From positions 62,001-126,000 of the forward strand of contig NZ_PYGA01000006.1 in assembly GCF_003014485.1 (NCBI RefSeq): a stretch of DNA of 64,000 nucleotides, in the 5' to 3' direction. Below are positions 1 through 64,000 of the stretch, one piece after another. The position numbers and the translations under genes are program-made. Source of the stretch: Murinocardiopsis flavida. GTDB lineage: Bacteria; Actinomycetota; Actinomycetes; Streptosporangiales; Streptosporangiaceae. The notes under the pieces were generated by a model, which was not told the DNA's origin, did no database searches, and saw nothing but the letters and a program-made list of their open reading frames with translations. Position 1 is the stretch's first letter. Each line of letters begins with the position of its first letter.

Positions 1-209
1 CCCACGTGCCGGTACAGCGACATGGGCGTGTAGCCCAGTTCCTTGGCGACCTTCGCCAGGGTCACGCCTCCCAGCCCGTCGCGGCGGGCGAGGTCGACGG
101 CCGTGCGCACGACGCGCTCGACGTCGAGTTCGGCGGGGCGGCCGAGCCGCCCGCCCACCGGCAGTCGCCATAGTCGTCCCAGCCCAGCGGGCACGTCGTC
201 CTCGACCAT
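1..209 (-). CDS. TetR/AcrR family regulator, N-terminal part (runs off the window)
   Basis: Reading leftward from an ATG at 207-209, about 69 codons are visible before the window edge. The predicted protein has a 35-residue leader and then a helix-turn-helix ending in the residues YTPMSLYRHV, which is the typical TetR recognition helix. The ligand-binding C-terminal domain lies outside the window. The gene is divergent from a DUF418 membrane protein, and the AT-rich space between them contains a palindrome (281-303), so it is probably a local repressor of itself and of that neighbour. Family call is firm; ligand unknown. Confidence 0.8.
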   Translation of the reverse strand, partial: MVEDDVPAGLGRLWRLPVGGRLGRPAELDVERVVRTAVDLARRDGLGGVTLAKVAKELGYTPMSLYRHV

Positions 210-280
210 GACTGCAAGCTACCCCGGCGTGTGCCTCGATGCCGCGCCGGAGCGGCGCAGGAACGGCACGGCCTCGTTTG

Positions 281-303
281 TATATGACATATAGTTTCAT
301 ATA
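281..303. promoter_or_regulatory. Inverted repeat, probable TetR operator
   Basis: Perfect 7-bp arms TATATGA (281-287) and TCATATA (297-303) separated by 9 bp. It lies in a very AT-rich island between the divergent TetR gene and the DUF418 gene, 40 bp upstream of the latter's GTG. Position and AT content suggest it overlaps one or both promoters. Binding by the neighbouring TetR is inference. Confidence 0.6.
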
Positions 304-343
304 TAAATTATCTGCGCGACATGCCCGTGGCACAAGGAGAACC

Positions 344-1618
344 GTGGCCGACACCCGAGACACCGCCGCCCCGCCCCCGACGCGGGGGCCCGTCCGAGGC
401 GGCGAGCGCACGCTCGCCCCCGACCTGGCGCGCGGGGCGATGCTGCTGCTCATCGCCCTGGCGCACAGCCCCACGATGTTCGTCACGGTGGCACCGGCCG
501 TCGACCTGACACCGCACGGCCTCGAACGCGCCTACAACGTCTTCATGTTCACGTTCGTGCACGCGCGGGCGCTCCCGCTGTTCGCCATCATGTTCGGCTA
601 CGGGTTGGTGCAGCTCACGCTGCGCCAGGACGCCGCGACCGGGTCGCCCGACGCGGCGCGCAGGGTGCTGCTGCGCCGCAGCGCGTGGCTGCTGGTCTTC
701 GGAGCGGTGCACGGCTGCCTGCTGTTCTCCGGCGACATCCTCGGCGCCTACGGCATCATGGGGATCGTCTTCACGCTGGTCCTGCTCCGCCGCGGCGACC
801 GGGTGCACCGCATCGCGGTCTGGTACATGGGCTTCGCCGCCGTGTACATCGCGGTCCTGGCGGCGCTGTCCGCGTGGGGCCTCGCCACCGGTTCGGGCAC
901 GGCGGCGGTGGCCACGACCCCCTTCCCCTCCGCCGAGGCCCCCGACTACCTCTCATCGGTCCTGGCCCGCCTGGGCGAGTGGCCGATGTCGACCCTGGTC
1001 CTGTCGGCGATGATCCTGACGGCGTGGCTGGGGGCATGGGCCGCGCGCCACCGCATCCTGGAGGAGCCGGCGAAGCACCGCACGCTGCTGCGGCGCAGCG
1101 CCGCGGTCGGGCTCGGCGTCTCCGTGGCGGGCGGCCTGCCGATGGGACTGATGAGCGCCGGGTGGCTGAGCGCCGACGCCGCGACCGCCGCGCTGCTCAA
1201 GCGCATGTACGAGGTGTCCGGGGTGTTCGGCGGCATCGGCTACGTCGCGCTGTTCGGCCTGATCGCCCTCGCCGTGTCGCGGGGCGGCCGCGCACCGCGG
1301 TCCAACCCCGTCGTCACCGCGCTCAGCGCGCTCGGGCAGCGCTCGATGAGCGGATACCTCTTCCAATCGGTGGCATGGCTGGTGCTTGGGGCCCCGTTCG
1401 CGCTCGACCTCGTCCGCGGGGCCGGGAGCCCGACCTTCGCCGCGGCCGGTCTGGCGGTGACCGTCTGGCTCACCACCCTCGCCTGCGCGTACCTGATGCA
1501 CCGCCGCTCCTACCGCGGGCCGGCCGAGATCCTGCTGCGGCGGCTCAGCTACGGACCTCGGCCGCGTGCCGCCGGGTCCCCGACCGCCGCGCCCTCGACC
1601 GGCGCGGACCGCGGCTGA
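344..1618 (+). CDS. DUF418 (YeiB-like) multi-pass membrane protein
   Basis: A 424-aa protein starting at GTG 344, chosen because AAGGAGA lies 5-10 nt upstream (334-340). After a short cytoplasmic N-terminus it has about ten hydrophobic segments. The C-terminal part, ending near residues LGQRSMSGYLFQS followed by a hydrophobic stretch, matches the DUF418 domain that follows the HGAxxRALPLF-type core found in YeiB proteins. The family is conserved in actinomycetes and bacilli; its biochemical role is not established, though it resembles acyltransferase-3-like membrane proteins. Divergent from a TetR gene whose operator candidate overlaps its promoter region, so expression is probably inducible. 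Confidence 0.8.
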   Translation: MADTRDTAAPPPTRGPVRGGERTLAPDLARGAMLLLIALAHSPTMFVTVAPAVDLTPHGLERAYNVFMFTFVHARALPLFAIMFGYGLVQLTLRQDAATGSPDAARRVLLRRSAWLLVFGAVHGCLLFSGDILGAYGIMGIVFTLVLLRRGDRVHRIAVWYMGFAAVYIAVLAALSAWGLATGSGTAAVATTPFPSAEAPDYLSSVLARLGEWPMSTLVLSAMILTAWLGAWAARHRILEEPAKHRTLLRRSAAVGLGVSVAGGLPMGLMSAGWLSADAATAALLKRMYEVSGVFGGIGYVALFGLIALAVSRGGRAPRSNPVVTALSALGQRSMSGYLFQSVAWLVLGAPFALDLVRGAGSPTFAAAGLAVTVWLTTLACAYLMHRRSYRGPAEILLRRLSYGPRPRAAGSPTAAPSTGADRG

Positions 1619-1642
1619 GCGGCCCGGCCACGGTCGGGCGTC

Positions 1643-2146
1643 TCAGCGCCCGGCCGGGGCCGGGGTCCGGGATTCCGCTGCCGTCCCGCGCTCCCGGCGG
1701 CGGGCCCGCAGGTGGTGGCCGACCACCGCGAGGGTCGCGGCGAGGAAGACCGCCTGCATCGCCGTCCGGGGCCACAGTTCGTCGCTGAACGCCGTGGTGA
1801 CGTCGTTGAGCGCCGCGTAGACGTTCGCGGGGAAGACCGCGACCAGCAGGCCGGCGAGCCCCGCGGCCGCCCACGGCGCGGTCCGCGTCCACAGCAGGCC
1901 GGCGGCGCCCGCGAGTTCCAGGACGCCGCTGACCGTGACCAGCAGGCCGGGCGTCGGCAGAGCGGGCGGGACCATGGCGATCAGTTCCTCGCGCAGGCCG
2001 ATGAAGTGCGCCGTGCCGGTCAGCACGAACATGGCGGCGAGGCCGCCGCGCAGTGCCACGGGCCACGGCCGCAGCCGGCGGACGCCCGCTGCGCCCAGGG
2101 CGAGCAGGATCAGGGTGACGATGACGAGGGTGTTGAGCGGAGCCAT
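1643..2146 (-). CDS. DoxX family membrane protein
   Basis: A 167-aa protein with four hydrophobic segments. The segment with residues VLTGTAHFIGLREEL followed by VPPALP and then a VSGVLELAGAAGLL helix is the standard DoxX-like signature. DoxX proteins are small membrane proteins linked in some actinobacteria to oxidant defence, but a defined reaction is not known. It is transcribed divergently from the TetR gene at 2242. A 25-bp inverted repeat starts 21 bp upstream of its ATG, so it is the likely target of that repressor. Its 3' end faces the DUF418 gene with only 24 bp between stops. Confidence 0.85.
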   Translation of the reverse strand: MAPLNTLVIVTLILLALGAAGVRRLRPWPVALRGGLAAMFVLTGTAHFIGLREELIAMVPPALPTPGLLVTVSGVLELAGAAGLLWTRTAPWAAAGLAGLLVAVFPANVYAALNDVTTAFSDELWPRTAMQAVFLAATLAVVGHHLRARRRERGTAAESRTPAPAGR

Positions 2147-2166
2147 GGCGCGTCCTTCGGTGCGAC

Positions 2167-2191
2167 GGAATCTTTACACTGACTAGATTCC
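2167..2191. promoter_or_regulatory. Inverted repeat, probable TetR operator for doxX-like gene
   Basis: Perfect 7-bp arms GGAATCT (2167-2173) and AGATTCC (2185-2191) with an 11-bp centre. The core contains TTTACACTGACTAG, close to the TTTACACTG-type half sites seen in front of several TetR-controlled genes. It sits between the divergent DoxX and TetR genes and would control both. Assignment to this TetR is inference from position. Confidence 0.6.
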
Positions 2192-2241
2192 GCCGCCCCA
2201 GCAAACTTGTCAAGGGCTAGATTGGCGCTACCCTGGTGCGC

Positions 2242-2826
2242 ATGACCTCGGACCGCCCCTACCACCACGGTGATCTGCGGGCGGCGGTGCTGGCGGCCGC
2301 CGTCGACGCCATCGCCGAGTCGGGGCCCGCGGGCATCCGCCTGCGCGACCTCGCGCGGCGGGCCGGCGTCTCGCACGCCGCACCGGCCTACCACTTCGGC
2401 GACAAGGCGGGCCTGCTCACGGCGCTCGCCGCCGAGGGGTTCGCGCTCCTCGCCGACGACCTCCAGCGCACCGGCGAGCAGACGGGGTCGTTCCACGAGG
2501 TCGGAGTCGCCTATGTGCGCTTCGCCATCGGGCACCCCGCGCATTTCGCCGTCATGTTCCAGCCCGACCTGTACCACCCCGACGACCCCGGCCTGCTGGC
2601 GGCGCGCGCCCGCGCCGACAGCGCGCTCAGCAGCGGGATCGACGCCCTGTCCGACCGGCAGGCCGGGCCCGACCCCGGTGTCGCGGGCACCGCCGCCTGG
2701 TCGCTCGTCCACGGGTTCGCCACCCTGTGGCTCACCGGCGCCCTGCCCGGGACGTCCGGAGCGCGCTCCGGCGACGACCCCGAGGCGGTCGCCCGCGCAG
2801 TGGTCGACCTGCTGTTCCGCGCCTGA
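2242..2826 (+). CDS. TetR/AcrR family transcriptional regulator (WHG-type C-terminus likely)
   Basis: A 194-aa protein from ATG 2242; an in-frame GTG at 2236 is the alternative and neither has a clear Shine-Dalgarno. The N-terminus (PYHHGDLRAAVLAAAVDAI) and the helix-turn-helix ending YHFGDKAGLLTAL at about residues 45-60 are classic TetR. The C-terminal half resembles the WHG domain of regulators that often sit next to DoxX or reductase genes. It is divergent from the DoxX gene with an inverted repeat (2167-2191) between them, suggesting autoregulation and DoxX control. Ligand unknown. Confidence 0.85.
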   Translation: MTSDRPYHHGDLRAAVLAAAVDAIAESGPAGIRLRDLARRAGVSHAAPAYHFGDKAGLLTALAAEGFALLADDLQRTGEQTGSFHEVGVAYVRFAIGHPAHFAVMFQPDLYHPDDPGLLAARARADSALSSGIDALSDRQAGPDPGVAGTAAWSLVHGFATLWLTGALPGTSGARSGDDPEAVARAVVDLLFRA

Positions 2827-2901
2827 CCTCGCCCGGCGGGAAGGGCGCACCGCCCGCCGGGCGCGCGGTCCGGCGAGCCGTCGGTCAGCCCAGCCGTCGG
2901 G

Positions 2902-3825
2902 TCAGCCGTCGGCGATGACCGCTTCGAGGTGGGCGAGCGCGGCGTCGACCCTAGCCGGGTCGGCGAAGAACGGGTCGTCGGGCACCGGCAGGGACGATGC
3001 CAGCGCCCAGCCGCGGCCGCGGGCCCACGTCGCGTCGTCGGCACCGACCGCCGCACGGAAGGTGCCGCGCGCCTCGGCGGGCAGGAACTTCCACGCGGGC
3101 AGCAGGTCGCACGCCGGGTCGCCCACGGCGAGCGTGCCGAAGTCGATGACGCCGCTCAACCTGCCGTCGACAGCGAGGAGGTTGCCGGTCGCGAGGTCGC
3201 CGTGCAGCCACACCGGCGGGCCGTCCCACGCCGGTGCCGCCAGCGCCGCCTCCCACGCCGCCGTGACCGCGTCGGTGTCGACCATGCCCTTGAGCTTGGC
3301 GATCTTGGGGCGGACGCGGGCCTCCGCCGCGAGCGAGTCGCGCTCGTCGCCCATGGGCACGCCCCGGAAGGCGTTGCTCCGCCGGGGACCGGGCCCGCCG
3401 GTGGGGTCGGCCCGCTGCAAGGCGGTGATGAACCCGGCAAGGTCGACCGCTGCCTGCTCGGGGTCTGCGAGCCCGTCGGTGGTGGCGGTCTCGCCGTCCA
3501 ACCACCGGTAGACCGACCACGGGAACGGGTAGCCCTCGCCCGGCCGGCCCATCGCGAGCGGTTCGGGAACGGGCAGCGGCAGGAGCGGTGCGAGCCGCGG
3601 CAGCCACTCCTGCTCCCGCTCCACCTGCCCGACCCACTGCGCGAAGCGCGGCAGCCGCACGCTCAGGTCGGCGCCCAGCCGGAAGGTCGCGTTGTCCATC
3701 CCTGACAGCGGCACCGGCGCGATGGGCAGCTCCGCCCATTGCGGGAACTGCGCGGCGAGCAGCCGGCGGACGAGGTCCGTGCCGACCTCGACGGCGGGAT
3801 CGTCGTCGGATTCGCCTGTGGACAT
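2902..3825 (-). CDS. Aminoglycoside phosphotransferase (APH)-family kinase
   Basis: A 307-aa protein starting at ATG 3823-3825, preceded by GGGAGGAAGAG. It carries the kinase-like fold motifs: catalytic loop HGD (208-210) with Asn215 (HGDLATGN) and the metal-binding IDFG (Asp228 in VIDFG). The N-lobe includes a nucleotide-binding region with RLPR at 57-60. Members phosphorylate hydroxyl groups on aminoglycosides, macrolides, choline or sugars; nothing here fixes the substrate, and the location next to an exporter regulator is suggestive but weak evidence for drug resistance. It is divergent from the TetR gene at 3981. Confidence 0.85.
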   Translation of the reverse strand: MSTGESDDDPAVEVGTDLVRRLLAAQFPQWAELPIAPVPLSGMDNATFRLGADLSVRLPRFAQWVGQVEREQEWLPRLAPLLPLPVPEPLAMGRPGEGYPFPWSVYRWLDGETATTDGLADPEQAAVDLAGFITALQRADPTGGPGPRRSNAFRGVPMGDERDSLAAEARVRPKIAKLKGMVDTDAVTAAWEAALAAPAWDGPPVWLHGDLATGNLLAVDGRLSGVIDFGTLAVGDPACDLLPAWKFLPAEARGTFRAAVGADDATWARGRGWALASSLPVPDDPFFADPARVDAALAHLEAVIADG

Positions 3826-3953
3826 GGGTCTCTTCCTCCCGTGGGCAACGAGGCCCCATCCCACCGCGGGGGCCGCCCGATGTCCATCGAATTACCCGGC
3901 GGCGGCCTGCCGCACGTGGCGCCGCCGACCGTCCGGTGCGCCCGAACCGCCTC

Positions 3954-3969
3954 TATCACAGCTGTGATA
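3954..3969. promoter_or_regulatory. Perfect 16-bp palindrome, probable TetR operator, overlapping a -10 element
   Basis: TATCACAGCTGTGATA is a perfect palindrome ending 11 bp before the ATG of the TetR gene at 3981. The sequence GATAAT (3966-3971), a good -10, overlaps its right edge and would place the transcript start within a few bases of the start codon, so the mRNA may be leaderless or nearly so. Occupancy would block that promoter. Autoregulation is inference. Confidence 0.65.
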
Positions 3970-3980
3970 ATCTCGGCTTC

Positions 3981-4577
3981 ATGCCGAACAGCACCGACGG
4001 GCGCGACACCGCACGCCTGCGGATCCTCGACGCCGTGTTCCGGCTGGTGGAGCGCAACGGGGTCGCCGAAGCGTCGCTGCGCAAGGTCGCCGCCGAGTCC
4101 GGCATCAACATCGGGTCAGTGCGGCACTACTTCGGCAGCCACGAGGCGCTCATGGCGGCCGCCGCCACCGAGATCGGCGCGCGGATGGACCGCCGCGCCG
4201 ACCCCGCGTCCATGCGTCCCGTCCGGCCCGGCGACACCGCGGGCCGCCGCGCACTGCTCCAGCAGGTGGCCGACTCCGTGCTCCCCGCCGAGCCCGAGGG
4301 CGGCACGGAACTCCTCGTGCTGGGCGAGTTCGTCGCGGCCGCGCGGATCCGCCCCGAGTTCCGGCCGCTCGCCGAACGCATGGGACGCGACCTGCGCGCG
4401 CTCGTCCGCGACGCCCTGCGCCTCGCGGGGGTACCGGACACCGAGGTGCAGACGGAGCACTTCGTGGGGCTCCTCATCGGCCTGTCCTTCGAGCTGGTCT
4501 ACCCGCACGGGTCGACCGGGTCGCCGGCACCGCGGGACGTCGTCCGCCACCACATCGCGGCGCTCGTCCCCGGGTAG
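3981..4577 (+). CDS. TetR/AcrR family transcriptional regulator of the adjacent MFS exporter
   Basis: A 198-aa protein from ATG 3981. Residues 12-58 form a TetR helix-turn-helix (LRKVAAESGINIGSVRHYFGSHEALM). The remainder is an all-helical ligand-binding domain with no family-specific signature that I recognise. The gene is followed after 77 bp by an MFS transporter on the same strand, a common repressor-efflux pump layout, and preceded by a perfect palindrome at 3954-3969. The likely role is drug- or metabolite-responsive repression of itself and the exporter. Confidence 0.85.
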   Translation: MPNSTDGRDTARLRILDAVFRLVERNGVAEASLRKVAAESGINIGSVRHYFGSHEALMAAAATEIGARMDRRADPASMRPVRPGDTAGRRALLQQVADSVLPAEPEGGTELLVLGEFVAAARIRPEFRPLAERMGRDLRALVRDALRLAGVPDTEVQTEHFVGLLIGLSFELVYPHGSTGSPAPRDVVRHHIAALVPG

Positions 4578-4654
4578 CGCACACCGCCCTTCCCCCGCAC
4601 CCCGTCCTACGCGTGCCCCGGCACGCCGGACCCCGATTCCAGGAGGGCACCACC

Positions 4655-5857
4655 GTGCCTGGATGGCTTCTCGCGCTCGCCGCCGGAGCGCTCGTGTTCT
4701 ACACCGACGACTACGTGATCGCCGGCGTCATCCCCGAACTCGCCGCCGAACTGCGCGTCAGCACCGCCGCGGCGGGGCAGCTTGTGACCGTCTTCTCCCT
4801 CACGGTCGCCGCCGCCGCGCCGGTCGCGGCGGTCCTCACGGCCCGGATGCGCCGGCGGACCGTGCTGACCTGGGCCGCCGTCGTGTTCACCGCGGCGAAC
4901 GCCCTGGCCGCCGTGACGCCCGGCTTCGAGGTCCTGCTGGGCCTGCGCGTCCTCGCGGCGCTGGCGGCGGCGTCGGCGACGCCGGCCCTGTTCAGCTCGG
5001 CGGCGCAGCTCGCCCCGCCGGGGCAGATCGGCCGCCACGTCGCGGTCGTGGCGTTCGGCGTGACGGGCGCGATCGCCGTGGGCGTCCCCGCCGGGACGTG
5101 GATCGGCGGGGCGCTGGGCTGGCGGGCGACGTTCGCGGTGATGGCCGCGGCCGGGGCGCTGGCCGCGGTCGGGTTCGCGACGCAGATTCCCCGCCGGGCC
5201 GGCGCAGGAGCGGCCCTCGGCCTGCGGGCGCAGGTTGCCATCGTGCTCCGCCCCGCGATCTCGCTGGGCCTGGCCGCGAACCTGGTCCTGATGCTCGGCT
5301 CGATGATGCTGCTGACTTACTTGGCGCCCTTCGCGTCGGCGCTCGCCTCGACCGGGACGGGCGGCCGCGGCGTGCTGTTCGCGATCGCGGGCATCGCCGG
5401 GATGGCCGGCATCTGGGCGGGCGGCCTCGCGACCGACCGGTGGGGGCCGGACCGCACCCTCGTCATCGGGGTCGCGGCGTTCGTCGCGGCCATGGCCGCG
5501 CTGGCGCTGCTGTGGCCGCTGCGTCCGGTCCCCATAGCGGTCCTGGTGCCGATCGTGGCCGTGTGGGGCGCCGCCGCGTTCTGGAACTCCCCCGCCGTGC
5601 AGGCGCGGCTGCACCTGCTGGCCGGGCACGCGTCGGCGCAGGCGCTGGCGGTGAACACCTCGGGGACCTATCTGGGGGTCGCCGCGGGCGGCGCCGTCGG
5701 TGGGGTGGTGCTCGCTCACGGGGGGATGGCGCTGCTGCCGGTCGTCGCGGGCGGCGCGGGGCTGGCCGCTGTCGGGCTGTTCGTGCTCGCGGCGTCGCGC
5801 ACGGCGACGCCGCAGCCCGAAGACGCAGGTCACGGCGTCGACCGCCGAGACGACTGA
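4655..5857 (+). CDS. MFS transporter, DHA1 (AraJ/YdhP-like) exporter
   Basis: A 400-aa protein with about 12 transmembrane segments, the usual length for a 12-TM DHA1 transporter. GTG 4655 is chosen as start because AGGAGGG lies at 4641-4647. The N-terminus (ALVFYTDDYVIAGVIPELAAEL) has the early acidic residues and the VIPELA motif typical of AraJ/YdhP sugar- or drug-efflux proteins (compare FxxGxxLPxIA). A LTARMRRRTVLTW segment corresponds to the cytoplasmic loop between TM2 and TM3. Located in the inner membrane; proton antiport is expected for the family. Substrate unknown. Confidence 0.85.
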   Translation: MPGWLLALAAGALVFYTDDYVIAGVIPELAAELRVSTAAAGQLVTVFSLTVAAAAPVAAVLTARMRRRTVLTWAAVVFTAANALAAVTPGFEVLLGLRVLAALAAASATPALFSSAAQLAPPGQIGRHVAVVAFGVTGAIAVGVPAGTWIGGALGWRATFAVMAAAGALAAVGFATQIPRRAGAGAALGLRAQVAIVLRPAISLGLAANLVLMLGSMMLLTYLAPFASALASTGTGGRGVLFAIAGIAGMAGIWAGGLATDRWGPDRTLVIGVAAFVAAMAALALLWPLRPVPIAVLVPIVAVWGAAAFWNSPAVQARLHLLAGHASAQALAVNTSGTYLGVAAGGAVGGVVLAHGGMALLPVVAGGAGLAAVGLFVLAASRTATPQPEDAGHGVDRRDD

Positions 5858-5937
5858 AGATCAACGAAGGAACTTCGGAGAGGACGGAACCGCCCCGGCA
5901 CCCCTGGCGTCGGAGGTGCCTGAGAGCAGGGCGCCGA

Positions 5938-5950
5938 GTGAACCGTTCAC
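5938..5950. promoter_or_regulatory. Small perfect inverted repeat in AT-rich leader
   Basis: GTGAACCGTTCAC has 6-bp arms around one base. It stands at the start of a notably AT-rich stretch (5950-6080) that precedes the lipoprotein gene at 6081 and presumably holds its promoter. No dedicated regulator is adjacent. Operator function is only a possibility. Confidence 0.3.
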
Positions 5951-6080
5951 CGATCGAAAAAACGATTTACGCGTATCGATTGGCAGAAAAACGGTCGGCA
6001 CCGGCCCAACTGTTCGAATAGTGGCACACAGGTGCTAGGTTCGTCCGAATCCACCGAGAAAATGCACAATGGAGTCTTCT

Positions 6081-6599
6081 ATGTCCAAATCGATTAATTC
6101 GCGGCGCTTCCTCTTCGGGTTTCTGCTCGCGGGCTCCATGGTGGCCCTCACCGGTTGCGGTGCGATCGCCGATGCCGTCGACGAGGCCGCGAAGGAGGCC
6201 GAAGCGGAGTCCTCGCCGTCCGCGTCGCCCGGCGAGCAGAGCACCGACGTGCACGAGATCAAGGTCGGCGACTGCATGAACGACCAGTCGGTCGAAGAGC
6301 AGGTCACCGAGCTTCCCATCGTGCCGTGCGAAAAGCCCCACGACTCGGAGGTCTTCGCGAACGGCGAATCGGCCTCGCCCGAGTGGCCGGGCGAGGAGGC
6401 CCTCTCCACCGAGGCCGACGAGCTCTGCGAATCCAAGTTCGCCGACTTCGTCGGGATCTCCTACGACGAGTCGTCGCTCACCATCGGCTCCTACAACCCC
6501 AGCAAGGAGTCCTGGGCCGACGGCGACCGGCGGATCGACTGCATGATCGGCGACGCCAACGGGCAGGTCACCGGGTCCCTGAAGGGCTCGGCACGGTAG
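6081..6599 (+). CDS. Secreted lipoprotein, Septum-formation (PF13845-like) family
   Basis: A 172-aa protein. ATG 6081 is preferred over the in-frame ATG at 6069 because GGAG (6071-6074) is correctly spaced only for 6081. A signal peptide ends in the lipobox LTGC (Cys26), so the protein is expected to be a membrane-anchored lipoprotein. The mature part has a Ser/Glu/Ala-rich linker and then a domain with KVGDCMND, PCEKPHDSEVFA, and two further Cys, the pattern of the actinobacterial septum-formation/DUF4190-associated domain in which the Cys pairs probably form disulfides. Function is not known despite the family name. Monocistronic by context. Confidence 0.75.
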   Translation: MSKSINSRRFLFGFLLAGSMVALTGCGAIADAVDEAAKEAEAESSPSASPGEQSTDVHEIKVGDCMNDQSVEEQVTELPIVPCEKPHDSEVFANGESASPEWPGEEALSTEADELCESKFADFVGISYDESSLTIGSYNPSKESWADGDRRIDCMIGDANGQVTGSLKGSAR

Positions 6600-7029
6600 C
6601 GCCGCCGCCCCCGGCCACCGCTCCGGCGCGCGCCCCGCGGGAGTGGTGGCCGACCGCCCGTCGGCGCGGCGGTCCGGACCGGAGGACGCGGGACCGGCCG
6701 CCCCGCCCCTCTCCGGCCCTGAGGTCGGCCGAGTCGGCGGAATCCGCCCCCATTTGCCGCAGTTCGTCCCTGCGGATCCTGCCCGAAACCGTCCCCGGAG
6801 GGCACCGTCCTCGGCGGACGCGGAAATTCGCGGCACCGGCTCCCTGAAAAGGACGCGCGATTCCCGCGCGCATGGCCGAACCGCGCGAACCGACGTGCGG
6901 CAATCGGACCATCGGGCCGCCATGATCGCGGCCGCCGGACCGCCGATGGCCGCTGCCTGCCGGAGCCGGCGGCGATGCGGCGCGCACCGGGGGCGCCGGT
7001 ACGGCGTCCAACCGTGCGCACGGTCAAAT
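6600..7029. other. Intergenic region without a recognisable gene
   Basis: About 430 bp between the lipoprotein stop and the PadR operators. Several open frames cross it, but they are rich in Arg/Pro/Ala/Gly, have no ribosome-binding site and no domain, and look like high-GC artefacts. I see no RNA gene. The extreme 3' end turns abruptly AT-rich (7024-7060), where the PadR operators lie. Confidence 0.5.
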
Positions 7030-7060
7030 ATATGCATCCGCATATATATGCGCTAGCATA
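7030..7060. promoter_or_regulatory. Two adjacent palindromes, probable PadR operators
   Basis: Site 1 (7030-7045) has arms ATATGC and GCATAT around ATCC. Site 2 (7047-7060) has arms TATGC and GCATA around GCTA. Both match the ATGC-n4-GCAT style of PadR operators and their centres are 16 bp apart, ending 5 bp before the PadR start codon. Such tandem dyads on this spacing suggest cooperative binding of two PadR dimers over the core promoter. No Shine-Dalgarno can fit between site 2 and the ATG, consistent with a leaderless transcript. Confidence 0.7.
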
Positions 7061-7065
7061 CGCTC

Positions 7066-7596
7066 ATGTCGCTACGGCACGCCATTCTCGGGATCCTGTC
7101 CATCCAGCCGATGAGCGGCTACGAGCTGAAGAAGGTCATCGACGAAAGCGTCGGCCACTTCTGGACGGCCGACCAGTCGCAGGTGTACCGCACGCTGGCC
7201 GGCCTGGTGGCGGACGGCCTCGCGGCCCGCCGCACCGTGGTCCAGGAGGAGCGGCCCAACCTGCACCTGCACAGCGCGACCGGCCCCGGGCTGGCCGAAC
7301 TGGACCGGTGGCTGGCATCGCCGCTGCCGTCGCAGCCGACCCGCGAACCCTTCCTCGCCCGGCTCTTCTTCGCCGACCGGATGCCGCCGGAGGAGATCAC
7401 GGAACTGCTCGACACCCGCCGGCGGGACGTCCGCGCGCAGCTGGCGGCCCTGGAGGCGATCGCCGTCCCGGCGGAGTCCGCCGAGACCGGGCAGGTCCTC
7501 CGGCTGGCCACCCTCGCCTACGGCATCGCCCACGCCAAGGCCGAACTCGACTGGCTCGACGACACCCGACGACGCCTGGAGCGGAGCACCCCATGA
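7066..7596 (+). CDS. PadR family transcriptional regulator
   Basis: A 176-aa PadR protein. The N-terminal winged helix begins SLRHAILGILSIQPMSGYELKKVI and continues with SQVYRTLAGLVADGLA and a wing (EERPNLHLHSATGPGLAELDRWL), all diagnostic of the family. The C-terminal 90 residues are a helical dimerisation domain (Vir_act_alpha_C type). Its stop codon overlaps the start of the serine hydrolase gene (ATGA at 7593-7596), so the two are translationally coupled and probably functionally linked. Two palindromes immediately upstream (7030-7060) suggest strong autoregulation. Confidence 0.9.
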   Translation: MSLRHAILGILSIQPMSGYELKKVIDESVGHFWTADQSQVYRTLAGLVADGLAARRTVVQEERPNLHLHSATGPGLAELDRWLASPLPSQPTREPFLARLFFADRMPPEEITELLDTRRRDVRAQLAALEAIAVPAESAETGQVLRLATLAYGIAHAKAELDWLDDTRRRLERSTP

Positions 7597-8648
7597 GCCG
7601 GACCGCCTCGGCAGTACTCGACCGGGTCGCGGCGCGGTACGCCGCCGATCCGCGGGTGTCGGCGATGAGCATGGCGATCGATCAGCCGTCCACCGGGTTC
7701 TCCTGGAGCCACGGCGACACCGGCCGGTCCTACTTCGTCGCCAGCATCACCAAGCTGTACACCGTCGCGATGATCATGCAGCTTCGCGACGAGGGGGCCC
7801 TGGCACTCGACACCCGCGTCGCGGAGCTGCTCGGCGCCGACACGATGCGCGGACTGAACGTGCACGGCGGCCGCGACCACGGTCCGGCCATCACGGTGCG
7901 CGAGCTGCTGACGCAGACGTCCGGCATCCCGGACTACTTCGAGCAGCGGCGGCCCGACGGCGGCACGTACCTGGCCGACATCCTGCGCGCCGACGCCGCC
8001 TCGACCTTCGAGGACTTCCTCGCGATGGCGCGGGCCCTGCCGAGCCGGTTCGCCCCCTCGGAGCCGGGCCGGGCGCAGTACTGCGACACCAACTACCAGC
8101 TGCTCGGACGCGTCATCGAGGCCGCCACGTCCGCACAGTACGAGGACGCCCTCCGCCGCCGGGTCACCGAACCGCTCAGCCTGCACGACACCTGGCTGTT
8201 CACCCCTCGCACGCTCGATCGCCACGACGAAGCGGCGACGATCCTGCACGGCCGTACCCCGGTGCGCATCCCGCAGGCGATCGCCTCGTTCCCGCCCGAC
8301 GGCGCGGTGGTGTCGACGGCGGCCGACCAGCTGCGGCTCATCCGCGCCTTCATGGAAGGGGAGCTGTTCCCCACGCGGTACCTGAGCGAGATGACCGCGC
8401 ACTGGAACCCGGTGTTCTCCCGGCTCGACCCCATCGACTACGGGATCGGGATCATGCGGTTCGCACTCCCCCGCTGGCAGTCGCCGTTCGCGCCGGTCCC
8501 GGAGATGATCGGCCACTCGGGCGCGTTCGGGAGCGTGCTCTACTGCGTCCCCGAACGCGGCCTCTACGCGGCGGGCACCGTCAACCAGATGCGCCCCCGC
8601 AGCCTCGCCCACCGGGTCCTGCTGCAACTCGTCGCCAGGGTCCGGTGA
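7593..8648 (+). CDS. Serine hydrolase, beta-lactamase/penicillin-binding-protein-like (class C fold)
   Basis: A 351-aa protein with the SxxK motif SITK (Ser51-Lys54), a YxN-equivalent at Tyr163 (YCD, followed by TNYQLLG) and a C-terminal HSG (in MIGHSGAFGS). These are the three active-site elements of the beta-lactamase family PF00144. There is no signal peptide or lipobox at the N-terminus, so unlike a true beta-lactamase or DD-peptidase it may be cytoplasmic and act as an esterase or peptidase. The third residue of the YxN motif is Asp rather than Asn, a modest departure. Translationally coupled to the upstream PadR gene. Substrate unknown. Confidence 0.85.
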   Translation: MSRTASAVLDRVAARYAADPRVSAMSMAIDQPSTGFSWSHGDTGRSYFVASITKLYTVAMIMQLRDEGALALDTRVAELLGADTMRGLNVHGGRDHGPAITVRELLTQTSGIPDYFEQRRPDGGTYLADILRADAASTFEDFLAMARALPSRFAPSEPGRAQYCDTNYQLLGRVIEAATSAQYEDALRRRVTEPLSLHDTWLFTPRTLDRHDEAATILHGRTPVRIPQAIASFPPDGAVVSTAADQLRLIRAFMEGELFPTRYLSEMTAHWNPVFSRLDPIDYGIGIMRFALPRWQSPFAPVPEMIGHSGAFGSVLYCVPERGLYAAGTVNQMRPRSLAHRVLLQLVARVR

Positions 8649-8682
8649 GGGGCCGCGCGCTCCGTGCGGTGCGCGGTGCGGC

Positions 8683-9483
8683 TCAGGTGTCCACGCTCTT
8701 GAACGGGTTGGCGGTGTTGCCGACCAGGTCGGCCACCGAGTCGAGGATGAGCGTGGGGCGGTACGGGAAGACCTCGGCGGTGCTGGCGTCGGAGATGCCG
8801 GACAGCACCAGCACGGTCTGCAAACCCGCTTCGAGCCCGGAGGAGATGTCGGTGTCCATGCGGTCGCCGATCATCAGGGTGCTCTCGGAGTGCGCGCCGA
8901 GGTTGCGCAGCGCCGAGCGCATCATCAGCGGGTTGGGCTTGCCCACGAAGTAGGGCGCCCGGCCGGTGGCCTTCTCGATGAGCGCGGCGACCGCCCCGGT
9001 GGCGGGCAGCGAACCGTCGCGGCTCGGGCCCTTCTCGTCGGGGTTGGTGGCAATGAAGCGCGCGCCGCCCTCGACCATCCGGATGGCCCTGGTGATGGCC
9101 TCGAAGCTGTAGGTGCGGGTCTCGCCGAGCACCACGTAGTCGGGGTCGCGGTCGGTGAGGACGTAGCCGATGTTGTGCAGGGCCGTGGTCAGACCGGACT
9201 CGCCCACCACGTAGGCGCTGCCGCCGGGACGCTGCTGGTCGAGGAACTGGGCGGTCGCAAGCGCCGACGTCCAGATGGAGTCCTCGGGGATGTCGAGGCC
9301 GGTGCGGTGCAGCCGGGCCCGCAGGTCACGCGGGGAGTAGATGGAATTGTTGGTCAGGACCATGAAGGGGACGCTGTTCTCGCGCAGCTCGGCGATGAAG
9401 GCGTCGGCGCCGGGGACCAGGTGCTCCTCGCGAACGAGCACCCCGTCCATGTCCATGAGGTAGTTCCACCGCGGTTCGGTCAT
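8683..9483 (-). CDS. HAD-IIA family hydrolase (NagD-like phosphatase)
   Basis: A 266-aa protein starting at ATG 9481-9483; an in-frame GTG one codon upstream is possible. HAD motif I is LMDMDGVLV (Asp11 nucleophile, Asp13), motif II TNN in VLTNNS, motif III a Lys in VGKPNPLMM, and motif IV GDRMDTD. The large cap inserted between motifs II and III is the C2a cap of NagD/phosphoglycolate-phosphatase-like enzymes. Members dephosphorylate nucleoside monophosphates, 4-nitrophenyl phosphate or glycerol phosphates; the physiological substrate is not fixed by sequence. Convergent with the serine hydrolase gene (34 bp apart). Confidence 0.9.
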
Positions 9484-9665
9484 CACGTACCGATTGTCCC
9501 TGTTTCACGCTGCGATGGCGAACCGACGTGCGTCACACCGACCCCAGGAATTGCCGAACCTTGGACACGCGATGGCACGGGTGAGCCGATGGGCGTCGCT
9601 GCGCGGGGCCCATCGCTTGGCGCACGTTGCGGAACCGATGAATCGGGGCGGGCGTCGAAAGGCGC

Positions 9666-10022
9666 ATGACCGAGAGAGCCGGACCGATCATCCTTGCCCT
9701 CACGCTGGCCGCCGGGGTGCTCACGGGCTGCGCCCAGGACGACGAGGGTGCGGACGCCGTCCGGGCCGGGCGGACGATCCCCTTTGAACTCACCACGCAT
9801 TGCGGAATCGACGAGGCCCGTATCGGGTCGACGTACTTCGAGGCGGAGACCCCGCTCTCCGACGGTTCGGGCAACCCGCCCGAAGGGTGGGACAGCCCGA
9901 CCCAGCACGGCACGATGACCTTGAAGTCCGAGGCGAAGGCCGTCTTCACCGACGATGCGGGACATGAGGTGGAGTTCCGCGCCCGGTCCGATGCGCGCGA
10001 ATTCAAGCGCATCTGCCGTTAG
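9666..10022 (+). CDS. Small secreted lipoprotein, unknown function
   Basis: A 118-aa protein beginning at ATG 9666 with GAAAGG 5-10 nt upstream. The N-terminus has positively charged residues, a hydrophobic helix and the lipobox LTGC (Cys22). The mature part is about 97 residues with conserved-looking TTHCGIDEARIGSTYFEAE at 41-59 and ends KRICR, so two Cys outside the lipobox could form a disulfide. The THCGI...F...W pattern recurs in small actinomycete lipoproteins but I cannot assign a function. It converges with a GNAT gene 15 bp downstream. Confidence 0.7.
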   Translation: MTERAGPIILALTLAAGVLTGCAQDDEGADAVRAGRTIPFELTTHCGIDEARIGSTYFEAETPLSDGSGNPPEGWDSPTQHGTMTLKSEAKAVFTDDAGHEVEFRARSDAREFKRICR

Positions 10023-10037
10023 TGCTCCGGTGGAGTG

Positions 10038-10511
10038 CTAACCGCCGTTGGGGCGCTTGGGGCGCCATTCGAAGCGGATGTCGGGCTCGCGCTCCTCGTT
10101 GCGGCGGCCGTCGGTCCGCTGCGCCTCCACGAAGCCGTGGGTGCGGTAGAACCGCTGCGACGGGACGTTGACCTGGAAGGTCCACAGCGACAGCCCGGCC
10201 GGGCGGCGCCGCTTCGCCACCCCGACGAGCGCGCCGCCGATCCCCCGCCCCCACCACGGCGGGTCGACGTAGAGGTGGTCGAGGATCGCGCTGTCGAGCA
10301 CCATCATCGCGATGACCTCGCCGTCGGCCACCGCCACCCACGCCTCGCGCGCCGGAACGACCATGATGCGGAACCAGGTGCGGATCTGCTCATCGGGGCG
10401 CGCACGGCGCACCGTGGGCAGTGCGGCGTTGAACGAGCGCAGCCACACGTCGGCGACCGCCGCTGAATCGGCGGGCCCGGCGCGTCTGAGCTCGATGTCG
10501 TCGGAGTTCAC
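10038..10511 (-). CDS. GNAT family N-acetyltransferase
   Basis: A 157-aa protein from GTG 10511; an upstream in-frame GTG at 10556 would add 15 poorly conserved residues. The acetyl-CoA-binding motif A is LYVDPPWWGRGIGGALVGVAK at about residues 90-110 and motif B is NVPSQRFYRTHGFVEAQR near 125-142. Predicted to transfer an acetyl group from acetyl-CoA to an unknown amine. No operon partner. Confidence 0.85.
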   Translation of the reverse strand: MNSDDIELRRAGPADSAAVADVWLRSFNAALPTVRRARPDEQIRTWFRIMVVPAREAWVAVADGEVIAMMVLDSAILDHLYVDPPWWGRGIGGALVGVAKRRRPAGLSLWTFQVNVPSQRFYRTHGFVEAQRTDGRRNEEREPDIRFEWRPKRPNGG

Positions 10512-10617
10512 CCCTGCCCACGCTCCCGGACCACCGGCACCGCCGGCTCGGGGCACGGTATTCCGCAGTGTGGCTCCGCTGCGGCCCTGTGTCTACTGCC
10601 GCAGTGCCGTGGCGCGG

Positions 10618-11157
10618 TTATCCGCGTGATTCGGAGTCGATCGCGCTCGGCGGGTCCTCGGGCTCGCGGCGCTGCTGCTCGTTCTCGACAACGGTGCCCC
10701 TGATGACCGTGCCGCTGCCGGGACGCCCGTCGTCGGGGCGGCGCACGCGCACGCCCATCGCCGCGAGATCGGTGTCCATGCGCGCCTGCATCTTCTCCAT
10801 ACGCCGGCGCGCCCAGCCCTGGAAGGCCCAGCGCAGTGCGGGCCGGGTGAACGGGAGGGACAGGAGCGCGCCGAGCGCGGCGGTGATGAAGCCGGGGATG
10901 ATGAGCAGGATGCCGCCGACCATCACCATGAGTGTGTCGAGGAGGCCGACCTCGGGCTCCTTGCCGGTGCGCATGGCGGCGTCGGCGTCGCGGAACGCCT
11001 TCGTGCCCGCCCGCCGGACCACGAACACCCCGCTCACGGTCAGCGCGAAGAGCGCGCCGATGGTCCACGGCACGCCGATCCAGCCGGCGACGACGACCAT
11101 CAGCCAGATCTCCAGGAACGGCAGCGCCATGAGGGCGATGACGATCAGCAGCGGCAT
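10618..11157 (-). CDS. FxsA family membrane protein
   Basis: A 179-aa protein. The N-terminus (LLIVIALMALPFLEIWLMVVVAGWIGVPWTIG...) and the following segment with two more transmembrane helices match FxsA, an inner-membrane protein named for suppressing F-plasmid exclusion of phage T7 in E. coli. In actinomycetes fxsA often lies near lnt and the polyprenol-phosphomannose synthase gene, but here lnt is 13 kb away and the synthase is not seen. The C-terminal 60 residues are a basic, low-complexity cytoplasmic tail. Physiological role unknown. Confidence 0.85.
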   Translation of the reverse strand: MPLLIVIALMALPFLEIWLMVVVAGWIGVPWTIGALFALTVSGVFVVRRAGTKAFRDADAAMRTGKEPEVGLLDTLMVMVGGILLIIPGFITAALGALLSLPFTRPALRWAFQGWARRRMEKMQARMDTDLAAMGVRVRRPDDGRPGSGTVIRGTVVENEQQRREPEDPPSAIDSESRG

Positions 11158-11511
11158 TGGGCACCATCCTCACGGCGTTCGCCGGGCGCTCGGTTCGTTG
11201 GTCGGTCTTCGGTCGGTCTTCCGGTTCCCATTGTGGCAACGCATCGGGGGGCGTGTTCGTTCCCGCGGCGCCGCGCGCGGGGCACGGACGCGGGGCTCGG
11301 TCCGCGCGTCCCGGTCCCGGCCACCGCGGGTCGGCGCCGCACCGCCTTGACAGCCCGCGCGAACGGGTCAATTATCGAAAACCCACGGAAGAATTCCGTC
11401 ATTTCATGATCTTTTCCCTCAATTGACCGCCCGCGGATTCATCGCTCCCCCGGGCGCTTTTACGTGATCCCCTCGTCACCCATCGCAGCGGAATGTTCTT
11501 CCGATAATTCC
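11158..11511. other. Intergenic region without a recognisable gene
   Basis: About 350 bp between the FxsA start and the hairpin before the 11551 gene. The first half is ordinary high-GC sequence; from about 11365 it becomes AT-rich and contains the inverted repeat ACGGAA-GAA-TTCCGT. It probably holds divergent promoters for fxsA and for the 11551 gene. I found no coding signal. Confidence 0.45.
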
Positions 11512-11531
11512 GATCGTCAGTGCCGACGATC
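11512..11531. promoter_or_regulatory. 20-bp inverted repeat upstream of the unknown 11551 gene
   Basis: Perfect 7-bp arms GATCGTC (11512-11518) and GACGATC (11525-11531) around AGTGCC. It ends 9 bp before the GGAG ribosome-binding site of the 11551 gene, so it is either an operator near the transcript start or a hairpin in the 5' leader. Confidence 0.45.
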
Positions 11532-11550
11532 AAGGCGAATGGAGAATTCC

Positions 11551-12282
11551 ATGTCCACGGAGAACTGGCGGGATCGGGACGCGCGGCTCAAGGAAGAGCG
11601 CGCCGAGAAGGAGCGGCAGGAACGCGAGACGCAGGCCCTGCTGACCAAGGAGCTGACAGCGGTCCCCATGGTCGACGTCAAGGAGGGGCCCACCACGTCC
11701 TTCCGCGCGGCGGGCAAGGGCCAGGAGCCCTGGGACCTACTGAAGGGCGGCGGGTTCAAGCACCGCACGCACCCGCACACCGGCGGCCACCTGCTCACCG
11801 TCCTCCAGCGCCTCTACGCCCCCACCGGCCTCGGGGTCTCCGCGATCATCGAGGGCTACCGGCGCTCCAACACCAACAGCGTGGAGGGCCCGTTCATCTC
11901 GGTCGGGCCGCTCAAGGACGACTCGCAGGGGTCGTCGAGCTCCCGGTGGTCCTACGCGTTCACGGTGCCCGCGATGCGCAGGGTGATGGTCACGAAGGAA
12001 CTGCTCGGCCTGCCCGCGATCGCGATGAGCGACGCCGACGCGAAGGTCGAACTCTACATGGACGTCCCCGACGTCACCCGCGCCACAATGGTCGCACTTC
12101 GATCTCCGGGCCCATTCAATTTCATCGAGACGACCTGGATGAGCGCAATTCCCGCGGAATGGATATTCGCCTGGTCCGGTCTTAGCGGGCCGCCGTGGAA
12201 GCAGGTGTACCGGAAATTCGACCAGGACACCATTGACACCTACCTGTCCATCCTCAAGAGGTACGGCGTCTCCGTCGACTAG
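11551..12282 (+). CDS. Hypothetical protein, not recognised
   Basis: A 243-aa protein. ATG 11551 is favoured over in-frame ATGs at 11539 and 11464 because GGAG (11541-11544) is spaced for it. Residues 5-35 are a strongly charged, probably coiled-coil helix (DRDARLKEERAEKERQE). The rest is a single globular domain without signal peptide or membrane segment; notable pieces are HRTHPHTGGHLLTVLQRLY (about 75-93), GYRRSNTNSVEGPF, and an aromatic-rich end (ETTWMSAIPAEWIFAW). I recognise no family. Its stop overlaps the stop of the opposite methyltransferase gene by 4 bp (CTAG). The 3' third is less GC-rich than the surroundings, a mild hint of separate origin. Confidence 0.7.
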   Translation: MSTENWRDRDARLKEERAEKERQERETQALLTKELTAVPMVDVKEGPTTSFRAAGKGQEPWDLLKGGGFKHRTHPHTGGHLLTVLQRLYAPTGLGVSAIIEGYRRSNTNSVEGPFISVGPLKDDSQGSSSSRWSYAFTVPAMRRVMVTKELLGLPAIAMSDADAKVELYMDVPDVTRATMVALRSPGPFNFIETTWMSAIPAEWIFAWSGLSGPPWKQVYRKFDQDTIDTYLSILKRYGVSVD

Positions 12283-12935
12283 TCATGGTCGGCACCCCCC
12301 TCCACCGGATTGACTGCGAGGACGCAGGCGACCGGCGGGGAGAGGGGGAGGGTCTCCACACGGGCCCGGGTGAAGCCCGCCCGGGTGAGCAGATCGTGCA
12401 GTTCCCGCCCTGCTCGGGCGGTCGTATCGGCGGTGGCCCCGGCGCAACGGGGCTGGCCCGCGAGTGCGATGCGGCCGCCCGGGCGGAGCAGCCCGCGCAG
12501 TTCGCCGAGCCGGCGGACCGGGTCGGGCCAGAACCCCAGCGAGTTCACCGCGACGACGGCGTCGAGCGGGGTGTCGAAATGCGGCAGCCGGTCCACTGGG
12601 GCGTGCCGCAGGTCGACCCGCCCGGCGCGGATCGCGGCCGCGTTGCGCCTGCGGGCCCTGCGGGTCATGACGTCGGAGTGGTCGATGCCGTAGACGCGTC
12701 CCCGGCTTGCGTGGCGGGCCAGCTCGGCGATTGCGAGGCCCGGGCCGAACCCGACTTCGAGCACCCGGTCCGTGGGCCGGACGTCGAGCAGGGACACCAC
12801 CCACAGATTCCGCCGCCGGTTGGTGGCGCGGTGGGCCATGACCCACCCGGCCAGCCGTCCGAGTACACCGCGCGGGCGGCCGAACTGCCGCACGACCTGC
12901 GTGGTCAGGCGCTGCTTGAGAGATGTCGATGTCAT
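12279..12935 (-). CDS. Class I SAM-dependent methyltransferase
   Basis: A 218-aa protein with the SAM-binding motif I VLEVGFGPG at about residues 58-66, an acidic motif II (VYGIDHS) and VVAVNSLGFWPDP as motif IV-like region, then LRPGGRIALAG. This is the Methyltransf_11/25 fold. The N-terminal 45 residues are basic and may pack on the core. It is divergent from a MerR regulator with an 18-bp palindrome between the two starts, so it is probably that regulator's target. Substrate unknown. Confidence 0.85.
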   Translation of the reverse strand: MTSTSLKQRLTTQVVRQFGRPRGVLGRLAGWVMAHRATNRRRNLWVVSLLDVRPTDRVLEVGFGPGLAIAELARHASRGRVYGIDHSDVMTRRARRRNAAAIRAGRVDLRHAPVDRLPHFDTPLDAVVAVNSLGFWPDPVRRLGELRGLLRPGGRIALAGQPRCAGATADTTARAGRELHDLLTRAGFTRARVETLPLSPPVACVLAVNPVEGGADHD

Positions 12936-12951
12936 GGGCGCAAGTCAACGG

Positions 12952-12969
12952 CTTCAAGTACACTTGAAG
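12952..12969. promoter_or_regulatory. 18-bp palindrome, probable MerR operator
   Basis: Arms CTTCAAGT (12952-12959) and ACTTGAAG (12962-12969) are perfect inverted repeats around AC. It lies in the 39-bp gap between the divergent methyltransferase and MerR start codons. On the minus strand a TTGACT lies just upstream of the palindrome, as for the -35 element of MerR-type promoters, but I cannot place a convincing -10. MerR operators are typically dyads of this size. Confidence 0.7.
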
Positions 12970-12974
12970 TCAAC

Positions 12975-13415
12975 ATGGCGGACGAACAGACCACGCAGCG
13001 GTTGACCATCGGAGAGCTGGCCGCGGCCACCGGGGTCGCCACCTCGGCGCTGCGCTACTGGGAGGAACTGGGGCTGATTCCCGCCCCGGCCAGGGTCTCC
13101 GGCCAGCGGCGGTACCCCCGCTCGGCCGTCGAGCTGGTCGGCCTGATCCTGCTGTTCCAGGACGTCGGTTTCACACTGCGCGAGACCAGGACCCTCGTCG
13201 CGTCGCGGTCCACTGAACCCGCCGCCTGGCAGGAACTCCACCAGCGCAAGCGTGCCGAGCTCGATGAGCTGATCGCCCGCGCCCAGGCGGCGCGTACCGC
13301 CCTCGACCACGGGCTGGCCTGCCCGCACGACGACATCCAGCGCTGCCCCACCTTCGCCGGAATCCTCGCCGCGCGCATCGCCGGCACGCCCCTGCACGAG
13401 GCCCACACCCATTGA
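12975..13415 (+). CDS. MerR family transcriptional regulator
   Basis: A 146-aa protein from ATG 12975. Residues 10-78 are a MerR winged helix (LTIGELAAATGVATSALRYWEELGLI ... QRRYPRSAVE). A dimerisation helix follows, then a Cys-containing tail with CPHDDIQRC (Cys at about 119 and 127). The Cys spacing resembles metal- or redox-sensing MerR proteins but does not match SoxR's CxxCxC cluster. The palindrome at 12952-12969 begins 6 bp upstream of the start codon, so translation start and operator nearly touch. Likely controls itself and the methyltransferase. Confidence 0.9.
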   Translation: MADEQTTQRLTIGELAAATGVATSALRYWEELGLIPAPARVSGQRRYPRSAVELVGLILLFQDVGFTLRETRTLVASRSTEPAAWQELHQRKRAELDELIARAQAARTALDHGLACPHDDIQRCPTFAGILAARIAGTPLHEAHTH

Positions 13416-13472
13416 CGCGGGTCCGCGTACCGCCGCGGCCGCCATGGGGCCTGACAGCGCGGGAGCGGGGAG

Positions 13473-14150
13473 TCAGCGGATGCGGGCGCCCGCGGGGGTC
13501 TCCACGGTGATCTCGCCGCCGAGGCGGTGGCCGTCGGCGAGTTCGAGGTCGTCGCCGCTCCAGAAGCGGCCGGGGTCGTACCAGTTGGGGCGGCGCCCCG
13601 CGGGCAGCAGTCCCATGGCCTCGTAGGTGAGCGCGACCACCTCGGCGCAGTAGGCGGTCTCCAGGCGGCGCTCCTCGGCCTCGCTGCCGCGGCGGTTCCA
13701 CCGCAGCAGCCGCGGGCGCCGGGGGACCCTGCCGTACAGCCAGCGGCCGGCCATCTGCGCGGTGGACGGGAACGGGGTGCCGTCGAGGCGGGCCACGGTG
13801 CGCAGGGCGGCGTCCTCCATGGCGCGGCCCGCAGCGGGGCTGAGCTGGCGCAGCCACGCCCGCTGCCCGTACCGGTTCGCCCAGGTGAGCACGGCGGAGC
13901 GCAGGTCGTGGAGTTGGACGCCGCGGTGGTGGTTGCCCGACCACATGTCGGGCAGCGAGCGGCCCAGTTCGGCGTGCCACATCAGCGGGGGGAGGTCGTC
14001 GATGACGACGGACATGCCCACGTGGTTGATGGGGCTGTTCGTGGTGGCCTGGATCGCGCGGTCGGCCACGCTGCTCCCGCGGAACAGCCACACGTCGCCG
14101 GTCCGCGCGAGGTCCACGGCGCTGTCGAGATCGATGCTGCTACCCGTCAC
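13473..14150 (-). CDS. Permuted papain-like hydrolase (YiiX/YebB-like, NlpC/P60 clan)
   Basis: A 225-aa protein with no signal peptide. Residues 18-22 (GDVWLFRG) and the catalytic-type His in NHVGM (about 42-46) precede the Cys in AYCAEVVALTYEAMGLL (about 167-182). The order His before Cys is that of circularly permuted NlpC/P60 enzymes such as YiiX. Members hydrolyse amide bonds in peptides or lipids; the target is unknown. The C-terminal 45 residues include a substrate-loop-like WYDPGRFWSGDDLEL. Monocistronic, convergent with the MerR gene. Confidence 0.75.
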   Translation of the reverse strand: MTGSSIDLDSAVDLARTGDVWLFRGSSVADRAIQATTNSPINHVGMSVVIDDLPPLMWHAELGRSLPDMWSGNHHRGVQLHDLRSAVLTWANRYGQRAWLRQLSPAAGRAMEDAALRTVARLDGTPFPSTAQMAGRWLYGRVPRRPRLLRWNRRGSEAEERRLETAYCAEVVALTYEAMGLLPAGRRPNWYDPGRFWSGDDLELADGHRLGGEITVETPAGARIR

Positions 14151-14243
14151 CCCGCCAGCTTAGAAGGTCCACCGCCCACCCGGCGCACAAGCGGCAATGC
14201 CACCGCGTCGTCACCGGCACCCCGATGGGACCGGGACATCCAC

Positions 14244-14272
14244 TTATCAGGCGCCGAAAGCACCGTTAGAAT
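14244..14272 (+). promoter_or_regulatory. Sigma70-type promoter for a probable leaderless gene
   Basis: TTATCA (14244-14249), 17-bp spacer, TAGAAT (14267-14272). The start codon ATG at 14279 is 6 bp past the -10, where transcription would be expected to start, so the message would be leaderless. Leaderless mRNAs are common in actinobacteria. Confidence 0.55.
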
Positions 14273-14278
14273 CACGCA

Positions 14279-14662
14279 ATGGGACGCCCGCCGTGTTTCC
14301 CGATCATCACGATGATCGCGGCGTCCGCCCTTCTCGCATCCGCGCAGTTCCCGGTATTCCCGGCCGGTCCCGATGCCGGCGAATCACCGCGCTGGATTTC
14401 CGCCGGGCCCGCGTCCTTTCTGATCCGATCGGAACTGTTCGCGTTTCCGCCTCCCGGTCCCGCCGACCGCATTCCCCGGATCCTGTTCCTTGCGCTGCCG
14501 CTCGCCGCCTGCTGCGCGGCGCTGCGCGCCACCCGGACGCCGCCCCGCACCGCGCATCCACCCCTCTCGCCTGCGGGTTCCCCGGCCCGCGATGGAGATG
14601 AGAACGCCTATGAGGTCACGCCCGCACACCCCCGGCTCTCCGGCGAGAAGGGCCCGGTATGA
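14279..14662 (+). CDS. Small membrane protein, unknown function
   Basis: A 127-aa protein starting at ATG 14279. Two hydrophobic segments are visible, at about residues 5-30 and 65-85 (RILFLALPLAACCAAL), with a basic, Pro-rich C-terminus. There is no Shine-Dalgarno, but a good -35/-10 pair ends 6 bp upstream, supporting a real leaderless gene. The 3' end overlaps the next gene's most likely start (14592) by about 70 bp in a different frame. I recognise no family, and the coding call is moderate. Confidence 0.5.
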   Translation: MGRPPCFPIITMIAASALLASAQFPVFPAGPDAGESPRWISAGPASFLIRSELFAFPPPGPADRIPRILFLALPLAACCAALRATRTPPRTAHPPLSPAGSPARDGDENAYEVTPAHPRLSGEKGPV

Positions 14663-15587
14663 GTCCGGCGCCGACCGCCCCGCACACACCGGTTCGCGCG
14701 TCGGGTCGCTCCTGAAGCGCCCACTGACGTGGGTACTGGTGATCGTCCTCGGCGTCGCGGCGGCCAGCCTCCAGGACGTCCTTTCGCAGACCCTCAACTC
14801 GGTCGTCCCGCTCGACCGCATCGCCGGAAAGGCGGCGACGGACAACGCGATCGACATCGTCAGCGTCGAGCACACTCCGCTCGATGAGGAGGGCAGGTCC
14901 CTGGTGGTGCCCGGCGCCCCCGATCCCGCCCTGACCGAGCGCCGGATCTACGATTTGGAACCGGGCGGGTCCACGGCGGGCATCCGCGCCCCGGTCAGCG
15001 CGGGATCCACGGCGTGGCAGGTCGTTCTGGAGGGGCGGGCGCAGCAGCAGGTCCGCATCACCGACATCGTGCCCGTGATCGAGGAGGGGGCCTGCTCCGC
15101 CCCGCTCAAGGGAACGCTGGTCCAGTTCTTTCCCGGCGGCGATGCCGGCGTGATCCCGTTGAACGTCGCCATCGACGACCCCGAGCCCACGCTGCGCCAC
15201 CTGTCCGGAAAGAACGAGGGAGAGCCCTACTTCACCGGGCCCAATGCCCGCCACATCACCCTCGACCGCGCCGAGACCGAGGGGCTGCTGCTCCGCGCGG
15301 AGGCGTCCACGGGCTACTGCCGCTGGCGCTACCGGATCGAGTACCTGGTGTCGGGCGAGAAGGGGACCACCACCCTGAGCGGACCCGAGGGGCGCCCCTT
15401 CGCGCTGACCGCGCTGCGCGCCGATGCCGCCGACTACCCGACCGTGCTCCTCGAACCGCTCGGGTGCGGCCGGTTCCACCGGCTCACCGGGGCGGAGTAC
15501 GCCGAAGCACTCGGCGGCGAACCGCCGGCGACCGGGCCGATGCCCGACGGCGTGTGCGAGGCGCTGGAGGGCGCCGGGGGCTCGTGA
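14592..15587 (+). CDS. Membrane-anchored protein with extracytoplasmic domain, unknown function
   Basis: About 331 aa from ATG 14592; alternative in-frame ATGs at 14598 and 14610 cannot be excluded. A basic N-terminus (residues 1-40) precedes one transmembrane helix (about 43-62, LTWVLVIVLGVAAASLQDVL), and the remaining 260 residues are predicted outside the cell. That domain is beta-rich, with Cys pairs around GACSAP, TGYCRWRYRI and LGCGRF likely forming disulfides. Similar one-TM proteins without assigned function are common in Streptomyces and Nocardiopsis. Overlaps the 14279 gene, so the two may be co-transcribed. Its stop is 9 bp from that of the convergent binding-protein gene. Confidence 0.7.
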   Translation: MEMRTPMRSRPHTPGSPARRARYESGADRPAHTGSRVGSLLKRPLTWVLVIVLGVAAASLQDVLSQTLNSVVPLDRIAGKAATDNAIDIVSVEHTPLDEEGRSLVVPGAPDPALTERRIYDLEPGGSTAGIRAPVSAGSTAWQVVLEGRAQQQVRITDIVPVIEEGACSAPLKGTLVQFFPGGDAGVIPLNVAIDDPEPTLRHLSGKNEGEPYFTGPNARHITLDRAETEGLLLRAEASTGYCRWRYRIEYLVSGEKGTTTLSGPEGRPFALTALRADAADYPTVLLEPLGCGRFHRLTGAEYAEALGGEPPATGPMPDGVCEALEGAGGS

Positions 15588-15596
15588 CGGGCGCCG

Positions 15597-16694
15597 TCAT
15601 CCGTCGAAGGCCCTGTCCCAGTCCGCGGTCCACTCCTCGCGCAGGTCGATCCAGTCCCGGTGGTGCGCGAAGTAGGGGTCGACCTCGTCGATCGACGGGA
15701 GCGCGTCGCCGTACAGCTCCGGCCGCGACGCCTCGGTGTTCACCGGGTAGTCGATGCCCTCCTCGGCGAGGACCGACTGGCCGTGCTCGGACAGCGCCCA
15801 GTTGAGGTACACCCGCGCCGCGTCGCTGTGCCCGGCCTTCGCGACCGCCCCGATGTAGAAGTTGAACATCGGCGCCCCGTCCGCCGGCCACAGGTACTCC
15901 ACCGGAGCGCCCTGCTGCTGCAACCTGCCGACCTCGGGCAGCCGGATGGCGGCGATCCCCACCTCGCCGCGGCCCAACTGCCCGGCGAGGGTGTCCGCGG
16001 AGTCCGTCAGCGACGGCTCGGACGCGGCGAGCTCCCGCAGGTACCGCTCCCCGAACCGCTTGCGCAGGAACAGGGCGAGGCCCCACCCGCCCGCACCCTG
16101 CGACGCCCGCAGGAGCCCGATCCGCTGCTCCCCGCGGCCCGCGTTGGGCAGCTCCCGCCACGATCGCGGCACCTCGCCCGGACCGACGAGGTCGCTGTTG
16201 TAGGCGATCACGGTGGCGGCGGAGCTCAGCGTGTAGAAGCGCCGGTCGGGCGCCTTGAACCGCGCGGGGATGTCGTCGTCGGCCGGCACCGTGTGCTCCG
16301 CGAAGACGCCGTCGGAGACCAGAGCGTGCACAAGGGACTCGTCGGGCATCGCGATGACGTCGGCGGACAGGCTGCCGTTGCGCTTCTCGTCCTCGATCCG
16401 CTCGAACAGCCGGTTGTTCGGTTCCTGCACGCCCTCCACCGCGATCCCGGTGTCCCGCTCGAACGCGTCCTTCATCGCGTCGTTGCCGACGTCGTTCAGC
16501 GAGGTGTAGACGGAGACCTCTCCCTCGTCCCGCGCCGCGGCCATGAGCCGGGCCCCGGCGATGACCTCGCCACCGACGGCCAGCACCCCGCTGTCCTGGA
16601 CGGCGCGGCCCGTCGTGCCGCACGCCGCGGTCACCAGTGCCAGGGCCACCGCCGCGGCGAGTCCCGGCGTCAGGCCCGGTGGTGTGGTCCGCAT
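15597..16694 (-). CDS. Extracellular solute-binding lipoprotein, Fe3+/AfuA-type
   Basis: A 365-aa lipoprotein (lipobox TAAC, Cys25). After the signal peptide comes EVSVYTSLNDVGNDAMKDAFERDTGIAV, the opening of family-1-like binding proteins of ferric iron and related ABC systems, and AHSDAARVYLNWALSEHGQSVLAE near the C-terminus is the usual AfuA/FbpA end motif. It should capture a ligand outside the membrane and hand it to an ABC permease, but neither permease nor ATPase is adjacent. Iron is the common ligand; phosphonates, sugars or thiamine-like compounds occur in the superfamily. Apparently an orphan. Confidence 0.8.
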   Translation of the reverse strand: MRTTPPGLTPGLAAAVALALVTAACGTTGRAVQDSGVLAVGGEVIAGARLMAAARDEGEVSVYTSLNDVGNDAMKDAFERDTGIAVEGVQEPNNRLFERIEDEKRNGSLSADVIAMPDESLVHALVSDGVFAEHTVPADDDIPARFKAPDRRFYTLSSAATVIAYNSDLVGPGEVPRSWRELPNAGRGEQRIGLLRASQGAGGWGLALFLRKRFGERYLRELAASEPSLTDSADTLAGQLGRGEVGIAAIRLPEVGRLQQQGAPVEYLWPADGAPMFNFYIGAVAKAGHSDAARVYLNWALSEHGQSVLAEEGIDYPVNTEASRPELYGDALPSIDEVDPYFAHHRDWIDLREEWTADWDRAFDG

Positions 16695-16838
16695 GGTGCC
16701 CTCCCGCTATGTGGGACACACGCCTGGCGGCAGTCAACTGCCCAGGTCAGCGTGATCGAACCACGAGCGGGCGGGTGCCGGGTCGGGCCGGGCCGCGGAG
16801 CGGGCCGCGGCGGGGGCGGGTTCCGATAGCCTGCGGGC

Positions 16839-17150
16839 ATGAAGTGGTGGAAGGTCGTCGGCTTGGCCGGTTTCGCGGGGGTCGCCGCGACCGGTGTGGT
16901 GATCGCGCGGGCCGAGCGGCGGCGCCGCGCCTATACCCCCGAGGAGATCCGCGAGCGGCTGCGGTCGCGGGCCGCCGAGGGCGCCGCGCAGGGCACCGCG
17001 GCGGCGCCCGCGCACCCGGAGCGTCCGGTCCCCCGAACCCGCGCGGCCCTCGACGCCGTGCGGCACCGCGCCGCAGCGCTGCGCGCCCGCGCCACCGGCC
17101 TGGCGCGGCGCGCCGGTGCCGCCGCGAGCGGGCGGCCGCGCGGCGGGTGA
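16839..17150 (+). CDS. Small membrane-anchored basic protein, unknown function
   Basis: A 103-aa protein from ATG 16839. The first 23 residues (MKWWKVVGLAGFAGVAATGVV) form a single transmembrane helix with a Lys/Trp front end. The rest is Arg/Ala-rich with the segment YTPEEIRERLRSRAAE, a motif seen in small actinobacterial proteins with this layout. No enzymatic motif. It converges with xylB 13 bp downstream. The coding call rests on the plausible helix and start; function unknown. Confidence 0.6.
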   Translation: MKWWKVVGLAGFAGVAATGVVIARAERRRRAYTPEEIRERLRSRAAEGAAQGTAAAPAHPERPVPRTRAALDAVRHRAAALRARATGLARRAGAAASGRPRGG

Positions 17151-17163
17151 GCGTCCCCCGGGA

Positions 17164-18555
17164 TCAGCGGGTCAGGTAGCGGGTGGCGGCCTCGGCGTAG
17201 CGTTCGCGCAGGCCCGGGACTTGCGGGGCCTCGCTGCGCTCCGGCGCGCCGAACAGGGCGTCCCAGCGGGGCGGTGCCGCCGACCCGCTGAGGACCCAGG
17301 CGGCCTGCCGGGCCGCGCCGTCGGCCACCCGCTCGCCCGGGCCCGGCAGCAGCACCGGGACCCCGAACACCGCCGGGGCGATGCGGCGCACCGCCTCCGA
17401 CTGCGCCGCGCCGCCGATGAGGCGCACCGCCGTGACCCGGGCCCCCTGCGCCGCGAGCGCGTCGAGGCCCACGGCGGTGCCGCAGAGCATGCCCTCGACG
17501 GCCGCGCGGGCGAAGTTCTCGCGGGTGGCGTTGGCGAGGGTGAGGCCGTGGACGGCGCCGGTCGCGTCGGGCAGGTTGGGGGTGCGCTCGCCTTCGAGGT
17601 AGGGCACCAGGGTCAGGCCCCCGGCGCCGGGCCGCGCGGCGAGCGCGAGCGCGCTCAGCTCCGCCAGGTCCACGCCGAGCATGGCGGCGGTGGCGTCGAG
17701 GACTCGGGCCGCGTTGAGCGTGCACACCAGCGGCAGGAAGGCGCCGGTCGCGTCGGAGAACCCGGCGACGAGGCCGCTGGGATCGTCGGCCGGCTGCTCG
17801 GAGCGGGCGAACACGGTGCCGGAGGTGCCGAGGGAGACGACGACGTCCTCGGCTGCGTCCAGGCCGAGGGAGGCCGCCGCGTTGTCGCCGGCGCCGGGGC
17901 CCAGCAGCAGGCCGCCCGGCCCGCGGACGGCGCGGGTGGGCCCGGCGACGTCGGGCAGCAGCACGTCGTGGCCCAGCGCGCGGACGAGCAGGTCGCGGCG
18001 GTAGGTGCCGGTGCGTCCGTCGAAGTAGCCGGTGCCCGAGGCGTCGGAGCGGTCGGTGACCAGGTCGCCGAGATCGGTGGAGCCGGAGAGCTTCCAGGTC
18101 AGCCAGTCGTGGGGCAGGCACACGGCGGCGGTGCGGGCGGCGTTCTCGGGCTCGTGCTCGGCGAACCAGCGCAGCTTGGCGACGGTGAACGAGGCGACCG
18201 GCACGAGCCCGACCGCTTCGGACCAGTACTCGGCGCCCAGCTCGGCGACCAGGTCGGCGGCCGCCTGCGCGGAGCGGGTGTCGTTCCACAACAGGGCCGG
18301 GCGGACGACCTCGCCGTCCTCGTCCAGGCAGACCATGCCGTGCTGCTGGCCCGCGACGCTCACGGCGTCGACGCCGTCGAGCCCGCCCGCGTCGTCGAGG
18401 GCCGTGCGCAGGGCCGTCCACCAGTGCTCGGGGGCGACCTCGGTGCCGTCGGGGTGATCGGCCCGCCCGGCGCGCACCAGTGCGCCGGTCTCGCTGTCTC
18501 GGACCACGACCTTGCACGACTGGGTCGAGGAGTCCACTCCGGCGACGAGTCCCAT
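17164..18555 (-). CDS. xylB: Xylulokinase (FGGY family)
   Basis: A 463-aa FGGY kinase starting at ATG 18553-18555. The N-terminal ATPase core begins [33 protein letters not shown] is the xylulokinase substrate loop; the central [11 protein letters not shown] and C-terminal [24 protein letters not shown] are the second FGGY signature. It would phosphorylate D-xylulose with ATP to D-xylulose 5-phosphate for the pentose phosphate pathway. It follows the SorC regulator on the same strand by 124 bp and is divergent from a polyol dehydrogenase and ABC transporter, which together form a pentitol-use locus. Confidence 0.9.
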
Positions 18556-18679
18556 GGTCGGCCACCTATCCGCTGTTCGCTGCTGCTGTCGTCGGGGTCC
18601 CGGCGGCACCGGGGTCCGGCGCGCCCCCGGACGGTCCCGCGCGGCGGGGGTCCGCGCCGCGGCGCACATCCGCACCTTC

Positions 18680-19675
18680 TCAGTCCAGCAGGCCGCGCGC
18701 CACGGCGGAGTCGGTCACCAGGGTGGAGATCAGCCCGGTGCGGAGCATGACGGCGATCGCCTCGGTCTTGTGCTCGCCGCCGGCGACGGCGACGACCTCG
18801 GGGACCCGCCGCAGCTGGGCGGCGCTGACGCTGAGCACGCGGTCGTCCAGTTCGGTGCGGACCTGGGCGCCGTCGGCGTCGAAGAGCTGCGCCGACATCT
18901 CGGCGCGCACCCCGAGTGCCGCGCACCGTTCGCGCAGCGCAGGGTCGATGCTCTGGTAGACGGTGGAGGAGTGCTCGTCCCAGCCCCCGATGGCGACGAC
19001 CGCCGTGGTCAACCGGTCGAAGTGGGCGAACGCCGCGGCGATGCCGGGGTCGGCGCGCAGGGTGGCTGCGGTGGCGGCGTCGGGCAGGATCAGCGGGGCG
19101 TAGACGGGGTAGGCCGGGCCGCCGGAGAGCTGGGCGGCGCGGCGGACCGTCTCGACGGAGCCGGCGCCGTCGGTGCGCGCCGAGAGGACCCCGTTGAGCT
19201 GGACGGTGGTGCACCGGGGCAGGCGGGTCAGCTCGGCGCCCATGACCTGGAGGGTCCGCCCCCAGGCGAGGCCGAGGACGTCGTCGGGGGTGACGATCTC
19301 GCCGAGGAGGTCGGCGGCGACGGTGCCGAGCTGCTGGCGGGTGTGGGCGGGGTCCTCGGCGGCCGCCACGACGATGGCGCGGCGCAGGCCGAAGGTGTCG
19401 CGGAGGCGGTCGGACAGCTCGGCGTCGAGGCGGGTGGGCAGGCGGATGTCGATGCGCACGATGCCGCTCTCGCGCGCGGTCTCCAGGGCGCGGGCGACCT
19501 TGAACCGGCTGAGGCCGAACTCCTCGCCGATCTCGATCTTGGAGCGTCCGTCGAGGTAGAAGCGCCGCGCGATCGCGGAGACGAGGACGAGTTCGGCGGG
19601 GCCCCTGACCGGGGTCTTCTCCGCGCTCATCGGGGCGGGGGCGTCGCCAGGACGCTCGTCCGCTGCTTCGCTCAT
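18680..19675 (-). CDS. SorC/DeoR-type sugar-responsive transcriptional regulator
   Basis: 331 aa from ATG 19673-19675; an upstream in-frame start at 19738 would overlap the promoter region and a downstream Met at codon 16 is possible. Residues 35-75 form a helix-turn-helix ([33 protein letters not shown]), and the C-terminal 250 residues form the SorC sugar-phosphate-binding domain ([25 protein letters not shown]-like; [12 protein letters not shown]). SorC proteins are usually induced by a sugar phosphate or the polyol. It sits between xylB and the divergent polyol operon and is the likely switch for both, acting on the GCTCA-type repeats at 19690-19778. Confidence 0.9.
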
Positions 19676-19689
19676 GTGAGTCCGCCCAT

Positions 19690-19778
19690 GCTCATTCGCA
19701 AATCCTACGTTGACATCCGGTTTCCGCCGGGTTTTCAATGAGCCTAAATCAAATGTGACTGGTGCCGCTCAGATGAGC
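19690..19778. promoter_or_regulatory. Divergent control region with repeated TGAGC/GCTCA elements and a TTGACA promoter
   Basis: A consensus -35 TTGACA (19710-19715) with an 18-bp spacer and TTCAAT (19734-19739) should drive the rightward polyol operon. GCTCATT (19690-19696) and its inverse AATGAGC (19737-19743) flank it, the second overlapping the -10. GCTCA-GA-TGAGC forms a compact palindrome at 19767-19778, and another GCTCAG follows at 19790-19795. The five copies in about 105 bp look like operator half-sites for the SorC regulator; this is inference from repetition and placement. Confidence 0.55.
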
Positions 19779-19816
19779 AAGGTGCCGATGCTCAGCCCTA
19801 CCCGCGAGGAGCGACC

Positions 19817-20818
19817 GTGCGCGCAGCGATCATCGAGCAGCCGGGGACGATCGGCGTCGGAGAACGCCCCGATCCCGTCCCGACCCCCGACGGCGTCGTG
19901 ATCAGAGTCGGGGCGTGCGGCATCTGCGGCACCGACCTGCACATCGCCGACGGCGAGTTCCCGCCCAGCCCGTATCCGCTGGTGCCGGGGCACGAGTTCG
20001 CGGGGGAGATCGTGGCCGTGGGCTCCGCGGCACCCGGTGACCTGCGCGTGGGCGACCGCGTCGCCGTCGACCCCTCGCTGTTCTGCGGGCACTGCTCCTA
20101 CTGCCGCGCCGGGCGCGGCAACCTGTGCGCCAACTGGGGTGCGATCGGCGACACCGTCGACGGCGCGTTCGCGGAGTACGTCGCGGCCCCCGCCGTGAAC
20201 TGCCACCGCATGCCCGAGGGCATGACCATGCGCGAAGGCGCCATCGTCGAGCCGCTGTCCTGCGCCGTGCACGGGGTGCGCCGCATCGGGGTGTCCCCCG
20301 GCGAGAGCTTCCTGCTCATCGGGGCCGGGACCATGGGGCTGCTGCTCCAGCAGCTCCTGCAACGGGGCGGGGCCGACGTCACCATGGTCGACCGCAACCC
20401 CGACCGGGTGAAGATCGCCGCATCTCTCGGCGCGCACACCACGGCCGCCGACGTCACCGAGCTCGACGGCGCCCGGTTCGACGCCGCCGTGGACGTCACC
20501 GGCGCGCCGGCCGCCATCGAGGCCGCCTTCGGCGCGCTGCGCCGCGGCGGGCGGCTGCTCATCTTCGGGGTCGCCGCCGACGACGCGCGCGTCGACCTGT
20601 CGCCGTTCCGCATCTACAACGACGAGATCACCGTGGTCGGCTCCATGGCCGTCCTGCACAGCTACGGCGCGGCACTGGACCTGCTGGCGTCCGGCGCCGT
20701 GCAGACCGCCCCGCTGCTCAGCCACGCCCTGCCCCTCGCCGACTTCCCCGCCGCGCTCGGCCTCATGCGCTCAGGGGCCGGCGTGAAGGTCCAGGTCGTG
20801 CCCGAGGACGCACGGTGA
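19817..20818 (+). CDS. Zinc-dependent medium-chain polyol dehydrogenase
   Basis: A 333-aa MDR enzyme from GTG 19817, preceded by GAGGAG. The catalytic zinc ligands are Cys37 (ACGICGTD), His59 and Glu60 (PGHEFAGE). The structural zinc loop is intact: Cys90, Cys93, Cys96 and Cys104. The nucleotide-binding GAGTMG lies near 170. Sequence type is sorbitol/xylitol/D-arabitol dehydrogenase-like. With xylB across the divergent promoter, oxidation of D-arabitol or xylitol to D-xylulose is the most economical reading; sorbitol to fructose is an alternative. The next gene starts inside its stop codon region (GTGA), so the operon is translationally coupled. Confidence 0.85.
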   Translation: MRAAIIEQPGTIGVGERPDPVPTPDGVVIRVGACGICGTDLHIADGEFPPSPYPLVPGHEFAGEIVAVGSAAPGDLRVGDRVAVDPSLFCGHCSYCRAGRGNLCANWGAIGDTVDGAFAEYVAAPAVNCHRMPEGMTMREGAIVEPLSCAVHGVRRIGVSPGESFLLIGAGTMGLLLQQLLQRGGADVTMVDRNPDRVKIAASLGAHTTAADVTELDGARFDAAVDVTGAPAAIEAAFGALRRGGRLLIFGVAADDARVDLSPFRIYNDEITVVGSMAVLHSYGAALDLLASGAVQTAPLLSHALPLADFPAALGLMRSGAGVKVQVVPEDAR

Positions 20819-22215
20819 CGGCCCCGCCCGAGGCGCCGCGGCCCCGGCGCCCCCGTTCGCCGCTCGCCCCGCTGCGCCCGCTCGCCGCGGCCGGCGCGGC
20901 GGCCCTGCTGCTCACCGGCTGCGCCGGAGCGGGGGCGCTCGCGGGCGGCGGCGACAGCACCCGCCTGGTCATCGCCATCGTCGCCAACCCGCAGATGCAG
21001 GACGCCATGGCGCTGCAATCGGAGTTCACCGCCGAGCACCCCGGCATCGAGGTCGACTTCGTGTCGCTGCCCGAGAACGAGGCCCGCGCGAAGATCACGA
21101 CGTCCATCGCCACCGGCGGCGGCGAGTTCGACGCGGTCATGATCAGCAACTACGAGACCAAGCAGTGGGCCGAGTACGGCTGGTTGGAGAACCTGCAACC
21201 GCACATCGACGCCACCGAGGGCTACGACGCCGCCGACTTCATGCCCTCCATCCGCGAGGACCTCTCCCACAAGGGCGACATGTACTCGGTGCCGTTCTAC
21301 GGCGAGTCGTCGTTCGTCGCCTACCGCAAGGACCTCTTCGACAAGGCCGGGGTCACCATGCCGACCGAACCCACCTGGGACGAGATCGCCTCCCTCGCGG
21401 CCGAGGTCGACGACCCCGAGGCGGGGGTGTCCGGCATCTGCCTGCGCGGCCTCGCCGGGTGGGGCGAGGTGCTCAGCCCCTTCAACAGCGTCCTCAACAC
21501 CTTCGGCGGGCGCTGGTACGACGAGCAGTGGAACGCCCAGCTCGACTCCCCCGAGTTCCGCGAGGCCGCCGAGTTCTACGTCGGCCTCGCCCGCGAGCAC
21601 GGCCAGCCCGGCGCGGCGAACAGCGGGTTCGGCGACTGCCTGAACCGCTACAGCCAGGGCCGCTCCGCCATCTTCTACGACTCCACCGCCATGGTCAGCA
21701 CCACCGAGGACCCCGAGGCCAGCACCGTCGTCGGCAAGAACGGCTACGTGCCGGCCCCCGTCGCCGACACCGACTACGGCGGCTGGCTCTACACCTGGTC
21801 GCTCGGCATCCCCGCCACCTCCGAGCACAAGGACGAGGCGTGGAAGTTCCTGTCGTGGATGACCGACAAGGACTACATCCGCACGGTCGGCGAGACCTAC
21901 GGCTGGCAGCGGGTGCCGCCCGGCAACCGCCAGTCGACCTTCGAGATCCCCCAGTACGCCGAGGCCGCCGAGAGCTACTCCGGGCCCATGCGCAAGGGCA
22001 TCGAGGACGCCGACCCCGAGGACCCCACGGTCGACCCGGTCCCCTACACCGGCATCGGCTTCCTCGCCATCCCCGAGTTCCAGGACCTGGGGACGCGGGT
22101 CAGCCAGCAGCTCAGCGCCGCCGTCGCCGGCCAGATCAGCGTCGACGAGGCGCTGGACCAGAGCCAGCGCTACGCCGAGAGCGTCGGCGACACCTACAAG
22201 GAGGAGAACCGATGA
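20815..22215 (+). CDS. Polyol/sugar ABC transporter substrate-binding lipoprotein
   Basis: A 466-aa protein starting at GTG 20815, overlapping the dehydrogenase stop by 4 bp. An Arg/Pro-rich leader and hydrophobic helix end in the lipobox LTGC (about residue 39-42). The mature protein is a family-1 (MalE/SmoE-like) binding protein with EFTAEHPGIEVDFVSLPENEARAKITTSIATGGGEFDAVMIS and, near the C-terminus, the aromatic-rich WSLGIPATSEHKDEAWKFLSWMTD. Polyol-type SmoE proteins share this length and layout. It should bind a sugar alcohol outside the membrane for the two permeases downstream. Confidence 0.9.
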   Translation: MTAPPEAPRPRRPRSPLAPLRPLAAAGAAALLLTGCAGAGALAGGGDSTRLVIAIVANPQMQDAMALQSEFTAEHPGIEVDFVSLPENEARAKITTSIATGGGEFDAVMISNYETKQWAEYGWLENLQPHIDATEGYDAADFMPSIREDLSHKGDMYSVPFYGESSFVAYRKDLFDKAGVTMPTEPTWDEIASLAAEVDDPEAGVSGICLRGLAGWGEVLSPFNSVLNTFGGRWYDEQWNAQLDSPEFREAAEFYVGLAREHGQPGAANSGFGDCLNRYSQGRSAIFYDSTAMVSTTEDPEASTVVGKNGYVPAPVADTDYGGWLYTWSLGIPATSEHKDEAWKFLSWMTDKDYIRTVGETYGWQRVPPGNRQSTFEIPQYAEAAESYSGPMRKGIEDADPEDPTVDPVPYTGIGFLAIPEFQDLGTRVSQQLSAAVAGQISVDEALDQSQRYAESVGDTYKEENR

Positions 22216-23144
22216 CCGCCGCAGCCCCGGCCGCCCGGCGGCGCAGCCCCGCGGCGGTCGAACGCGCCGAGGGCTGGTCCCGCCGCGCACCGCTGCTGCC
22301 CGCGTTGGCGTTCATGCTGGTCGTCACCCAGCTGCCGTTCTTGTTCACGGTGTTCTACTCGGTGCAGTCGTGGAACCTGCTGCGGCCCGACTCCCGGTCG
22401 TTCGTCGGACTCGCCAACTACGCGGCGGTGTTCACCGACACCCAGTTCCTCACCGCCGCACTGAACACCATCCTCATCACCGCGTCGTGCGTCCTGGTGG
22501 CGATGCTGCTCGGGATCGCCCTGGCGATGCTGCTCGATCGCCGCTTCCTCGGCCGCGGGGTGGTGCGCACCCTGCTGATCACCCCGTTCCTGGTGCTGCC
22601 GGTGGCGACCGCGCTGCTGTGGAAGAACATCATGTTCGACCCGGTGTTCGGCCTGATCGGCTTCCTGCTCACCCCGTTCGGCCTGGGCGACCTGGACTGG
22701 GTGTCGCAGTACCCGGTGGTCTCGGTGGTCACCGCCCTGGTGTGGCAGTGGACCCCGTTCATGATGCTGCTGGTGCTCGCCGGCCTCCAGAGCCAGGGGC
22801 GCGACGTCATCGAGGCCGGGCAGGTCGACGGGGCCGGCCGGTGGCAGATGTTCGTCGCCATCACGCTGCCGCACCTGCGCCGCTACATCGAACTGGGCGT
22901 GCTGCTCGGGTCGATCTACGTGGTCAACACCTTCGACACGATCTACATGATGACCCAGGGCGGCCCGGGGACGGCAAGCGCCAACCTGCCGTTCTACATC
23001 TACCAGCGGACCTTCCTCGGCTTCGACATCGGCCAGTCCGCCGCCATGGGCGTCGTGGTCGTCGTCGGCACGATCATCGTCGCGACGCTCGCCCTGCGGC
23101 TCATCTTCCGCACCTTCATGTCCGCCCAGGAGGGGAACTCGTGA
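22212..23144 (+). CDS. Polyol/sugar ABC transporter permease (MalF/SmoF type)
   Basis: A 310-aa integral membrane protein from ATG 22212, coupled to the previous gene (ATGA). Six hydrophobic segments are visible. The EAA loop EAGQVDGAGRWQMFVAITLPHL at about 204-225 docks on the ATPase. Periplasmic loop between TM3 and TM4 is short, the normal arrangement. No ATPase gene is in the operon; the isolated MsiK-type ATPase at 26608 is the plausible partner. Confidence 0.9.
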   Translation: MTAAAPAARRRSPAAVERAEGWSRRAPLLPALAFMLVVTQLPFLFTVFYSVQSWNLLRPDSRSFVGLANYAAVFTDTQFLTAALNTILITASCVLVAMLLGIALAMLLDRRFLGRGVVRTLLITPFLVLPVATALLWKNIMFDPVFGLIGFLLTPFGLGDLDWVSQYPVVSVVTALVWQWTPFMMLLVLAGLQSQGRDVIEAGQVDGAGRWQMFVAITLPHLRRYIELGVLLGSIYVVNTFDTIYMMTQGGPGTASANLPFYIYQRTFLGFDIGQSAAMGVVVVVGTIIVATLALRLIFRTFMSAQEGNS

Positions 23145-24034
23145 CCACCGCAGCCCCCGCGCGCCCGGGTGCGGGGTCCGCCCCGCGGACCCCGGCACGC
23201 GCCACCGCACGCTCCCGGCGCGGCGACACCGCCCGCGGCACCGCGCTCACCGTCCTCACCTGGGCGATCGGCCTTGTCTTCGTCTCGCCGGTGCTGTGGC
23301 TGGTGCTGACCGCCTTCAAACAGGAGGCCGACGCGGCCACCTCGCCGCCCACGCTGCTGTTCCAGCCCACACTCGACCGGTTCCAGGCGGTGCTCGACGC
23401 CGGGTTCCTGCCCTACCTCGGCAACTCGGTGATCGCGACGCTCGTGTCGACGGCACTGGTGCTGGTCCTCGGCGTCCCGGCCGCCTACGCCCTGTCGATC
23501 CGGCCGGTGAAGCGCACCCAGGACGCGCTGTTCTTCTTCATCTCCACCAAGATGCTGCCGGTCGTGGCCGTCGTCGTCCCGCTGTACGTCGCGGCGGCCG
23601 AGATCGCGATGCTCGACAACGTGTGGACGCTGGTCGTCCTCTACACCGCGATGAACCTGCCCATCGCGGTGTGGATGCTGCGGTCGTTCTTCCTGGAGGT
23701 CCCGAAGGGCGTCATCGAGGCCGCGCAGATGGAGGGCGCCAACCTGGTGCGGGTGCTGTGGTCGGTGATGCTGCCGATCATGGCGCCCGGCGTCGCCGCC
23801 ACCGCCCTGATCTGCATGATCTTCTCCTGGAACGAGTTCTTCTTCGCGGTGAACCTGACCGCGGCGCAGGCCGCCACCGTCCCGGTGTTCATGGTCGGCT
23901 TCATCACCAGCGAGGGCCTCTTCCTCGCCCAGCTCTCCGCCGCCGCGACCCTGGCCTCGCTGCCCATCGTCATCGTCGGCTGGATCGCCCAGCGCCAACT
24001 CGTCCGCGGCCTCTCCATGGGCGCCGTCAAATAA
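23141..24034 (+). CDS. Polyol/sugar ABC transporter permease (MalG/SmoG type)
   Basis: A 297-aa permease from GTG 23141, coupled to the preceding gene (GTGA overlap). A 45-residue charged N-terminal extension precedes six transmembrane segments. The EAA motif is EAAQMEGANLVRVLWSVMLPIM near 200-221, and the C-terminus ends RGLSMGAVK, the usual ending of MalG-type permeases. Forms the transmembrane heterodimer with the 22212 product. The operon ends at the hairpin terminator 24054-24086. Confidence 0.9.
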   Translation: MTTAAPARPGAGSAPRTPARATARSRRGDTARGTALTVLTWAIGLVFVSPVLWLVLTAFKQEADAATSPPTLLFQPTLDRFQAVLDAGFLPYLGNSVIATLVSTALVLVLGVPAAYALSIRPVKRTQDALFFFISTKMLPVVAVVVPLYVAAAEIAMLDNVWTLVVLYTAMNLPIAVWMLRSFFLEVPKGVIEAAQMEGANLVRVLWSVMLPIMAPGVAATALICMIFSWNEFFFAVNLTAAQAATVPVFMVGFITSEGLFLAQLSAAATLASLPIVIVGWIAQRQLVRGLSMGAVK

Positions 24035-24053
24035 CCCACCCCTCCCCAAGCCA

Positions 24054-24086
24054 AAGGGGCGGCCCCACAAGGGCCGCCCCTTCTTT
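24054..24086. terminator. Bidirectional intrinsic terminator after the polyol operon
   Basis: Perfect stem arms GGGGCGGCCC (24056-24065) and GGGCCGCCCC (24071-24080), loop CACAA, flanked by AA on the left and TTCTTT on the right, giving a classic G/C hairpin and U-rich tail. It lies between the convergent permease and lnt genes and has A-rich bases on the other side, so it should work for both. Confidence 0.8.
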
Positions 24087-24111
24087 GCGTAGCGGTACGG
24101 CCGGGACGGGG

Positions 24112-25842
24112 TCAGGGGGTGGGGTTTTGGGGGTTGGGGCGGCGGTGGAGGGTGATGGCGGTGATGAGGGCGGCGACGCCGAGGGCGGTGATGGCGAGTT
24201 CGGGGGCCGCGCCGAGGCGGGTGGCGGGGGTCAGGCCCGTCATGGCGGGGACCTCGGCGACGTGGACGGCCGGCTCGGCCTCAGGGGAGCGGTAGGAGAC
24301 GCCGCCGTCGGGGTCGACGACCGCGCTGATACCGCTGGTGGAGGCGACCACGGCCGGGCGGCCGTGCTCGACGGCGCGCAGCCGGGTGATGGCGAGCTGC
24401 TGGTCGGACTGGCCGGTGAAGTTGTAGTTCGCGTTGTTGGTGGGGACCGCGATGATCTGGCCGCCCGCCGCGACCGACTCGCGCACCGGGGCGTCGAACG
24501 CGACGTCGAAGCAGATCGCCGTGCCGATCGTGGTGCCGTTCAGCTCCAGCGCGCCGGGTTCGGTGCCGGGCACCGCGTCGCTGCCGACCTGGTCGAGGCG
24601 CGCGACGAGCTTGGCGAAGACGTCGCGGAACGGGACGTACTCGCCGAACGGCACCAGGTAGCGCTTCGTGTAGTGGTCGCCGGGCCCGGACTCGGGGTCC
24701 CACACGACGCTGCGGACCTCGCGGGTGCGGCCGCCGTCGGAGAAGCGGTTGGTGCCCATGAGCAGCGGCACGCCGATGTCGGCCGCTGCGTCGGAGACGA
24801 GCTTCGCCGCGCCGGGGTCGGCGTAGAGGTCGATGTCGCTGGCGTTCTCGGGCAGCAGCACCAGGTCGGGCCGTTCGACCTCGCCCGAGCGCACCTGGTC
24901 GGCGAGGGTGTGCACGCCGTCGACGTGGTTCTGGAGGACCTGCATGCGCTCGCCGCCGATGGCGACCTCGCCGACCCCGGGGACGTCGCCCTGCACGAGC
25001 GCGACCCGGGCGCGGTGGTCCGTCTGGGGGGCGAACAGCAGCGGTGCCGCAACGCCCACGGCGAGGATGGCGGCGACGCCGGCCGCGCAGTAGGCGCGCA
25101 GGGCCCACGGGCCGGGCCGGTGGGCGAGCAGGCCCGCCAGGCGGCCGCGCGGCGGCCCGGTGGACTGCCCCGCGGCGGACGGCGACCCGGCGGGCTGTCG
25201 GGGGGTGCGGCGGCCGGGGGCGAAGCTCAGGGCGAACGCGAGGAGCAGCGTGCCGCTCAGCGCCACCATGAAGGTCACCAGGGCCGAGGAGCCCCAGGCG
25301 GCGTACCCGGCGAAGGGGGTGTCGGGCTGGCTGAAGGCGAGCTTGCCCCAGGGGAACCCGCCCAGCGGGAACCGGGACCGCACCGCCTCCTGGGCCACCC
25401 ACAGCGCGGGCACCCAGAGGGTCCACCCGCGCAGCCGCAGTACGGCCGCCGACGCCATGGCGAGGAACACGAAGTAGGCGGCCTCGGCGGCGGCGATGAG
25501 CAGCCACACGTCGTTGCCGAAGATCTCCTGCCATTTCAGCAGCGGCACCATCAGGGCCGCGCCGGACAGCAGCCCCAGCCAGGCTGCGCGGCGCGCCCGC
25601 ACCCCGAGGACGGCGAAGGCCAGCAGCGCGGCGCTGAGCGGGGCGAGGAACCACAGCCCGTAGGGCGGGAGGGCGAACAACTGGGCCAGGCCGGAGCCCG
25701 CTGCGGCGAGGGCCCGCCAGAGTGTGTCGTGGCGGCCGAAGCGCCGCCCGGCGGGCGGCGGCAGCGGTGCGGGCGCCCCCTCGGGGCCGGGAATCTCCGG
25801 ACGTGTGTCCTCGGCTACCACGCGCGGCTCTCTTCCCTGCAT
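24112..25842 (-). CDS. lnt: Apolipoprotein N-acyltransferase
   Basis: 576 aa from ATG 25840-25842; a GTG one codon upstream is an alternative. About seven N-terminal hydrophobic segments, including the FALPPYGLWFLAPLSAAL region, precede a nitrilase-type catalytic domain. The catalytic triad is visible: Glu332 (LLPENASD), Lys393 (HYTKRYLVPFGEYVPFR) and Cys444 (GTAICFDV). Lnt transfers a third acyl chain to the N-terminal Cys of lipoproteins at the outer face of the membrane, which fits the many lipoproteins in this window. In other actinobacteria lnt is next to or fused with polyprenol-monophosphomannose synthase; that partner is not adjacent here. Confidence 0.93.
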   Translation of the reverse strand: MQGREPRVVAEDTRPEIPGPEGAPAPLPPPAGRRFGRHDTLWRALAAAGSGLAQLFALPPYGLWFLAPLSAALLAFAVLGVRARRAAWLGLLSGAALMVPLLKWQEIFGNDVWLLIAAAEAAYFVFLAMASAAVLRLRGWTLWVPALWVAQEAVRSRFPLGGFPWGKLAFSQPDTPFAGYAAWGSSALVTFMVALSGTLLLAFALSFAPGRRTPRQPAGSPSAAGQSTGPPRGRLAGLLAHRPGPWALRAYCAAGVAAILAVGVAAPLLFAPQTDHRARVALVQGDVPGVGEVAIGGERMQVLQNHVDGVHTLADQVRSGEVERPDLVLLPENASDIDLYADPGAAKLVSDAAADIGVPLLMGTNRFSDGGRTREVRSVVWDPESGPGDHYTKRYLVPFGEYVPFRDVFAKLVARLDQVGSDAVPGTEPGALELNGTTIGTAICFDVAFDAPVRESVAAGGQIIAVPTNNANYNFTGQSDQQLAITRLRAVEHGRPAVVASTSGISAVVDPDGGVSYRSPEAEPAVHVAEVPAMTGLTPATRLGAAPELAITALGVAALITAITLHRRPNPQNPTP

Positions 25843-26109
25843 CACAGACCCGGTCCGACCTTTGCAGCCTAATACCGGGCCGGCGCGGCCCCGCGCGGGG
25901 CCGGGCAGGGAAGGAGTCCATGGGGGGACGCGGAAAAGACCCGTTCACCCTTCGGACCGGCACCGTCTCGTCGGCGGCGAGCGCGGTAACCGTTGTCTAC
26001 TGGATGTCCGGGCCTTTTCCGGGTCCAACCCCCCGCCCGGTCGCGGCACCCCGGGCCTTCCCGCGCCGCCCGCCGCACCTGGTGCGTGGTGCGGCGTCCG
26101 ACGCGCGAC

Positions 26110-26146
26110 GGTCCGGACCGCTCAACCGGTCCGTCCAGTGCTGGAC
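26110..26146. repeat. Two close palindromes in the msiK leader
   Basis: GGTCCGGACC (26110-26119) is a perfect 10-bp palindrome and GTCCAG-TG-CTGGAC (26133-26146) a second dyad, with another GGTCCG between them at 26128-26133. The shared GGTCC/GTCC words give several alternative pairings, as in an operator cluster or structured RNA. Confidence 0.35.
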
Positions 26147-26246
26147 TGGCCTGTAGGTTACCGAGACTCCCCGCTCCGCGCCGCAACACTCGTCGGCCGT
26201 GTCGGCCTTGGGATGGTCCCGCAACGCGCGCGCGATGGGAGGGAAA

Positions 26247-26279
26247 GGCCAGGTAACCGTGCGTCAGGCTAACGCACCT
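26247..26279. repeat. Hairpin-forming inverted repeat in the msiK leader
   Basis: Inner arms GTGCGT (26257-26262) and ACGCAC (26270-26275) around a 7-nt loop, extended by CCAG (26247-26250) and CTGG (26276-26279) across an internal bulge. It would fold on either strand. Function unknown. Confidence 0.35.
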
Positions 26280-26607
26280 GGCAATGCGATGCCAGCCCGG
26301 CGCCGCGCGCCTCCGAAGGCCGTTTCCCGCCTTTTGCCGAACGGCGCCGCGGGCGCCCGCGCGCCCCCGCATCCCCCTGATCGGTTCCGTGATCGACCGA
26401 TCAGCGAAGTGATCAGCGGACGACGGCATCGCGGAGATCTCGGGCCATTTTTCCGCATCGCGGACGAACGGCGATCGAAAGTCGGCAAAGCCTCGACAAA
26501 ACGGTCGGATATGGTGTTCGATAAGGCCAGTTCATCGATTAGAAGCGATCACCGATCGAAAACACGCGTCGGCCCCCCCGGGTCCGGCCGCACAGGAGAT
26601 GTGACCC

Positions 26608-27822
26608 ATGGCGAAAATCGTCCTCGAAGACGTCGACAAGGTGTACGCGGGCAACGTCAAAGCCGTCGACGCGCTCAACCTGGAGATCGAGCACGGCGAG
26701 TTCATGGTGCTCGTCGGCCCCTCCGGCTGCGGCAAGTCCACCGCGCTGCGCATGATCGCCGGACTTGAGGAGATCACCGGCGGCACCCTCTACATCGGCG
26801 AGAACGTCGTCAACGACCGCCCGCCGAAAGACCGCGACATCGCCATGGTCTTCCAGAACTACGCGCTCTACCCGCACATGACCGTCGAGCAGAACCTCGC
26901 CTTCGGCCTGAAGCTGCGCAAGACCCCCAAGGCCGAGATCGAGCGCCGGGTCAAGGAGGCCGCGGGCATGCTCGGCCTGGAGCCCTACCTCAAGCGCAAG
27001 CCCGCCGCGCTGTCCGGCGGCCAGCGCCAGCGCGTCGCCATGGGCCGCGCGATCGTCCGCGAGCCGCAGGCGTTCCTCATGGACGAGCCGCTGTCCAACC
27101 TCGACGCCAAGCTGCGCGTGCAGATGCGCGCCTCGCTGAACCAGCTCCACGAGCGCCTGGGCGTCACGACCGTCTACGTCACGCACGACCAGATCGAGGC
27201 CATGACCCTGGGCGACCGGGTCGCCGTGCTGCGCGACGGCAAGCTCCAGCAGGTCGACACCCCGAAGAACCTGTTCGACAACCCCAAGAACCTCTTCGTC
27301 GCCGGGTTCATCGGCTCCCCCGCCATGAACTTCGTCGAAGCCCAGTTGGAGAAGGACGGCGACGCCGGCAAGCTCTCGTTCGCCGGGCACACCCTGCCCG
27401 TTCCGGCCGAGACCATCACCGAGCGCCCCGCGCTGCGCGAGTACTTCGGCAAGAAGATCGTCCTCGGCATCCGCCCCTCCGACTTCGACGACGCCGCGCT
27501 CGCCTCGCACAACTCGGGGACCATGGAGATCACCGCCGATGTCACCGAGGAGCTCGGCACCGAGATCAACGTCATCTTCACGATCGACGCCCCGCCGCTC
27601 CAGCACGAGGACGCCGCGGCCCTGGCCGCCGACGCCGCCGACGGCGAGGAGGACGCCGCGAGCGCGGCCCTGCCGCTGTCGGGCGACAAGTCCATCTTCA
27701 CCGCGCGGGTGAACCCCCGCAGCTCGGTGCGGCCCGGCCAGACCCTGAAGCTCGCCATCGACGCCAGCCAGCTGCACTACTTCGACACCGAGAGCGGCAA
27801 GTCGATCGGCTACCACGACTGA
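26608..27822 (+). CDS. msiK: Sugar ABC transporter ATP-binding protein (MsiK/UgpC type), stand-alone
   Basis: A 404-aa ATPase with Shine-Dalgarno AGGAG in the leader. Walker [10 protein letters not shown] at 36-44, Q-loop in [12 protein letters not shown], signature LSGGQRQRV at 134-142, Walker [16 protein letters not shown]-loop THDQ. The C-terminal 160 residues are the MalK-type regulatory beta-barrel. It is monocistronic, flanked by a long leader and a strong terminator. In Streptomyces, MsiK energises many sugar importers that lack ATPases; two importers in this window (20815-24034 and 44494-47671) lack one and are candidate clients. The symbol reflects type and context rather than proven function. 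Confidence 0.88.
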
Positions 27823-27843
27823 TCGACCCCCACTCGCAACGCC

Positions 27844-27885
27844 GAGAGGGCGGGTGCGGCGCACCGGCGCCGCACCCGCCCTCTC
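27844..27885. terminator. Strong bidirectional hairpin terminator
   Basis: A perfect 19-bp stem (27844-27862 and 27867-27885) with loop ACCG, between the convergent msiK-type ATPase and permease genes. Arms begin GAGAGGGCGGG and end CCCGCCCTCTC. No long U-tract on the plus strand, but TTTC-containing octamers follow directly. Suitable to stop transcription from both sides. Confidence 0.75.
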
Positions 27886-27930
27886 GTGCTTTCGTGCTTT
27901 CGGGCTTTCGGGCTTTCGGGCTTTCGGGCT
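27886..27930. repeat. Tandem octamer repeat next to the terminator
   Basis: Five and a half direct repeats of an 8-bp unit: two of GTGCTTTC followed by three of GGGCTTTC and a partial GGGCT, running from the foot of the terminator stem into the stop codon of the permease gene (CTA at 27929-27931). Perfect short tandem repeats of this kind are rare in the rest of the window and are prone to slippage. Confidence 0.85.
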
Positions 27931-28882
27931 ACTTCACCGCGCCGGCCATGACCCCCTGCACGAAGTAGCGCTGGAACGCGAAGAACACGATCAGCGGCAC
28001 GATCATCGACAGGAACGCGCCCGCCGAGATCACGTCGATGTTCGCGCCGAACTGGCGCATCTCCGACTGGAGCGCCCGCGTCATGGGCTGGCTGGTCTGG
28101 TCGGCGAACACCAGGGCCACCAGCAGGTCGTTCCACACCCACAGGAACTGGAAGATCGCCAGCGAGGCGATCGCCGGCCCGCCCAGCGGCAGGATGACCC
28201 TGCGGAAGATGGTGAACTCCTTGCCGCCGTCCATCCGCGCCGCCTCCAGCAGGTCGCGCGGGATCGCGGCGAAGAAGTTGCGCAGCAGGAAGATCGCGAA
28301 CGGCAGCCCGAACCCCACGTGGAACAGCACCACGCTGACTATGTTGCCGAAGATGCCCAGCGCACCGTAGATCTGCGCGATGGGCACCAGCGCGACCTGC
28401 AACGGGACCACGAGCAGCCCCACGACCCCGAGGAACAGCCAGTCGCGGCCGGGGAACTCCAGCCACGCGAACGCGTAGGCGGCGAGCGCCGCGATCACCA
28501 CGATGATGACGGTCGCGGGCACCGTGATCAGGATCGTGTTCCAGAACGACCCGGTGAACGCCTCGTTGTCGAGGAGGTTCGCGTAGTTCTCCAAGGTGAT
28601 CTGCGAGGGCGACGCCAGCGCCGTCCACCACCCCGCCGCCGCGTTGTCCTGCGGCGAGCGCAGGCTCGCGATGAACAGCCCCAGGGTCGGCACCAGCCAG
28701 AACAGCGCCAGCAGCACCAGGACCACCTGGACGGCGCCCGACCCCAGCCGGCCGACGATGCGCGAACCCACCGAGCGGCGCGGCGCGCCCTCGCCGACAC
28801 CCGCACCGCCCGCTCCCGGGGCCGGTGCCGTTCCCGGCGCCGTTCCCTGCCCGGCCGCCTCCGGTACGCCGTCTCCGCTCAT
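27929..28882 (-). CDS. Sugar ABC transporter permease (MalG type)
   Basis: 317 aa from ATG 28880-28882; an in-frame GTG at 28888 is the alternative. A 50-residue Gly/Ala/Pro-rich N-terminus precedes six transmembrane segments. EAA motif EAARMDGGKEFTIFRRVILPL near 205-225 and terminal QGVMAGAVK are typical. Last gene of the leftward operon with ATPase 31686, binding protein 30380 and permease 28974. The TAG stop abuts a tandem octamer repeat and the terminator. Confidence 0.9.
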   Translation of the reverse strand: MSGDGVPEAAGQGTAPGTAPAPGAGGAGVGEGAPRRSVGSRIVGRLGSGAVQVVLVLLALFWLVPTLGLFIASLRSPQDNAAAGWWTALASPSQITLENYANLLDNEAFTGSFWNTILITVPATVIIVVIAALAAYAFAWLEFPGRDWLFLGVVGLLVVPLQVALVPIAQIYGALGIFGNIVSVVLFHVGFGLPFAIFLLRNFFAAIPRDLLEAARMDGGKEFTIFRRVILPLGGPAIASLAIFQFLWVWNDLLVALVFADQTSQPMTRALQSEMRQFGANIDVISAGAFLSMIVPLIVFFAFQRYFVQGVMAGAVK

Positions 28883-28973
28883 GCGCACTCACCACCCCTG
28901 ACTCGCCGTACGGGCACCCGGCACGCGCCCCGCGGACGCTGCCGCGGCGCGGTGCCCCCGCGCCGCCCCGGGC

Positions 28974-30338
28974 TCATGAGTTCTCCTGGCGGAACCGCCG
29001 GATCTGGAAGATCATCGCGGGGATCACCAGCAGCAGCAGGAACACCGCGAGCGCGCTGCCGAGCCCCTGGTCGTTGGCGCCGCCGAAGGACACCCGCCAC
29101 ATCTCCAGCGCGAGCACGTTGGCGTCGGACTGGACCGACCCCGGCGCGATGATGAACACCAGGTCGAAGATCTTCAGCACGTAGATCATCAGGGTGACGA
29201 AGACGACGAGCAGCACCGGCGACAGCAGCGGCACCGTGACCCGCCGGAACACCTGCCACTCCGTCCCGCCGTCGACCCGTGCGGCCTCCAGCGCCTCGCG
29301 CGGGATCGCGGCGAGCCCCGCGGCGATGAGGACCATCGCGAAGCCCGCCCACACCCACAGGTACGCGCCGATGATGGACGGCGTGATGAGGGCCGGGCCC
29401 AGCCACGTGACCCCGTTGTAGGGCTCGGTGAAGTTGCGCGCGCTCAGCCGGATCTCGTACGCGCCGCCGCCGACCCCGTCGAGGGTGAAGGTGCCGTCGG
29501 CGCGGGTCGTGGTGGTCGCCGCCACCTCGCCGTCGCGCACGGCCTGCACCTCCATCGCGGGCAGGCCCGTCTCTGCGCCGTCCAGATCGCCCTCGGTGCC
29601 GCCTCCGCCGCGGGTGAAGTCGAGCCACACCGTCCCGGTGACGGCGCCGTCCTTCGCTTCGGGTTCGGCGGCCTTCTCCGTGCCGTCGGGCAGGGTGTCG
29701 TTGGGCACCCCCACCAGCGGCAGCAGGACGGTGTCGCCCGCCGAGGCGGGCTCGCCCAGTGCCAGGCCGCCGCCGTCCGCCTCGGCGAGGGGCGACTCCG
29801 GGCGCGGGCGGGCGTCGGGGTAGGACGCCGCGGGCGCGACGGTGTCGCGGACGGAGGTGATGACCGCGTTGGCCATCCCCCGGTCGGGGTCCTGCTCGTA
29901 GACCAGCCGGAAGATCACGCCGGAGGCCAGGAAGGAGATGGCCATCGGCATGAACACGACGATCTTGAACGCGGTGGACCACCGGATCCGCTCGGTGAGC
30001 ACCGCGAAGAGCAGGCCGACCACGGTCACCAGCGTGGGCGCCACGACCAGCCAGACGACGTTGTTGCGCAGCGCGATGAACGTCGACTCGCTGGCGAACA
30101 TGGCCGCGTAGTTGCCGAGGCCGACGAACACCAGGCCGTCGGCGTCCCACAGGCTGCGGTAGACCGAGAACACGATCGGATACACCATGTACGCGCCGAG
30201 GAACACCAGCGCGGGCAGCAGGAACACCGCCGCCAGCCAGGAGGGCGGGCCCAGGCGGCCCGACCCTCCCGTGGCGGCGGCACCGGCGGCGCCCGCGCCG
30301 CGCTCCGGCGCGTCCGCGGGATCCCCAGTGGTCGCCAT
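28974..30338 (-). CDS. Sugar ABC transporter permease (MalF type) with large extracytoplasmic insert
   Basis: 454 aa from ATG 30336-30338 with GGGAGGG upstream, about 150 residues longer than the usual MalF-type permease. TM1-3 occupy about 34-145 and TM4-6 from about 314 onward, with the EAA motif EALEAARVDGGTEWQVF at 348-364. Residues about 148-312 form an extra loop facing outside. Its middle, 233-302, reads as a beta-sandwich with the pattern ETGLPAMEVQAVRDGEVAAT, TRADGTFTLDGVGGGAYEIRL, resembling carboxypeptidase-regulatory/Cna-B-like domains. E. coli MalF also has a large P2 loop in this position that grips the binding protein, so the insert probably contacts the 30380 lipoprotein. The flanks (150-232) are Pro/Glu/Ala-rich linkers. 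Confidence 0.88.
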   Translation of the reverse strand: MATTGDPADAPERGAGAAGAAATGGSGRLGPPSWLAAVFLLPALVFLGAYMVYPIVFSVYRSLWDADGLVFVGLGNYAAMFASESTFIALRNNVVWLVVAPTLVTVVGLLFAVLTERIRWSTAFKIVVFMPMAISFLASGVIFRLVYEQDPDRGMANAVITSVRDTVAPAASYPDARPRPESPLAEADGGGLALGEPASAGDTVLLPLVGVPNDTLPDGTEKAAEPEAKDGAVTGTVWLDFTRGGGGTEGDLDGAETGLPAMEVQAVRDGEVAATTTTRADGTFTLDGVGGGAYEIRLSARNFTEPYNGVTWLGPALITPSIIGAYLWVWAGFAMVLIAAGLAAIPREALEAARVDGGTEWQVFRRVTVPLLSPVLLVVFVTLMIYVLKIFDLVFIIAPGSVQSDANVLALEMWRVSFGGANDQGLGSALAVFLLLLVIPAMIFQIRRFRQENS

Positions 30339-30379
30339 CGGACCCTCCCTCTCGATTCGGGGCTCGCCCCGCGGCCGGC

Positions 30380-31685
30380 TCAGGAGTCGGCGGCCGCCGC
30401 CGACTTCTCCAGTGCCTCGGCCGTGCCCTTGGCGTCGCCGGGGTCGCGCAGGTAGTCCTGGAGCGCCGCCCACATGCCCTTGCCCTCGGTGCCGCCGAAC
30501 GCGCTGGGCACCTGGTCGGACAGGTCGTAGCGGACGTTGTCGCCGGCGTCCAAAATGGTCTGGGCGAGGTCCTTGGTGGTCTTGTCGGCGTAGGCGCCGG
30601 CCTCGACCTCGCTGTTCGCAGACAGGTAGCCGCCCAGCCCGGCCCACGTGGTCCCGGCCTCGGGTGAGGCGAGGTAGGCGAGCAGCTCCTGGGTACCCTT
30701 CTTCTCGCTCATCCCCGCCGCGATGTCGCCGCCGACGACCACCGGCGCGTCGTCGCCGACCGCGGGGAACGGGAAGGTGAGCGCGTCCTCGCCGACCGTC
30801 GACCCGGCCTCGGCGACGCTCGCCGCGACGAAGTCCGCCTCCATCACCATGGCGGCCTTCTGCTGGCCGTACACCTGGGTGACGCAGGTCGGGAAGTCGG
30901 TCTGCACCGCGCCCTTGGCGCCGCCGGCCATCATGGTCTTCTCGCCCCACACGTCGGCGAGGGTCTCCAGCGCCTTGACGACGCTGGGGTCGGTCCACTT
31001 GATCTCGTGCGCGACGAGCTGGTCGTACTTCTCCGGCCCGGCCTGGGACAGATAGACGTTCTCGAACCAGTCGGTGAGGGTCCAGCCCGATGCGCCGCAC
31101 ATGGCGAACGGGGTGATCCCCGCGTCCGACAGCGTGCCCGAGACCTCGCCGGTGAGGTCCTTCCAGGTGGCGGGGGCCTCGACCCCGGCCTCGTCGAAGG
31201 CGTCTGGCCGGTACCAGACGATGGACTTGTGCGCGGCCTTGATCAGGATGCCGTAGGGCTCGCCCTCGACCGAGCCGAGCTCCTTCCAGTAGTCGCTGTA
31301 GTTGTCGTCCAGCGCCTTCGCCGCGTCGCCCTCCAGGGGCACCAGGGCGTCCTTCCCGGCGTACTCGGCGAGCAGCCCGGGCTGGGGCAGGATGGCGACG
31401 TCGGGCGCCTCCCCCGCCTCGATCTTGGGCCCGAGGTAGGCGCCGGTGTCCTCACCGGTCGACTCGTAGGAGACCTTCGCGCCGGTGTCCTTCTCGAACG
31501 CGTCGAGGACCTTCTCGAAGTTCTCTTGCTCGACCCCGGTCCACTTCGCGGCGACCTGCAACTCGACGCCGTCGAGGGCGCCGCCGCCCCCGTTGCCGCC
31601 CGATCCGCCCCCGGGCGCGCACCCCGACGCCGCCAGGGCGCCCGCGGCTGCGACGGCGATCACGCCGCGAACGCTCCGCCACTGT

Positions 31686-31693
<8 letters not shown>
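30380..31693 (-). CDS. Sugar ABC transporter substrate-binding lipoprotein
   Basis: A 437-aa lipoprotein with lipobox AASGC (Cys25), a Gly-rich linker, and a family-1 sugar-binding fold: EKVLDAFEKDTGAKVSYES, PDVAILPQPGLLAEYA, KAAHKSIVWYRPDAFDEAGVEAPATWKDL. It resembles alpha-glucoside-binding (AglE-type) proteins, but the ligand cannot be fixed. It overlaps the end of the ATPase gene by 8 bp, so translation is coupled. A small hairpin (CGGGGC-TC-GCCCCG, 30358-30371) follows its stop and may protect the upstream mRNA, raising binding-protein levels over the permeases. Confidence 0.88.
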
Positions 31694-32927
<1,234 letters not shown>

Positions 32928-32980
32928 GATCCGTCTCCCCGCCTCGGCCGCGAAACGCTGAGTGAGCACCGTTCACCACT

Positions 32981-32996
32981 GTGCGACAGGTCACAC
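32981..32996. promoter_or_regulatory. Imperfect palindrome upstream of the sugar ABC operon
   Basis: GTGCGAC and GTCACAC around AG form a 16-bp dyad with one mismatch, 54 bp before the ATPase start codon. It is the best operator candidate in a 271-bp gap (32928-33198) that has no gene. No cognate regulator is nearby. Confidence 0.35.
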
Positions 32997-33198
32997 TCCC
33001 TGTTGTACGAGGGACGTTATCGCGGCGGCACGGCCGGAAAGTGGCTTTATCCGATTACGGTTCGGCATAGTCGATGCGGTTTTATCCCACATGTGCCGGA
33101 TGTTCTTCATGCGGCTTTTGTGCCGCCGGGTGGCCGGTAGCGGCCGCACCCGCAGGCCCCCGCCGCACGGCCGCGCGGGAGGGCCCCCGGACCGGGCT

Positions 33199-34350
33199 TC
33201 AGCCCGGCTCGCCCAGGCGGCGGGCGATCACCATGCGCTGGACCTGGTTGGTGCCCTCGACGATCTGGAGGACCTTGGCCTCGCGCATCAGGCGCTCGGC
33301 CGGGAAGTCGCGCGTGTAGCCGTTGCCGCCGAGGACCTGGACGGCGTCGGTGGTGACGGCCATGGCGGCGTCGCTGGCGAACAGCTTCGCCATGGCGGCC
33401 TGGGTGCCGAAGGGCCGGCCGGCGTCGCGGCGCCGGGCCGCCGCCAGGTACAGGGCGCGGGCCGCCTCGACCTTGGTGGCCATGTCGGCGAGCAGGAAAC
33501 CGAGCCCCTGGTGCTCGCCGATGGGCCGGCCGAACTGGGTCCGCTCGCGCGCGTACCCGGCGGCGAGGTCGAGCGCAGCCTGGGCGACGCCGACCGCGCA
33601 GGCGGCGATGCCCAGCCGCCCGGAGTCGAGCGCGGCGAGCGCGATGGCGAAGCCCTGCCCCTCGGCGCCGATCCGGCTGCCGGGCGGCAGGTGCGCGTCC
33701 TCGAAGCGCATGGCGGCGGTCGGCGAGGACCGCATGCCCATCTTGTGCTCGGGCGGGGCCGCGCTGACACCGGGGGTGGCGGCGGGCACGTGCAGGCAGG
33801 TGATGCCGGCCGGGCCGGCGGCGCCGGTGCGGGCGAACAGCGTGTAGAAGTCGGCGGCGCCGCCGTGGGTGATCCAGGACTTGGCGCCGTTGACACGGTA
33901 CCCGCCGCCGGGGTCGGCCGCGGCGCGGGTGGACAGGGCCGCCGCGTCGGAGCCCGCGTGGGCCTCCGACAGGCAGTAGGCGCCCAGCAGCGACCCGCCG
34001 AGCAGGTCGGGCAGCAGCTCCGCGCGCTGGGCGTCGGTGCCGTACCCGGCGACGGGGAAGCAGGAGAGGGTGTGCACGCTCATGCCGAGGCCCACGGCCA
34101 GCCATGCGCCCGCGAGCTCCTCGATGACCTGCAAGTAGACCTCGTAGGGCTGCTCGCCGCCGCCGTAATCGGCCGGGTAGGGCAGGCCGAGCAGCCCGGC
34201 CGCGCCGAGGCGGGCGAAGACCTCACGGGGGAAGACGCCGTCCTCCTCGTCGGCCGCCGCGCGCGGCGCGACCTCCTTCGCCGCCATCTCCCTGGTGAGG
34301 TCGAGCAGGTCGGCGGCCTCGCTGGTGGGGAGCGCGCGTTCCACTGCCAT
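33199..34350 (-). CDS. Acyl-CoA dehydrogenase
   Basis: 383 aa from ATG 34348-34350, with GAGGTGAT correctly spaced upstream. Standard three-domain layout: N-terminal helices, the FAD/substrate motif CLSEAHAGSDAAAL, NGAKSWITHGG, and the C-terminal FGRPIGEHQGLGFLLADMATKVEAAR, QVLGGNGYTRDFPAERLMREAKVLQIVEGTNQVQR. The catalytic base Glu is in the QIVEGTN segment. Oxidises an acyl-CoA to the 2,3-enoyl-CoA with electron transfer to ETF; short/branched chains are most likely by type. No beta-oxidation partners adjacent. Confidence 0.92.
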   Translation of the reverse strand: MAVERALPTSEAADLLDLTREMAAKEVAPRAAADEEDGVFPREVFARLGAAGLLGLPYPADYGGGEQPYEVYLQVIEELAGAWLAVGLGMSVHTLSCFPVAGYGTDAQRAELLPDLLGGSLLGAYCLSEAHAGSDAAALSTRAAADPGGGYRVNGAKSWITHGGAADFYTLFARTGAAGPAGITCLHVPAATPGVSAAPPEHKMGMRSSPTAAMRFEDAHLPPGSRIGAEGQGFAIALAALDSGRLGIAACAVGVAQAALDLAAGYARERTQFGRPIGEHQGLGFLLADMATKVEAARALYLAAARRRDAGRPFGTQAAMAKLFASDAAMAVTTDAVQVLGGNGYTRDFPAERLMREAKVLQIVEGTNQVQRMVIARRLGEPG

Positions 34351-34733
34351 CTGGCTGATCACCTCGTGCGTCTCGCGGGTCTGCGCCGGATGCGCCCTGG
34401 CCGGGCGCCGGCGGCGGGCCCGGATCCGGGCACCCCACGGAGATAGTAGGCCGTCCAACTATCTCCCCGCCACACCCCCGCCACCTGCCCTGCGGCCCCT
34501 TGCGCCCCAGGAGACGCCTTTACCTGACAGAAATGTTTTGGTTACTCCCCATTGACCGGAACCGAACGTGTGTTTAGTTTGTCCATGCATACAACAAAAG
34601 TCCGCCAATTTTCGACAAAAGCCGGTTCTCCGGCCGCTGCACTCCGCTTTCGCACCCATGCGCCGCGCCCGCCCCCGGACGCCCGCCCTCGTGCCCACAG
34701 TCCGTCGCACCCCCGACGACCGGAAGAGCGACC
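34351..34733. other. Intergenic region upstream of the secreted dehydrogenase
   Basis: A 383-bp gap between divergent genes. 34351-34500 is high-GC and unremarkable. 34510-34620 is markedly AT-rich and holds the promoter at 34552-34580 and a T/A-rich imperfect dyad (see that entry). The remaining 150 bp would be an untranslated leader of the 34734 gene. No gene seen. Confidence 0.5.
34552..34580 (+). promoter_or_regulatory. Sigma70-type promoter of the secreted dehydrogenase gene, with possible ROK-type operator
   Basis: TTGACC (34552-34557), 17-bp spacer, TAGTTT (34575-34580). Immediately around the -10 and start, TTTAGTTTGT (34573-34582) faces ACAACAAAA (34591-34599) as a loose inverted repeat, reminiscent of XylR/ROK-family operators such as TTAGTTTGT-n-ACAAACTAA. 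The promoter call is good; the ROK link is speculative. Confidence 0.55.
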
Positions 34734-37193
34734 ATGCGCAGTCCCCTTGTCCGATTGTTGAGCATCCCCCTGGCGGCCGTCCTCGCCGCCGGATTCGCCG
34801 CAGCACCCCCCGCCACCGCCGAACCGACCAAGGCCGCCGAGTCGGACTTCGACCAGGTGCAGCTCGCCAAAGGCGGCGACAACCTCGGCGAGACCATGGG
34901 CCTCGCCGTCCTCCCCGACACCAGCGTCCTGACCACCTCGCGCAGCGGCGAGATCTACTACACCCGCGAGGCCGGCGACACCCGCCTCGCCGCCACGCTC
35001 GACACCTACACCCACAACGAAGAAGGGGTCCAAGGCATCGCCGTCGACCCCAAGTTCCGCCGCAACAACCACGTCTTCGTCTACTACTCCCCCGCCCTCG
35101 ACACACCCGAGGGCGACGCCCCGGGCTCCGGGACGCCGGAGGACTTCGAGAAGTGGAAGGGCCACAACCGGCTGTCCCGGTTCACCTTCGACCCGGAGAA
35201 GGGGACCCTCGACACCGCCAGCGAGAAGGTCGTCCTGAAGGTCCCCACCAACCGCGGCCTCTGCTGCCACATGGGCGGCCAGATCGACTTCGACAAGCAC
35301 GGCAATCTGTACCTGTCGACCGGCGACAACTCCAACCCGTTCGAGTCCGACGGCTACAGCCCCATCGACGACAGCGCCGACCGCAACCCCGCCTACGACG
35401 CGCGCCGCACCTCGGGCAACACCAACGACCTCCGCGGCAAGCTGCTGCGCATCCGCGTCAAACCCAACGGGACCTACAGCGTCCCCAAGGGCAACCTGTT
35501 CAAGCAAGGCACCGCCAAGACCAAACCGGAGATCTACGCGATGGGGCTGCGCAACCCCTTCCGGTTCCGGGTGGACGAGAAGACCGGCACCGTGTGGATG
35601 GGCGAGTACGGGCCCGACGCCGCCCAGGCCTCCGAACGCGGCCCCTCCGGCAAGGTGTCCTTCCTGCGCATCGCCGGCCCCGGCAACTACGGCTGGCCGT
35701 TCTGCACCGGCGACAAGTTGGAAGCCGACTCCTACGCCGACTGGGACTTCGCCACCGGCACCGCCGGCCCGAAGTTCGACTGCGCCGGCGGCGCCACCAA
35801 CGACTCCCGGCACAACACCGGACTGGAGAAGCTGCCGCCCGCGAAGCCCGGCTGGCTGACCTACGACGGCGCCTCGGTGCCCGAACTCGGCGACGGCAGC
35901 GAGTCCCCCATGGGCGGGCCCGTCTACCACTACGACCCCGACCTGAAGAACGAGACGAAGTTCCCCGAGTCCTACGACGAGAAGGTCTTCCTCTACGAGT
36001 TCGGCCGCCAGTGGATCAAGTCGGTCACCCCCGGCACCGACGGCCCCGAGAAGATCGAGGACTTCCCCTGGGCCGGCTTCCAGCTCATGGACATGGAGTT
36101 CGGCCCGGACGGCTCCCTCTACGTCCTCGACTACGGTGAGACCTGGTTCGGCAAGGACCCCGAGAAGGCCCTGTACCGCATCGACTACTCCCCCGACGAC
36201 AAGACCCCCGTCGCGGCGGTCGACGCCGACAAGACCGCCGCCGGCGAAGGCCCCCTCGAGGTGAAGTTCGACGGCACCGGGTCGGCCGACCCCGACGGCA
36301 CCGAACTCAGCTACGCGTGGGACTTCGACGGCGACGGGACCACCGACTCCACCGAGGCCACCGGCTCGCACACCTACACCGACGACGGCGTGTACCGCGC
36401 CATCCTGCGCGTCACCGACGCCACCGGCAAGACCGGCGCCGCGGGGGTCAACATCACCATCGGCAACACCCCGCCGGAGATCACCTTCGACGCCCCCAAG
36501 CCCGGGCAGTTCATGGACTTCGGCGACACCGTCGGCTTCGACGTCAAGGTCACCGACGCCGAGGACGCCGAGATCGACTGCGAGAAGGTCACGGTCTCCT
36601 TCGCGCTCGGCCACGACAACCACGCCCACCGGATGAACTCCGCCAACGGCTGCACGGGCAGCATCGAGACGGGCCTCGCCGGCGGGCACGACACCAACCA
36701 GGACATCTACGGCACGTTCATCGCCGAGTACACCGACAACGGAGCGGGCGACCTACCGCCGGTCACCGGCAGCAGCGAGATCGAGCTGGCGCCCAAGCAC
36801 CGCCAGGCCGAGTTCTACCACGACTCCCAGGGCGTGGAGGTCGTCGACGCCGACGGCGCCGAAGGCGGCAAGGCCGTTGGCGGCATCGGCGCGGGCGACT
36901 GGATCGCGTTCGACCCGGCGAACTTCGCCGGCACCGACGGCGTGAGCGTCCTCGCCAAGGGCGCGGCGGGCGGCACCGTCGAGGTGCGGTCCGGGGCACC
37001 CGACGGTCCGCTGGTCGCCGGGCCCATCGAGGTCCCCGCGGGCGGCGACTTCGCCGAGACCCCCGCGGCCGACATCACCGACCCCGGCGGATCCCAGGCC
37101 ATGTACCTGGTGTTCGGCGGTGACGGCGGCGACCTCTTCCAGCTCGACGCCCTCACCGTGACCGGGTCGGGCGCCGCCGGAAAGCGCGACTGA
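34734..37193 (+). CDS. Secreted glucose/sorbosone dehydrogenase-like protein with PKD and CBM6-like modules
   Basis: 819 aa. A signal peptide (residues 1-29, ending PATA) shows export. Residues 40-480 form the six-bladed propeller of the glucose/sorbosone dehydrogenase (PQQ sGDH-like) family, with MGLAVLPDTSVLTTSRSGEIYY, EGVQGIAVDPKFRRNNHVFVYYS, GGQIDFDKHGNLYLSTGDN, LRGKLLRIRV and MGLRNPFRFRVDEKTGTVWMGEYGPDA. A PKD domain (about 488-575, YAWDFDGDGTTDS) and a Ca-binding-like segment follow, then a CBM6-like end (685-815, AEFYHDSQGVEVVDADGAEGG, GDWIAFDPANF). It probably oxidises or binds a sugar or carbohydrate outside the cell. It directly precedes an ebo-type cluster on the same strand, separated by a 15-bp hairpin. 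Confidence 0.88.
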   Translation: MRSPLVRLLSIPLAAVLAAGFAAAPPATAEPTKAAESDFDQVQLAKGGDNLGETMGLAVLPDTSVLTTSRSGEIYYTREAGDTRLAATLDTYTHNEEGVQGIAVDPKFRRNNHVFVYYSPALDTPEGDAPGSGTPEDFEKWKGHNRLSRFTFDPEKGTLDTASEKVVLKVPTNRGLCCHMGGQIDFDKHGNLYLSTGDNSNPFESDGYSPIDDSADRNPAYDARRTSGNTNDLRGKLLRIRVKPNGTYSVPKGNLFKQGTAKTKPEIYAMGLRNPFRFRVDEKTGTVWMGEYGPDAAQASERGPSGKVSFLRIAGPGNYGWPFCTGDKLEADSYADWDFATGTAGPKFDCAGGATNDSRHNTGLEKLPPAKPGWLTYDGASVPELGDGSESPMGGPVYHYDPDLKNETKFPESYDEKVFLYEFGRQWIKSVTPGTDGPEKIEDFPWAGFQLMDMEFGPDGSLYVLDYGETWFGKDPEKALYRIDYSPDDKTPVAAVDADKTAAGEGPLEVKFDGTGSADPDGTELSYAWDFDGDGTTDSTEATGSHTYTDDGVYRAILRVTDATGKTGAAGVNITIGNTPPEITFDAPKPGQFMDFGDTVGFDVKVTDAEDAEIDCEKVTVSFALGHDNHAHRMNSANGCTGSIETGLAGGHDTNQDIYGTFIAEYTDNGAGDLPPVTGSSEIELAPKHRQAEFYHDSQGVEVVDADGAEGGKAVGGIGAGDWIAFDPANFAGTDGVSVLAKGAAGGTVEVRSGAPDGPLVAGPIEVPAGGDFAETPAADITDPGGSQAMYLVFGGDGGDLFQLDALTVTGSGAAGKRD

Positions 37194-37197
37194 TCCA

Positions 37198-37231
37198 GGC
37201 GGGGCCGGGGCGCACACGCCCCGGCCCCGCC
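37198..37231 (+). terminator. Hairpin between the secreted dehydrogenase and the ebo-type cluster
   Basis: Perfect 15-bp arms (37198-37212 GGCGGGGCCGGGGCG and 37217-37231) with loop CACA, 4 bp after the dehydrogenase stop and about 30 bp before the next start codon. There is no U-tract, so it may be a partial terminator or an mRNA-stability element that adjusts expression between the secreted enzyme and the downstream cluster. Confidence 0.6.
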
Positions 37232-37262
37232 GCTGCGGGCCGCCCCGACGACAAGGAGCACG

Positions 37263-38441
37263 ATGCACACGCCCCCACACCCGCGCACCGGCGTCTGGCT
37301 GATCGGCGCCCGCGGATCCGTCGCCACCACGGCGATCGCCGGCGCCGCGGCGCTGCGCACCGGCGCCCCCGCCACCGCGATGGTCACCGAGGCGCCCGGC
37401 TTCCCCGCCGACGGGCTCCCCCGCACCGCCGACCTCGTCTTCGGCGGCCACGACATCGCCCACACCACCCTGGCCAAACGCGCCGAGCAGCTCGCCGCCG
37501 CCGGGGTCCTGCCCGCCGGGCTGCCCGACCGGGTCCGCGCCGAACTCGACGCCGCCGACGCCCGAATCCGCCCCGGCGTCCCCCAAGGCCACGGCAGCGA
37601 GCACCCCGCCGACGGCCTGCGCCGCCTCGCCGCCGACATCGCCGCGTTCCGCACCGAGGAGCGGCTCGACCGCGTCGTCGTCGTCAACGTCGCCGACACC
37701 GAGGCCCCCGCCCCCGCCCGCGCCGAGACCGAGGGCCTCGACGCGCTCACCGCCGCCCTGGAGTCCGGCGCGCACGTGCTGCCCGCCAGCTCCCGCTACG
37801 CCCACGCCGCGTTCACCGCCGGATGCGCCTATGTCAACTTCACGCCCTCGGCCGGGGCCCGACCCCCCGCCATCGCCGAACTCGCCGCCCGCACCCGGCT
37901 GCCCTACGCCGGGGACGACGGCAAGACCGGCGAGACCCTGCTCAAGTCCGTCCTCGCCCCCATGTTCGGCCACCGCCACCTGCGGGTCCGCTCCTGGGCC
38001 GGCACCAACCTGCTCGGCGGCGGCGACGGCGCCAACCTCGCCGACCCCGCCGTGGCCCGCAGCAAGCTCGACTCCAAGAGCCGCCTCGTCGGGGAGCTCC
38101 TCGGCTACCCGGTCGACGACCACCTGCACATCGACCACGTCGCCGACCTGGCCGAACGCAAGGTCGCCTGGGACCACGTGACCTTCGACGGGTTCCTCGG
38201 CGCGCAGATGAGCCTGCAATTCACCTGGCAGGGCTACGACTCCGCGCTCGCCGCCCCCCTCGTCCTCGACCTCGCCCGCCTCATGGCGCGCGCCCACGAG
38301 ACCGGGCGCAGCGGGCCGGTCACCGAACTCGCGTTCTTCTTCAAGGACCCGCTCGACTGCGCGGTCCACGACCTGCCCGGCCAGCACGCCATGCTGCTCG
38401 CGTTCGCCGAGCGCCTGCGCCGCGCGGGCGGGCCCGCGTGA
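37263..38441 (+). CDS. Myo-inositol-1-phosphate (1L-myo-inositol-3-phosphate) synthase family
   Basis: A 392-aa protein from ATG 37263 with AAGGAG upstream. N-terminal Rossmann motif GVWLIGARGSVATTAIAG; central catalytic region GDDGKTGETLLKSVLAPMF (about 218-236), SWAGTNLLGGGDGANL, SKLDSKSRL and HIDHVADLAERKVAWDHVTFDGF. These are the inositol-phosphate synthase signatures (NAD-dependent cyclisation of glucose 6-phosphate). It lies in the position where a sugar-phosphate cyclase (EboD, dehydroquinate-synthase-like) stands in several ebo clusters. I infer that it supplies a cyclitol phosphate to the cluster product; a housekeeping inositol synthase elsewhere in the genome is likely. Confidence 0.85.
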   Translation: MHTPPHPRTGVWLIGARGSVATTAIAGAAALRTGAPATAMVTEAPGFPADGLPRTADLVFGGHDIAHTTLAKRAEQLAAAGVLPAGLPDRVRAELDAADARIRPGVPQGHGSEHPADGLRRLAADIAAFRTEERLDRVVVVNVADTEAPAPARAETEGLDALTAALESGAHVLPASSRYAHAAFTAGCAYVNFTPSAGARPPAIAELAARTRLPYAGDDGKTGETLLKSVLAPMFGHRHLRVRSWAGTNLLGGGDGANLADPAVARSKLDSKSRLVGELLGYPVDDHLHIDHVADLAERKVAWDHVTFDGFLGAQMSLQFTWQGYDSALAAPLVLDLARLMARAHETGRSGPVTELAFFFKDPLDCAVHDLPGQHAMLLAFAERLRRAGGPA

Positions 38442-39313
38442 ACGGCGCACGGCTGCGCGCCCTCGCCGAACTGGTGCGCGCCCCCGCCGCGCTGTCGGTG
38501 CCCGGCGACGCCCTCGCCGGGGCGGCGGCGGCCGGGTACCCGCAGGGCCGCCGCACCGCGTTCGCGTGCGCCGCATCGGTCTGCCTGTACTGGGCCGGGA
38601 TGGCCCTCAACGACTACGCCGACCGCGACCTCGACGCCGTGGAGCGGCCCGAGCGGCCCATCCCCTCGGGCCGGGTCTCCCCCGGCGCCGCACTCGGCAC
38701 CGCCGCGGCCCTCACCGGGGCCGGACTGGTCTGCGCGGCGGCGGCGCACCCGCGCGCGCTCACCGTCGCCGTCCCCCTCGCCGCGACGGCGTGGAGCTAC
38801 GACCTGTGGCTCAAACCCACCCCCGCCGGGCCCTACGCCATGGGGCTGGCCCGCGGCCTGGACGTGCTCCTCGGCGCCGCCCCCGGCGGCGCGCGCGCCG
38901 CGCTGCCCTCGGCCGCCGCGATGGCCGCCCACACCGTCAACGTCACCCGGCTCAGCCGCGACGAGGTGCACGGCACCACGCCCGCCCGCGCCGGTGCCGC
39001 CGCGGCGGCCACGGCCGCGGTCGCCGCCGCCGTCGCCGCCCGCGCCGGGACCGGGGCGGGGCCGCGCACCGACCGGGCCGCCGCCGCGGCGCTCGCCGCC
39101 GGCTACGGCGCCCTCGCCCTCACCCCGCAGCTCGCCGCCGCCCGCGACCCCTCCGCCGCCCGCGTCCGCGCGGCCGTCGGCGGCGGCATCGTCGCCATGG
39201 TCCCCCTCCAGGCGGCGCTGACCAGCCTCGGCGGATCCCCGCGACGCGGCGCGGCGCTCGCGGCCCTCGTCCCCGCCGCCCGCGCGCTGACCAAGCGGAT
39301 CGCCGCCACCTGA
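38438..39313 (+). CDS. eboC: UbiA-family prenyltransferase, EboC-like
   Basis: A 291-aa polytopic membrane protein from GTG 38438, overlapping the preceding stop (GTGA). The aspartate-rich motif NDYADRDLDAVERPERPIPSGR (about 63-84) is the UbiA first Mg/diphosphate site; VTRLSRDEVHG near 170 takes the position of the second. Eight or nine Ala-rich transmembrane segments are predicted. UbiA enzymes transfer a polyprenyl chain to an acceptor; in ebo clusters this protein (EboC) is proposed to make a lipid carrier or membrane anchor, but the acceptor is unproven. Confidence 0.85.
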   Translation: MNGARLRALAELVRAPAALSVPGDALAGAAAAGYPQGRRTAFACAASVCLYWAGMALNDYADRDLDAVERPERPIPSGRVSPGAALGTAAALTGAGLVCAAAAHPRALTVAVPLAATAWSYDLWLKPTPAGPYAMGLARGLDVLLGAAPGGARAALPSAAAMAAHTVNVTRLSRDEVHGTTPARAGAAAAATAAVAAAVAARAGTGAGPRTDRAAAAALAAGYGALALTPQLAAARDPSAARVRAAVGGGIVAMVPLQAALTSLGGSPRRGAALAALVPAARALTKRIAAT

Positions 39314-39354
39314 CCGCCGCCGCCCACCGCCGCCCGGCCCCGGAGGAGACGCAC

Positions 39355-40257
39355 GTGCCCACCACCCCCGACCACCCCGGCGCCCGCACCCCCCGCGCGG
39401 CACCCCTGCGCATCGGCTACGGCAGCAACGGGTTCACCGACCACCGCCTGCACGAGGCCCTGACCGTCCTCGCCGACCTCGGCTACGACGGGGTGGCCGT
39501 CACCCCCGACACCGGCCACCTGGACCCCTACGAACCCGGCCTGCCCGTGCGGGTCGACGCCCTCGCCGCCCACGCCGACCGGCTCGGCCTCGCCCTCACG
39601 GTCGAGACCGGCGCCCGCTACGTCATCGACCCGCACCGCAAGCACGCCCCCACCCTCCTCGACGCCGACCCCGCCCCCCGCCTGGACTACCTGCGGCGCT
39701 GCCTGCGCATCGCCGCCGGGCTCGGCGCGCCCACCATGGCGCTGTGGTCGGGGGCGGCACCCCCCGGCCTCGCCCCCGCCGCCGTGTGGGACCGGCTGGT
39801 GCGCGCGACAGAGGAGCTGCTCGACGACGCCGCCCGGCACGGGGTGGCACTCGGCTTCGAACCCGAACCCGGCATGTTCGTCGACACCATCGCCGGCTAC
39901 GAGCGGCTGCGCGACCTGCTGGGCGCGCCCGCCGGGTTCGGCATCTGCCTGGACCTCGGCCACTGCGTGTGCACCGAGTCGGCGGCCGTGCCCGACTGCG
40001 TGGCGCGCGTCGCGGCCGACCTCGTCGCCGTGCAGATCGAGGACATGCGCCGCGGCGTCCACGAGCACCGCGAGTTCGGCACGGGCGACATCGACTTCCC
40101 CCCGGTCCTGGCGGCGCTGGCCGCCGCCGGCTACACCGGGCTGGTCGGCATCGAACTGCCCCGCCACGCGCACGCCGCCCCCGCCGTCGCGGCCCGCTCC
40201 CTCGCGTTCCTGCGCCGCGCCGAACACGCCGCGCGCGTCCCCGAGGAGGCCCGGTGA
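39355..40257 (+). CDS. Sugar-phosphate isomerase/epimerase-like TIM-barrel protein
   Basis: A 300-aa protein from GTG 39355 with GGAGGAG at 39342-39348. Xylose-isomerase-like (AP endonuclease 2) fold: GYGSNGFTDHRLHEALTVLADLGYDGVAVTP, LGFEPEPGMFVDTI (metal-ligand Glu at about 175-177), GICLDLGHCVC, AVQIEDMRRGVHEHREFGTGDIDFPPVLAAL and GIELPRHAH supply the expected Glu, Asp, His and Glu metal ligands. It may isomerise or epimerise a cyclitol or sugar phosphate made by the neighbour. Coupled to the next gene by a GTGA overlap. Confidence 0.85.
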   Translation: MPTTPDHPGARTPRAAPLRIGYGSNGFTDHRLHEALTVLADLGYDGVAVTPDTGHLDPYEPGLPVRVDALAAHADRLGLALTVETGARYVIDPHRKHAPTLLDADPAPRLDYLRRCLRIAAGLGAPTMALWSGAAPPGLAPAAVWDRLVRATEELLDDAARHGVALGFEPEPGMFVDTIAGYERLRDLLGAPAGFGICLDLGHCVCTESAAVPDCVARVAADLVAVQIEDMRRGVHEHREFGTGDIDFPPVLAALAAAGYTGLVGIELPRHAHAAPAVAARSLAFLRRAEHAARVPEEAR

Positions 40258-40940
40258 CCGGCGCCGCGCTCGACGGCGCCCTCACCCCGGCCGGGCGGGA
40301 CTGGCTCGACGCCGCGCTCGCCCGAATCGCCGCGGCGCCCGACGCGATCGACGCCCTGTTCCCCGCGGCGGCCCGCCACTGCGGCCGCGCCGCGCTGCCC
40401 GGCGGCGGCACCGTCGACGAGCACGCCCGGCTGCGCCTGCTGCGGGCGCTGCCGCGCGACGGGCTCGCCGCACGCACCACGGCCCTGTACCGCCACGGCG
40501 ACGCCGCGGAGAAGCGCGCCGTCCTGCGCGCCCTGCCCGCACTGGCGGACGACCTGGGCGACGCAGGCACCGACCTCGTCCTCGACGCGCTGCGCGGCAA
40601 CGACACCCGCCTCATCGCCGCGGCGCTGAACCCCTACGCCGCGCACCGCCTCGGCGACCGCGACTACCGCCACGCCATCCTCAAGGCCCTGTTCAGCGGG
40701 CTCGACCCCGGCCCCGACGCGGGCCTCGACCGGCGCTACGACGCCGAACTCGCCCGGATGGTCACCGACTTCGCCCGCGAACGCGTCGCCGCGGGCCGCG
40801 ACGTGCCCGGCGCCGCCCTCCGCCTCCTCGCCCGCGCGGACGCGCCTCCCGCGTGGCTCGCCGCGGAACTCGCGGCCGCCGACCCGCACCGCAGGGACGC
40901 GGCCCGGCGCGCCCGCGACGCGCTCGACCGCTCCCGGTGA
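40254..40940 (+). CDS. eboA: EboA-family protein
   Basis: A 228-aa soluble, all-helical protein from GTG 40254, coupled to the TIM-barrel gene (GTGA). The family hallmark is the central helical-repeat region LRLLRALPRDGLAARTTALYRHGDAAEKRAVLRALP followed by LIAAALNPYAAHRLGDRDYRHAILKALFSGLD, which matches EboA of ebo metabolite-traffic clusters. EboA has no known catalytic site and is thought to act as a scaffold or chaperone. The C-terminus is Ala/Arg-rich. Confidence 0.85.
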   Translation: MTGAALDGALTPAGRDWLDAALARIAAAPDAIDALFPAAARHCGRAALPGGGTVDEHARLRLLRALPRDGLAARTTALYRHGDAAEKRAVLRALPALADDLGDAGTDLVLDALRGNDTRLIAAALNPYAAHRLGDRDYRHAILKALFSGLDPGPDAGLDRRYDAELARMVTDFARERVAAGRDVPGAALRLLARADAPPAWLAAELAAADPHRRDAARRARDALDRSR

Positions 40941-40977
40941 CCGCGGCCACCGGACGACACCCACGAGAGGCCAGCCG

Positions 40978-41841
40978 ATGCGCATCTTCGACCCGCACAT
41001 CCACATGACGTCCCGGACCACCGACGACTACGCCGCCATGGCCGCCGCCGGGGTGCGGGCCCTCGTCGAGCCCGCGTTCTGGCTCGGCCAGCCGCGCACC
41101 TCCGTCGGCAGCTTCACCGACTACTTCGACTCCCTCATCGGCTGGGAGCCGCACCGCGCCGCCCAGTTCGGGATCGCCCACCACGCCACCATCGCGCTCA
41201 ACCCCAAAGAGGCCAACGACCCCCGCTGCCGCGACGTCCTCGACGTCCTCCCCCGCTACCTCGCCAAGGACCGGGTCGTCGCCGTCGGCGAGGTCGGCTA
41301 CGACTCCATGACCCCCGAGGAGGACGCGGTGTTCGCCCGGCAGCTCCAGCTCGCCGCGGAGCACGACCTGCCCGTCCTCGTGCACACCCCCCACCGCGAC
41401 AAGATCGGCGGCACCCTGCGCACCCTCGACGTGATCCGCGAGTCGGGGATCGCCCCCGAACGGGTCCTGATCGACCACCTCAACGAGGTCACAGTCGAGC
41501 ACGTCGCCGACACCGGGCACTGGATGGGGTTCTCCATCTACCCCGACACCAAGATGGACCCCCGCCGCATGGTGCTGCTGCTCCAGCGGTACGGCACCGG
41601 GCGGGTCCTGGTGAACTCCGCCGCCGACTGGGGCCGCAGCGACCCGCTGACCACCCGCCGCACCGGCGACGCCATGGCGGCGGCCGGGTTCGGCCCCGAC
41701 GCCGTCGACACCGTCCTGTGGGCCAACCCCGTCGCGTTCTACGGCCAGAGCGGCCGCCTCGACCTGGACCCCGCGCCCGCCGAACCCCAGTTCGCCGGCA
41801 ACACCATCCAGCGCGGCGCGCCCGCATCCCCCGAAAGGTGA
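40978..41841 (+). CDS. eboB: TatD-family metal-dependent hydrolase, EboB-like
   Basis: A 287-aa amidohydrolase-superfamily protein from ATG 40978. The N-terminal DPHIHM carries His7 and His9; VGEVGYDS gives a Glu ligand, LVHTPHRD and IDHLNE give His ligands, and NSAADWGRSDPL supplies the C-terminal Asp. These are the TatD metal ligands. TatD proteins hydrolyse phosphodiesters or other bonds; in ebo clusters the substrate is unknown. 37 bp separate it from eboA and 4 bp from the EboE gene. Confidence 0.87.
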   Translation: MRIFDPHIHMTSRTTDDYAAMAAAGVRALVEPAFWLGQPRTSVGSFTDYFDSLIGWEPHRAAQFGIAHHATIALNPKEANDPRCRDVLDVLPRYLAKDRVVAVGEVGYDSMTPEEDAVFARQLQLAAEHDLPVLVHTPHRDKIGGTLRTLDVIRESGIAPERVLIDHLNEVTVEHVADTGHWMGFSIYPDTKMDPRRMVLLLQRYGTGRVLVNSAADWGRSDPLTTRRTGDAMAAAGFGPDAVDTVLWANPVAFYGQSGRLDLDPAPAEPQFAGNTIQRGAPASPER

Positions 41842-41845
41842 CCCC

Positions 41846-43036
41846 ATGCGCCTGACCCACCCCGACGGCACCACCGTCCACCTCGCCTACTGCGCCAACG
41901 CCCACCCCGCCGCCGCCCTCGGCGAGGTCCGCGCCCGGCTGGCCGACCACGCCGCCGCCGTCCGCCGCGAACTCGGCGCCGACCGCCTCGGCATCGGCCT
42001 GTGGCTGCCGCGCGCCGTCGCCACCCGGCTGCGCACCATCCCCGCCGACCTCGCCGCGCTGCGCGCCGACCTCGACGACAACGGCCTGGAGGTCGTCACC
42101 CTCAACGGCTTCCCCTACCAGGGCTTCGGCGACGACGTCGTGAAGACCCGCGTCTACGTGCCCGACTGGGCCCAGCGCGCCCGGCTGGAGTACACCCTCG
42201 ACCTCGCCTGGCTCCTCGCCGCGCTGCTGCCCGCCGACATCGCCCGCGGCAGCATCTCCACCCTCCCCCTCGGCTGGCACGCCTGGTGGAGCCCCGAGGA
42301 CGGCGCCCGCGCCGGGCGGAACCTGTCCCGCCTCGCCGACGGCCTGGCCACCGTCGAGGCCGAGACCGGCAAGGAGATCCGGATCGGGTTCGAACCCGAA
42401 CCCGGCTGCGTCGTGGAGACCACCGCCGACGCCGCGACGGTGCTGCCCCGGATCCTGTCCTCTGCCGTGCACCCCGCCCACCGGCACCGCTTCGGCGTCT
42501 GCCTCGACGCCTGCCACCTGGCGGTGGGCTTCGAGGACCCCGCCGCGGCCCTCGCCACCCTCGCGGCCGCCGACCTGCCCGTCGTCAAGGCCCAGGCGTC
42601 CGCCGCACTGCACTGCGACACACCGGCCGACCCGGCGCACCTGGCCGCGCTGGAGCGCTACGCCGAACCGCGGTACCTGCACCAGACCCGCGCGCGCCAC
42701 CCCGACGGCACCCTGCACGCGAGCGACGACCTCCCTCTCGCGCTGGACGACGCGCCCAGGGACCGCCCCTGGCGGGTCCACTTCCACATGCCGCTGCACG
42801 CCGACGCCGAACCCCCGCTGCGCACCACCCGCCCCGAGCTCACCGACACCCTGCAAAGGCTGCTCGGCGGCCCCACCGCGCTCACCGACCACGTCGAGGT
42901 CGAGACCTACACCTGGTGGATCCTGCCCGACGGCTCCGGGCTCGGCACCGACCGGCTCGTCGCCGGCCTCGCCGCCGAACTCGACTGGGCCCGCGGCACC
43001 CTCGCCGCCCTCGGCTGCAAGGAGGCGGCCCGATGA
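41846..43036 (+). CDS. eboE: EboE-family TIM-barrel metabolite-traffic protein
   Basis: A 396-aa protein from ATG 41846, just 4 bp after eboB, with AAGG upstream. Opening HLAYCANAHPA and the regions LGIGLWLPRAVATRL, VTLNGFPYQGFGDDVVKTRVYVPDW and IGFEPEPGCVVETTADA are the EboE pattern, a xylose-isomerase-like barrel longer than the 300-aa barrel encoded upstream. Metal ligands appear as Glu in FEPEPG, Asp/His in GVCLDACHLAVGFED and HFHMPLHAD. EboE is predicted to process or escort the cluster metabolite. Confidence 0.87.
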   Translation: MRLTHPDGTTVHLAYCANAHPAAALGEVRARLADHAAAVRRELGADRLGIGLWLPRAVATRLRTIPADLAALRADLDDNGLEVVTLNGFPYQGFGDDVVKTRVYVPDWAQRARLEYTLDLAWLLAALLPADIARGSISTLPLGWHAWWSPEDGARAGRNLSRLADGLATVEAETGKEIRIGFEPEPGCVVETTADAATVLPRILSSAVHPAHRHRFGVCLDACHLAVGFEDPAAALATLAAADLPVVKAQASAALHCDTPADPAHLAALERYAEPRYLHQTRARHPDGTLHASDDLPLALDDAPRDRPWRVHFHMPLHADAEPPLRTTRPELTDTLQRLLGGPTALTDHVEVETYTWWILPDGSGLGTDRLVAGLAAELDWARGTLAALGCKEAAR

Positions 43037-44415
43037 CCGCCGCCCGCCCCACACCGCTGCTCGTCCTCGACGTCGTCGGACTCACCCCCCGGCTCCTCGC
43101 CCACATGCCGCGCCTCGCCGCCATGGCCGCCCCCGGGTTCACCGCCAGCCTCGACCCCGTCCTGCCCGCCGTGACCTGCACCGTGCAGTCCACCCTGCTC
43201 ACCGGGGAGCACCCCAGCGGCCACGGCATCGTCGGCAACGGCTGGTACTTCCGCGACCTCGGCGAGGTCCACCTGTGGCGGCAGCACAACCGCCTCGTCG
43301 GCGGCGAGAAGGTGTGGCAGGCCGCGCGGCGCGCCTTCGGCGACTACACCGTCGCCAACGTGTGCTGGTGGTACGCCATGGGCGCCGACACCGACTGGAC
43401 CGTGACCCCGCGGCCCGTCTACTACGCCGACGGCCGCAAGGAACCCGACTGCTACACCCGCCCGCCGAGCCTGCACGGCGAACTCACCGCCGCCCTCGGC
43501 GGCTTCCCCCTCTTCACCTACTGGGGGCCCACCGCGGGGATCACGTCGTCCCGGTGGATCGCCGGCGCCACCCGCCGCATCATGCGCACCAAGCGCCCCG
43601 ACCTGACACTGGCCTACCTGCCGCACCTCGACTACGACCTCCAGCGGTACGGCCCCGGCGACCCGCGCGCCGCGCGCGCCGCCGCGGAACTCGACGGGGT
43701 CATCGCCCCGCTGCTCGCCACGGCCGCCGACCAGGGCGCCACCGTCGTCGCCCTCTCCGAGTACGGCATCACCGACGCCGACCACCCCGTCGACGTCAAC
43801 CGCGCCCTGCGCCACGCCGGGCTCCTGGAGGTCTACACCCAGGACGGCATGGAGTACCTCGACCCCTGGGCGTCGCGCGCGTTCGCGGTCGCCGACCACC
43901 AGGTCGCCCACATCTACGTCGCCGACCCCGCCGACCTGCCCGCCGCGCGCGCCGCGCTGGAGGGCCTCACCGGGGTCGCGGAGGTCCTCGACGACGCGGG
44001 CAAGGCCACCCACGGGCTCGACCACGAACGCTCCGGCGAACTCGTCGCCATCGCGGCACCCCGCTCCTGGTTCACCTACTACTACTGGCTCGACGACGCC
44101 CGCGCCCCCGACTTCGCCCCGATGGTGGAGATCCACCGCAAACCCGGCTACGACCCGGCGGAGCTCGCCATGGACCCCGAGGACCGCACCGCCAAGGCGC
44201 GCGCCGCACTGGCGCTGGCCCGCAAGAAGACCGGGATGCGGTACCGCATGGACGTGGTCCCCACCCACGGCCGCGGCGTCCGCGGCAGCCACGGCCGCCT
44301 GCCCGCCGACCCCGCCGACGGCCCTGTCCTGCTCTGCTCCGACCCCGCCCCCGCCAAGGACGCCTTCCACGCCACCGAGGTGAAGTCCCTCCTCCTCCGC
44401 CTCGCCGGAGCCTGA
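43033..44415 (+). CDS. eboF: Type I phosphodiesterase/nucleotide pyrophosphatase-like protein, EboF-like
   Basis: A 460-aa alkaline-phosphatase-superfamily protein from ATG 43033, coupled to eboE (ATGA). Zinc-site Asp13 (VLDVVGL), the nucleophile region LPAVTCTVQSTLLTGEHPSGHGI aligns with the NPP motif so that Thr48 is the nucleophile, LPHLDYDLQRYGP and SEYGITDADHPVD provide further metal ligands, and HGRGVRGSHG the final one. It may cleave a phosphodiester or pyrophosphate in the lipid-linked or nucleotide-linked product. No signal peptide. Last gene of the cluster. Confidence 0.87.
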   Translation: MTAARPTPLLVLDVVGLTPRLLAHMPRLAAMAAPGFTASLDPVLPAVTCTVQSTLLTGEHPSGHGIVGNGWYFRDLGEVHLWRQHNRLVGGEKVWQAARRAFGDYTVANVCWWYAMGADTDWTVTPRPVYYADGRKEPDCYTRPPSLHGELTAALGGFPLFTYWGPTAGITSSRWIAGATRRIMRTKRPDLTLAYLPHLDYDLQRYGPGDPRAARAAAELDGVIAPLLATAADQGATVVALSEYGITDADHPVDVNRALRHAGLLEVYTQDGMEYLDPWASRAFAVADHQVAHIYVADPADLPAARAALEGLTGVAEVLDDAGKATHGLDHERSGELVAIAAPRSWFTYYYWLDDARAPDFAPMVEIHRKPGYDPAELAMDPEDRTAKARAALALARKKTGMRYRMDVVPTHGRGVRGSHGRLPADPADGPVLLCSDPAPAKDAFHATEVKSLLLRLAGA

Positions 44416-44428
44416 CCCGGCCCCGCCG

Positions 44429-44474
44429 CCGCCCGGCGGGCGGGCCCCGACGTCGGGGCCCGCCCGCCGGGCGG
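44429..44474. terminator. 46-bp perfect palindrome between convergent operons
   Basis: Left arm 44429-44451 and right arm 44452-44474 are exact inverse complements with no loop bases (centre GGCCCCGAC-GTCGGGGCC). It lies between the EboF-like gene and the convergent ABC permease gene. It has no U-tract; its size and position fit a bidirectional terminator or a 3'-end protecting structure. Confidence 0.7.
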
Positions 44475-44493
44475 ATCGGCGTTCGGCCGGCGG

Positions 44494-45336
44494 TCAGCCC
44501 TTGACGGCTCCGGCGGTGAGGCCGGCGACCACGGACCGGCGGAACACCAGGGCCAGGATCGCGATGGGCGCCGTCACCGCGACCGCCGCCGCGAACAGGG
44601 TGCCGTAGGGCACCTCGAACACCGTGCCGAACAGCGCCATGCCCACCGGGATCGTGCGGAACCCCTCCTGGGAGTTGAAGGTCAGCGCCATGAGGAACTC
44701 CATCCACGTCGCGGTGAACGTGAACACGCCCGCCGTGAACAGGCCCGGCCGCACCTGCGGCAGGATCACCTGGAGCACCGTGCGCACCGGCGAGCAGCCG
44801 TCGATGCTGGCGGCGTCCTCCAGGCCGCGCGGCACGCTCAGCATGTAGTTGCGCAGGATCCAGATCGCGAACGGCAGGTTGAACGCCACATACGGGATGA
44901 TCAGCGCCGGGTAGGAGTTCAGCAGGCCCAGCTGGCGCTGCATCAGATACAGCGGGACCAGCACCGCGATCGCCGGGTACACGGAGATGATCAGCAGCGC
45001 GACCATCACCGGGCCGCGCCCGCGCATCGGCGTGCGCGCCAGCGCGTACCCCGCGAACGTCGCCAGCGACAGCACGATGACCGTCGCCACCGCGCACACC
45101 AGCACGCTGTTCAGCATGTAGGTGGCGAACCCGCCGGCGAACGCGTCGCCGTAGTTCTGCCCCGTCGGCGCCTTCGGCACCGCGCCCGGCGGCACCGCGC
45201 TGATCTCCTCGGGCGGCTTGAACGAGTTCATCACCAGCCAGTACAGCGGCATCGCGGTGAGCACCACCATCACCAGCGCACCGCCGTTGACCGGGTTGAC
45301 GACCCGGCGCCAACCGCGCCTCTCGCGAGTCCTCAC
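44494..45336 (-). CDS. Alpha-glucoside/trehalose-type ABC transporter permease (MalG type)
   Basis: 280 aa from GTG 45334-45336, with GGGAGGAAG upstream and a GTGA overlap with the preceding permease stop. Six transmembrane segments, EAA motif EDAASIDGCSPVRTVLQVILPQV (about 182-204), C-terminal VAGLTAGAVKG. It completes the importer with the 45333 permease and 46337 binding protein. No ATPase in the operon; MsiK-type ATPase at 26608 is the likely partner. Confidence 0.9.
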   Translation of the reverse strand: MRTRERRGWRRVVNPVNGGALVMVVLTAMPLYWLVMNSFKPPEEISAVPPGAVPKAPTGQNYGDAFAGGFATYMLNSVLVCAVATVIVLSLATFAGYALARTPMRGRGPVMVALLIISVYPAIAVLVPLYLMQRQLGLLNSYPALIIPYVAFNLPFAIWILRNYMLSVPRGLEDAASIDGCSPVRTVLQVILPQVRPGLFTAGVFTFTATWMEFLMALTFNSQEGFRTIPVGMALFGTVFEVPYGTLFAAAVAVTAPIAILALVFRRSVVAGLTAGAVKG

Positions 45337-46340
45337 GACACTTCCTCCCGTCCCACCTGGGCCTTGAACGAACGCAGGAACAGCAGGCACGCGCCCGTGA
45401 CGAGCAGCCCGGTGGCGGTCGCGACCGCGGCACCGGGGCCGATGTTGAGGTCCTGGAACAGGACCTTGTACCCCATGACCGCCAGCGACTGCGTCGCCGT
45501 GCCCGGCCCGCCGCCGGTGAGCACGAACGGCAGGTCGAACAGCCCGAACGCCTGGAGGATGCGGAACAGGATCGCCACCGCGATGGTCGCCCGCAGCTGC
45601 GGCAGCGTGACCTGCCAGAACGTCTTCCAGGCGTTGGCGCCGTCGACCTCGGCCGCCTCGTAGACGTCCTGCGGGAGCATGACCAGCCCCGCCAGGACGA
45701 TGATCGCGACGAACGGGGTGGTCTTCCAGATGTCGGCCACCATCATGGCGGTGATCGCCGGCACCGGCTCGCCCAGGATCAGCGGGGTCGACCCGGTGAT
45801 CCCCTCCAGCGCCCACGTGGCGACACCGAAGCTGGAGTTGTAGATGTAGCCCCAGAGCTGCGCCGACACCACGGTGATCATCGACCAGGGGATGAGCATC
45901 AGCGCCATCATCCAGCCGCGCCCCGTGGTCAGCCGCTCCATCACCAGCGCCGCCAGCGTGCCCAGCACCAGCTCCACGGCCACCGTGATGACCGTGTAGA
46001 GGACGGTGAAGCCCAGCGCGTAGTAGAAGTCCTGCGAGGCGAACAGCGCCACGTAGTTGTCGAAGGTCATCGACTCCACGACGAAGCCGTCGTAGCCGAT
46101 GCGCACCCGCGAGAAGCTCAGCACCAGCGAGTACATGATCGGGAAGATCGTGATGAGCCCGATGACGACCAGCGACGGCGCGGTGAACAGCCAGCCGATC
46201 CTGGCCATGCGCCGCTCCATGGCGTCGCGCGGTCCGCTGAACGCCGGGCGGCGCGCGCCGCCCCGCCCCTTGTCGTGCGCCCCGCCGCGCTGCGGCGGGA
46301 CCGTCGCCGCCGCAGTGGGGGCCTTCTCGGTGGAACTCAC
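45333..46340 (-). CDS. Alpha-glucoside/trehalose-type ABC transporter permease (MalF type)
   Basis: 335 aa from GTG 46338-46340, overlapping the binding-protein stop by 4 bp. A 45-residue charged N-terminus leads into six transmembrane segments. EAA motif EAAEVDGANAWKTFWQVTLPQL (about 232-253). The normal-size periplasmic loop contrasts with the enlarged loop in the permease at 28974. Trehalose/maltose-type (ThuF/SugA-like) by overall pattern. Confidence 0.9.
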   Translation of the reverse strand: MSSTEKAPTAAATVPPQRGGAHDKGRGGARRPAFSGPRDAMERRMARIGWLFTAPSLVVIGLITIFPIMYSLVLSFSRVRIGYDGFVVESMTFDNYVALFASQDFYYALGFTVLYTVITVAVELVLGTLAALVMERLTTGRGWMMALMLIPWSMITVVSAQLWGYIYNSSFGVATWALEGITGSTPLILGEPVPAITAMMVADIWKTTPFVAIIVLAGLVMLPQDVYEAAEVDGANAWKTFWQVTLPQLRATIAVAILFRILQAFGLFDLPFVLTGGGPGTATQSLAVMGYKVLFQDLNIGPGAAVATATGLLVTGACLLFLRSFKAQVGREEVS

Positions 46341-47671
46341 AGGGCAGCCCCCTCATGGGCGGTCCGCATCCCGGCCGCCATCTCGGCGACGGCGGCGTCG
46401 GTGTCGCCGCGCCCGCCCGACACCACCAGCGGGTTGGCGTTGGTGTACACGGCCTTGCTGATCTGCGGGTAGCGCGGCGACTGCGAGGGCCGCACCACGA
46501 ACTGCGCGTCGGCCGACAACCCGAAGGTCGGGTTGTCCTGCCCCGTGACCTCCGGGTCCGCCAGCACCGACGACAGCGGCGGCGTGTACGGCGAAGTGGT
46601 CGCCATGATCGTCTGCGCCTCCTCCTGCGCGACCCAGCGGGCGAAGGCGACCGACGCCCCCAGGTTGCGGGTGTGCGGGTTGACGTAGTTGTGCCAGCCG
46701 CCCAGCGTCGACAGGCCGCGGCGCTCTCCGCCGTCGAAGCGCGGCCGCAGGACCGCGCCGACCTTGCCCGACACCGCGGAGTCGGCGCCGTTGGCGGCGC
46801 CCCAGGCGTAGGACCAGTTGCGCAGGAACGCGGCCTGCCCGCTGGAGAACGCGGTCATCGACTGCTCCTCGGCGAAGGTGCCGACCCCCGCGGGGCTGAC
46901 CCCGCTGGAGACCAGGCCGGCCATGAACTCCATGGCGCGCCGGCCCGCCGCGGAGTCGACCGTGACCTCCGTTGCGGCCTCGTTCATCAGCGAGCCCCCC
47001 GCGTCGGCGAGGAACTCGGTGAAGTTGCAGGTGATCGGCTCGGCCGAGGCGCCCTGCCAGACGAAGCCGTAGCGGACGTCCCCCGCCTTCGTGAGCTTCA
47101 GGGCGATGTCGCTGACCTGCTCCCAGGTCTCCGGCGGGTCGAAACCGTGCTTGTCGAGCAGGTCCTTGCGGTAGTAGAGGAACGAGATGTCCACGTACAT
47201 CGGGAACGCGTACGCGCTGCCCTCGTAGCTCACCGCCGTCGAGACGGGGTCGGGGTAGCCCGACCAGAACTCCTTCTCCCCCGCGACCTCGCCCAGCGGC
47301 TGCGCCAGCGAGTTGTAGGCGAACTGCGCCGGCCAGGTGCAGTCGCCGAGGAACACGTCGGGCGAAGTGGCCCCGCTGGCGATCTGGGTGGTGAGGGTCG
47401 TGCGGCGCACGTCCGTGGTCGGGGGGACGTCGACCAGGTTGACCGTGATGGTGGGGAAGCGGTTCTGGAACGCGGTCACGAGGGTGCGCCGCAGGTCCTT
47501 GCCGTCGTTGTCGGCCAGCACCTGCGAGATCCAGTCGATGGTCACCGGACGGTCGGGGATCTCGGCGGCGAGCGCGTCGCGCGCCTGCCCTGTTCCGGAC
47601 GAGCATCCCGCGAGCGACGCGGCCGCGAGCGCGGCTCCCCCACCGAGTAGCGCTCTGCGCGAGAGGTCCAT
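46337..47671 (-). CDS. ABC transporter substrate-binding lipoprotein, alpha-glucoside/trehalose type
   Basis: 444 aa from ATG 47669-47671. The leader MDLSRRALLGGG has a twin-arginine-like RR and ends in the lipobox LAGC (Cys23), so export may be Tat- or Sec-dependent. Mature features: VTAFQNRFPTITVNLVDVPPTTDVRRTTLTTQIASGATSPDVFLGDCTWPAQFA and AFPMYVDISFLYYRKDLLDKHGF, the layout of trehalose/maltose-binding proteins (ThuE/LpqY-like). It is divergent from a GH13 alpha-glucosidase, so an alpha-glucoside such as trehalose, maltose or isomaltose is likely. Confidence 0.9.
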   Translation of the reverse strand: MDLSRRALLGGGAALAAASLAGCSSGTGQARDALAAEIPDRPVTIDWISQVLADNDGKDLRRTLVTAFQNRFPTITVNLVDVPPTTDVRRTTLTTQIASGATSPDVFLGDCTWPAQFAYNSLAQPLGEVAGEKEFWSGYPDPVSTAVSYEGSAYAFPMYVDISFLYYRKDLLDKHGFDPPETWEQVSDIALKLTKAGDVRYGFVWQGASAEPITCNFTEFLADAGGSLMNEAATEVTVDSAAGRRAMEFMAGLVSSGVSPAGVGTFAEEQSMTAFSSGQAAFLRNWSYAWGAANGADSAVSGKVGAVLRPRFDGGERRGLSTLGGWHNYVNPHTRNLGASVAFARWVAQEEAQTIMATTSPYTPPLSSVLADPEVTGQDNPTFGLSADAQFVVRPSQSPRYPQISKAVYTNANPLVVSGGRGDTDAAVAEMAAGMRTAHEGAAL

Positions 47672-47709
47672 GCCGTCTCCTTGCTCGGGACGTTGGGGTG
47701 GCGAATGCC

Positions 47710-47723
47710 TGAGAACGTTGCCA
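47710..47723. promoter_or_regulatory. LacI-type operator candidate upstream of the ABC operon
   Basis: TGAGAACGTTGCCA fits the TGnnAACGTTnnCA pattern of LacI-family operators with a central CpG, 39 bp before the binding-protein start codon. A TTGACC (-35, minus strand, 47739-47744) lies just upstream, so the site would cover the promoter. No LacI-family gene is in the window. Confidence 0.5.
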
Positions 47724-47804
47724 CTAGTAGTGTGATGTGGTCAACACTCATTCGACAATGCTCAGCTCCGCGACCACGTTTTGCCCGTCTCCGAGATGAG
47801 ATCG

Positions 47805-47869
47805 TTGCCAATCGGACGACTTCCTGCGTACTATCCGGGCGGAAATGACCCCGTGATCGGACGACTCCC
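47805..47869 (+). promoter_or_regulatory. Alpha-glucosidase promoter with a direct-repeat operator candidate
   Basis: TTGCCA (47805-47810), 18-bp spacer, TACTAT (47829-47834) form a good promoter for the 47880 gene. The 14-bp word ATCGGACGACTTCC (47811-47824) fills the spacer, and ATCGGACGACTCCC (47856-47869) recurs 45 bp downstream, just before the ribosome-binding site, with one mismatch. Two copies one to the promoter and one to the leader suggest a regulator binding site; the regulator is not adjacent. Confidence 0.55.
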
Positions 47870-47879
47870 GAGGGAGAGC

Positions 47880-49538
47880 ATGGCTGACACCGGCTCCGCA
47901 CAGGACCACTGGTGGCGCGACGCCGTCATCTACCAGATCTACCCGCGCAGCTTCGGCGACGCCGACGGCGACGGCATCGGCGACATCCCCGGCATCACCG
48001 ACCGGATCGACCACCTCGCGGCGCTGGGCGTCGACGCCGTCTGGCTGTCGCCGTTCTACCCCTCGCCCCTCGCCGACGGCGGCTACGACGTCGCCGACTT
48101 CCGCGGCGTCGACCCCCTCCTCGGCACCCTCGGCGACTTCGACGCGCTGGTCGCCGCCGCGCACGCCCGCGGCATCCGGGTGATCATCGACATCGTCCCC
48201 AACCACACCTCCGAAGAGCACCCCTGGTTCGTCGAGGCGCTGAACTCCCCTCCGGGCTCCGCCGCGCGCGAGCGCTACGTCTTCCGCGACGGCAAGGGCC
48301 CCGACGGCGCCGAGCCGCCCAGCGGCTGGCAGTCCCGCTTCGGCGGGCCCACCTGGACCCGGCTGCCCGACGGCCAGTGGTACCTGCATCTGTTCGCCAG
48401 GGAGCAGCCCGACCTCAACTGGGCCAACCCCGAGGTGCGCGCGGAGTTCCTCGACATCCTCCGGTTCTGGAGCGACCGCGGCGTCGACGGCTTCCGTATC
48501 GACGTCGCCGCCGCCCTCGCGAAGGACCTCTCCGAGCCGCTGCGCGAGATCGTGCAGACCCCCGACGGCAGCGGGCTGGACGAGATGCGGGCGAACCCCG
48601 ATCACCCCTTCCTCGACCGCCCGGAGATCCACGACATCTACCGCGAGTGGCGCCGGGTGTTCGACTCCTACGACCCGCCGCGGGTCGCGGTCGCCGAGGC
48701 GTGGCTGCCCAGCCACCGCCAGCTCCACTACGTGCGCGCCGACGAACTCCACCAGGCGTTCAACTTCGAGTTCCTGCGCTGCCCCTGGGACGCCGACGCG
48801 CTGCGCGACGTGATCACCACCAGCGTCGACGACGCGTCGTCGGTGGGCACGGTCGCCACCTGGGTGCGCTCCAACCACGACGTGGTGCGGACACCCTCGG
48901 CGCTCGGCCTGCCCCGCGGCACCGACCTCGCCGCGTGGCTCATGACCGACGGCACCGAGCCGCCCCTCGACCTCGAACGGGGGCTGCGCCGGGCGCGGGC
49001 CATCGCCCTGCTCCAGTTCGGCCTGCCCGGGTCCAACTACGTCTACCAGGGCGAGGAACTCGGCCTGCCCGAGGTCGCCGACCTACCCCCCGAGGTCCTC
49101 CAGGACCCCAAGTGGGAGCGGACCGGGCACACGGTCAAGGGCCGCGACGGCTGCCGCGTGCCGCTGCCGTGGGACACGCAGGGGCCCTCGCTGGGCTTCG
49201 GCGCGGCCCTCGGGTGGCTCCCGCAGCCCGCCGGCTGGGGCGGCCTCTCCGTCGCGGCGCAGACCGGCGACCCCGACTCCACCCTGGAGCTGTTCCGCGG
49301 CGCGATCCGGCTGCGGCGCACGCTGATCGGCGCGGGCGCCGGCGAGTCCTTCGCCTGGGACGCCGACACCGACAAGGGCGACCTGCTCGCGTTCACCCGC
49401 GGGGAGCACTGGCTGGTGCTCACCAACACCGGGGCGGAACCGGTGGCGCTGCCGGACGGCGAGGTGCTGCTCGCCAGCGGCCCGCTCGACAACGGGGCGC
49501 TGCCGGGCGACACGTCCGTGTGGCTGCGCCGTCCATGA
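47880..49538 (+). CDS. Glycoside hydrolase family 13 alpha-glucosidase (oligo-1,6-glucosidase-like)
   Basis: 552 aa from ATG 47880 with GGGAGAG upstream; longer in-frame starts are rejected because they would lie in the promoter. GH13 motifs: [14 protein letters not shown] (about 104-117), nucleophile Asp208 in [10 protein letters not shown], acid/base Glu273 in AVAEAW, and NHD (332-334). No signal peptide, so it acts in the cytoplasm on oligosaccharides brought in by the divergent ABC transporter, releasing glucose from alpha-1,4 or alpha-1,6 linked or trehalose-like substrates. The last 70 residues form the C-terminal beta domain. Confidence 0.9.
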
Positions 49539-49561
49539 CAACGGCGGCCATCTTGTAGATC

Positions 49562-49604
49562 AAAAAAGCGTGCCGGGCGCGGGCGGCCACCGCCCGCGCC
49601 CGGC
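49562..49604 (-). terminator. Intrinsic terminator of the helicase gene
   Basis: Perfect 15-bp stem (49572-49586 and 49590-49604, GCCGGGCGCGGGCGG and inverse) with loop CCA. On the minus strand the stem is followed after 4 nt by six T residues (plus-strand A run 49562-49567). It lies just past the helicase stop and is the best terminator in the window. Confidence 0.85.
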
Positions 49605-49610
49605 GCGCGC

Positions 49611-52466
49611 TCAGCCCACCGACGAGTACGCCACGACCCCCCGCCGCACCGAATCGATGGCCGTCCGCGCCTTGGCGCGCACCCCGCCCGACTCCGGCGC
49701 CGCCCCGGCGATCTGGCCGAGGATGTCGACCAGCTGCTTCGCGGCCCGCACGAAGTCGCCCGCCGACATCTCGGCCTCGAACAGGATCCGGTCGAGCTCG
49801 TCGCCGCGCGCCCACCGGTAGGCGATCCACACGAAGCCGAGGTCGGGCTCGCGCAGGAACGCCACCTTGTGGTCGCGCTCGGTCTCGTGCAGGTCGCCCC
49901 ACAGCCGCGCCATCTCGGTGAGCGTGGCGTCGACGGCGCCCTCGGGCACCCGCGGGTGCGCGGGGTCGCTCCGCCGCGACTCGTACACCAGCGCCGACGC
50001 GCACGCCGCCAGCTCCATCGGGCTGAGGTCCTCCCACAGGCCCCGCCGCAGGCTCTCGGCCGCGAGGAGGTCCAACTCGGAGTACAGCTTGGCGAGGCGC
50101 CCGCCTTCGTCGGTGACCGTGTCGCCGTCGAGGTAGCCGAGGTCGTCGAGCACCCCGCACACCCGGTCGAAGGTGCGCGCGATGACGTGGGAGCGCCCCT
50201 CCACCTGGCGGCGCAGCCCCTCCGTCTCCCTGCCGAGCCGGAAGTACCGCTCGCTCCACCGCGCGTGGTCCTCGCGCTCGGCGCAGCCGTGGCACGGGTG
50301 CGCCCGCAGCTCCCTGCGCAGCCGCGCGATCTCGGCGTCCTCGCCCTTGTCGCCGCCGCCCTTGCGCGCGTGCTCCGGGCCGACCTCGTTGACCTTCGCC
50401 TTCAGCGTCGACGCGAGATCGCGGCGGGCCTGGGCCGAACGCGCCGAGAAGTTCTTCGGGATCCGCATGCGCCCCACCGGCTCGGGCGGCACCGGGAAGT
50501 CGGCGCCGTTCACCCGCTTGGCCTGCCGGCTCATCGTCAGCACGAACGGGGTGGGGTCCTCGTGGTCGCGTACACCCGGGTCGAGCACCACGGCGAAGCC
50601 CGTGTGCCGCCCCGACGGGATGCGGATGATGTCGCCCGGCCGCAGCCGCGCCAGCGCCTCCAGCGCCTCCTTGCGCCGCCGCGCGCCCTTGCTCTTCGCC
50701 GCCTGGGCCTCGCGGTCGCCGATCTCGCGGCGCAGCGCCGCGTACTCCATGAAGTCGCCCAGGTGGCACTGTGCCGCCTCGGCGTAGCCGGCCAGCGCCT
50801 CCTCGTGCTTGCGCAGCCGCTTCACCAGCCCCACCACGGCGCGGTCGGCCTGGAACTGCGCGAAGGACGCCTCCAGCATCGACCGGCTCCGCTCGCGCCC
50901 CACCTGCCCGACCAGGTTCACCGCCATGTTGTACGACGGCTGGAAACTGGAGTTCAGCGGGTAGGTGCGGGTGCTCGCCAGCCCCGCCACCGCGCCGGGG
51001 TCGGTCCCCGGCTGCCACACCACCACCGCGTGGCCCTCGACGTCGATCCCCCGGCGCCCCGCGCGGCCCGTGAGCTGCGTGTACTCCCCCGGTGTCAGGG
51101 CGGCGTGGGTCTCGCCGTTCCACTTGTCGAGCTTCTCGATGACCACCGTGCGCGCCGGCATGTTGATGCCCAGCGCCAGCGTCTCCGTCGCGAACACGGC
51201 CCGGATCAGCCCGCGGGAGAACAGGGTCTCCACGACCTCCTTGAACGACGGCAGCAGGCCGGCGTGGTGCGCCGCCACGCCCTTCTCCAGCGCGGCCAGC
51301 CACTGGTGGAAGCCCAGCACCTTGAGGTCGGCCCGCGGGATGTCGGCGCACTGGCGCTCGGCGTACTCGCGGATCTCCGCGGCCTCGGCGTCGCTGGTCA
51401 GCCGCAGCCCCGGCGACACGCACTGGCGCACGGCGTCGTCGCACCCGGCCCGGCTGAAGATGAACATGATCGCCGGGAGCAGCCCTTCGCGGTCGAGCTC
51501 CGACACGATCTGCACCCGGTTCGGCGGCACGAACTTCGACCGCGGCCGCGGCGCCGACCGCGCCCGCGACTGCGGGTGGCGGCGGCGGTGCGCCAACTGG
51601 GTCGCCCGGTCGTCCTCCTCGGCCAGCCGGACCAGCCGCGGATTCACCCGCAGCCGCTCGCCGTTGACCTCCATCACCGGGCCCTTGTCGGTGCCCGAGC
51701 GCTCGCGCCGGCGCTTGCGCCGCTTCCCGTCGCCGCCGCCGTCATCGCCACCGTCGCCGTCATCGCCGCCGTCGGCCGCCGGGCGGTCCGCGACGAACAG
51801 GTCCTGCATCCGGTTGCCGGTCATGACGTGCTGCCACAGCGGCACCGGCCGGGTCTCGTCGACGATGACCGAGGTGTCGCCGCGCACCTGCTGCAACCAC
51901 TGGCCGAACTCCTCGGCGTTGGACACCGTCGCCGAAAGCGCCACCATCCGCACCGACTCCGGCAGGTGGATGATGACCTCCTCCCACACGGCGCCGCGGA
52001 AGCGGTCGGCGAGGTAGTGCACCTCGTCCATGACCACGAACGCCAGCCCCGCCAGGGTGTGCGACCCGGCGTAGAGCATGTTGCGCAGCACCTCGGTGGT
52101 CATGACCACGATGGGCGCCTCGCCGTTGACGCTGTTGTCGCCGGTGAGCAGGCCGACGTTCTCGGGGCCGTACCGCTTCACCAGGTCGTTGAACTTCTGG
52201 TTGGACAGCGCCTTGATGGGGGTGGTGTAGAAGCACTTGTGCCCCTCGGCCAGCGCGAGGTGCACGGCGAACTCGCCGACGACGGTCTTGCCCGACCCGG
52301 TGGGCGCCGCCACCAGCACGCCGTGGCCCGACTCCAGCGCCTTGCACGCGCGGACCTGGAAGCCGTCGAAGGTGAACCCGTACAGGCTCTGGAAATCCTC
52401 GATCGCGGCGCTCGTCTCGGAGGCGCGGCGGCGGAACTCGGCGTAGCGCGCTGCGGGTGTGCTCAT
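49611..52466 (-). CDS. helY: DEAD/DEAH-box Ski2-like RNA helicase, HelY type
   Basis: 951 aa from ATG 52464-52466. Walker A AAPTGSGKT (53-61), motif II DEVH (147-150), motif III SAT (178-180), motif VI QLTGRAGRRG; C-terminal DSHCT-like domain (RMARLWGDLHETERDHKVAF). This matches mycobacterial HelY and plant/yeast Ski2/Mtr4-like helicases that feed RNA to exonucleases. An acidic Gly/Asp run followed by Lys/Arg-rich residues (232-256) forms a linker between RecA domains and is low complexity. Downstream of the tat and diacylglycerol-kinase genes, as in other actinobacteria. Confidence 0.92.
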   Translation of the reverse strand: MSTPAARYAEFRRRASETSAAIEDFQSLYGFTFDGFQVRACKALESGHGVLVAAPTGSGKTVVGEFAVHLALAEGHKCFYTTPIKALSNQKFNDLVKRYGPENVGLLTGDNSVNGEAPIVVMTTEVLRNMLYAGSHTLAGLAFVVMDEVHYLADRFRGAVWEEVIIHLPESVRMVALSATVSNAEEFGQWLQQVRGDTSVIVDETRPVPLWQHVMTGNRMQDLFVADRPAADGGDDGDGGDDGGGDGKRRKRRRERSGTDKGPVMEVNGERLRVNPRLVRLAEEDDRATQLAHRRRHPQSRARSAPRPRSKFVPPNRVQIVSELDREGLLPAIMFIFSRAGCDDAVRQCVSPGLRLTSDAEAAEIREYAERQCADIPRADLKVLGFHQWLAALEKGVAAHHAGLLPSFKEVVETLFSRGLIRAVFATETLALGINMPARTVVIEKLDKWNGETHAALTPGEYTQLTGRAGRRGIDVEGHAVVVWQPGTDPGAVAGLASTRTYPLNSSFQPSYNMAVNLVGQVGRERSRSMLEASFAQFQADRAVVGLVKRLRKHEEALAGYAEAAQCHLGDFMEYAALRREIGDREAQAAKSKGARRRKEALEALARLRPGDIIRIPSGRHTGFAVVLDPGVRDHEDPTPFVLTMSRQAKRVNGADFPVPPEPVGRMRIPKNFSARSAQARRDLASTLKAKVNEVGPEHARKGGGDKGEDAEIARLRRELRAHPCHGCAEREDHARWSERYFRLGRETEGLRRQVEGRSHVIARTFDRVCGVLDDLGYLDGDTVTDEGGRLAKLYSELDLLAAESLRRGLWEDLSPMELAACASALVYESRRSDPAHPRVPEGAVDATLTEMARLWGDLHETERDHKVAFLREPDLGFVWIAYRWARGDELDRILFEAEMSAGDFVRAAKQLVDILGQIAGAAPESGGVRAKARTAIDSVRRGVVAYSSVG

Positions 52467-52514
52467 ATGCACCAAGCGTAGAGCGTTGCGCTCAGTGACT
52501 CCGACGGCGGCGCG

Positions 52515-53387
52515 CTATCGCAGCACCCGCACCGCCCCGGGCACGACCTCGCAGGTCAGCGGCAGCGACGCCAGGGGCTCGCCGTCGGCGTGGGCCTCGA
52601 CCTCCGTGTCGGCGCTGATGGTGATGCGCTTGCCGCGCAGCACCGTGACCTCGTCGAGGTCGACGTGGGAGCCGGTGAACACCCGCGGGAAGAACCGCAG
52701 CAGCCGGGCCCGGCTCGCCGCGCGCACGAACACCACCTCCGCGAGGCCGTCGGCGGGGTCGGCGCCGGGGCAGATGCGCATGCCGCCCCCGTAGCTGTCG
52801 GTGTTCCCGACGGCGACCAGGACGCCCTCGGCGGAGAGGACGGTGCCGTCGACGTCCACCCGGAACGGGATGGTCGCGAGCGTCCGCAGCTCGGCGAGCG
52901 TGCCCACCACGTAGCTCGCCCGCCCCATCCGCAGCGGGAACGCGCTGACGCGCGCGTTCACCCGCGAGTCGAAGCCGCACGCGAGCACGCTCAGGAAATG
53001 CCGGTCGCCCACGCGCACCGCGTCGACGTCGGACACCGCACCCGCGATGATCGCCTCGGCGGCGTCGCCCGGCGCCCGCGGCAGGCCGAAGGACCGCGCG
53101 ATGTCGTTCCCGGTGCCCGCCGCCACGACACCGAGCGGCACCCCCGTGCCGACCACCCCCTGCACCGCGGCGTGGACCAGGCCGTCGCCGCCCACCGCCA
53201 CCAGCGCGTCGGGGCGGCGCGCCGCCATCTCCCCCGCGAAGCGGACGCTGTCGGCCGCCGAGCGCCCCGCGGCGATGGTCACCCGGGCGCCGTGCGCCCG
53301 CAGCGCGCGCACCAGGCTCATGGCGGCGACCCCCGCCCGGCGGCTGCCGGAGGCGGGATTCACGAGGAGGGCGATCCGAGGGGTCAT
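52515..53387 (-). CDS. Diacylglycerol/lipid kinase family protein
   Basis: A 290-aa protein from ATG 53385-53387 (LVNPASGSRRAG start). DAGK catalytic motif VAVGGDGLVHAAVQG (about 63-77), GVVAAGTGNDIARSFGLP and, towards the C-terminus, EVEAHADGEP (DGE motif). Members phosphorylate diacylglycerol or related lipids with ATP at the membrane. The neighbour DUF397 gene is separated by a strong terminator (53416-53449), so this gene may have its own promoter. Physiological lipid uncertain (diacylglycerol or sphingoid-like). Confidence 0.88.
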   Translation of the reverse strand: MTPRIALLVNPASGSRRAGVAAMSLVRALRAHGARVTIAAGRSAADSVRFAGEMAARRPDALVAVGGDGLVHAAVQGVVGTGVPLGVVAAGTGNDIARSFGLPRAPGDAAEAIIAGAVSDVDAVRVGDRHFLSVLACGFDSRVNARVSAFPLRMGRASYVVGTLAELRTLATIPFRVDVDGTVLSAEGVLVAVGNTDSYGGGMRICPGADPADGLAEVVFVRAASRARLLRFFPRVFTGSHVDLDEVTVLRGKRITISADTEVEAHADGEPLASLPLTCEVVPGAVRVLR

Positions 53388-53415
53388 CGGGTGCGGCCGA
53401 TCTACGGGGGGAGTG

Positions 53416-53449
53416 AAAAAAGGGGGGCCCGGCGCGGCCGCGCCGGGCC
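53416..53449 (-). terminator. Intrinsic terminator between DUF397 and lipid kinase genes
   Basis: A 24-bp perfect palindrome (53426-53449, arms GGCCCGGCGCGG and inverse) followed on the minus strand by four C and then six T (plus-strand A run 53416-53421). It stands 10 bp past the DUF397 stop. It should reduce read-through from the tat operon into the lipid kinase gene. Confidence 0.75.
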
Positions 53450-53459
53450 GCCGACCGCG

Positions 53460-53846
53460 CTACTGGGGGTCGGGCCGCCGGTTCAACGGCGACGGCACCG
53501 CGTGGACGTCGACCTCGCCGCGCTGGATCGCGATCTCCGCGGGGGTGAGGTACTCCTCCGGGATGTCGAACTCGCCGTCCTTGGCGCCGAGGACGAACGC
53601 CTCCCACTCCTGCGGGGTGAAGAACAGGATGCCTTTCTCCGGTGCCTTGCCGTCGCGCACCGCCCGGAAGCCGTCGTCGAACTTCGCGACCTCGACGATG
53701 GCGTCGGAGTCCTCCTTCGACAACGAGGACCGGTACCACACGGCGTCGGTGGTGTCGTGCCACTTCTCGTTGCCCATGGCCTCGGGCGGCAGGTCGCGCC
53801 GCGCCGAAGGCTCCGCGGCGGATTGCCCGTCGGACTGCTCACTCAT
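53460..53846 (-). CDS. DUF397 domain protein
   Basis: 128 aa from ATG 53844-53846. Residues 36-95 read WYRSSLSKEDSDAIVEVAKFDDGFRAVRDGKAPEKGILFFTPQEWEAFVLGAKDGEFD, the DUF397 pattern (W-x-K/R-S-S ... V-A-V-R-D-S ... F-T-P-x-E-W-x-A-F-x-x-G). DUF397 proteins are actinobacteria-specific, usually 60-75 aa, and commonly partner XRE regulators; here it has an extra 35-residue N-terminus and 33-residue C-terminus, and no XRE gene is next to it. It follows tatC by 77 bp and may be in the tat operon. Function unknown. Confidence 0.8.
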   Translation of the reverse strand: MSEQSDGQSAAEPSARRDLPPEAMGNEKWHDTTDAVWYRSSLSKEDSDAIVEVAKFDDGFRAVRDGKAPEKGILFFTPQEWEAFVLGAKDGEFDIPEEYLTPAEIAIQRGEVDVHAVPSPLNRRPDPQ

Positions 53847-53923
53847 CACTGGCCTCCACTGCCGCCTCGACTGCACACACCGCACGGCGCGCGGTCGTCC
53901 CGGCGCGCCGACGAACCATGACC

Positions 53924-54793
53924 TTAGCGGGTCGACGTCGCGCCCGGGGCGCCATCTGCCGATTCCTCCGCAATCTCCGACATCTCGTCGTCGTCCAACC
54001 CGGCGAAGGGGTCGCCCTTGCCCCTGCGGCGGTCGTTCAGGAACGCGATGAGCTCGGCGATCTCGAACAGCACCACGACGGGGATGCCGAGCGCCATCAT
54101 GGTGAACGGGTCGCCGCCGGGTGTGGCGATCGCGGCGAACACGAACGCCAGGAAGATGATCATCCGCCGCCACTTGGCGATGGCGCTGTGCGGCAGCACC
54201 CCGATCATGTTCAACAGGACCACGATCAGCGGCAGCACGAACGCCACGCCGAACACCACAAGCATCATGATGATGTAGCTGAGGTAGTTGTCGATCGTGA
54301 TCATCGGGGTCGTGCCGGCCGGCGCGAAACTGAACGTGATCTGCATGCCCTTGGTGGCGATGTAGTACGCCAGCGCCGACCCGCCGAGGAACAGCGGCAC
54401 GGCCGCCGCCACGAACGCGTAGGTGTAGCCCTTCTCCCTGCCGCGAAGCGCCGGGGCGACGAACGCCCACAGCTGGTACAGCCAGAACGGCGAGGACACC
54501 AGGATGCCCGCGATCAGCCCCACCTTGAAGTACAGGAAGAACGCGTCGAACACGCCCGTGAAGATCAGCCCGCAGGCCTCACCGGGGCGGTCGCCCCGCA
54601 CCTCGGCGGGCAGCTCGCAGTAGGGGCCCTGGAGGAAGTCCCACAGCGGCTTGAACTGCCACAGCCCCACACCGAGGCCCGCGCCGACGAACAGCAGCGC
54701 CTTGACCACCCGGTTGCGCAGCTCGCGCAGGTGGTCCATCAGCGGCATGCGCCCCTCGGGGTCGACCTGCCGCCGGAAACCCTTCACCCTCAT
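53924..54793 (-). CDS. tatC: Sec-independent protein translocase TatC
   Basis: A 289-aa six-helix membrane protein. The N-terminal MPLMDHLRELRNRV contains the conserved Glu in HLRELR; the KVGLIAGILVSSPFWLYQLWAFVAPAL segment with Phe/Pro and the LWAFVAPAL signature are also standard. TatC recognises twin-arginine signal peptides and builds the translocon with TatA, encoded just upstream (51 bp between). The C-terminal 35 residues are charged and cytoplasmic. Substrates in the window may include the RR-leader binding protein at 46337. Confidence 0.95.
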   Translation of the reverse strand: MRVKGFRRQVDPEGRMPLMDHLRELRNRVVKALLFVGAGLGVGLWQFKPLWDFLQGPYCELPAEVRGDRPGEACGLIFTGVFDAFFLYFKVGLIAGILVSSPFWLYQLWAFVAPALRGREKGYTYAFVAAAVPLFLGGSALAYYIATKGMQITFSFAPAGTTPMITIDNYLSYIIMMLVVFGVAFVLPLIVVLLNMIGVLPHSAIAKWRRMIIFLAFVFAAIATPGGDPFTMMALGIPVVVLFEIAELIAFLNDRRRGKGDPFAGLDDDEMSEIAEESADGAPGATSTR

Positions 54794-54844
54794 GCGCGCT
54801 TACCCACTCCGCCCCGCACCCGATCCGACCCGTCCTCCCGCAGA

Positions 54845-55171
54845 TCAGCCGCCGTGCGAATACCGGCTGGGCTCGCCCTGCTCGTTCACGATGCGCTGGC
54901 CCGCCGGAAGCTGGCGGTACTCCTGCTGCGGCGAGCCCTGCTGGGGCTGCTGCTGCGGCTGCGCCTGGTTCTGCGGCGCCGGGGTGTCGGACGCCTGGGC
55001 CTGCTGCTCCTTGGCAGAGCCGTCGTCCTCGTCCTGGAGGCCCTTCGCCTCGGCCTTCAGGATCCGCGCGCTGCGCCCCATCGACCTGGCGAGGTCGGGG
55101 AGCTTCTTCGCACCGAACAGCAAGAGGGCGATGACCAGCAGGATCAGGATTTCGCGGGGACCGAAGCCCAT
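54845..55171 (-). CDS. tatA: Sec-independent protein translocase TatA
   Basis: 108 aa from ATG 55169-55171. One short N-terminal helix (GFGPREILILLVIALLLFGAKKLPDLARSMG) with the FG hinge and the amphipathic helix that follows are definitive. The C-terminal 65 residues are Gln/Pro-rich and unstructured. TatA oligomers form the pore or membrane thinning zone for folded proteins. A single TatA rather than separate TatA and TatB fits actinobacteria in which TatB is encoded elsewhere. Confidence 0.93.
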   Translation of the reverse strand: MGFGPREILILLVIALLLFGAKKLPDLARSMGRSARILKAEAKGLQDEDDGSAKEQQAQASDTPAPQNQAQPQQQPQQGSPQQEYRQLPAGQRIVNEQGEPSRYSHGG

Positions 55172-55214
55172 TGTCTCAAACCTCTCTTCAGGGGCGCAGG
55201 CTGCACCACCGATG

Positions 55215-55394
55215 CTACGCCCTGTGCGGGCGGGACTCACGGGTGCCCTGCCCCGCTCGGCGGCCGACCGCCGCCGAGGCCCGCGCCACCGCGGCGTCGA
55301 GCACGCGCAACTGCCGCACCATCGGCACCGCGCAGGCACCGACGGCGAGCACACCGGCCACCATCACCGCGGCCAGACCGAAGATCGCGATCAT
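55215..55394 (-). CDS. 59-aa single-pass membrane protein in the pafBC-tatA interval
   Basis: ATG 55392-55394 to TAG 55215-55217. The protein starts MIAIFGLAAVMVAGVLAVGACAVP, a transmembrane helix with one Cys, and continues with a charged helix (MVRQLRVLDAAVARASAAV) and basic tail, giving the topology of a small bitopic protein. It fits neatly between pafBC (86 bp upstream) and tatA (43 bp downstream) on the same strand. No ribosome-binding site stronger than GGGGC is seen, so the coding call is moderate. Function unknown; a modest sized membrane partner for Tat is one option. Confidence 0.55.
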   Translation of the reverse strand: MIAIFGLAAVMVAGVLAVGACAVPMVRQLRVLDAAVARASAAVGRRAGQGTRESRPHRA

Positions 55395-55479
55395 GCCCCA
55401 ACACTACTCGGTCGACTCCGAAACGGCAGCGGCGCAATCGTGAACCGGACCTGACCGTAACCCGAACGGGGGCGGATCG

Positions 55480-57477
55480 TCACCCCTCGTTCGCGGCGAG
55501 TGCGCGCCGCGCGTCGGTGCGCACCCGCTCGGCCAGCCCCGCCGGAGAGAGGACGCGGGCGTGCCGCCCCAACCGCAGCGCCAGCCGCCGCACCCAGTCC
55601 GGGGCGGGGGTCCGCAGGGTGACCCGCAGCCGGCCGTCGGGCTCCTCGCGCACCTCCGAGCAGACGTACTCCTCGCTCACCCACCGCGCCTCGGGCGCCA
55701 GCAGCAGCACCACCTCGGCGTCGGCGGCCGAACGCTGGAGGACGCCGTCGCTGAGGTCGCGCGGCCGGGCGTCGGCGGGGACCTCGGCCGCCACCGGGAG
55801 CACGGTGAGGTCGAGCACCCGGTCCAACCGGAAGAACCGCACATCGGACCGCAGCCGGCACCAGCCCTCGAGGAACGGCTCGCCGTCCTGCACCAGCAGC
55901 CGCATCGGGTCGACGTCGCGCTCGGTCACCGCGTCGGCGTAGCCGCTGAGGTACCGCAGGTGCACCCGCTGGCCGGAGCGCAGCGCCGACTCGGCCCGCG
56001 CCTGCAACTCCCGCACCTGCGGGCTCATGTCGACCCGCACGCGCACCGAATCGGCGAGCTCCGCGACCGCGGACCCCGCGGCCGACCGCAGCTTCTCCCC
56101 CGCCCGCTTCAACGCGTCGGAATCGGCGGCGCCCGCCATGTCGCCCAGCAGCTCCAACCCCACCACCAGGGTCGCCGCCTCGTCGGCGGTCAACCGCAGC
56201 GGCTCGGCGAGGGTCTCGGCGTTGCCGATGATGATCTCGCCGGTGGCCTCGGCCGCCTCCAGGTCGACCTCGATCAGGTCGCCCGGCGTGTACCCCGGCA
56301 GGCCGCACATCCACAGCAGGCTGAGGTCCTTCAGCACCTGCTTCTCCGTCAGCCCGAAGTACTCGGCGACCTCGCCCACCCGGACATCGCGGCCGTGCGC
56401 GTAGGGGACCAGCAGCAGCAGCCGCCGCAGCTGCTCCGCCGACGCCGCGCCCTTGCGCGCAGGGGCCGCCTCGACGGGGCCCGCCGGGGCGGCGGCCGCC
56501 TCCGCAGGCAGCGCCCGCTCGGCCACCGGCCGCACATGCTCCAGCACCGCCGCCCGCAGCTCCGGAGGGTCCTCCACGACCACGGCGGCGCCGAACTCCG
56601 CCACGCGGCCCACCATCCGGCCGAGATCGGAGTACGCCAGCTCCACGAGGTCCCACCCCGGGCCCTGCTCGGGCCGTGCCCCCGGCACGATGCGCAGCGC
56701 CCGGCGGCGCAGCGCGTGCCCGGCGTCCGGGCGCACCCGCAGCGCGGCGAGCCGCGGCGGCTCCGCGCTCTCGCCGCTGACCAGCGACCGGACATCGGCA
56801 CCCTCGGGCACCACCACCGGCGGCCCCGACGTCAGCGTGCGCACCTCGCCCACGACCCGGCCCAGCCGGAAGACGCGCCGGCTCGCCCGGTCGCGGTCAT
56901 AGCCCGCCACGTACCAGCGGCCGCGGTAGTTCACCACCCCCCAGGGCTCGACCTCGCGGCGCGACACCGAGCGGTCGGGCTTGCGGTAGTCGAACTCGAT
57001 CGGGCGGCGGTCGCGGACCGCCTGCCACACCGGGAGGAACGCCGGCTCGTCGGGGCGCAGCACCGGGATGACACCGGGCGCGTCGCCGGTGTCGATGGGC
57101 ACGCCCGCCGCGCGCAGCTTCAGCAGCGCGCCCGTCGCCGCCCCGCCGAGCGCGGCGTGCCGCCAGGCGCGCGCCGCCAGGCCCAGCACCGCGGCCTCGT
57201 CGGGCAGCAGCGCGATCTCCGGCAGCACGTACTCCGACCGGGAGATGCGGTACCCCTCCTCGTCGGCCCAGAGGTCGCCGCCCCCGGTCTCGACGGGGAT
57301 GCCGCTGTCGCGCAGCTCCTTCTTGTCGCGCTCGAACATGCGCTTGAACGCGGCGTCGGAATCGGCGTCCTCGTACCCGGCCACCATCGCGCGGATCTGC
57401 TGGGCCGTCAGGAAGCGCCGGGTCGCCAACAGGCAGATCACCAGATTCAACTGCCGTTCGGTCTTCCTGCGCGACAT
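55480..57477 (-). CDS. pafBC: PafB-PafC fusion, WYL-domain transcription activator of the DNA-damage response
   Basis: 665 aa from ATG 57475-57477 with GGGGAAGGG upstream. Two tandem copies of a winged helix plus WYL domain are fused: the first starts RRKTERQLNLVICLLATRRFLTAQQIR (HTH) with WYL core WGVVNYRGRWYVAGYDRDR (about 180-200); the second has HTH LRRLLLLVPYAHGRDVRVGEVAEYFG near 346-372 and the sensor LVQDGEPFLEGWCRLRSDVRFFRLDRV at about 530-556. In Mycobacterium these are separate proteins PafB and PafC that together activate DNA repair genes; a single-chain PafBC is known in other actinobacteria. Neighbour of pafA by name and place. Confidence 0.92.
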   Translation of the reverse strand: MSRRKTERQLNLVICLLATRRFLTAQQIRAMVAGYEDADSDAAFKRMFERDKKELRDSGIPVETGGGDLWADEEGYRISRSEYVLPEIALLPDEAAVLGLAARAWRHAALGGAATGALLKLRAAGVPIDTGDAPGVIPVLRPDEPAFLPVWQAVRDRRPIEFDYRKPDRSVSRREVEPWGVVNYRGRWYVAGYDRDRASRRVFRLGRVVGEVRTLTSGPPVVVPEGADVRSLVSGESAEPPRLAALRVRPDAGHALRRRALRIVPGARPEQGPGWDLVELAYSDLGRMVGRVAEFGAAVVVEDPPELRAAVLEHVRPVAERALPAEAAAAPAGPVEAAPARKGAASAEQLRRLLLLVPYAHGRDVRVGEVAEYFGLTEKQVLKDLSLLWMCGLPGYTPGDLIEVDLEAAEATGEIIIGNAETLAEPLRLTADEAATLVVGLELLGDMAGAADSDALKRAGEKLRSAAGSAVAELADSVRVRVDMSPQVRELQARAESALRSGQRVHLRYLSGYADAVTERDVDPMRLLVQDGEPFLEGWCRLRSDVRFFRLDRVLDLTVLPVAAEVPADARPRDLSDGVLQRSAADAEVVLLLAPEARWVSEEYVCSEVREEPDGRLRVTLRTPAPDWVRRLALRLGRHARVLSPAGLAERVRTDARRALAANEG

Positions 57478-57554
57478 CGCCGAACACCCTTCCCCGCACA
57501 CCCGATCCCAGTCAGGCAGAACGCTACCGCGCCGGGCGGCCCGGGACGACGAAA

Positions 57555-57584
57555 CGGCCCCGACCGGACACTCCGGCGGGGCCG
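57555..57584 (-). terminator. Intrinsic terminator after the FKBP gene
   Basis: Arms CGGCCCCG (57555-57562) and CGGGGCCG (57577-57584) with inner CCGG/CCGG pairs and one bulge; the minus-strand 3' side continues TTTCGTC. It lies 21 bp past the FKBP stop and would separate pafA-FKBP transcription from pafBC. Confidence 0.65.
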
Positions 57585-57605
57585 CTGCTCGGTGCGGCGG
57601 GGCCG

Positions 57606-58658
57606 CTACTCCTTCTTGGCGTCGTCGTCCTTCGGGTCGGCCTCGGACTCGGGCTTGCCGCCGCCCTCTTCGTCGAGCGGCGGTGCGCTGTCGAGCGAGC
57701 CCAGGATGTCGACCACGAACACCAGCGCGCCTTCGGGCGCCTGCTGCTTCGCGGCGTCCTTGCCGTACGCCTTGTCCTCGGGCACGGTCAGCAGCACCCG
57801 GCTGCCGACCTTCTTGCCGACCAGCCCTTCGTCCCAGCCCTTGATGACCTGGCCCCCGCCGATGAGGAACGCCGCCGGAACGCCGCCCTTCTTCCACGTG
57901 GAGTCGAAGACCTTGGAGTCCTTCCAGGTGACACCCTTGTACTGGGCCACGATCTGCTGGTTCTTCTCGACCTTGGGGCCGTCGCCCTCGATGAGGTCGA
58001 CCGACTCGACGTCCTTGGGGGGATCGGAGTCGGGGACCTTGATCTTCGGCTCGCCGGCGTCCTTCGCGGTGACCGTGGGCATGCCGTCCTCGCCGCCGTC
58101 GGTGGCCTGCTCACCGCGGAGGGTGTCGCCCTTGCCGTACCGGCCCTGGATGTCGACCACCGACACCGAGGAGCCCTTGGGCGGCGCCGGCTGGCCCGGC
58201 TGGGCCTGCTGCGGCGGGAACACGTACACCACCCGGCTGCCCACCGGGTTGTCGACGAGGTCGCGGCGCAGTTCGTCGGGGATGGTCGCGAGGTCGAGCA
58301 GCACCGGGGTCTTCTTGTCGTAGGTCGACTGCGCCTTCTTCGTCTTGCCCTTGCCGGTCCAGGAGTAGTCGACGACGTTCGCGACGATCTTGTCCTCGGG
58401 CCGGACCAGCGCGCCCTCGCCCGCGCCCTTCTTCACGACCCCCGAGATCTGCTTCTTCGGCGGGGAGATGTCGGGGAAGTCGAGCTTGGGCTCCTCGCCG
58501 ACCTTGCCGGTGACCTTGGGCAGCCGCTTGTCGACCTTCTCCTCCCCGATCTTCATGAACGCCGGGGTCTTCCAGTCCTCAGGGATCGAACTGCACCCGG
58601 AGAGCAGCAGCATGGCGGACAGGGGCGCCGCAAGAGCGGCCGCAGCACTACGGCGCAT
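57606..58658 (-). CDS. FKBP-type peptidyl-prolyl isomerase lipoprotein, two FKBP modules
   Basis: 350 aa from ATG 58656-58658 (MRRSAAAALAAPLSAMLLLSGC, lipobox LSGC, Cys22). Two FKBP-like modules: the first (about 70-165) is degenerate, lacking the usual YxG and FDSS signatures; the second (about 215-320) is complete, with YKGVTWKDSKVFDSTW, GGGQVIKGWDEGLVGKKVGSRVLLTVPEDKAYG and FVVDILG. It should isomerise prolyl bonds in exported proteins outside the membrane. The charged tail (PESEADPKDDDAKKE) is cytoplasm-free and low complexity. The gene sits between pafA and pafBC, a typical position in actinobacteria. Confidence 0.92.
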   Translation of the reverse strand: MRRSAAAALAAPLSAMLLLSGCSSIPEDWKTPAFMKIGEEKVDKRLPKVTGKVGEEPKLDFPDISPPKKQISGVVKKGAGEGALVRPEDKIVANVVDYSWTGKGKTKKAQSTYDKKTPVLLDLATIPDELRRDLVDNPVGSRVVYVFPPQQAQPGQPAPPKGSSVSVVDIQGRYGKGDTLRGEQATDGGEDGMPTVTAKDAGEPKIKVPDSDPPKDVESVDLIEGDGPKVEKNQQIVAQYKGVTWKDSKVFDSTWKKGGVPAAFLIGGGQVIKGWDEGLVGKKVGSRVLLTVPEDKAYGKDAAKQQAPEGALVFVVDILGSLDSAPPLDEEGGGKPESEADPKDDDAKKE

Positions 58659-58755
58659 AAGTCACTACCTTCGGAAATCAGGCTCGGGTTCGGGCGACAC
58701 ACTACCGAATGGGTCCACCCATCCTGGCCCGTCGGGGTTAGAGCCCAGTAAGAGG

Positions 58756-58784
58756 CCGCCGCCGGGCACCGGGCCCGGCGGCGG
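58756..58784 (-). terminator. Hairpin between pafA and the FKBP gene
   Basis: 12-bp arms CCGCCGCCGGGC (58756-58767) and GCCCGGCGGCGG (58773-58784) with loop ACCGG, directly after the pafA stop. On the minus strand the following bases are CCTCTTACTG, only weakly T-rich, so partial termination or mRNA stabilisation is more likely than full termination. Confidence 0.55.
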
Positions 58785-58788
58785 TGCC

Positions 58789-60147
58789 TCACATGCCCGC
58801 GATGAGCTTCTCGACCCGCTCGTCGACCGACTTGAACGGGTCCTTGCACAGCACCGTGCGCTGCGCCTGGTCGTTCAGTTTCAGATGCACCCAGTCGACC
58901 GTGAAGTCGCGCCGCTTCTCCTGGGCCTTGCGGATGAACTCGCCGCGCAGCCGCGCCCGCGTGGTCTGCGGCGGCACCGACTTCGACTCGAAGATCTTCA
59001 GGTCGCCCACCACCCGGTCCATCTCCCCGCGCCGCTGCAACAGGTAGAACAGGCCGCGCTCGCGGTGGATGTCGTGGTAGGTGAGGTCCAGCTGCGCCAC
59101 CCGCGGCGACGACAGCGACAGGCCGTGCTTGGCGCGGTAGCGCTCCAGCAGCTGGTACTTCGCCACCCAGTCGATCTCGCGCGCCACAAGGTCCAGGTTC
59201 TGGGTCTCGACCGCCTCGAGCGTGCGCTGCCACAGCTCCAGGACCCGCTTGCCGGTCGCGTCGACACCGTTGCGGTCGCAGAACGAGCGCACCTTCTCCA
59301 GGTACTCCCGCTGGATCTCCAAGGCGCTCGCCTCGCGGCCGTTCGCCAACCGCACCTTGCGCCGGCCCGTCATGTCGTGGCTGACCTCGCGGATGGCGCG
59401 GATCGGGTTCTCCAGCGTGTAGTCGCGCATCACCACGTTCGCCTCGATCATGCGCAGCACGAGGTCGGTGGAGGCCAGCTTCAGCAGGGACGTGGTCTCG
59501 CTCATGTTGGAGTCGCCCACGATGACGTGCAGCCGCCGGAACCGCTCGGCGTCGGCGTGCGGCTCGTCGCGCGTATTGATGATCGGGCGCGACCGGGTGG
59601 TCGCCGAGGACACGCCCTCCCAGATGTGCTCGGCCCGCTGGCTCACGCAGTACAGCGCGCCCCGCGGGGTCTGGAGCACCTTGCCCGCACCGCAGATGAT
59701 CTGCCGGGTCACCAGGAACGGGATCAGCACATCGGCGAGCTTGCCGAACTCCCCGTGCCGGCCCACCAGGTAGTTCTCGTGGCAGCCGTAGGAGTTGCCC
59801 GCGGAGTCGGTGTTGTTCTTGAACAGGTAGATCTCGCCCGCGATCCCCTCCTCGTGCAAGCGCTGCTCGGCGTCGACCTGGAGCCCCTCGAGGATCCGCT
59901 CGCCGGCCTTGTCGTGCGCGACGAGGTCCAGCAGGCTGTCGCACTCCGGAGTGGCGTACTCGGGGTGACTGCCGACATCGAGGTACAACCGGGCGCCGTT
60001 GCGCAGGAACACGTTGCTGCTGCGCCCCCACGACACCACCCTGCGGAACAGATAGCGCGCCACCTCGTCGGGCGACAGCCGCCGCTGCCCCCGGAAGGTG
60101 CACGTGACGCCGTACTCGTTTTCCAATCCGAAGATCCGACGGTCCAT
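58789..60147 (-). CDS. pafA: Pup-protein ligase PafA
   Basis: 452 aa from ATG 60145-60147, the usual length. N-terminal [14 protein letters not shown] with Glu9, [16 protein letters not shown] with catalytic Asp57, and HENYLVGR with the conserved ATP-binding residues are the PafA/Dop carboxylate-amine ligase fold. It activates the C-terminal Glu of Pup with ATP and ligates it to lysines of target proteins, which then go to the PrcAB proteasome. Neighbours prcA, prcB and pup complete the core pathway; Dop is absent from the window. Confidence 0.96.
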
Positions 60148-60228
60148 GCGGCCACACCACTCCCGTCCCACGGCGCCGCGGCGGGTGCACCGCGGCGCGT
60201 CCACGACTCCACACTAGTGACCGGCACG

Positions 60229-60254
60229 GCGGCCGGCGATGGACCGCCGGCCGC
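60229..60254 (-). repeat. Inverted repeat after prcA
   Basis: 10-bp arms GCGGCCGGCG (60229-60238) and CGCCGGCCGC (60245-60254) with a 6-nt loop, starting 9 bp past the prcA stop. It stands between prcA and pafA and could limit read-through. No U-tract. Confidence 0.5.
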
Positions 60255-60262
60255 GCCGCCGG

Positions 60263-61063
60263 TCAGTCGTCGGACTCCTCACTGCCGGAACCGCCGGAGG
60301 TACCGGAGGTACCGTCCTCGGCGCCGGCCGAGTCCGCCTCCGCCGCCGCGCCGGAGGCGGCGGAGCCGCGCGACTCCTCGATCAGCCGCTCCAGCCGCGC
60401 GCCCTGGATCCGCCGGAACTTGCGGTGCTCCATCCGCGTGCGGTCGAGCAGCGCGACCTCCAGGCTGGACGACTCCAGTTCGCGGCGCTCGCCGTTCTCG
60501 TGCGCCAGGGCGTGCATCGCGGCGCCCAGCGCAGCCGACAGCGAGGCGCCCTTGGTGTAGCGGTCCTTCAGCGCCGCGCTCACGGCGTCGGCGGAGCCGC
60601 CCATGGCGAGGTAGTCGCGCTCGTCGACCACCGAGCCGTCGTAGGTGATGCGGTAGATCTGGTCGAGCTCGATGGACTCGCCCACCTCGGCCACCACGAT
60701 CTCGACCTCCCACGGCTTGCTGCTCTCGCTGAACACCGCGCCGAGGGTCTGGGCGTAGGCGTTGGCGAGCATCCGGCCGGTGACGTCGCGGCGGTCGTAG
60801 GAGTAGCCGTGCACGTCGGCGAACCGCACCCCCGCCACGCGCAGGTTCTCGAACTCGTTGTAGCGGCCCACGGCGGCGAAGGCCACCCGGTCGTACAGCT
60901 CACTGATCTTGTGCAGGGTCCTGGACTTGTTGTCCGCCACCAAGAGGATGCCGCCGTCGTACTGCAAGACGACGGCACTGCGGCCGCGCGCGATTCCCTT
61001 GCGCGCGTAGTCCGCTTTGTCCTTCATGCTCTGTTCGGGCGAGACGTAGAACGGCATCGACAC
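60263..61063 (-). CDS. prcA: 20S proteasome alpha subunit PrcA
   Basis: 266 aa from GTG 61063, favoured over the ATG two codons on by spacing from AAGGA. Alpha-subunit N-terminus [27 protein letters not shown] and the core [41 protein letters not shown]. It forms the outer rings that gate entry to the chamber. The C-terminal 40 residues are Ser/Gly/Glu-rich and may be disordered. Follows prcB by 56 bp on the same strand. Confidence 0.95.
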
Positions 61064-61119
61064 CGCGGATCGTTCCTTACTAACTGGAGGCGAGGCTCTG
61101 AAAACCCGGGAGAAACGAG

Positions 61120-61965
61120 TCAGCGCAACGGCGCGTTCGGACCGTCGGGGCGCCGCGAGCGCTCGGTGACGACCCGCTCGGCCACCGCCGACACATCGCT
61201 CTCGGGCAGCCGCCGATGACCGTCGTCGGTGATGACATCGACCAGGGGGTAGATCTTGCGGTAGACGTCGGGCCCGCCGGTGGCGGAGTCGTCGTCGGCG
61301 GCGTCGTAGAGGGCCTGGAGCGCCACCACGACCGCGTCGTCCTGGGTGAGGTCGTCGCGGTAGAGCTTCTTCAGTGAGCCCCTGGCGTAGACCGAACCCG
61401 ACCCGATGGAGTGGTAGCGCTGCTCCTCGTAGCGCCCGCCCACGGGGTCGTAACTGAAGATGCGGCCGGTGTCGTCGGCTTCGTCGTAGCCCACCAGCAG
61501 CGGGACGACCACGAACCCCTGCATGGCCATGGCGAGGTTGCCGCGGATCATGGTCGCCAAGCGGTTCGCCTTGCCCTCCAGGGACAGCGACCGGCCGTTG
61601 TTCTTCTCGTAGTGCTCCAGCTCCATCTGGAAGAGCTTCGCCAGCTCGATGCCGATACCGGCGGCGCCCGCGATGGCGACGGCGGAGAACTCGTCGGCGC
61701 GGAACAGCTTGTCCATGTCGCGGTTGGCGATGACGTTGCCGGAGGTGGCCCGCCGGTCGCCGGAGAGCACGACGCCGCCGGGGAAGGTCATCGCGACGAT
61801 GGTGGTGGCTTCGGGGGTGAGTTGCGCAGCGGAGCCCTGGGGAAGGTCGCGGCGCCCCGGCAGCAGTTCGGGGTGGACCGCGCCGAGAAAGTCCATGAAC
61901 GACGAGGTACCCGGATTCATGTAGGCCGCGGGCAGTCGCCCGCCTCCCTCGAATGCTTCAGACAC
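61120..61965 (-). CDS. prcB: 20S proteasome beta subunit PrcB, propeptide form
   Basis: 281 aa from GTG 61965, with GAAGGGAG upstream. A propeptide of 53 residues precedes [18 protein letters not shown], where autolysis should expose Thr54 as the nucleophile; conserved catalytic Asp/Lys residues follow ([18 protein letters not shown]). Cytoplasmic catalytic subunit of the PrcAB particle that degrades pupylated proteins. 255 bp separate it from pup, longer than usual. Confidence 0.95.
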
Positions 61966-62220
61966 GCGACTCCCTTCGCTGGCACCCCGGGCCCGGGAGG
62001 ACCGGCCGGGATGCGACGGGTGACCAACAACTGCCGACGCGATCGACCCTACTGAGCACCAAGGACGATCGTGTACTCCCCTGTCTCCTATCCGCTCTCG
62101 GCGAACCGCGGATCCGGAATCCGTTCCATGCGCGAATCCGGCCGTCTCTCGTCTCCGCCGGAACCCTGCGGCAGCCTTCGTCCGGCCTCGGACTCCGCGC
62201 TGCCGAATGTCCGATATGTC
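61966..62220. other. pup-prcB spacer
   Basis: 255 bp between the pup stop and the prcB start. Open frames here are shadow-like. No gene seen. A second promoter for prcBA is possible, but I could not place a convincing -35/-10 pair. Confidence 0.4.
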
Positions 62221-62424
62221 TTACTCGCCCCCTTTTTGTACGAATTGCCGGACAAAGTCTTCCGAATTCGACTCGAGCACCTCGTCGATCTCGTCGAGGA
62301 TGTCGTCGACGTCCTCGTCGAGCTTCTCGTTGCGCTCCTGGGTCTCGGTGCTCGCCTCGACCTCCTCCACGTCCTCGTCGGAGCGGTGGGCGTGCTTCTG
62401 TCCGCCGGTGTCCTTGCTGGCCAT
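62221..62424 (-). CDS. pup: Prokaryotic ubiquitin-like protein Pup, GGE-ended
   Basis: A 67-aa acidic, mostly disordered protein. Residues 19-50 form the ATPase-binding coiled-coil (DVEEVEAS..., DVDDILDEIDEVLESN), and the C-terminus is QKGGE. A terminal Glu, rather than Gln, means it needs no deamidation by Dop before PafA can use it. Shine-Dalgarno GGGAGG upstream, promoter at 62455-62484. First gene of the leftward proteasome block. Confidence 0.95.
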   Translation of the reverse strand: MASKDTGGQKHAHRSDEDVEEVEASTETQERNEKLDEDVDDILDEIDEVLESNSEDFVRQFVQKGGE

Positions 62425-62454
62425 CTCCGCAACCTCCCGTTCGGGGCTCTCGCC

Positions 62455-62484
62455 CTAATAGTGGCCATTCAGCGCCGGGCTCAA
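62455..62484 (-). promoter_or_regulatory. Sigma70-type promoter of pup
   Basis: On the minus strand, TTGAGC (62484-62479) and TATTAG (62460-62455) separated by 18 bp. The start would fall near 62447, giving a 5' leader of about 24 nt that contains the GGGAGG ribosome-binding site. Confidence 0.6.
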
Positions 62485-62636
62485 CCTTGATCACGGCGCA
62501 TCATTTTGGGCACGCTACCCCGTGCCCGACCGTACAGACGTTCCCACCGCGCCAGGGTGGCGCACGCCATACGGCATCGCCTCACATCGAGTAGTCGGCA
62601 TGCAGCCCATGGACCCGAGGACCGGCCGGATATCAG

Positions 62637-62650
62637 CAGGTGAGCACCTG
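62637..62650. promoter_or_regulatory. Palindrome upstream of the dehydratase gene
   Basis: CAGGTG-AG-CACCTG is a perfect 6-bp-arm dyad, 99 bp before the GTG at 62750. It could be an operator for a sugar-acid regulator, but no regulator is adjacent in the window. Confidence 0.35.
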
Positions 62651-62749
62651 TCGGCGGGATCCCCGGGCGCCACGGCCGCGCGCCGGCGGCCCGTTCCCCG
62701 TGGCGCCGCGGGCACCGGCGTCCGTCCACCTATCAGGAGGAGCAGCACT

Positions 62750-63964
62750 GTGAAGATCACCGACGTCAAGGTCATCGTCGCGTCCCCCGGCCGCAACTAC
62801 GCGACCCTGAAGATCACCACCGATGACGGGCTGGTCGGGTGGGGCGACGCCACCCTCAACGGCCGCGAGCTGGCCGTGGCCGCCTACCTGCGCGACCATG
62901 TGGGCCCGCTGCTGATCGGGAAGGACGCGCACCGGATCGGCGACATCTGGCAGTACCTGTACCAGGGCGGGTACTGGCGGCGCGGCCCCGTGACGATGAC
63001 GGCGATCGCCGCCGTGGACGTCGCGCTGTGGGACATCAAGGGCAAGGCCGCCGGGCTGCCCGTGTACCAGCTCCTCGGCGGCGCCGCGCGCGACGGTGTC
63101 ACGGTGTACGGCCACGCCAACGGCGCCGACGTCCCGGAGCTGCTCGCGGACGTGCAGCGGTTCGTCGACGCGGGGTACCGGGCGGTGCGGGTGCAGACCG
63201 CCGTCCCCGGCCTGGAACGGACCTACGGCATGGGCGGCAACAGCACCGACGTCACCTACGAGCCGGCCGACGGCGCGCTGCCGAGCGAGCACGTGTGGGA
63301 GACCGGGCCCTACCTGGACCATCTGCCGAAGGTGGTGGCGGCGGTGCGCGCGGAGTTCGGCTATGGGGTGCACCTGCTGCACGACGTGCACCACCGGCTG
63401 TCGCCCATCGAGGCGGGGAGGTTGGGCCGGTCGCTGGAGCCGTACCGGATGTTCTGGATCGAGGACGCGACCCCCGCGGAGGACCAGGAGGCGTTCCGGC
63501 TGATCCGGCAGCACACCACGACCCCGCTGGCGGTGGGCGAGGTGTTCAACTCGATCTGGGACTGCCAGCACCTGATCACGAACCGGCTGATCGACTACAT
63601 CCGCACGTCCGTCTCGCACACCGGCGGCATCACGCACCTGCGCCGGGTGTTCGACCTGGCGCACCTGTACGGGGTGCGGTCGGGGTCGCACGGAGCGGGC
63701 GACCTGTCGCCGATCTCGTTCGCAGCGGCGCTCCACCTCGACCTGGCGATCCCGAACTTCGGGATGCAGGAGTACATGGGGCATCTGCCGCCGTGGGACG
63801 AGGTGTTCTCGGTGGGCTACGAGTTCGCCGACGGCCTGTTCCACCCCGGCGACGCCGCCGGGCTCGGCGTGGACTTCGACGAGGCCGCCGCCGAGCGGTT
63901 CCCGTACGAGCCGAGGTACCTGCCGGTAAACCGGCTGCGCGACGGCTCGATGCACGACTGGTAG
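62750..63964 (+). CDS. D-mannonate dehydratase-like enolase-superfamily protein (ManD/RspA type)
   Basis: 404 aa from GTG 62750 with AGGAGG at 62735-62740; the length equals ManD. N-terminal capping domain [39 protein letters not shown], barrel GHANGAD, metal-ligand region [36 protein letters not shown] and [15 protein letters not shown], and the C-terminal [32 protein letters not shown]. These are the mannonate/gluconate dehydratase signatures. It should dehydrate D-mannonate (or related sugar acid) to 2-keto-3-deoxygluconate. Many RspA-group members have low activity, so the substrate is tentative. No sugar-acid partners in view. Confidence 0.85.
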
Positions 63965-63976
63965 CCGGTGCGCCGG

Positions 63977-64000
63977 GCCGGCGCGGAGCCCCGCGCCGGC
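63977..64000. terminator. Hairpin after the dehydratase gene, at the window edge
   Basis: 10-bp arms GCCGGCGCGG (63977-63986) and CCGCGCCGGC (63991-64000) around AGCC, 13 bp past the stop. The window ends at the last base of the stem, so a U-tract cannot be assessed. Confidence 0.5.

Follow-up and report, generated by a model that had tools for sequence, protein, structure and literature searches.

What does an ebo-type gene cluster make in an actinomycete when an inositol-phosphate-synthase-like gene stands where the published clusters carry EboD? This question is raised by a stretch of 64,000 nucleotides of Murinocardiopsis flavida, referred to here as the window. Seven open reading frames, all on the + strand, form a co-directional unit at 37263-44415 in the order MIPS-UbiA-XylI-A-B-E-F (Table 1). 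They are tightly packed: neighbouring genes overlap by 4 nt or lie no more than 41 nt apart, and the junctions along the unit measure -4, +41, -4, +37, +4 and -4 nt. The arrangement described in the first-pass annotation, seven same-strand genes with overlaps or short gaps, was thus confirmed. Hairpins flank the unit: the upstream interval 37194-37262 folds at -47.4 kcal/mol (z -3.73) and 44416-44500 at -80.7 kcal/mol (z -6.50). Both are without a T-run, no T-tailed terminator was found, and a search for a sigma-70 consensus promoter at the unit found none.

Table 1. Features of the ebo-type unit and its borders in the window
Feature	Position	Strand	Family or basis
Predicted-secreted glucose/sorbosone-dehydrogenase-like (GSDH) protein, 819 aa	34734-37193	+	Pfam GSDH, PKD, CBM6
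Hairpin that follows the GSDH gene and precedes the ebo unit	37205..37240, limits approximate	+	fold
MIPS-type cyclase (inositol-phosphate synthase homologue)	37263-38441	+	PF07994/PF01658; second genome copy
UbiA-superfamily membrane prenyltransferase, SCO3242 family, EboC counterpart	38438-39313	+	NF045897
XylI, xylose-isomerase-like TIM barrel	39355-40257, GTG start at 39355	+	PF01261, 134.8 bits
EboA, all-helical protein	40254-40940	+	NF035938
EboB, TatD-like metal-dependent hydrolase	40978-41841	+	PF01026, 52 bits (cut-off 27)
EboE, TIM barrel, ketose-3-epimerase / xylose-isomerase fold	41846-43036	+	NF035939
EboF, type I phosphodiesterase / alkaline-phosphatase-like hydrolase	43033-44415	+	PF01663, 215.7 bits
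Strong hairpin after the ebo unit	44423..44485, limits approximate	+	fold

The cluster had been called ebo-type, and the family models bear this out. Both EboA and EboE scored over the curated cut-offs (134.6 bits against the NF035938 domain model, cut-off 50; 421 bits against NF035939, cut-off 250), and EboB and EboF are homologous to those of the EboD-type locus L031 (221 and 484 bits). Combined, the L031 and window queries recover EboB and EboF in the majority of loci from other phyla. Against the full-length family NF035937 (cut-off 320), EboA reached 54.3 bits. Its AlphaFold model has a pLDDT of 93.7; a function was sought from the fold and rejected, as the HEAT/ARM-like matches reached a Z of 9.4, below the guide of about 13 for helical models, with none at E<=0.001, and solved sequences gave no match up to E=1. 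EboA is taken as a possible scaffold. The EboE model (pLDDT 91.7) matches ketose epimerases with Z about 23, and an EboE profile matches IolI (E=1.8e-4).

As the sections consulted of Yurchenko et al. 2016 (PMC5133447) describe it, canonical eboABCDEF occurs in Bacteroidota, Cyanobacteria and eustigmatophyte plastids. It shares with the window homologues of EboA, EboB, EboE and EboF, a UbiA prenyltransferase, a sugar-phosphate-cyclising enzyme and tight clustering. The window differs in its gene order, in a MIPS-type cyclase in place of EboD, in an extra XylI and in a UbiA of the SCO3242 family; the word 'inositol' is absent from the main text of that paper. Judged from its sequence, the window's unit is an ebo-kind operon in which a dedicated MIPS-type cyclase and the XylI TIM barrel take the place of EboD.

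The inositol-phosphate synthase listed by the first-pass annotation is present as a homologue, but it is not among the six published ebo genes and fills the place of EboD; this substitution had been left out. The protein scored 157.3 bits with PF07994 (cut-off 25) and 104.6 bits with PF01658 (cut-off 27), whereas it gave 50.3 bits with TIGR03450, the model of the mycothiol-type housekeeping INO1, under the equivalog cut-off of 638. The idea of a single MIPS in this genome was rejected, since TIGR03450 identified the other copy as the housekeeping INO1 (667.2 bits). PF07994 alone overlooked that gene and gave no match in C. glutamicum, while TIGR03450 found both. Residues N249, K268, K272, K300, D326 and K361 are invariant in all 52 ebo-type MIPS proteins. 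The best solved sequence is 1u1i, an inositol-phosphate synthase, whose N255, K274, K278, K306, D332 and K367 are aligned in the operon protein; we take these to be active-site residues and the four aligned lysines to be catalytic. By this alignment the MIPS active site is intact.

No EboD was found in the window's ebo locus, and of the DHQ-synthase matches in the same genome one is over and one below the cut-off, both on other contigs. EboD has been reported missing from a few published ebo clusters too. We examined 161 loci, and 142 remained after the exclusion of 17 with short EboE and two (L045, L185) with EboE under the threshold. Among these full-length EboE loci, 52 carried MIPS, 77 EboD, none both and 13 neither. 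Short EboE copies were rejected as second clusters, as their region holds disA, mutY and Clp genes. Because the EboD query was taken from L031, its match in that locus carries no weight; the identity of EboD there rests on matches in other phyla and on loci annotated as 3-dehydroquinate synthase. Of the 34 named genomes with non-actinobacterial loci, 30 carrying EboD at that locus, none had a strong ebo-type MIPS; nine had a MIPS of 221-259 bits. The ebo ring-forming step thus comes in two unrelated chemistries. This swap supports, without proving, the isoprenoid-cyclitol product that was proposed for canonical ebo in 2016, according to the sections consulted of Yurchenko et al. (PMC5133447), and that the first-pass annotation had re-derived. 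We put at about 0.5 the probability that MIPS-type ebo makes a prenyl-cyclitol by a MIPS/XylI/EboE/UbiA route, serving a secreted enzyme as carrier or co-factor. In the EboE tree the midpoint split (support 100) coincides with the division by cyclase type. Since the swap is close to a single evolutionary event, common ancestry rather than chemistry may explain why UbiA and XylI covary with MIPS.

The same biosynthetic logic might also yield two products, with a MIPS ring that differs from that of EboD (for example, a five-membered one) and with shared downstream enzymes, which we consider possible but somewhat unlikely. MIPS retains phosphate. EboD has been placed near sedoheptulose-7-phosphate-using enzymes, in a superfamily that loses phosphate, in the consulted part of PMC5133447. 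Moreover, a five-membered-cyclitol-phosphate synthase, 6k96, is also a MIPS homologue, so the ring that the operon enzyme makes may be of another kind, and UbiA residues 17 and 142 are unlike between the types (see below). Nevertheless, the set of EboA (or its substitute), EboB, EboE and EboF accompanies either cyclase, and the partner families ScyE and GSDH are found with both.

The TIM-barrel isomerase and the UbiA protein had been correctly recognised; what was overlooked is the pairing of XylI with MIPS and that the UbiA scores as a curated family other than EboC. XylI at >=150 bits occurs in 50/52 MIPS-type loci versus 0/77 EboD-type loci. The MIPS and XylI pair recurs in a YcaO cluster (all four loci fetched). 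One genome (G419) holds such a cluster with both genes, and its ebo locus (L131) is without both; in another (G473) the pair occurs without EboE. In an EboD-type plasmid locus (L189), a gene annotated as sugar phosphate isomerase/epimerase lies three genes downstream from eboE's UbiA, so the EboD type is not entirely free of enzymes of this kind. XylI and EboA lie in one frame in four loci, a count from stop-to-stop frames in which fusions may be overstated; a fusion of actinobacterial EboA with a xylose-isomerase-like domain is mentioned, as data not shown, in the part of PMC5133447 consulted.

The window UbiA scored 358.5 bits against the SCO3242 prenyltransferase model NF045897 (cut-off 260) and 146.8 bits against NF035940, the EboC model (cut-off 250). 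N58, D59, D62 and D66 of the first Asp-rich motif are invariant in 120 UbiA proteins, and one conserved Glu occupies the position where other UbiA enzymes have a second Asp-rich motif, a point against the prenyl-cyclitol reading. Residue 142 is Asp in 50/50 MIPS-type and 0/72 EboD-type proteins, and residue 17 likewise differs between the types; we relied on these residues because the by-type UbiA HMMs drew on largely the same loci for training. UbiA is present in 50 of the 52 MIPS-type loci and absent from L153 and L160. In L039 and L027 a gene for polyprenyl synthase lies next to the operon; with such a gene near 4/140 loci, two of them adjoining, it was rejected as a regular member of the operon.

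In Streptomyces coelicolor, the available excerpt of PMC3610822 lists SCO3242 and SCO3243, which bear neighbouring numbers, in the calcium-dependent-antibiotic cluster as 'putative transferase' and 'myo-inositol phosphate synthase'; NF045897 is named after the former. Another MIPS of that species, InoA (SCO3899), appears in the excerpt of PMC7581861. We would guess that SCO3237-SCO3241 complete the cluster.

The acceptor of UbiA could instead be aromatic or heteroaromatic, with the MIPS/EboD ring used elsewhere or aromatised first; the product would then be a meroterpenoid rather than a cyclitol lipid. The EboC relatives of Maribacter, Zobellia and Algoriphagus, the only ones assayed, farnesylated quinolines in vitro (8-hydroxyquinoline-2-carboxylate), and cyclitols are unreported among the substrates in the consulted portion of that work (PMC9235831); furthermore, several Streptomyces plasmid loci adjoin NRPS or polyketide genes. 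However, the same portion of PMC9235831 shows that substrates were given to crude membranes and that phenols and catechols failed. Residue 142 of UbiA distinguishes the types in all proteins compared, and none of ten scanned neighbours of the window's operon resembles aromatic biosynthesis. We consider such an acceptor unlikely.

The prenyl-cyclitol reading also has to be weighed against the neighbourhood. Sugar ABC transporters flank the unit on both sides, and some loci lie near ThuA, levoglucosan-dehydrogenase-like Gfo/Idh and sugar-binding proteins or a second PF01261 gene. EboE over the cut-off also occurs in operons with a scyllo-inosose-dehydrogenase-like enzyme, which favours the prenyl-cyclitol reading, and EboE occurs in an inosose-degradation-like operon, which favours a catabolic one. 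The transporters and levoglucosan-dehydrogenase-like genes would fit carbohydrate or cyclitol catabolism and count against a prenyl-cyclitol: the TIM barrels, hydrolases and secreted GSDH would then handle an imported sugar, with divergent MIPS and UbiA activities. Yet the known direction of MIPS is biosynthetic, the prenyltransferase is almost always retained, and the catabolic neighbours change between loci while the seven genes hardly do, which makes catabolism quite improbable. In every one of the 52 MIPS-type loci the genes share one strand, and the identical seven-gene order recurs in 46, so the arrangement in the window is not chance; the conservation of gene order in related genomes expected by the first-pass annotation was thereby upheld. 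In a sample of 394 genomes of the window's class, about a fifth (84) carry the operon; all 84 genomes with ebo-type MIPS have EboE, which lies <=8 kb from MIPS in 80. Antisense ORFs returned as 'conserved families' by a crude gene caller were disregarded.

A candidate user of the product lies directly upstream, separated from the unit by the first hairpin. This GSDH gene had been left out of the first-pass annotation. By eye, its protein has an N-terminus resembling a signal peptide. A GSDH homologue is present in 77/84 ebo-MIPS genomes versus 6/310 others of the 394-genome sample, with four candidates scored per genome; this sample was used because the smaller ebo set had been chosen partly for a known GSDH neighbour. 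Within the fetched stretch, the homologue was found in 29 of the 52 MIPS-type loci. The window's own genome has one match at E<=1e-40, and several ebo genomes have more than one copy (up to five), some away from ebo. PqqC is a PQQ-synthesis enzyme, and GSDH-type dehydrogenases are said to depend on PQQ. Of 25 ebo genomes searched for PqqC, 20 gave none, among them that of the window (G048, not an ebo genome, G777 and G778 were left out of this count). These GSDH-type enzymes may thus use something other than PQQ.

In some loci a ScyD/ScyE-family gene takes the place of GSDH, as in cyanobacterial scytonemin clusters. ScyE-family genes adjoin MIPS-type ebo and, in three cyanobacterial loci, lie close to EboD-type ebo; ScyE-type oxidoreductases belong to scytonemin and to Streptomyces polyketide clusters. 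According to the consulted part of Klicki et al. 2018 (PMC6282210), ebo is needed for translocation of the scytonemin monomer in Nostoc punctiforme, which was shown for Nostoc only, and the ebo phenotypes it mentions are from two organisms, Nostoc and a Pseudomonas; a lipid-carrier idea for ebo is already published there. The Nostoc punctiforme cluster is of the same type as that of the window, and MIPS-type clusters, too, have ScyD/ScyE-family neighbours, both on Streptomyces plasmids and, within the window's family, in two genomes; in the window itself a GSDH-type protein is the neighbour. In full-text searches of open-access literature, with subscription journals and preprints outside their scope, we found no description of the MIPS-type variant or of its GSDH link.

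A working model for the prenyl-cyclitol reading can be proposed. On its fold and active-site residues, MIPS would cyclise glucose-6-phosphate, or a closely related sugar phosphate, into a cyclitol of the inositol-phosphate type. XylI and EboE, given their families, may isomerise, epimerise or dehydrate the ketone (inosose) form of the ring, and EboF or EboB may take off the phosphate or another group, presumably in that order. Within the membrane, the SCO3242-type UbiA, which has the expected first motif, would prenylate the putative cyclitol acceptor, and the predicted helical EboA might keep the soluble enzymes together or at UbiA. The resulting membrane prenyl-cyclitol would be a carrier or co-factor getting a small molecule outside for a secreted enzyme. 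Co-occurrence points to the GSDH-type protein as the user here and ScyD/ScyE-family proteins elsewhere, and transport is known from the Nostoc literature only. Hence we infer, for product and transport alike, that ebo is a membrane prenyl-cyclitol system for extracytoplasmic enzymes. It is a doubtful extension that, with either cyclase, the prenyl-cyclitol equips or feeds secreted propeller-type oxidoreductases (GSDH-type; ScyE-type) as a chemically novel kind of lipid co-factor or carrier.

That precisely the ring-forming enzyme has been exchanged for a non-homologous one argues independently for a ring-shaped sugar product at the centre of ebo. The swap suggests glucose-6-phosphate and inositol phosphate as substrate and intermediate in actinomycetes, Streptomyces included, and the link to a predicted-secreted GSDH-type enzyme supplies a candidate client for ebo. 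Together, the MIPS variant and its secreted partner narrow down what the widespread ebo operons may make and why.

The seven genes that the first-pass annotation had assigned to an ebo-type cluster are all open frames running in one direction, with 4-nt overlaps or gaps of 4-41 nt between them. Family scans of the seven proteins returned the same names, and the EboA domain and EboE both scored above the curated cut-offs. According to these scans, the UbiA protein belongs to the SCO3242 family, EboE is the second of two PF01261 TIM barrels in the unit, and TatD-like and PF01663 proteins are present. One hairpin lies directly before the unit and one directly after it. The genome measures 7.38 Mb with a GC content of about 70-79%, and its EboE is 55% identical to that of Streptomyces plasmids; both point to an actinomycete. 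Genes for carbohydrate uptake lie on either side of the region, as listed in the table. In four of the compared loci (L039, L131, L132 and L164), genes near the ebo unit encode a Gfo/Idh oxidoreductase resembling levoglucosan dehydrogenase, a sugar-binding protein and another PF01261 member.

Features of the window and of the compared loci (L numbers)
Feature	Position or loci	Context
Ebo unit: MIPS-like, UbiA, XylI, EboA, EboB, EboE, EboF	window 37263-44415 (+)	
GSDH-type protein carrying PKD and CBM6 domains	window 34734-37193 (+)	directly upstream of the ebo unit
Carbohydrate ABC-transporter genes	window 26608-32969 and 44494-47671	flank the region on both sides
Alpha-amylase-family gene	window 47781-49538	beside the ABC-transporter genes
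Polyprenyl synthase gene	L039:11759-12823	same strand as the operon; overlaps the EboF stop
Lone eboE (no further ebo gene annotated)	L208 (Streptomyces sp. NBC_01244 plasmid), 19995-21173	beside type II polyketide genes
scyllo-Inosose-dehydrogenase-like alcohol dehydrogenase	L133, L135, L137, L144, L185, L201	in operons with EboE
Nine further EboE loci with neither cyclase	L028, L054, L073, L074, L077, L106, L115, L131, L162	some short or cut stretches
YcaO cluster: MIPS, HD protein, methyltransferase, Gfo/Idh, metallo-beta-lactamase fold, YcaO, XylI, group 4 glycosyltransferase, PIG-L	L191	

One of the six genes of the canonical ebo operon encodes EboD, a sugar-phosphate cyclase akin to 3-dehydroquinate synthase (PMC5133447). 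The window unit begins instead with a cyclase homologous to inositol-phosphate synthase (MIPS). Two dehydroquinate-synthase matches, one above the cut-off and one below, lie on other contigs of the genome. Its second MIPS is a mycothiol-type INO1 with 667 bits to TIGR03450, while the operon copy gave 50 bits. The operon MIPS aligned best with 1u1i (212 bits), and four of its lysines align with residues that we take to be the catalytic lysines there. These lysines, N249 and D326 are invariant in 52/52 ebo-type MIPS proteins. A 97/95 branch in the 33-protein MIPS tree set 21 ebo-type sequences apart from 10 further ones (Bacteroidota, Acidobacteria, the YcaO-cluster type and L194); INO1 of the window genome and L200 formed long branches of unsure placement. 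The MIPS matches of G633, G500, G470 and G511 each carry one in-frame TGA, reflecting a broken gene or an assembly error.

EboE was found in 19/396 genomes of the window's phylum, 98/394 of its class (90 above cut-off; part of the loci fetched) and 14/41 near relatives. Outside the window's phylum the best 80 of 582 loci, all named, were taken, and three of 48 plasmid records entered the locus count. Among the 142 full-EboE loci drawn from these sets, 52 carry MIPS, 77 EboD, none both and 13 neither, the last comprising four loci of an inosose-degradation-like operon type and the nine loci listed in the table. No MIPS-type locus was seen in the best 80 of 582 or in two proteobacterial plasmid loci. 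Within the window's phylum, one EboD-type locus was seen (L031, frame read), and its EboD, used as query, scored about 390-463 bits against full-length EboD proteins from other phyla. A strong ebo-type MIPS was found in 0/34 named genomes from the best 80 of 582, 9 of which hold a MIPS of 221-259 bits. Among the 394 class genomes, all 84 with a strong MIPS also have EboE, within 8 kb in 80 (Fisher p about 3e-79, genomes treated as unrelated). Gene order is conserved as well, being identical in 46/52 MIPS-type loci, with all 52 on a single strand. The cyclase swap is general, beyond the window.

Other members vary with the cyclase. At a 150-bit threshold, XylI occurs in 50/52 MIPS-type and 0/77 EboD-type loci (the latter partly from the best 80 of 582); close to the EboD-type plasmid locus L189, a gene annotated as sugar phosphate isomerase/epimerase is present but does not score as XylI. 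Residue 142 of UbiA, three past an invariant Arg, is Asp in 50/50 MIPS-type proteins and Asn, Val or Ser in 72/72 EboD-type proteins, and residue 17 is Ala or Ser versus Asn. Residue 142 may occupy the place of Asp145 in Nostoc EboC, which PMC6282210 names together with Arg142; the assignment is tentative because that paper prints Asp, whereas the EboD-type rows here mostly have Asn. The root of the midpoint-rooted EboE tree (61 rows, 17 flagged for unusual letter composition) splits by cyclase type with support 100, L031 falling on the EboD side, which makes the swap essentially a single evolutionary event. Descent may likewise be the source of the UbiA and XylI covariation.

The pair of MIPS and XylI is also found outside ebo, in a YcaO/Gfo-Idh/glycosyltransferase/PIG-L cluster that lacks ebo genes and has four holders. 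Its families were named on L191, where the glycosyltransferase is a weak MshA match, and followed on L190, L192 and L193 by conserved frames. The cluster looks like a pathway building on an inositol-type ring. The genomes for L190-L193 are G554, G635, G419 and G473. G554 and G635 also have a MIPS-type ebo genome entry, G419 has an ebo locus (L131) without MIPS and XylI, and no EboE match above cut-off was found in G473. G419, a single case, is the best hint that MIPS and XylI form one functional step suppliable in trans.

When sequences of known structure were searched with an EboE profile, the top match was 1i60 (IolI), an inosose isomerase (E=1.8e-4). For the window EboE, AlphaFold predicts (pLDDT 91.7) a ketose-3-epimerase/xylose-isomerase fold, with Z about 22-23 to many structures and agreement from Foldseek. 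E183, D221, H224, H312, H314 and E353 are invariant in the 142 proteins. In operons of G452, G428, G537, G653 and G614, EboE is above cut-off and no other ebo genes were seen in the fetched stretch. Operons of this kind, which look inosose-degradation-like, carry the alcohol dehydrogenase in the six loci of the table: all of these except L135 also encode the E1 subunit of a 2-oxoacid dehydrogenase and a protein of the M24 family, and a sugar ABC transporter adjoins several. In L185, EboE is in pieces and the dehydrogenase best matches scyllo-inosose 3-dehydrogenase in NCBIfam (185 bits, below the cut-off of 450). EboE residue 279 is Ser in the four compared proteins of such operons and His in the other 138. 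These features suggest that EboE may act on a ring ketone. L169-L184 and L186, in the window's family, encode short EboE-like proteins (about 330 aa) and have no further ebo gene; most of these loci hold disA, mutY and a Clp gene, and three of the proteins nest within the MIPS-type EboE tree.

The gene upstream of the unit encodes a predicted-secreted glucose/sorbosone-dehydrogenase-like protein (GSDH), the only copy in this genome, although as many as five occur in some of the other ebo genomes. Within the fetched stretches (mostly about 19 kb), homologues lie in 29/52 MIPS-type and 3/77 EboD-type loci. In the 394 class genomes, a match at E<=1e-60 was found in 77/84 with ebo-MIPS versus 6/310 others (p about 9e-66, genomes treated as unrelated). 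Of these six, G665, G673 and G727 have short EboE only, G419 has its MIPS-less ebo locus, and in G542 and G584 no EboE match was found. GSDH enzymes are described as PQQ-dependent (PMC9218822). PqqC occurs in only 5/25 ebo genomes tested and was not found in the window genome, which leaves room for another co-factor, imported PQQ or propellers needing none.

Among the seven ebo genomes without GSDH, a ScyD/ScyE-family gene adjoins MIPS in G712 and G651, a pair lies on another contig in G400, and none above 200 bits was found in G150, G352, G532 and G703. Out of 22 ebo-free genomes, one (G008) exceeded 200 bits; G038, G050, G074 and G096 reached the cut-off only through summed pieces. G599, G641 and G444, with ebo and GSDH, also have strong ScyE-family genes, next to ebo in G599 only. 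On three Streptomyces plasmids such a gene immediately precedes MIPS, and on a fourth it follows the unit at a distance of about 13 kb; four of these proteins or their kin (L206, L207, L159, L161) passed NF033206. Near plasmid ebo units are genes for NRPS, for type II polyketide, or for type III polyketide plus multicopper oxidase. The type II polyketide genes of L208 resemble those of L207, which has a whole seven-gene unit at about the same place. In three cyanobacterial loci (L058, L067, L081), proteins similar to ScyD/ScyE at 50-116 bits are likewise encoded close to EboD-type ebo. In Nostoc ebo mutants the scytonemin monomer stays in the cytoplasm, and ScyE is periplasmic, according to PMC6282210. 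Partner families are thus common to both ebo types, which argues that both serve one end.

The open-access literature searched yielded no account of MIPS replacing EboD, of MIPS paired with XylI or of a tie between GSDH and ebo. The isoprenoid-cyclitol and lipid-carrier ideas, which the first-pass annotation re-derived, are already published. Among the genes listed for the CDA cluster of S. coelicolor are SCO3242 and SCO3243 (PMC3610822). In L039 and L027 the operon has a polyprenyl synthase gene next to it on the same strand, upstream of MIPS in L027, which might supply the prenyl donor; such a gene is near only 4/140 loci and so lends the donor side weak support.

Gene content, order, residues, predicted folds, the swap and co-occurrence were observed, and on this basis a mechanism can be proposed. 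MIPS would convert glucose-6-phosphate to an inositol-phosphate-type ring, XylI and EboE would adjust the ring, EboF and possibly EboB would remove phosphate, and UbiA would prenylate it, with EboA as a scaffold. However, EboC relatives farnesylated quinolines in vitro, as PMC9235831 reports, which counts against this mechanism. The product of the proposed route would have a carrier or co-factor role.
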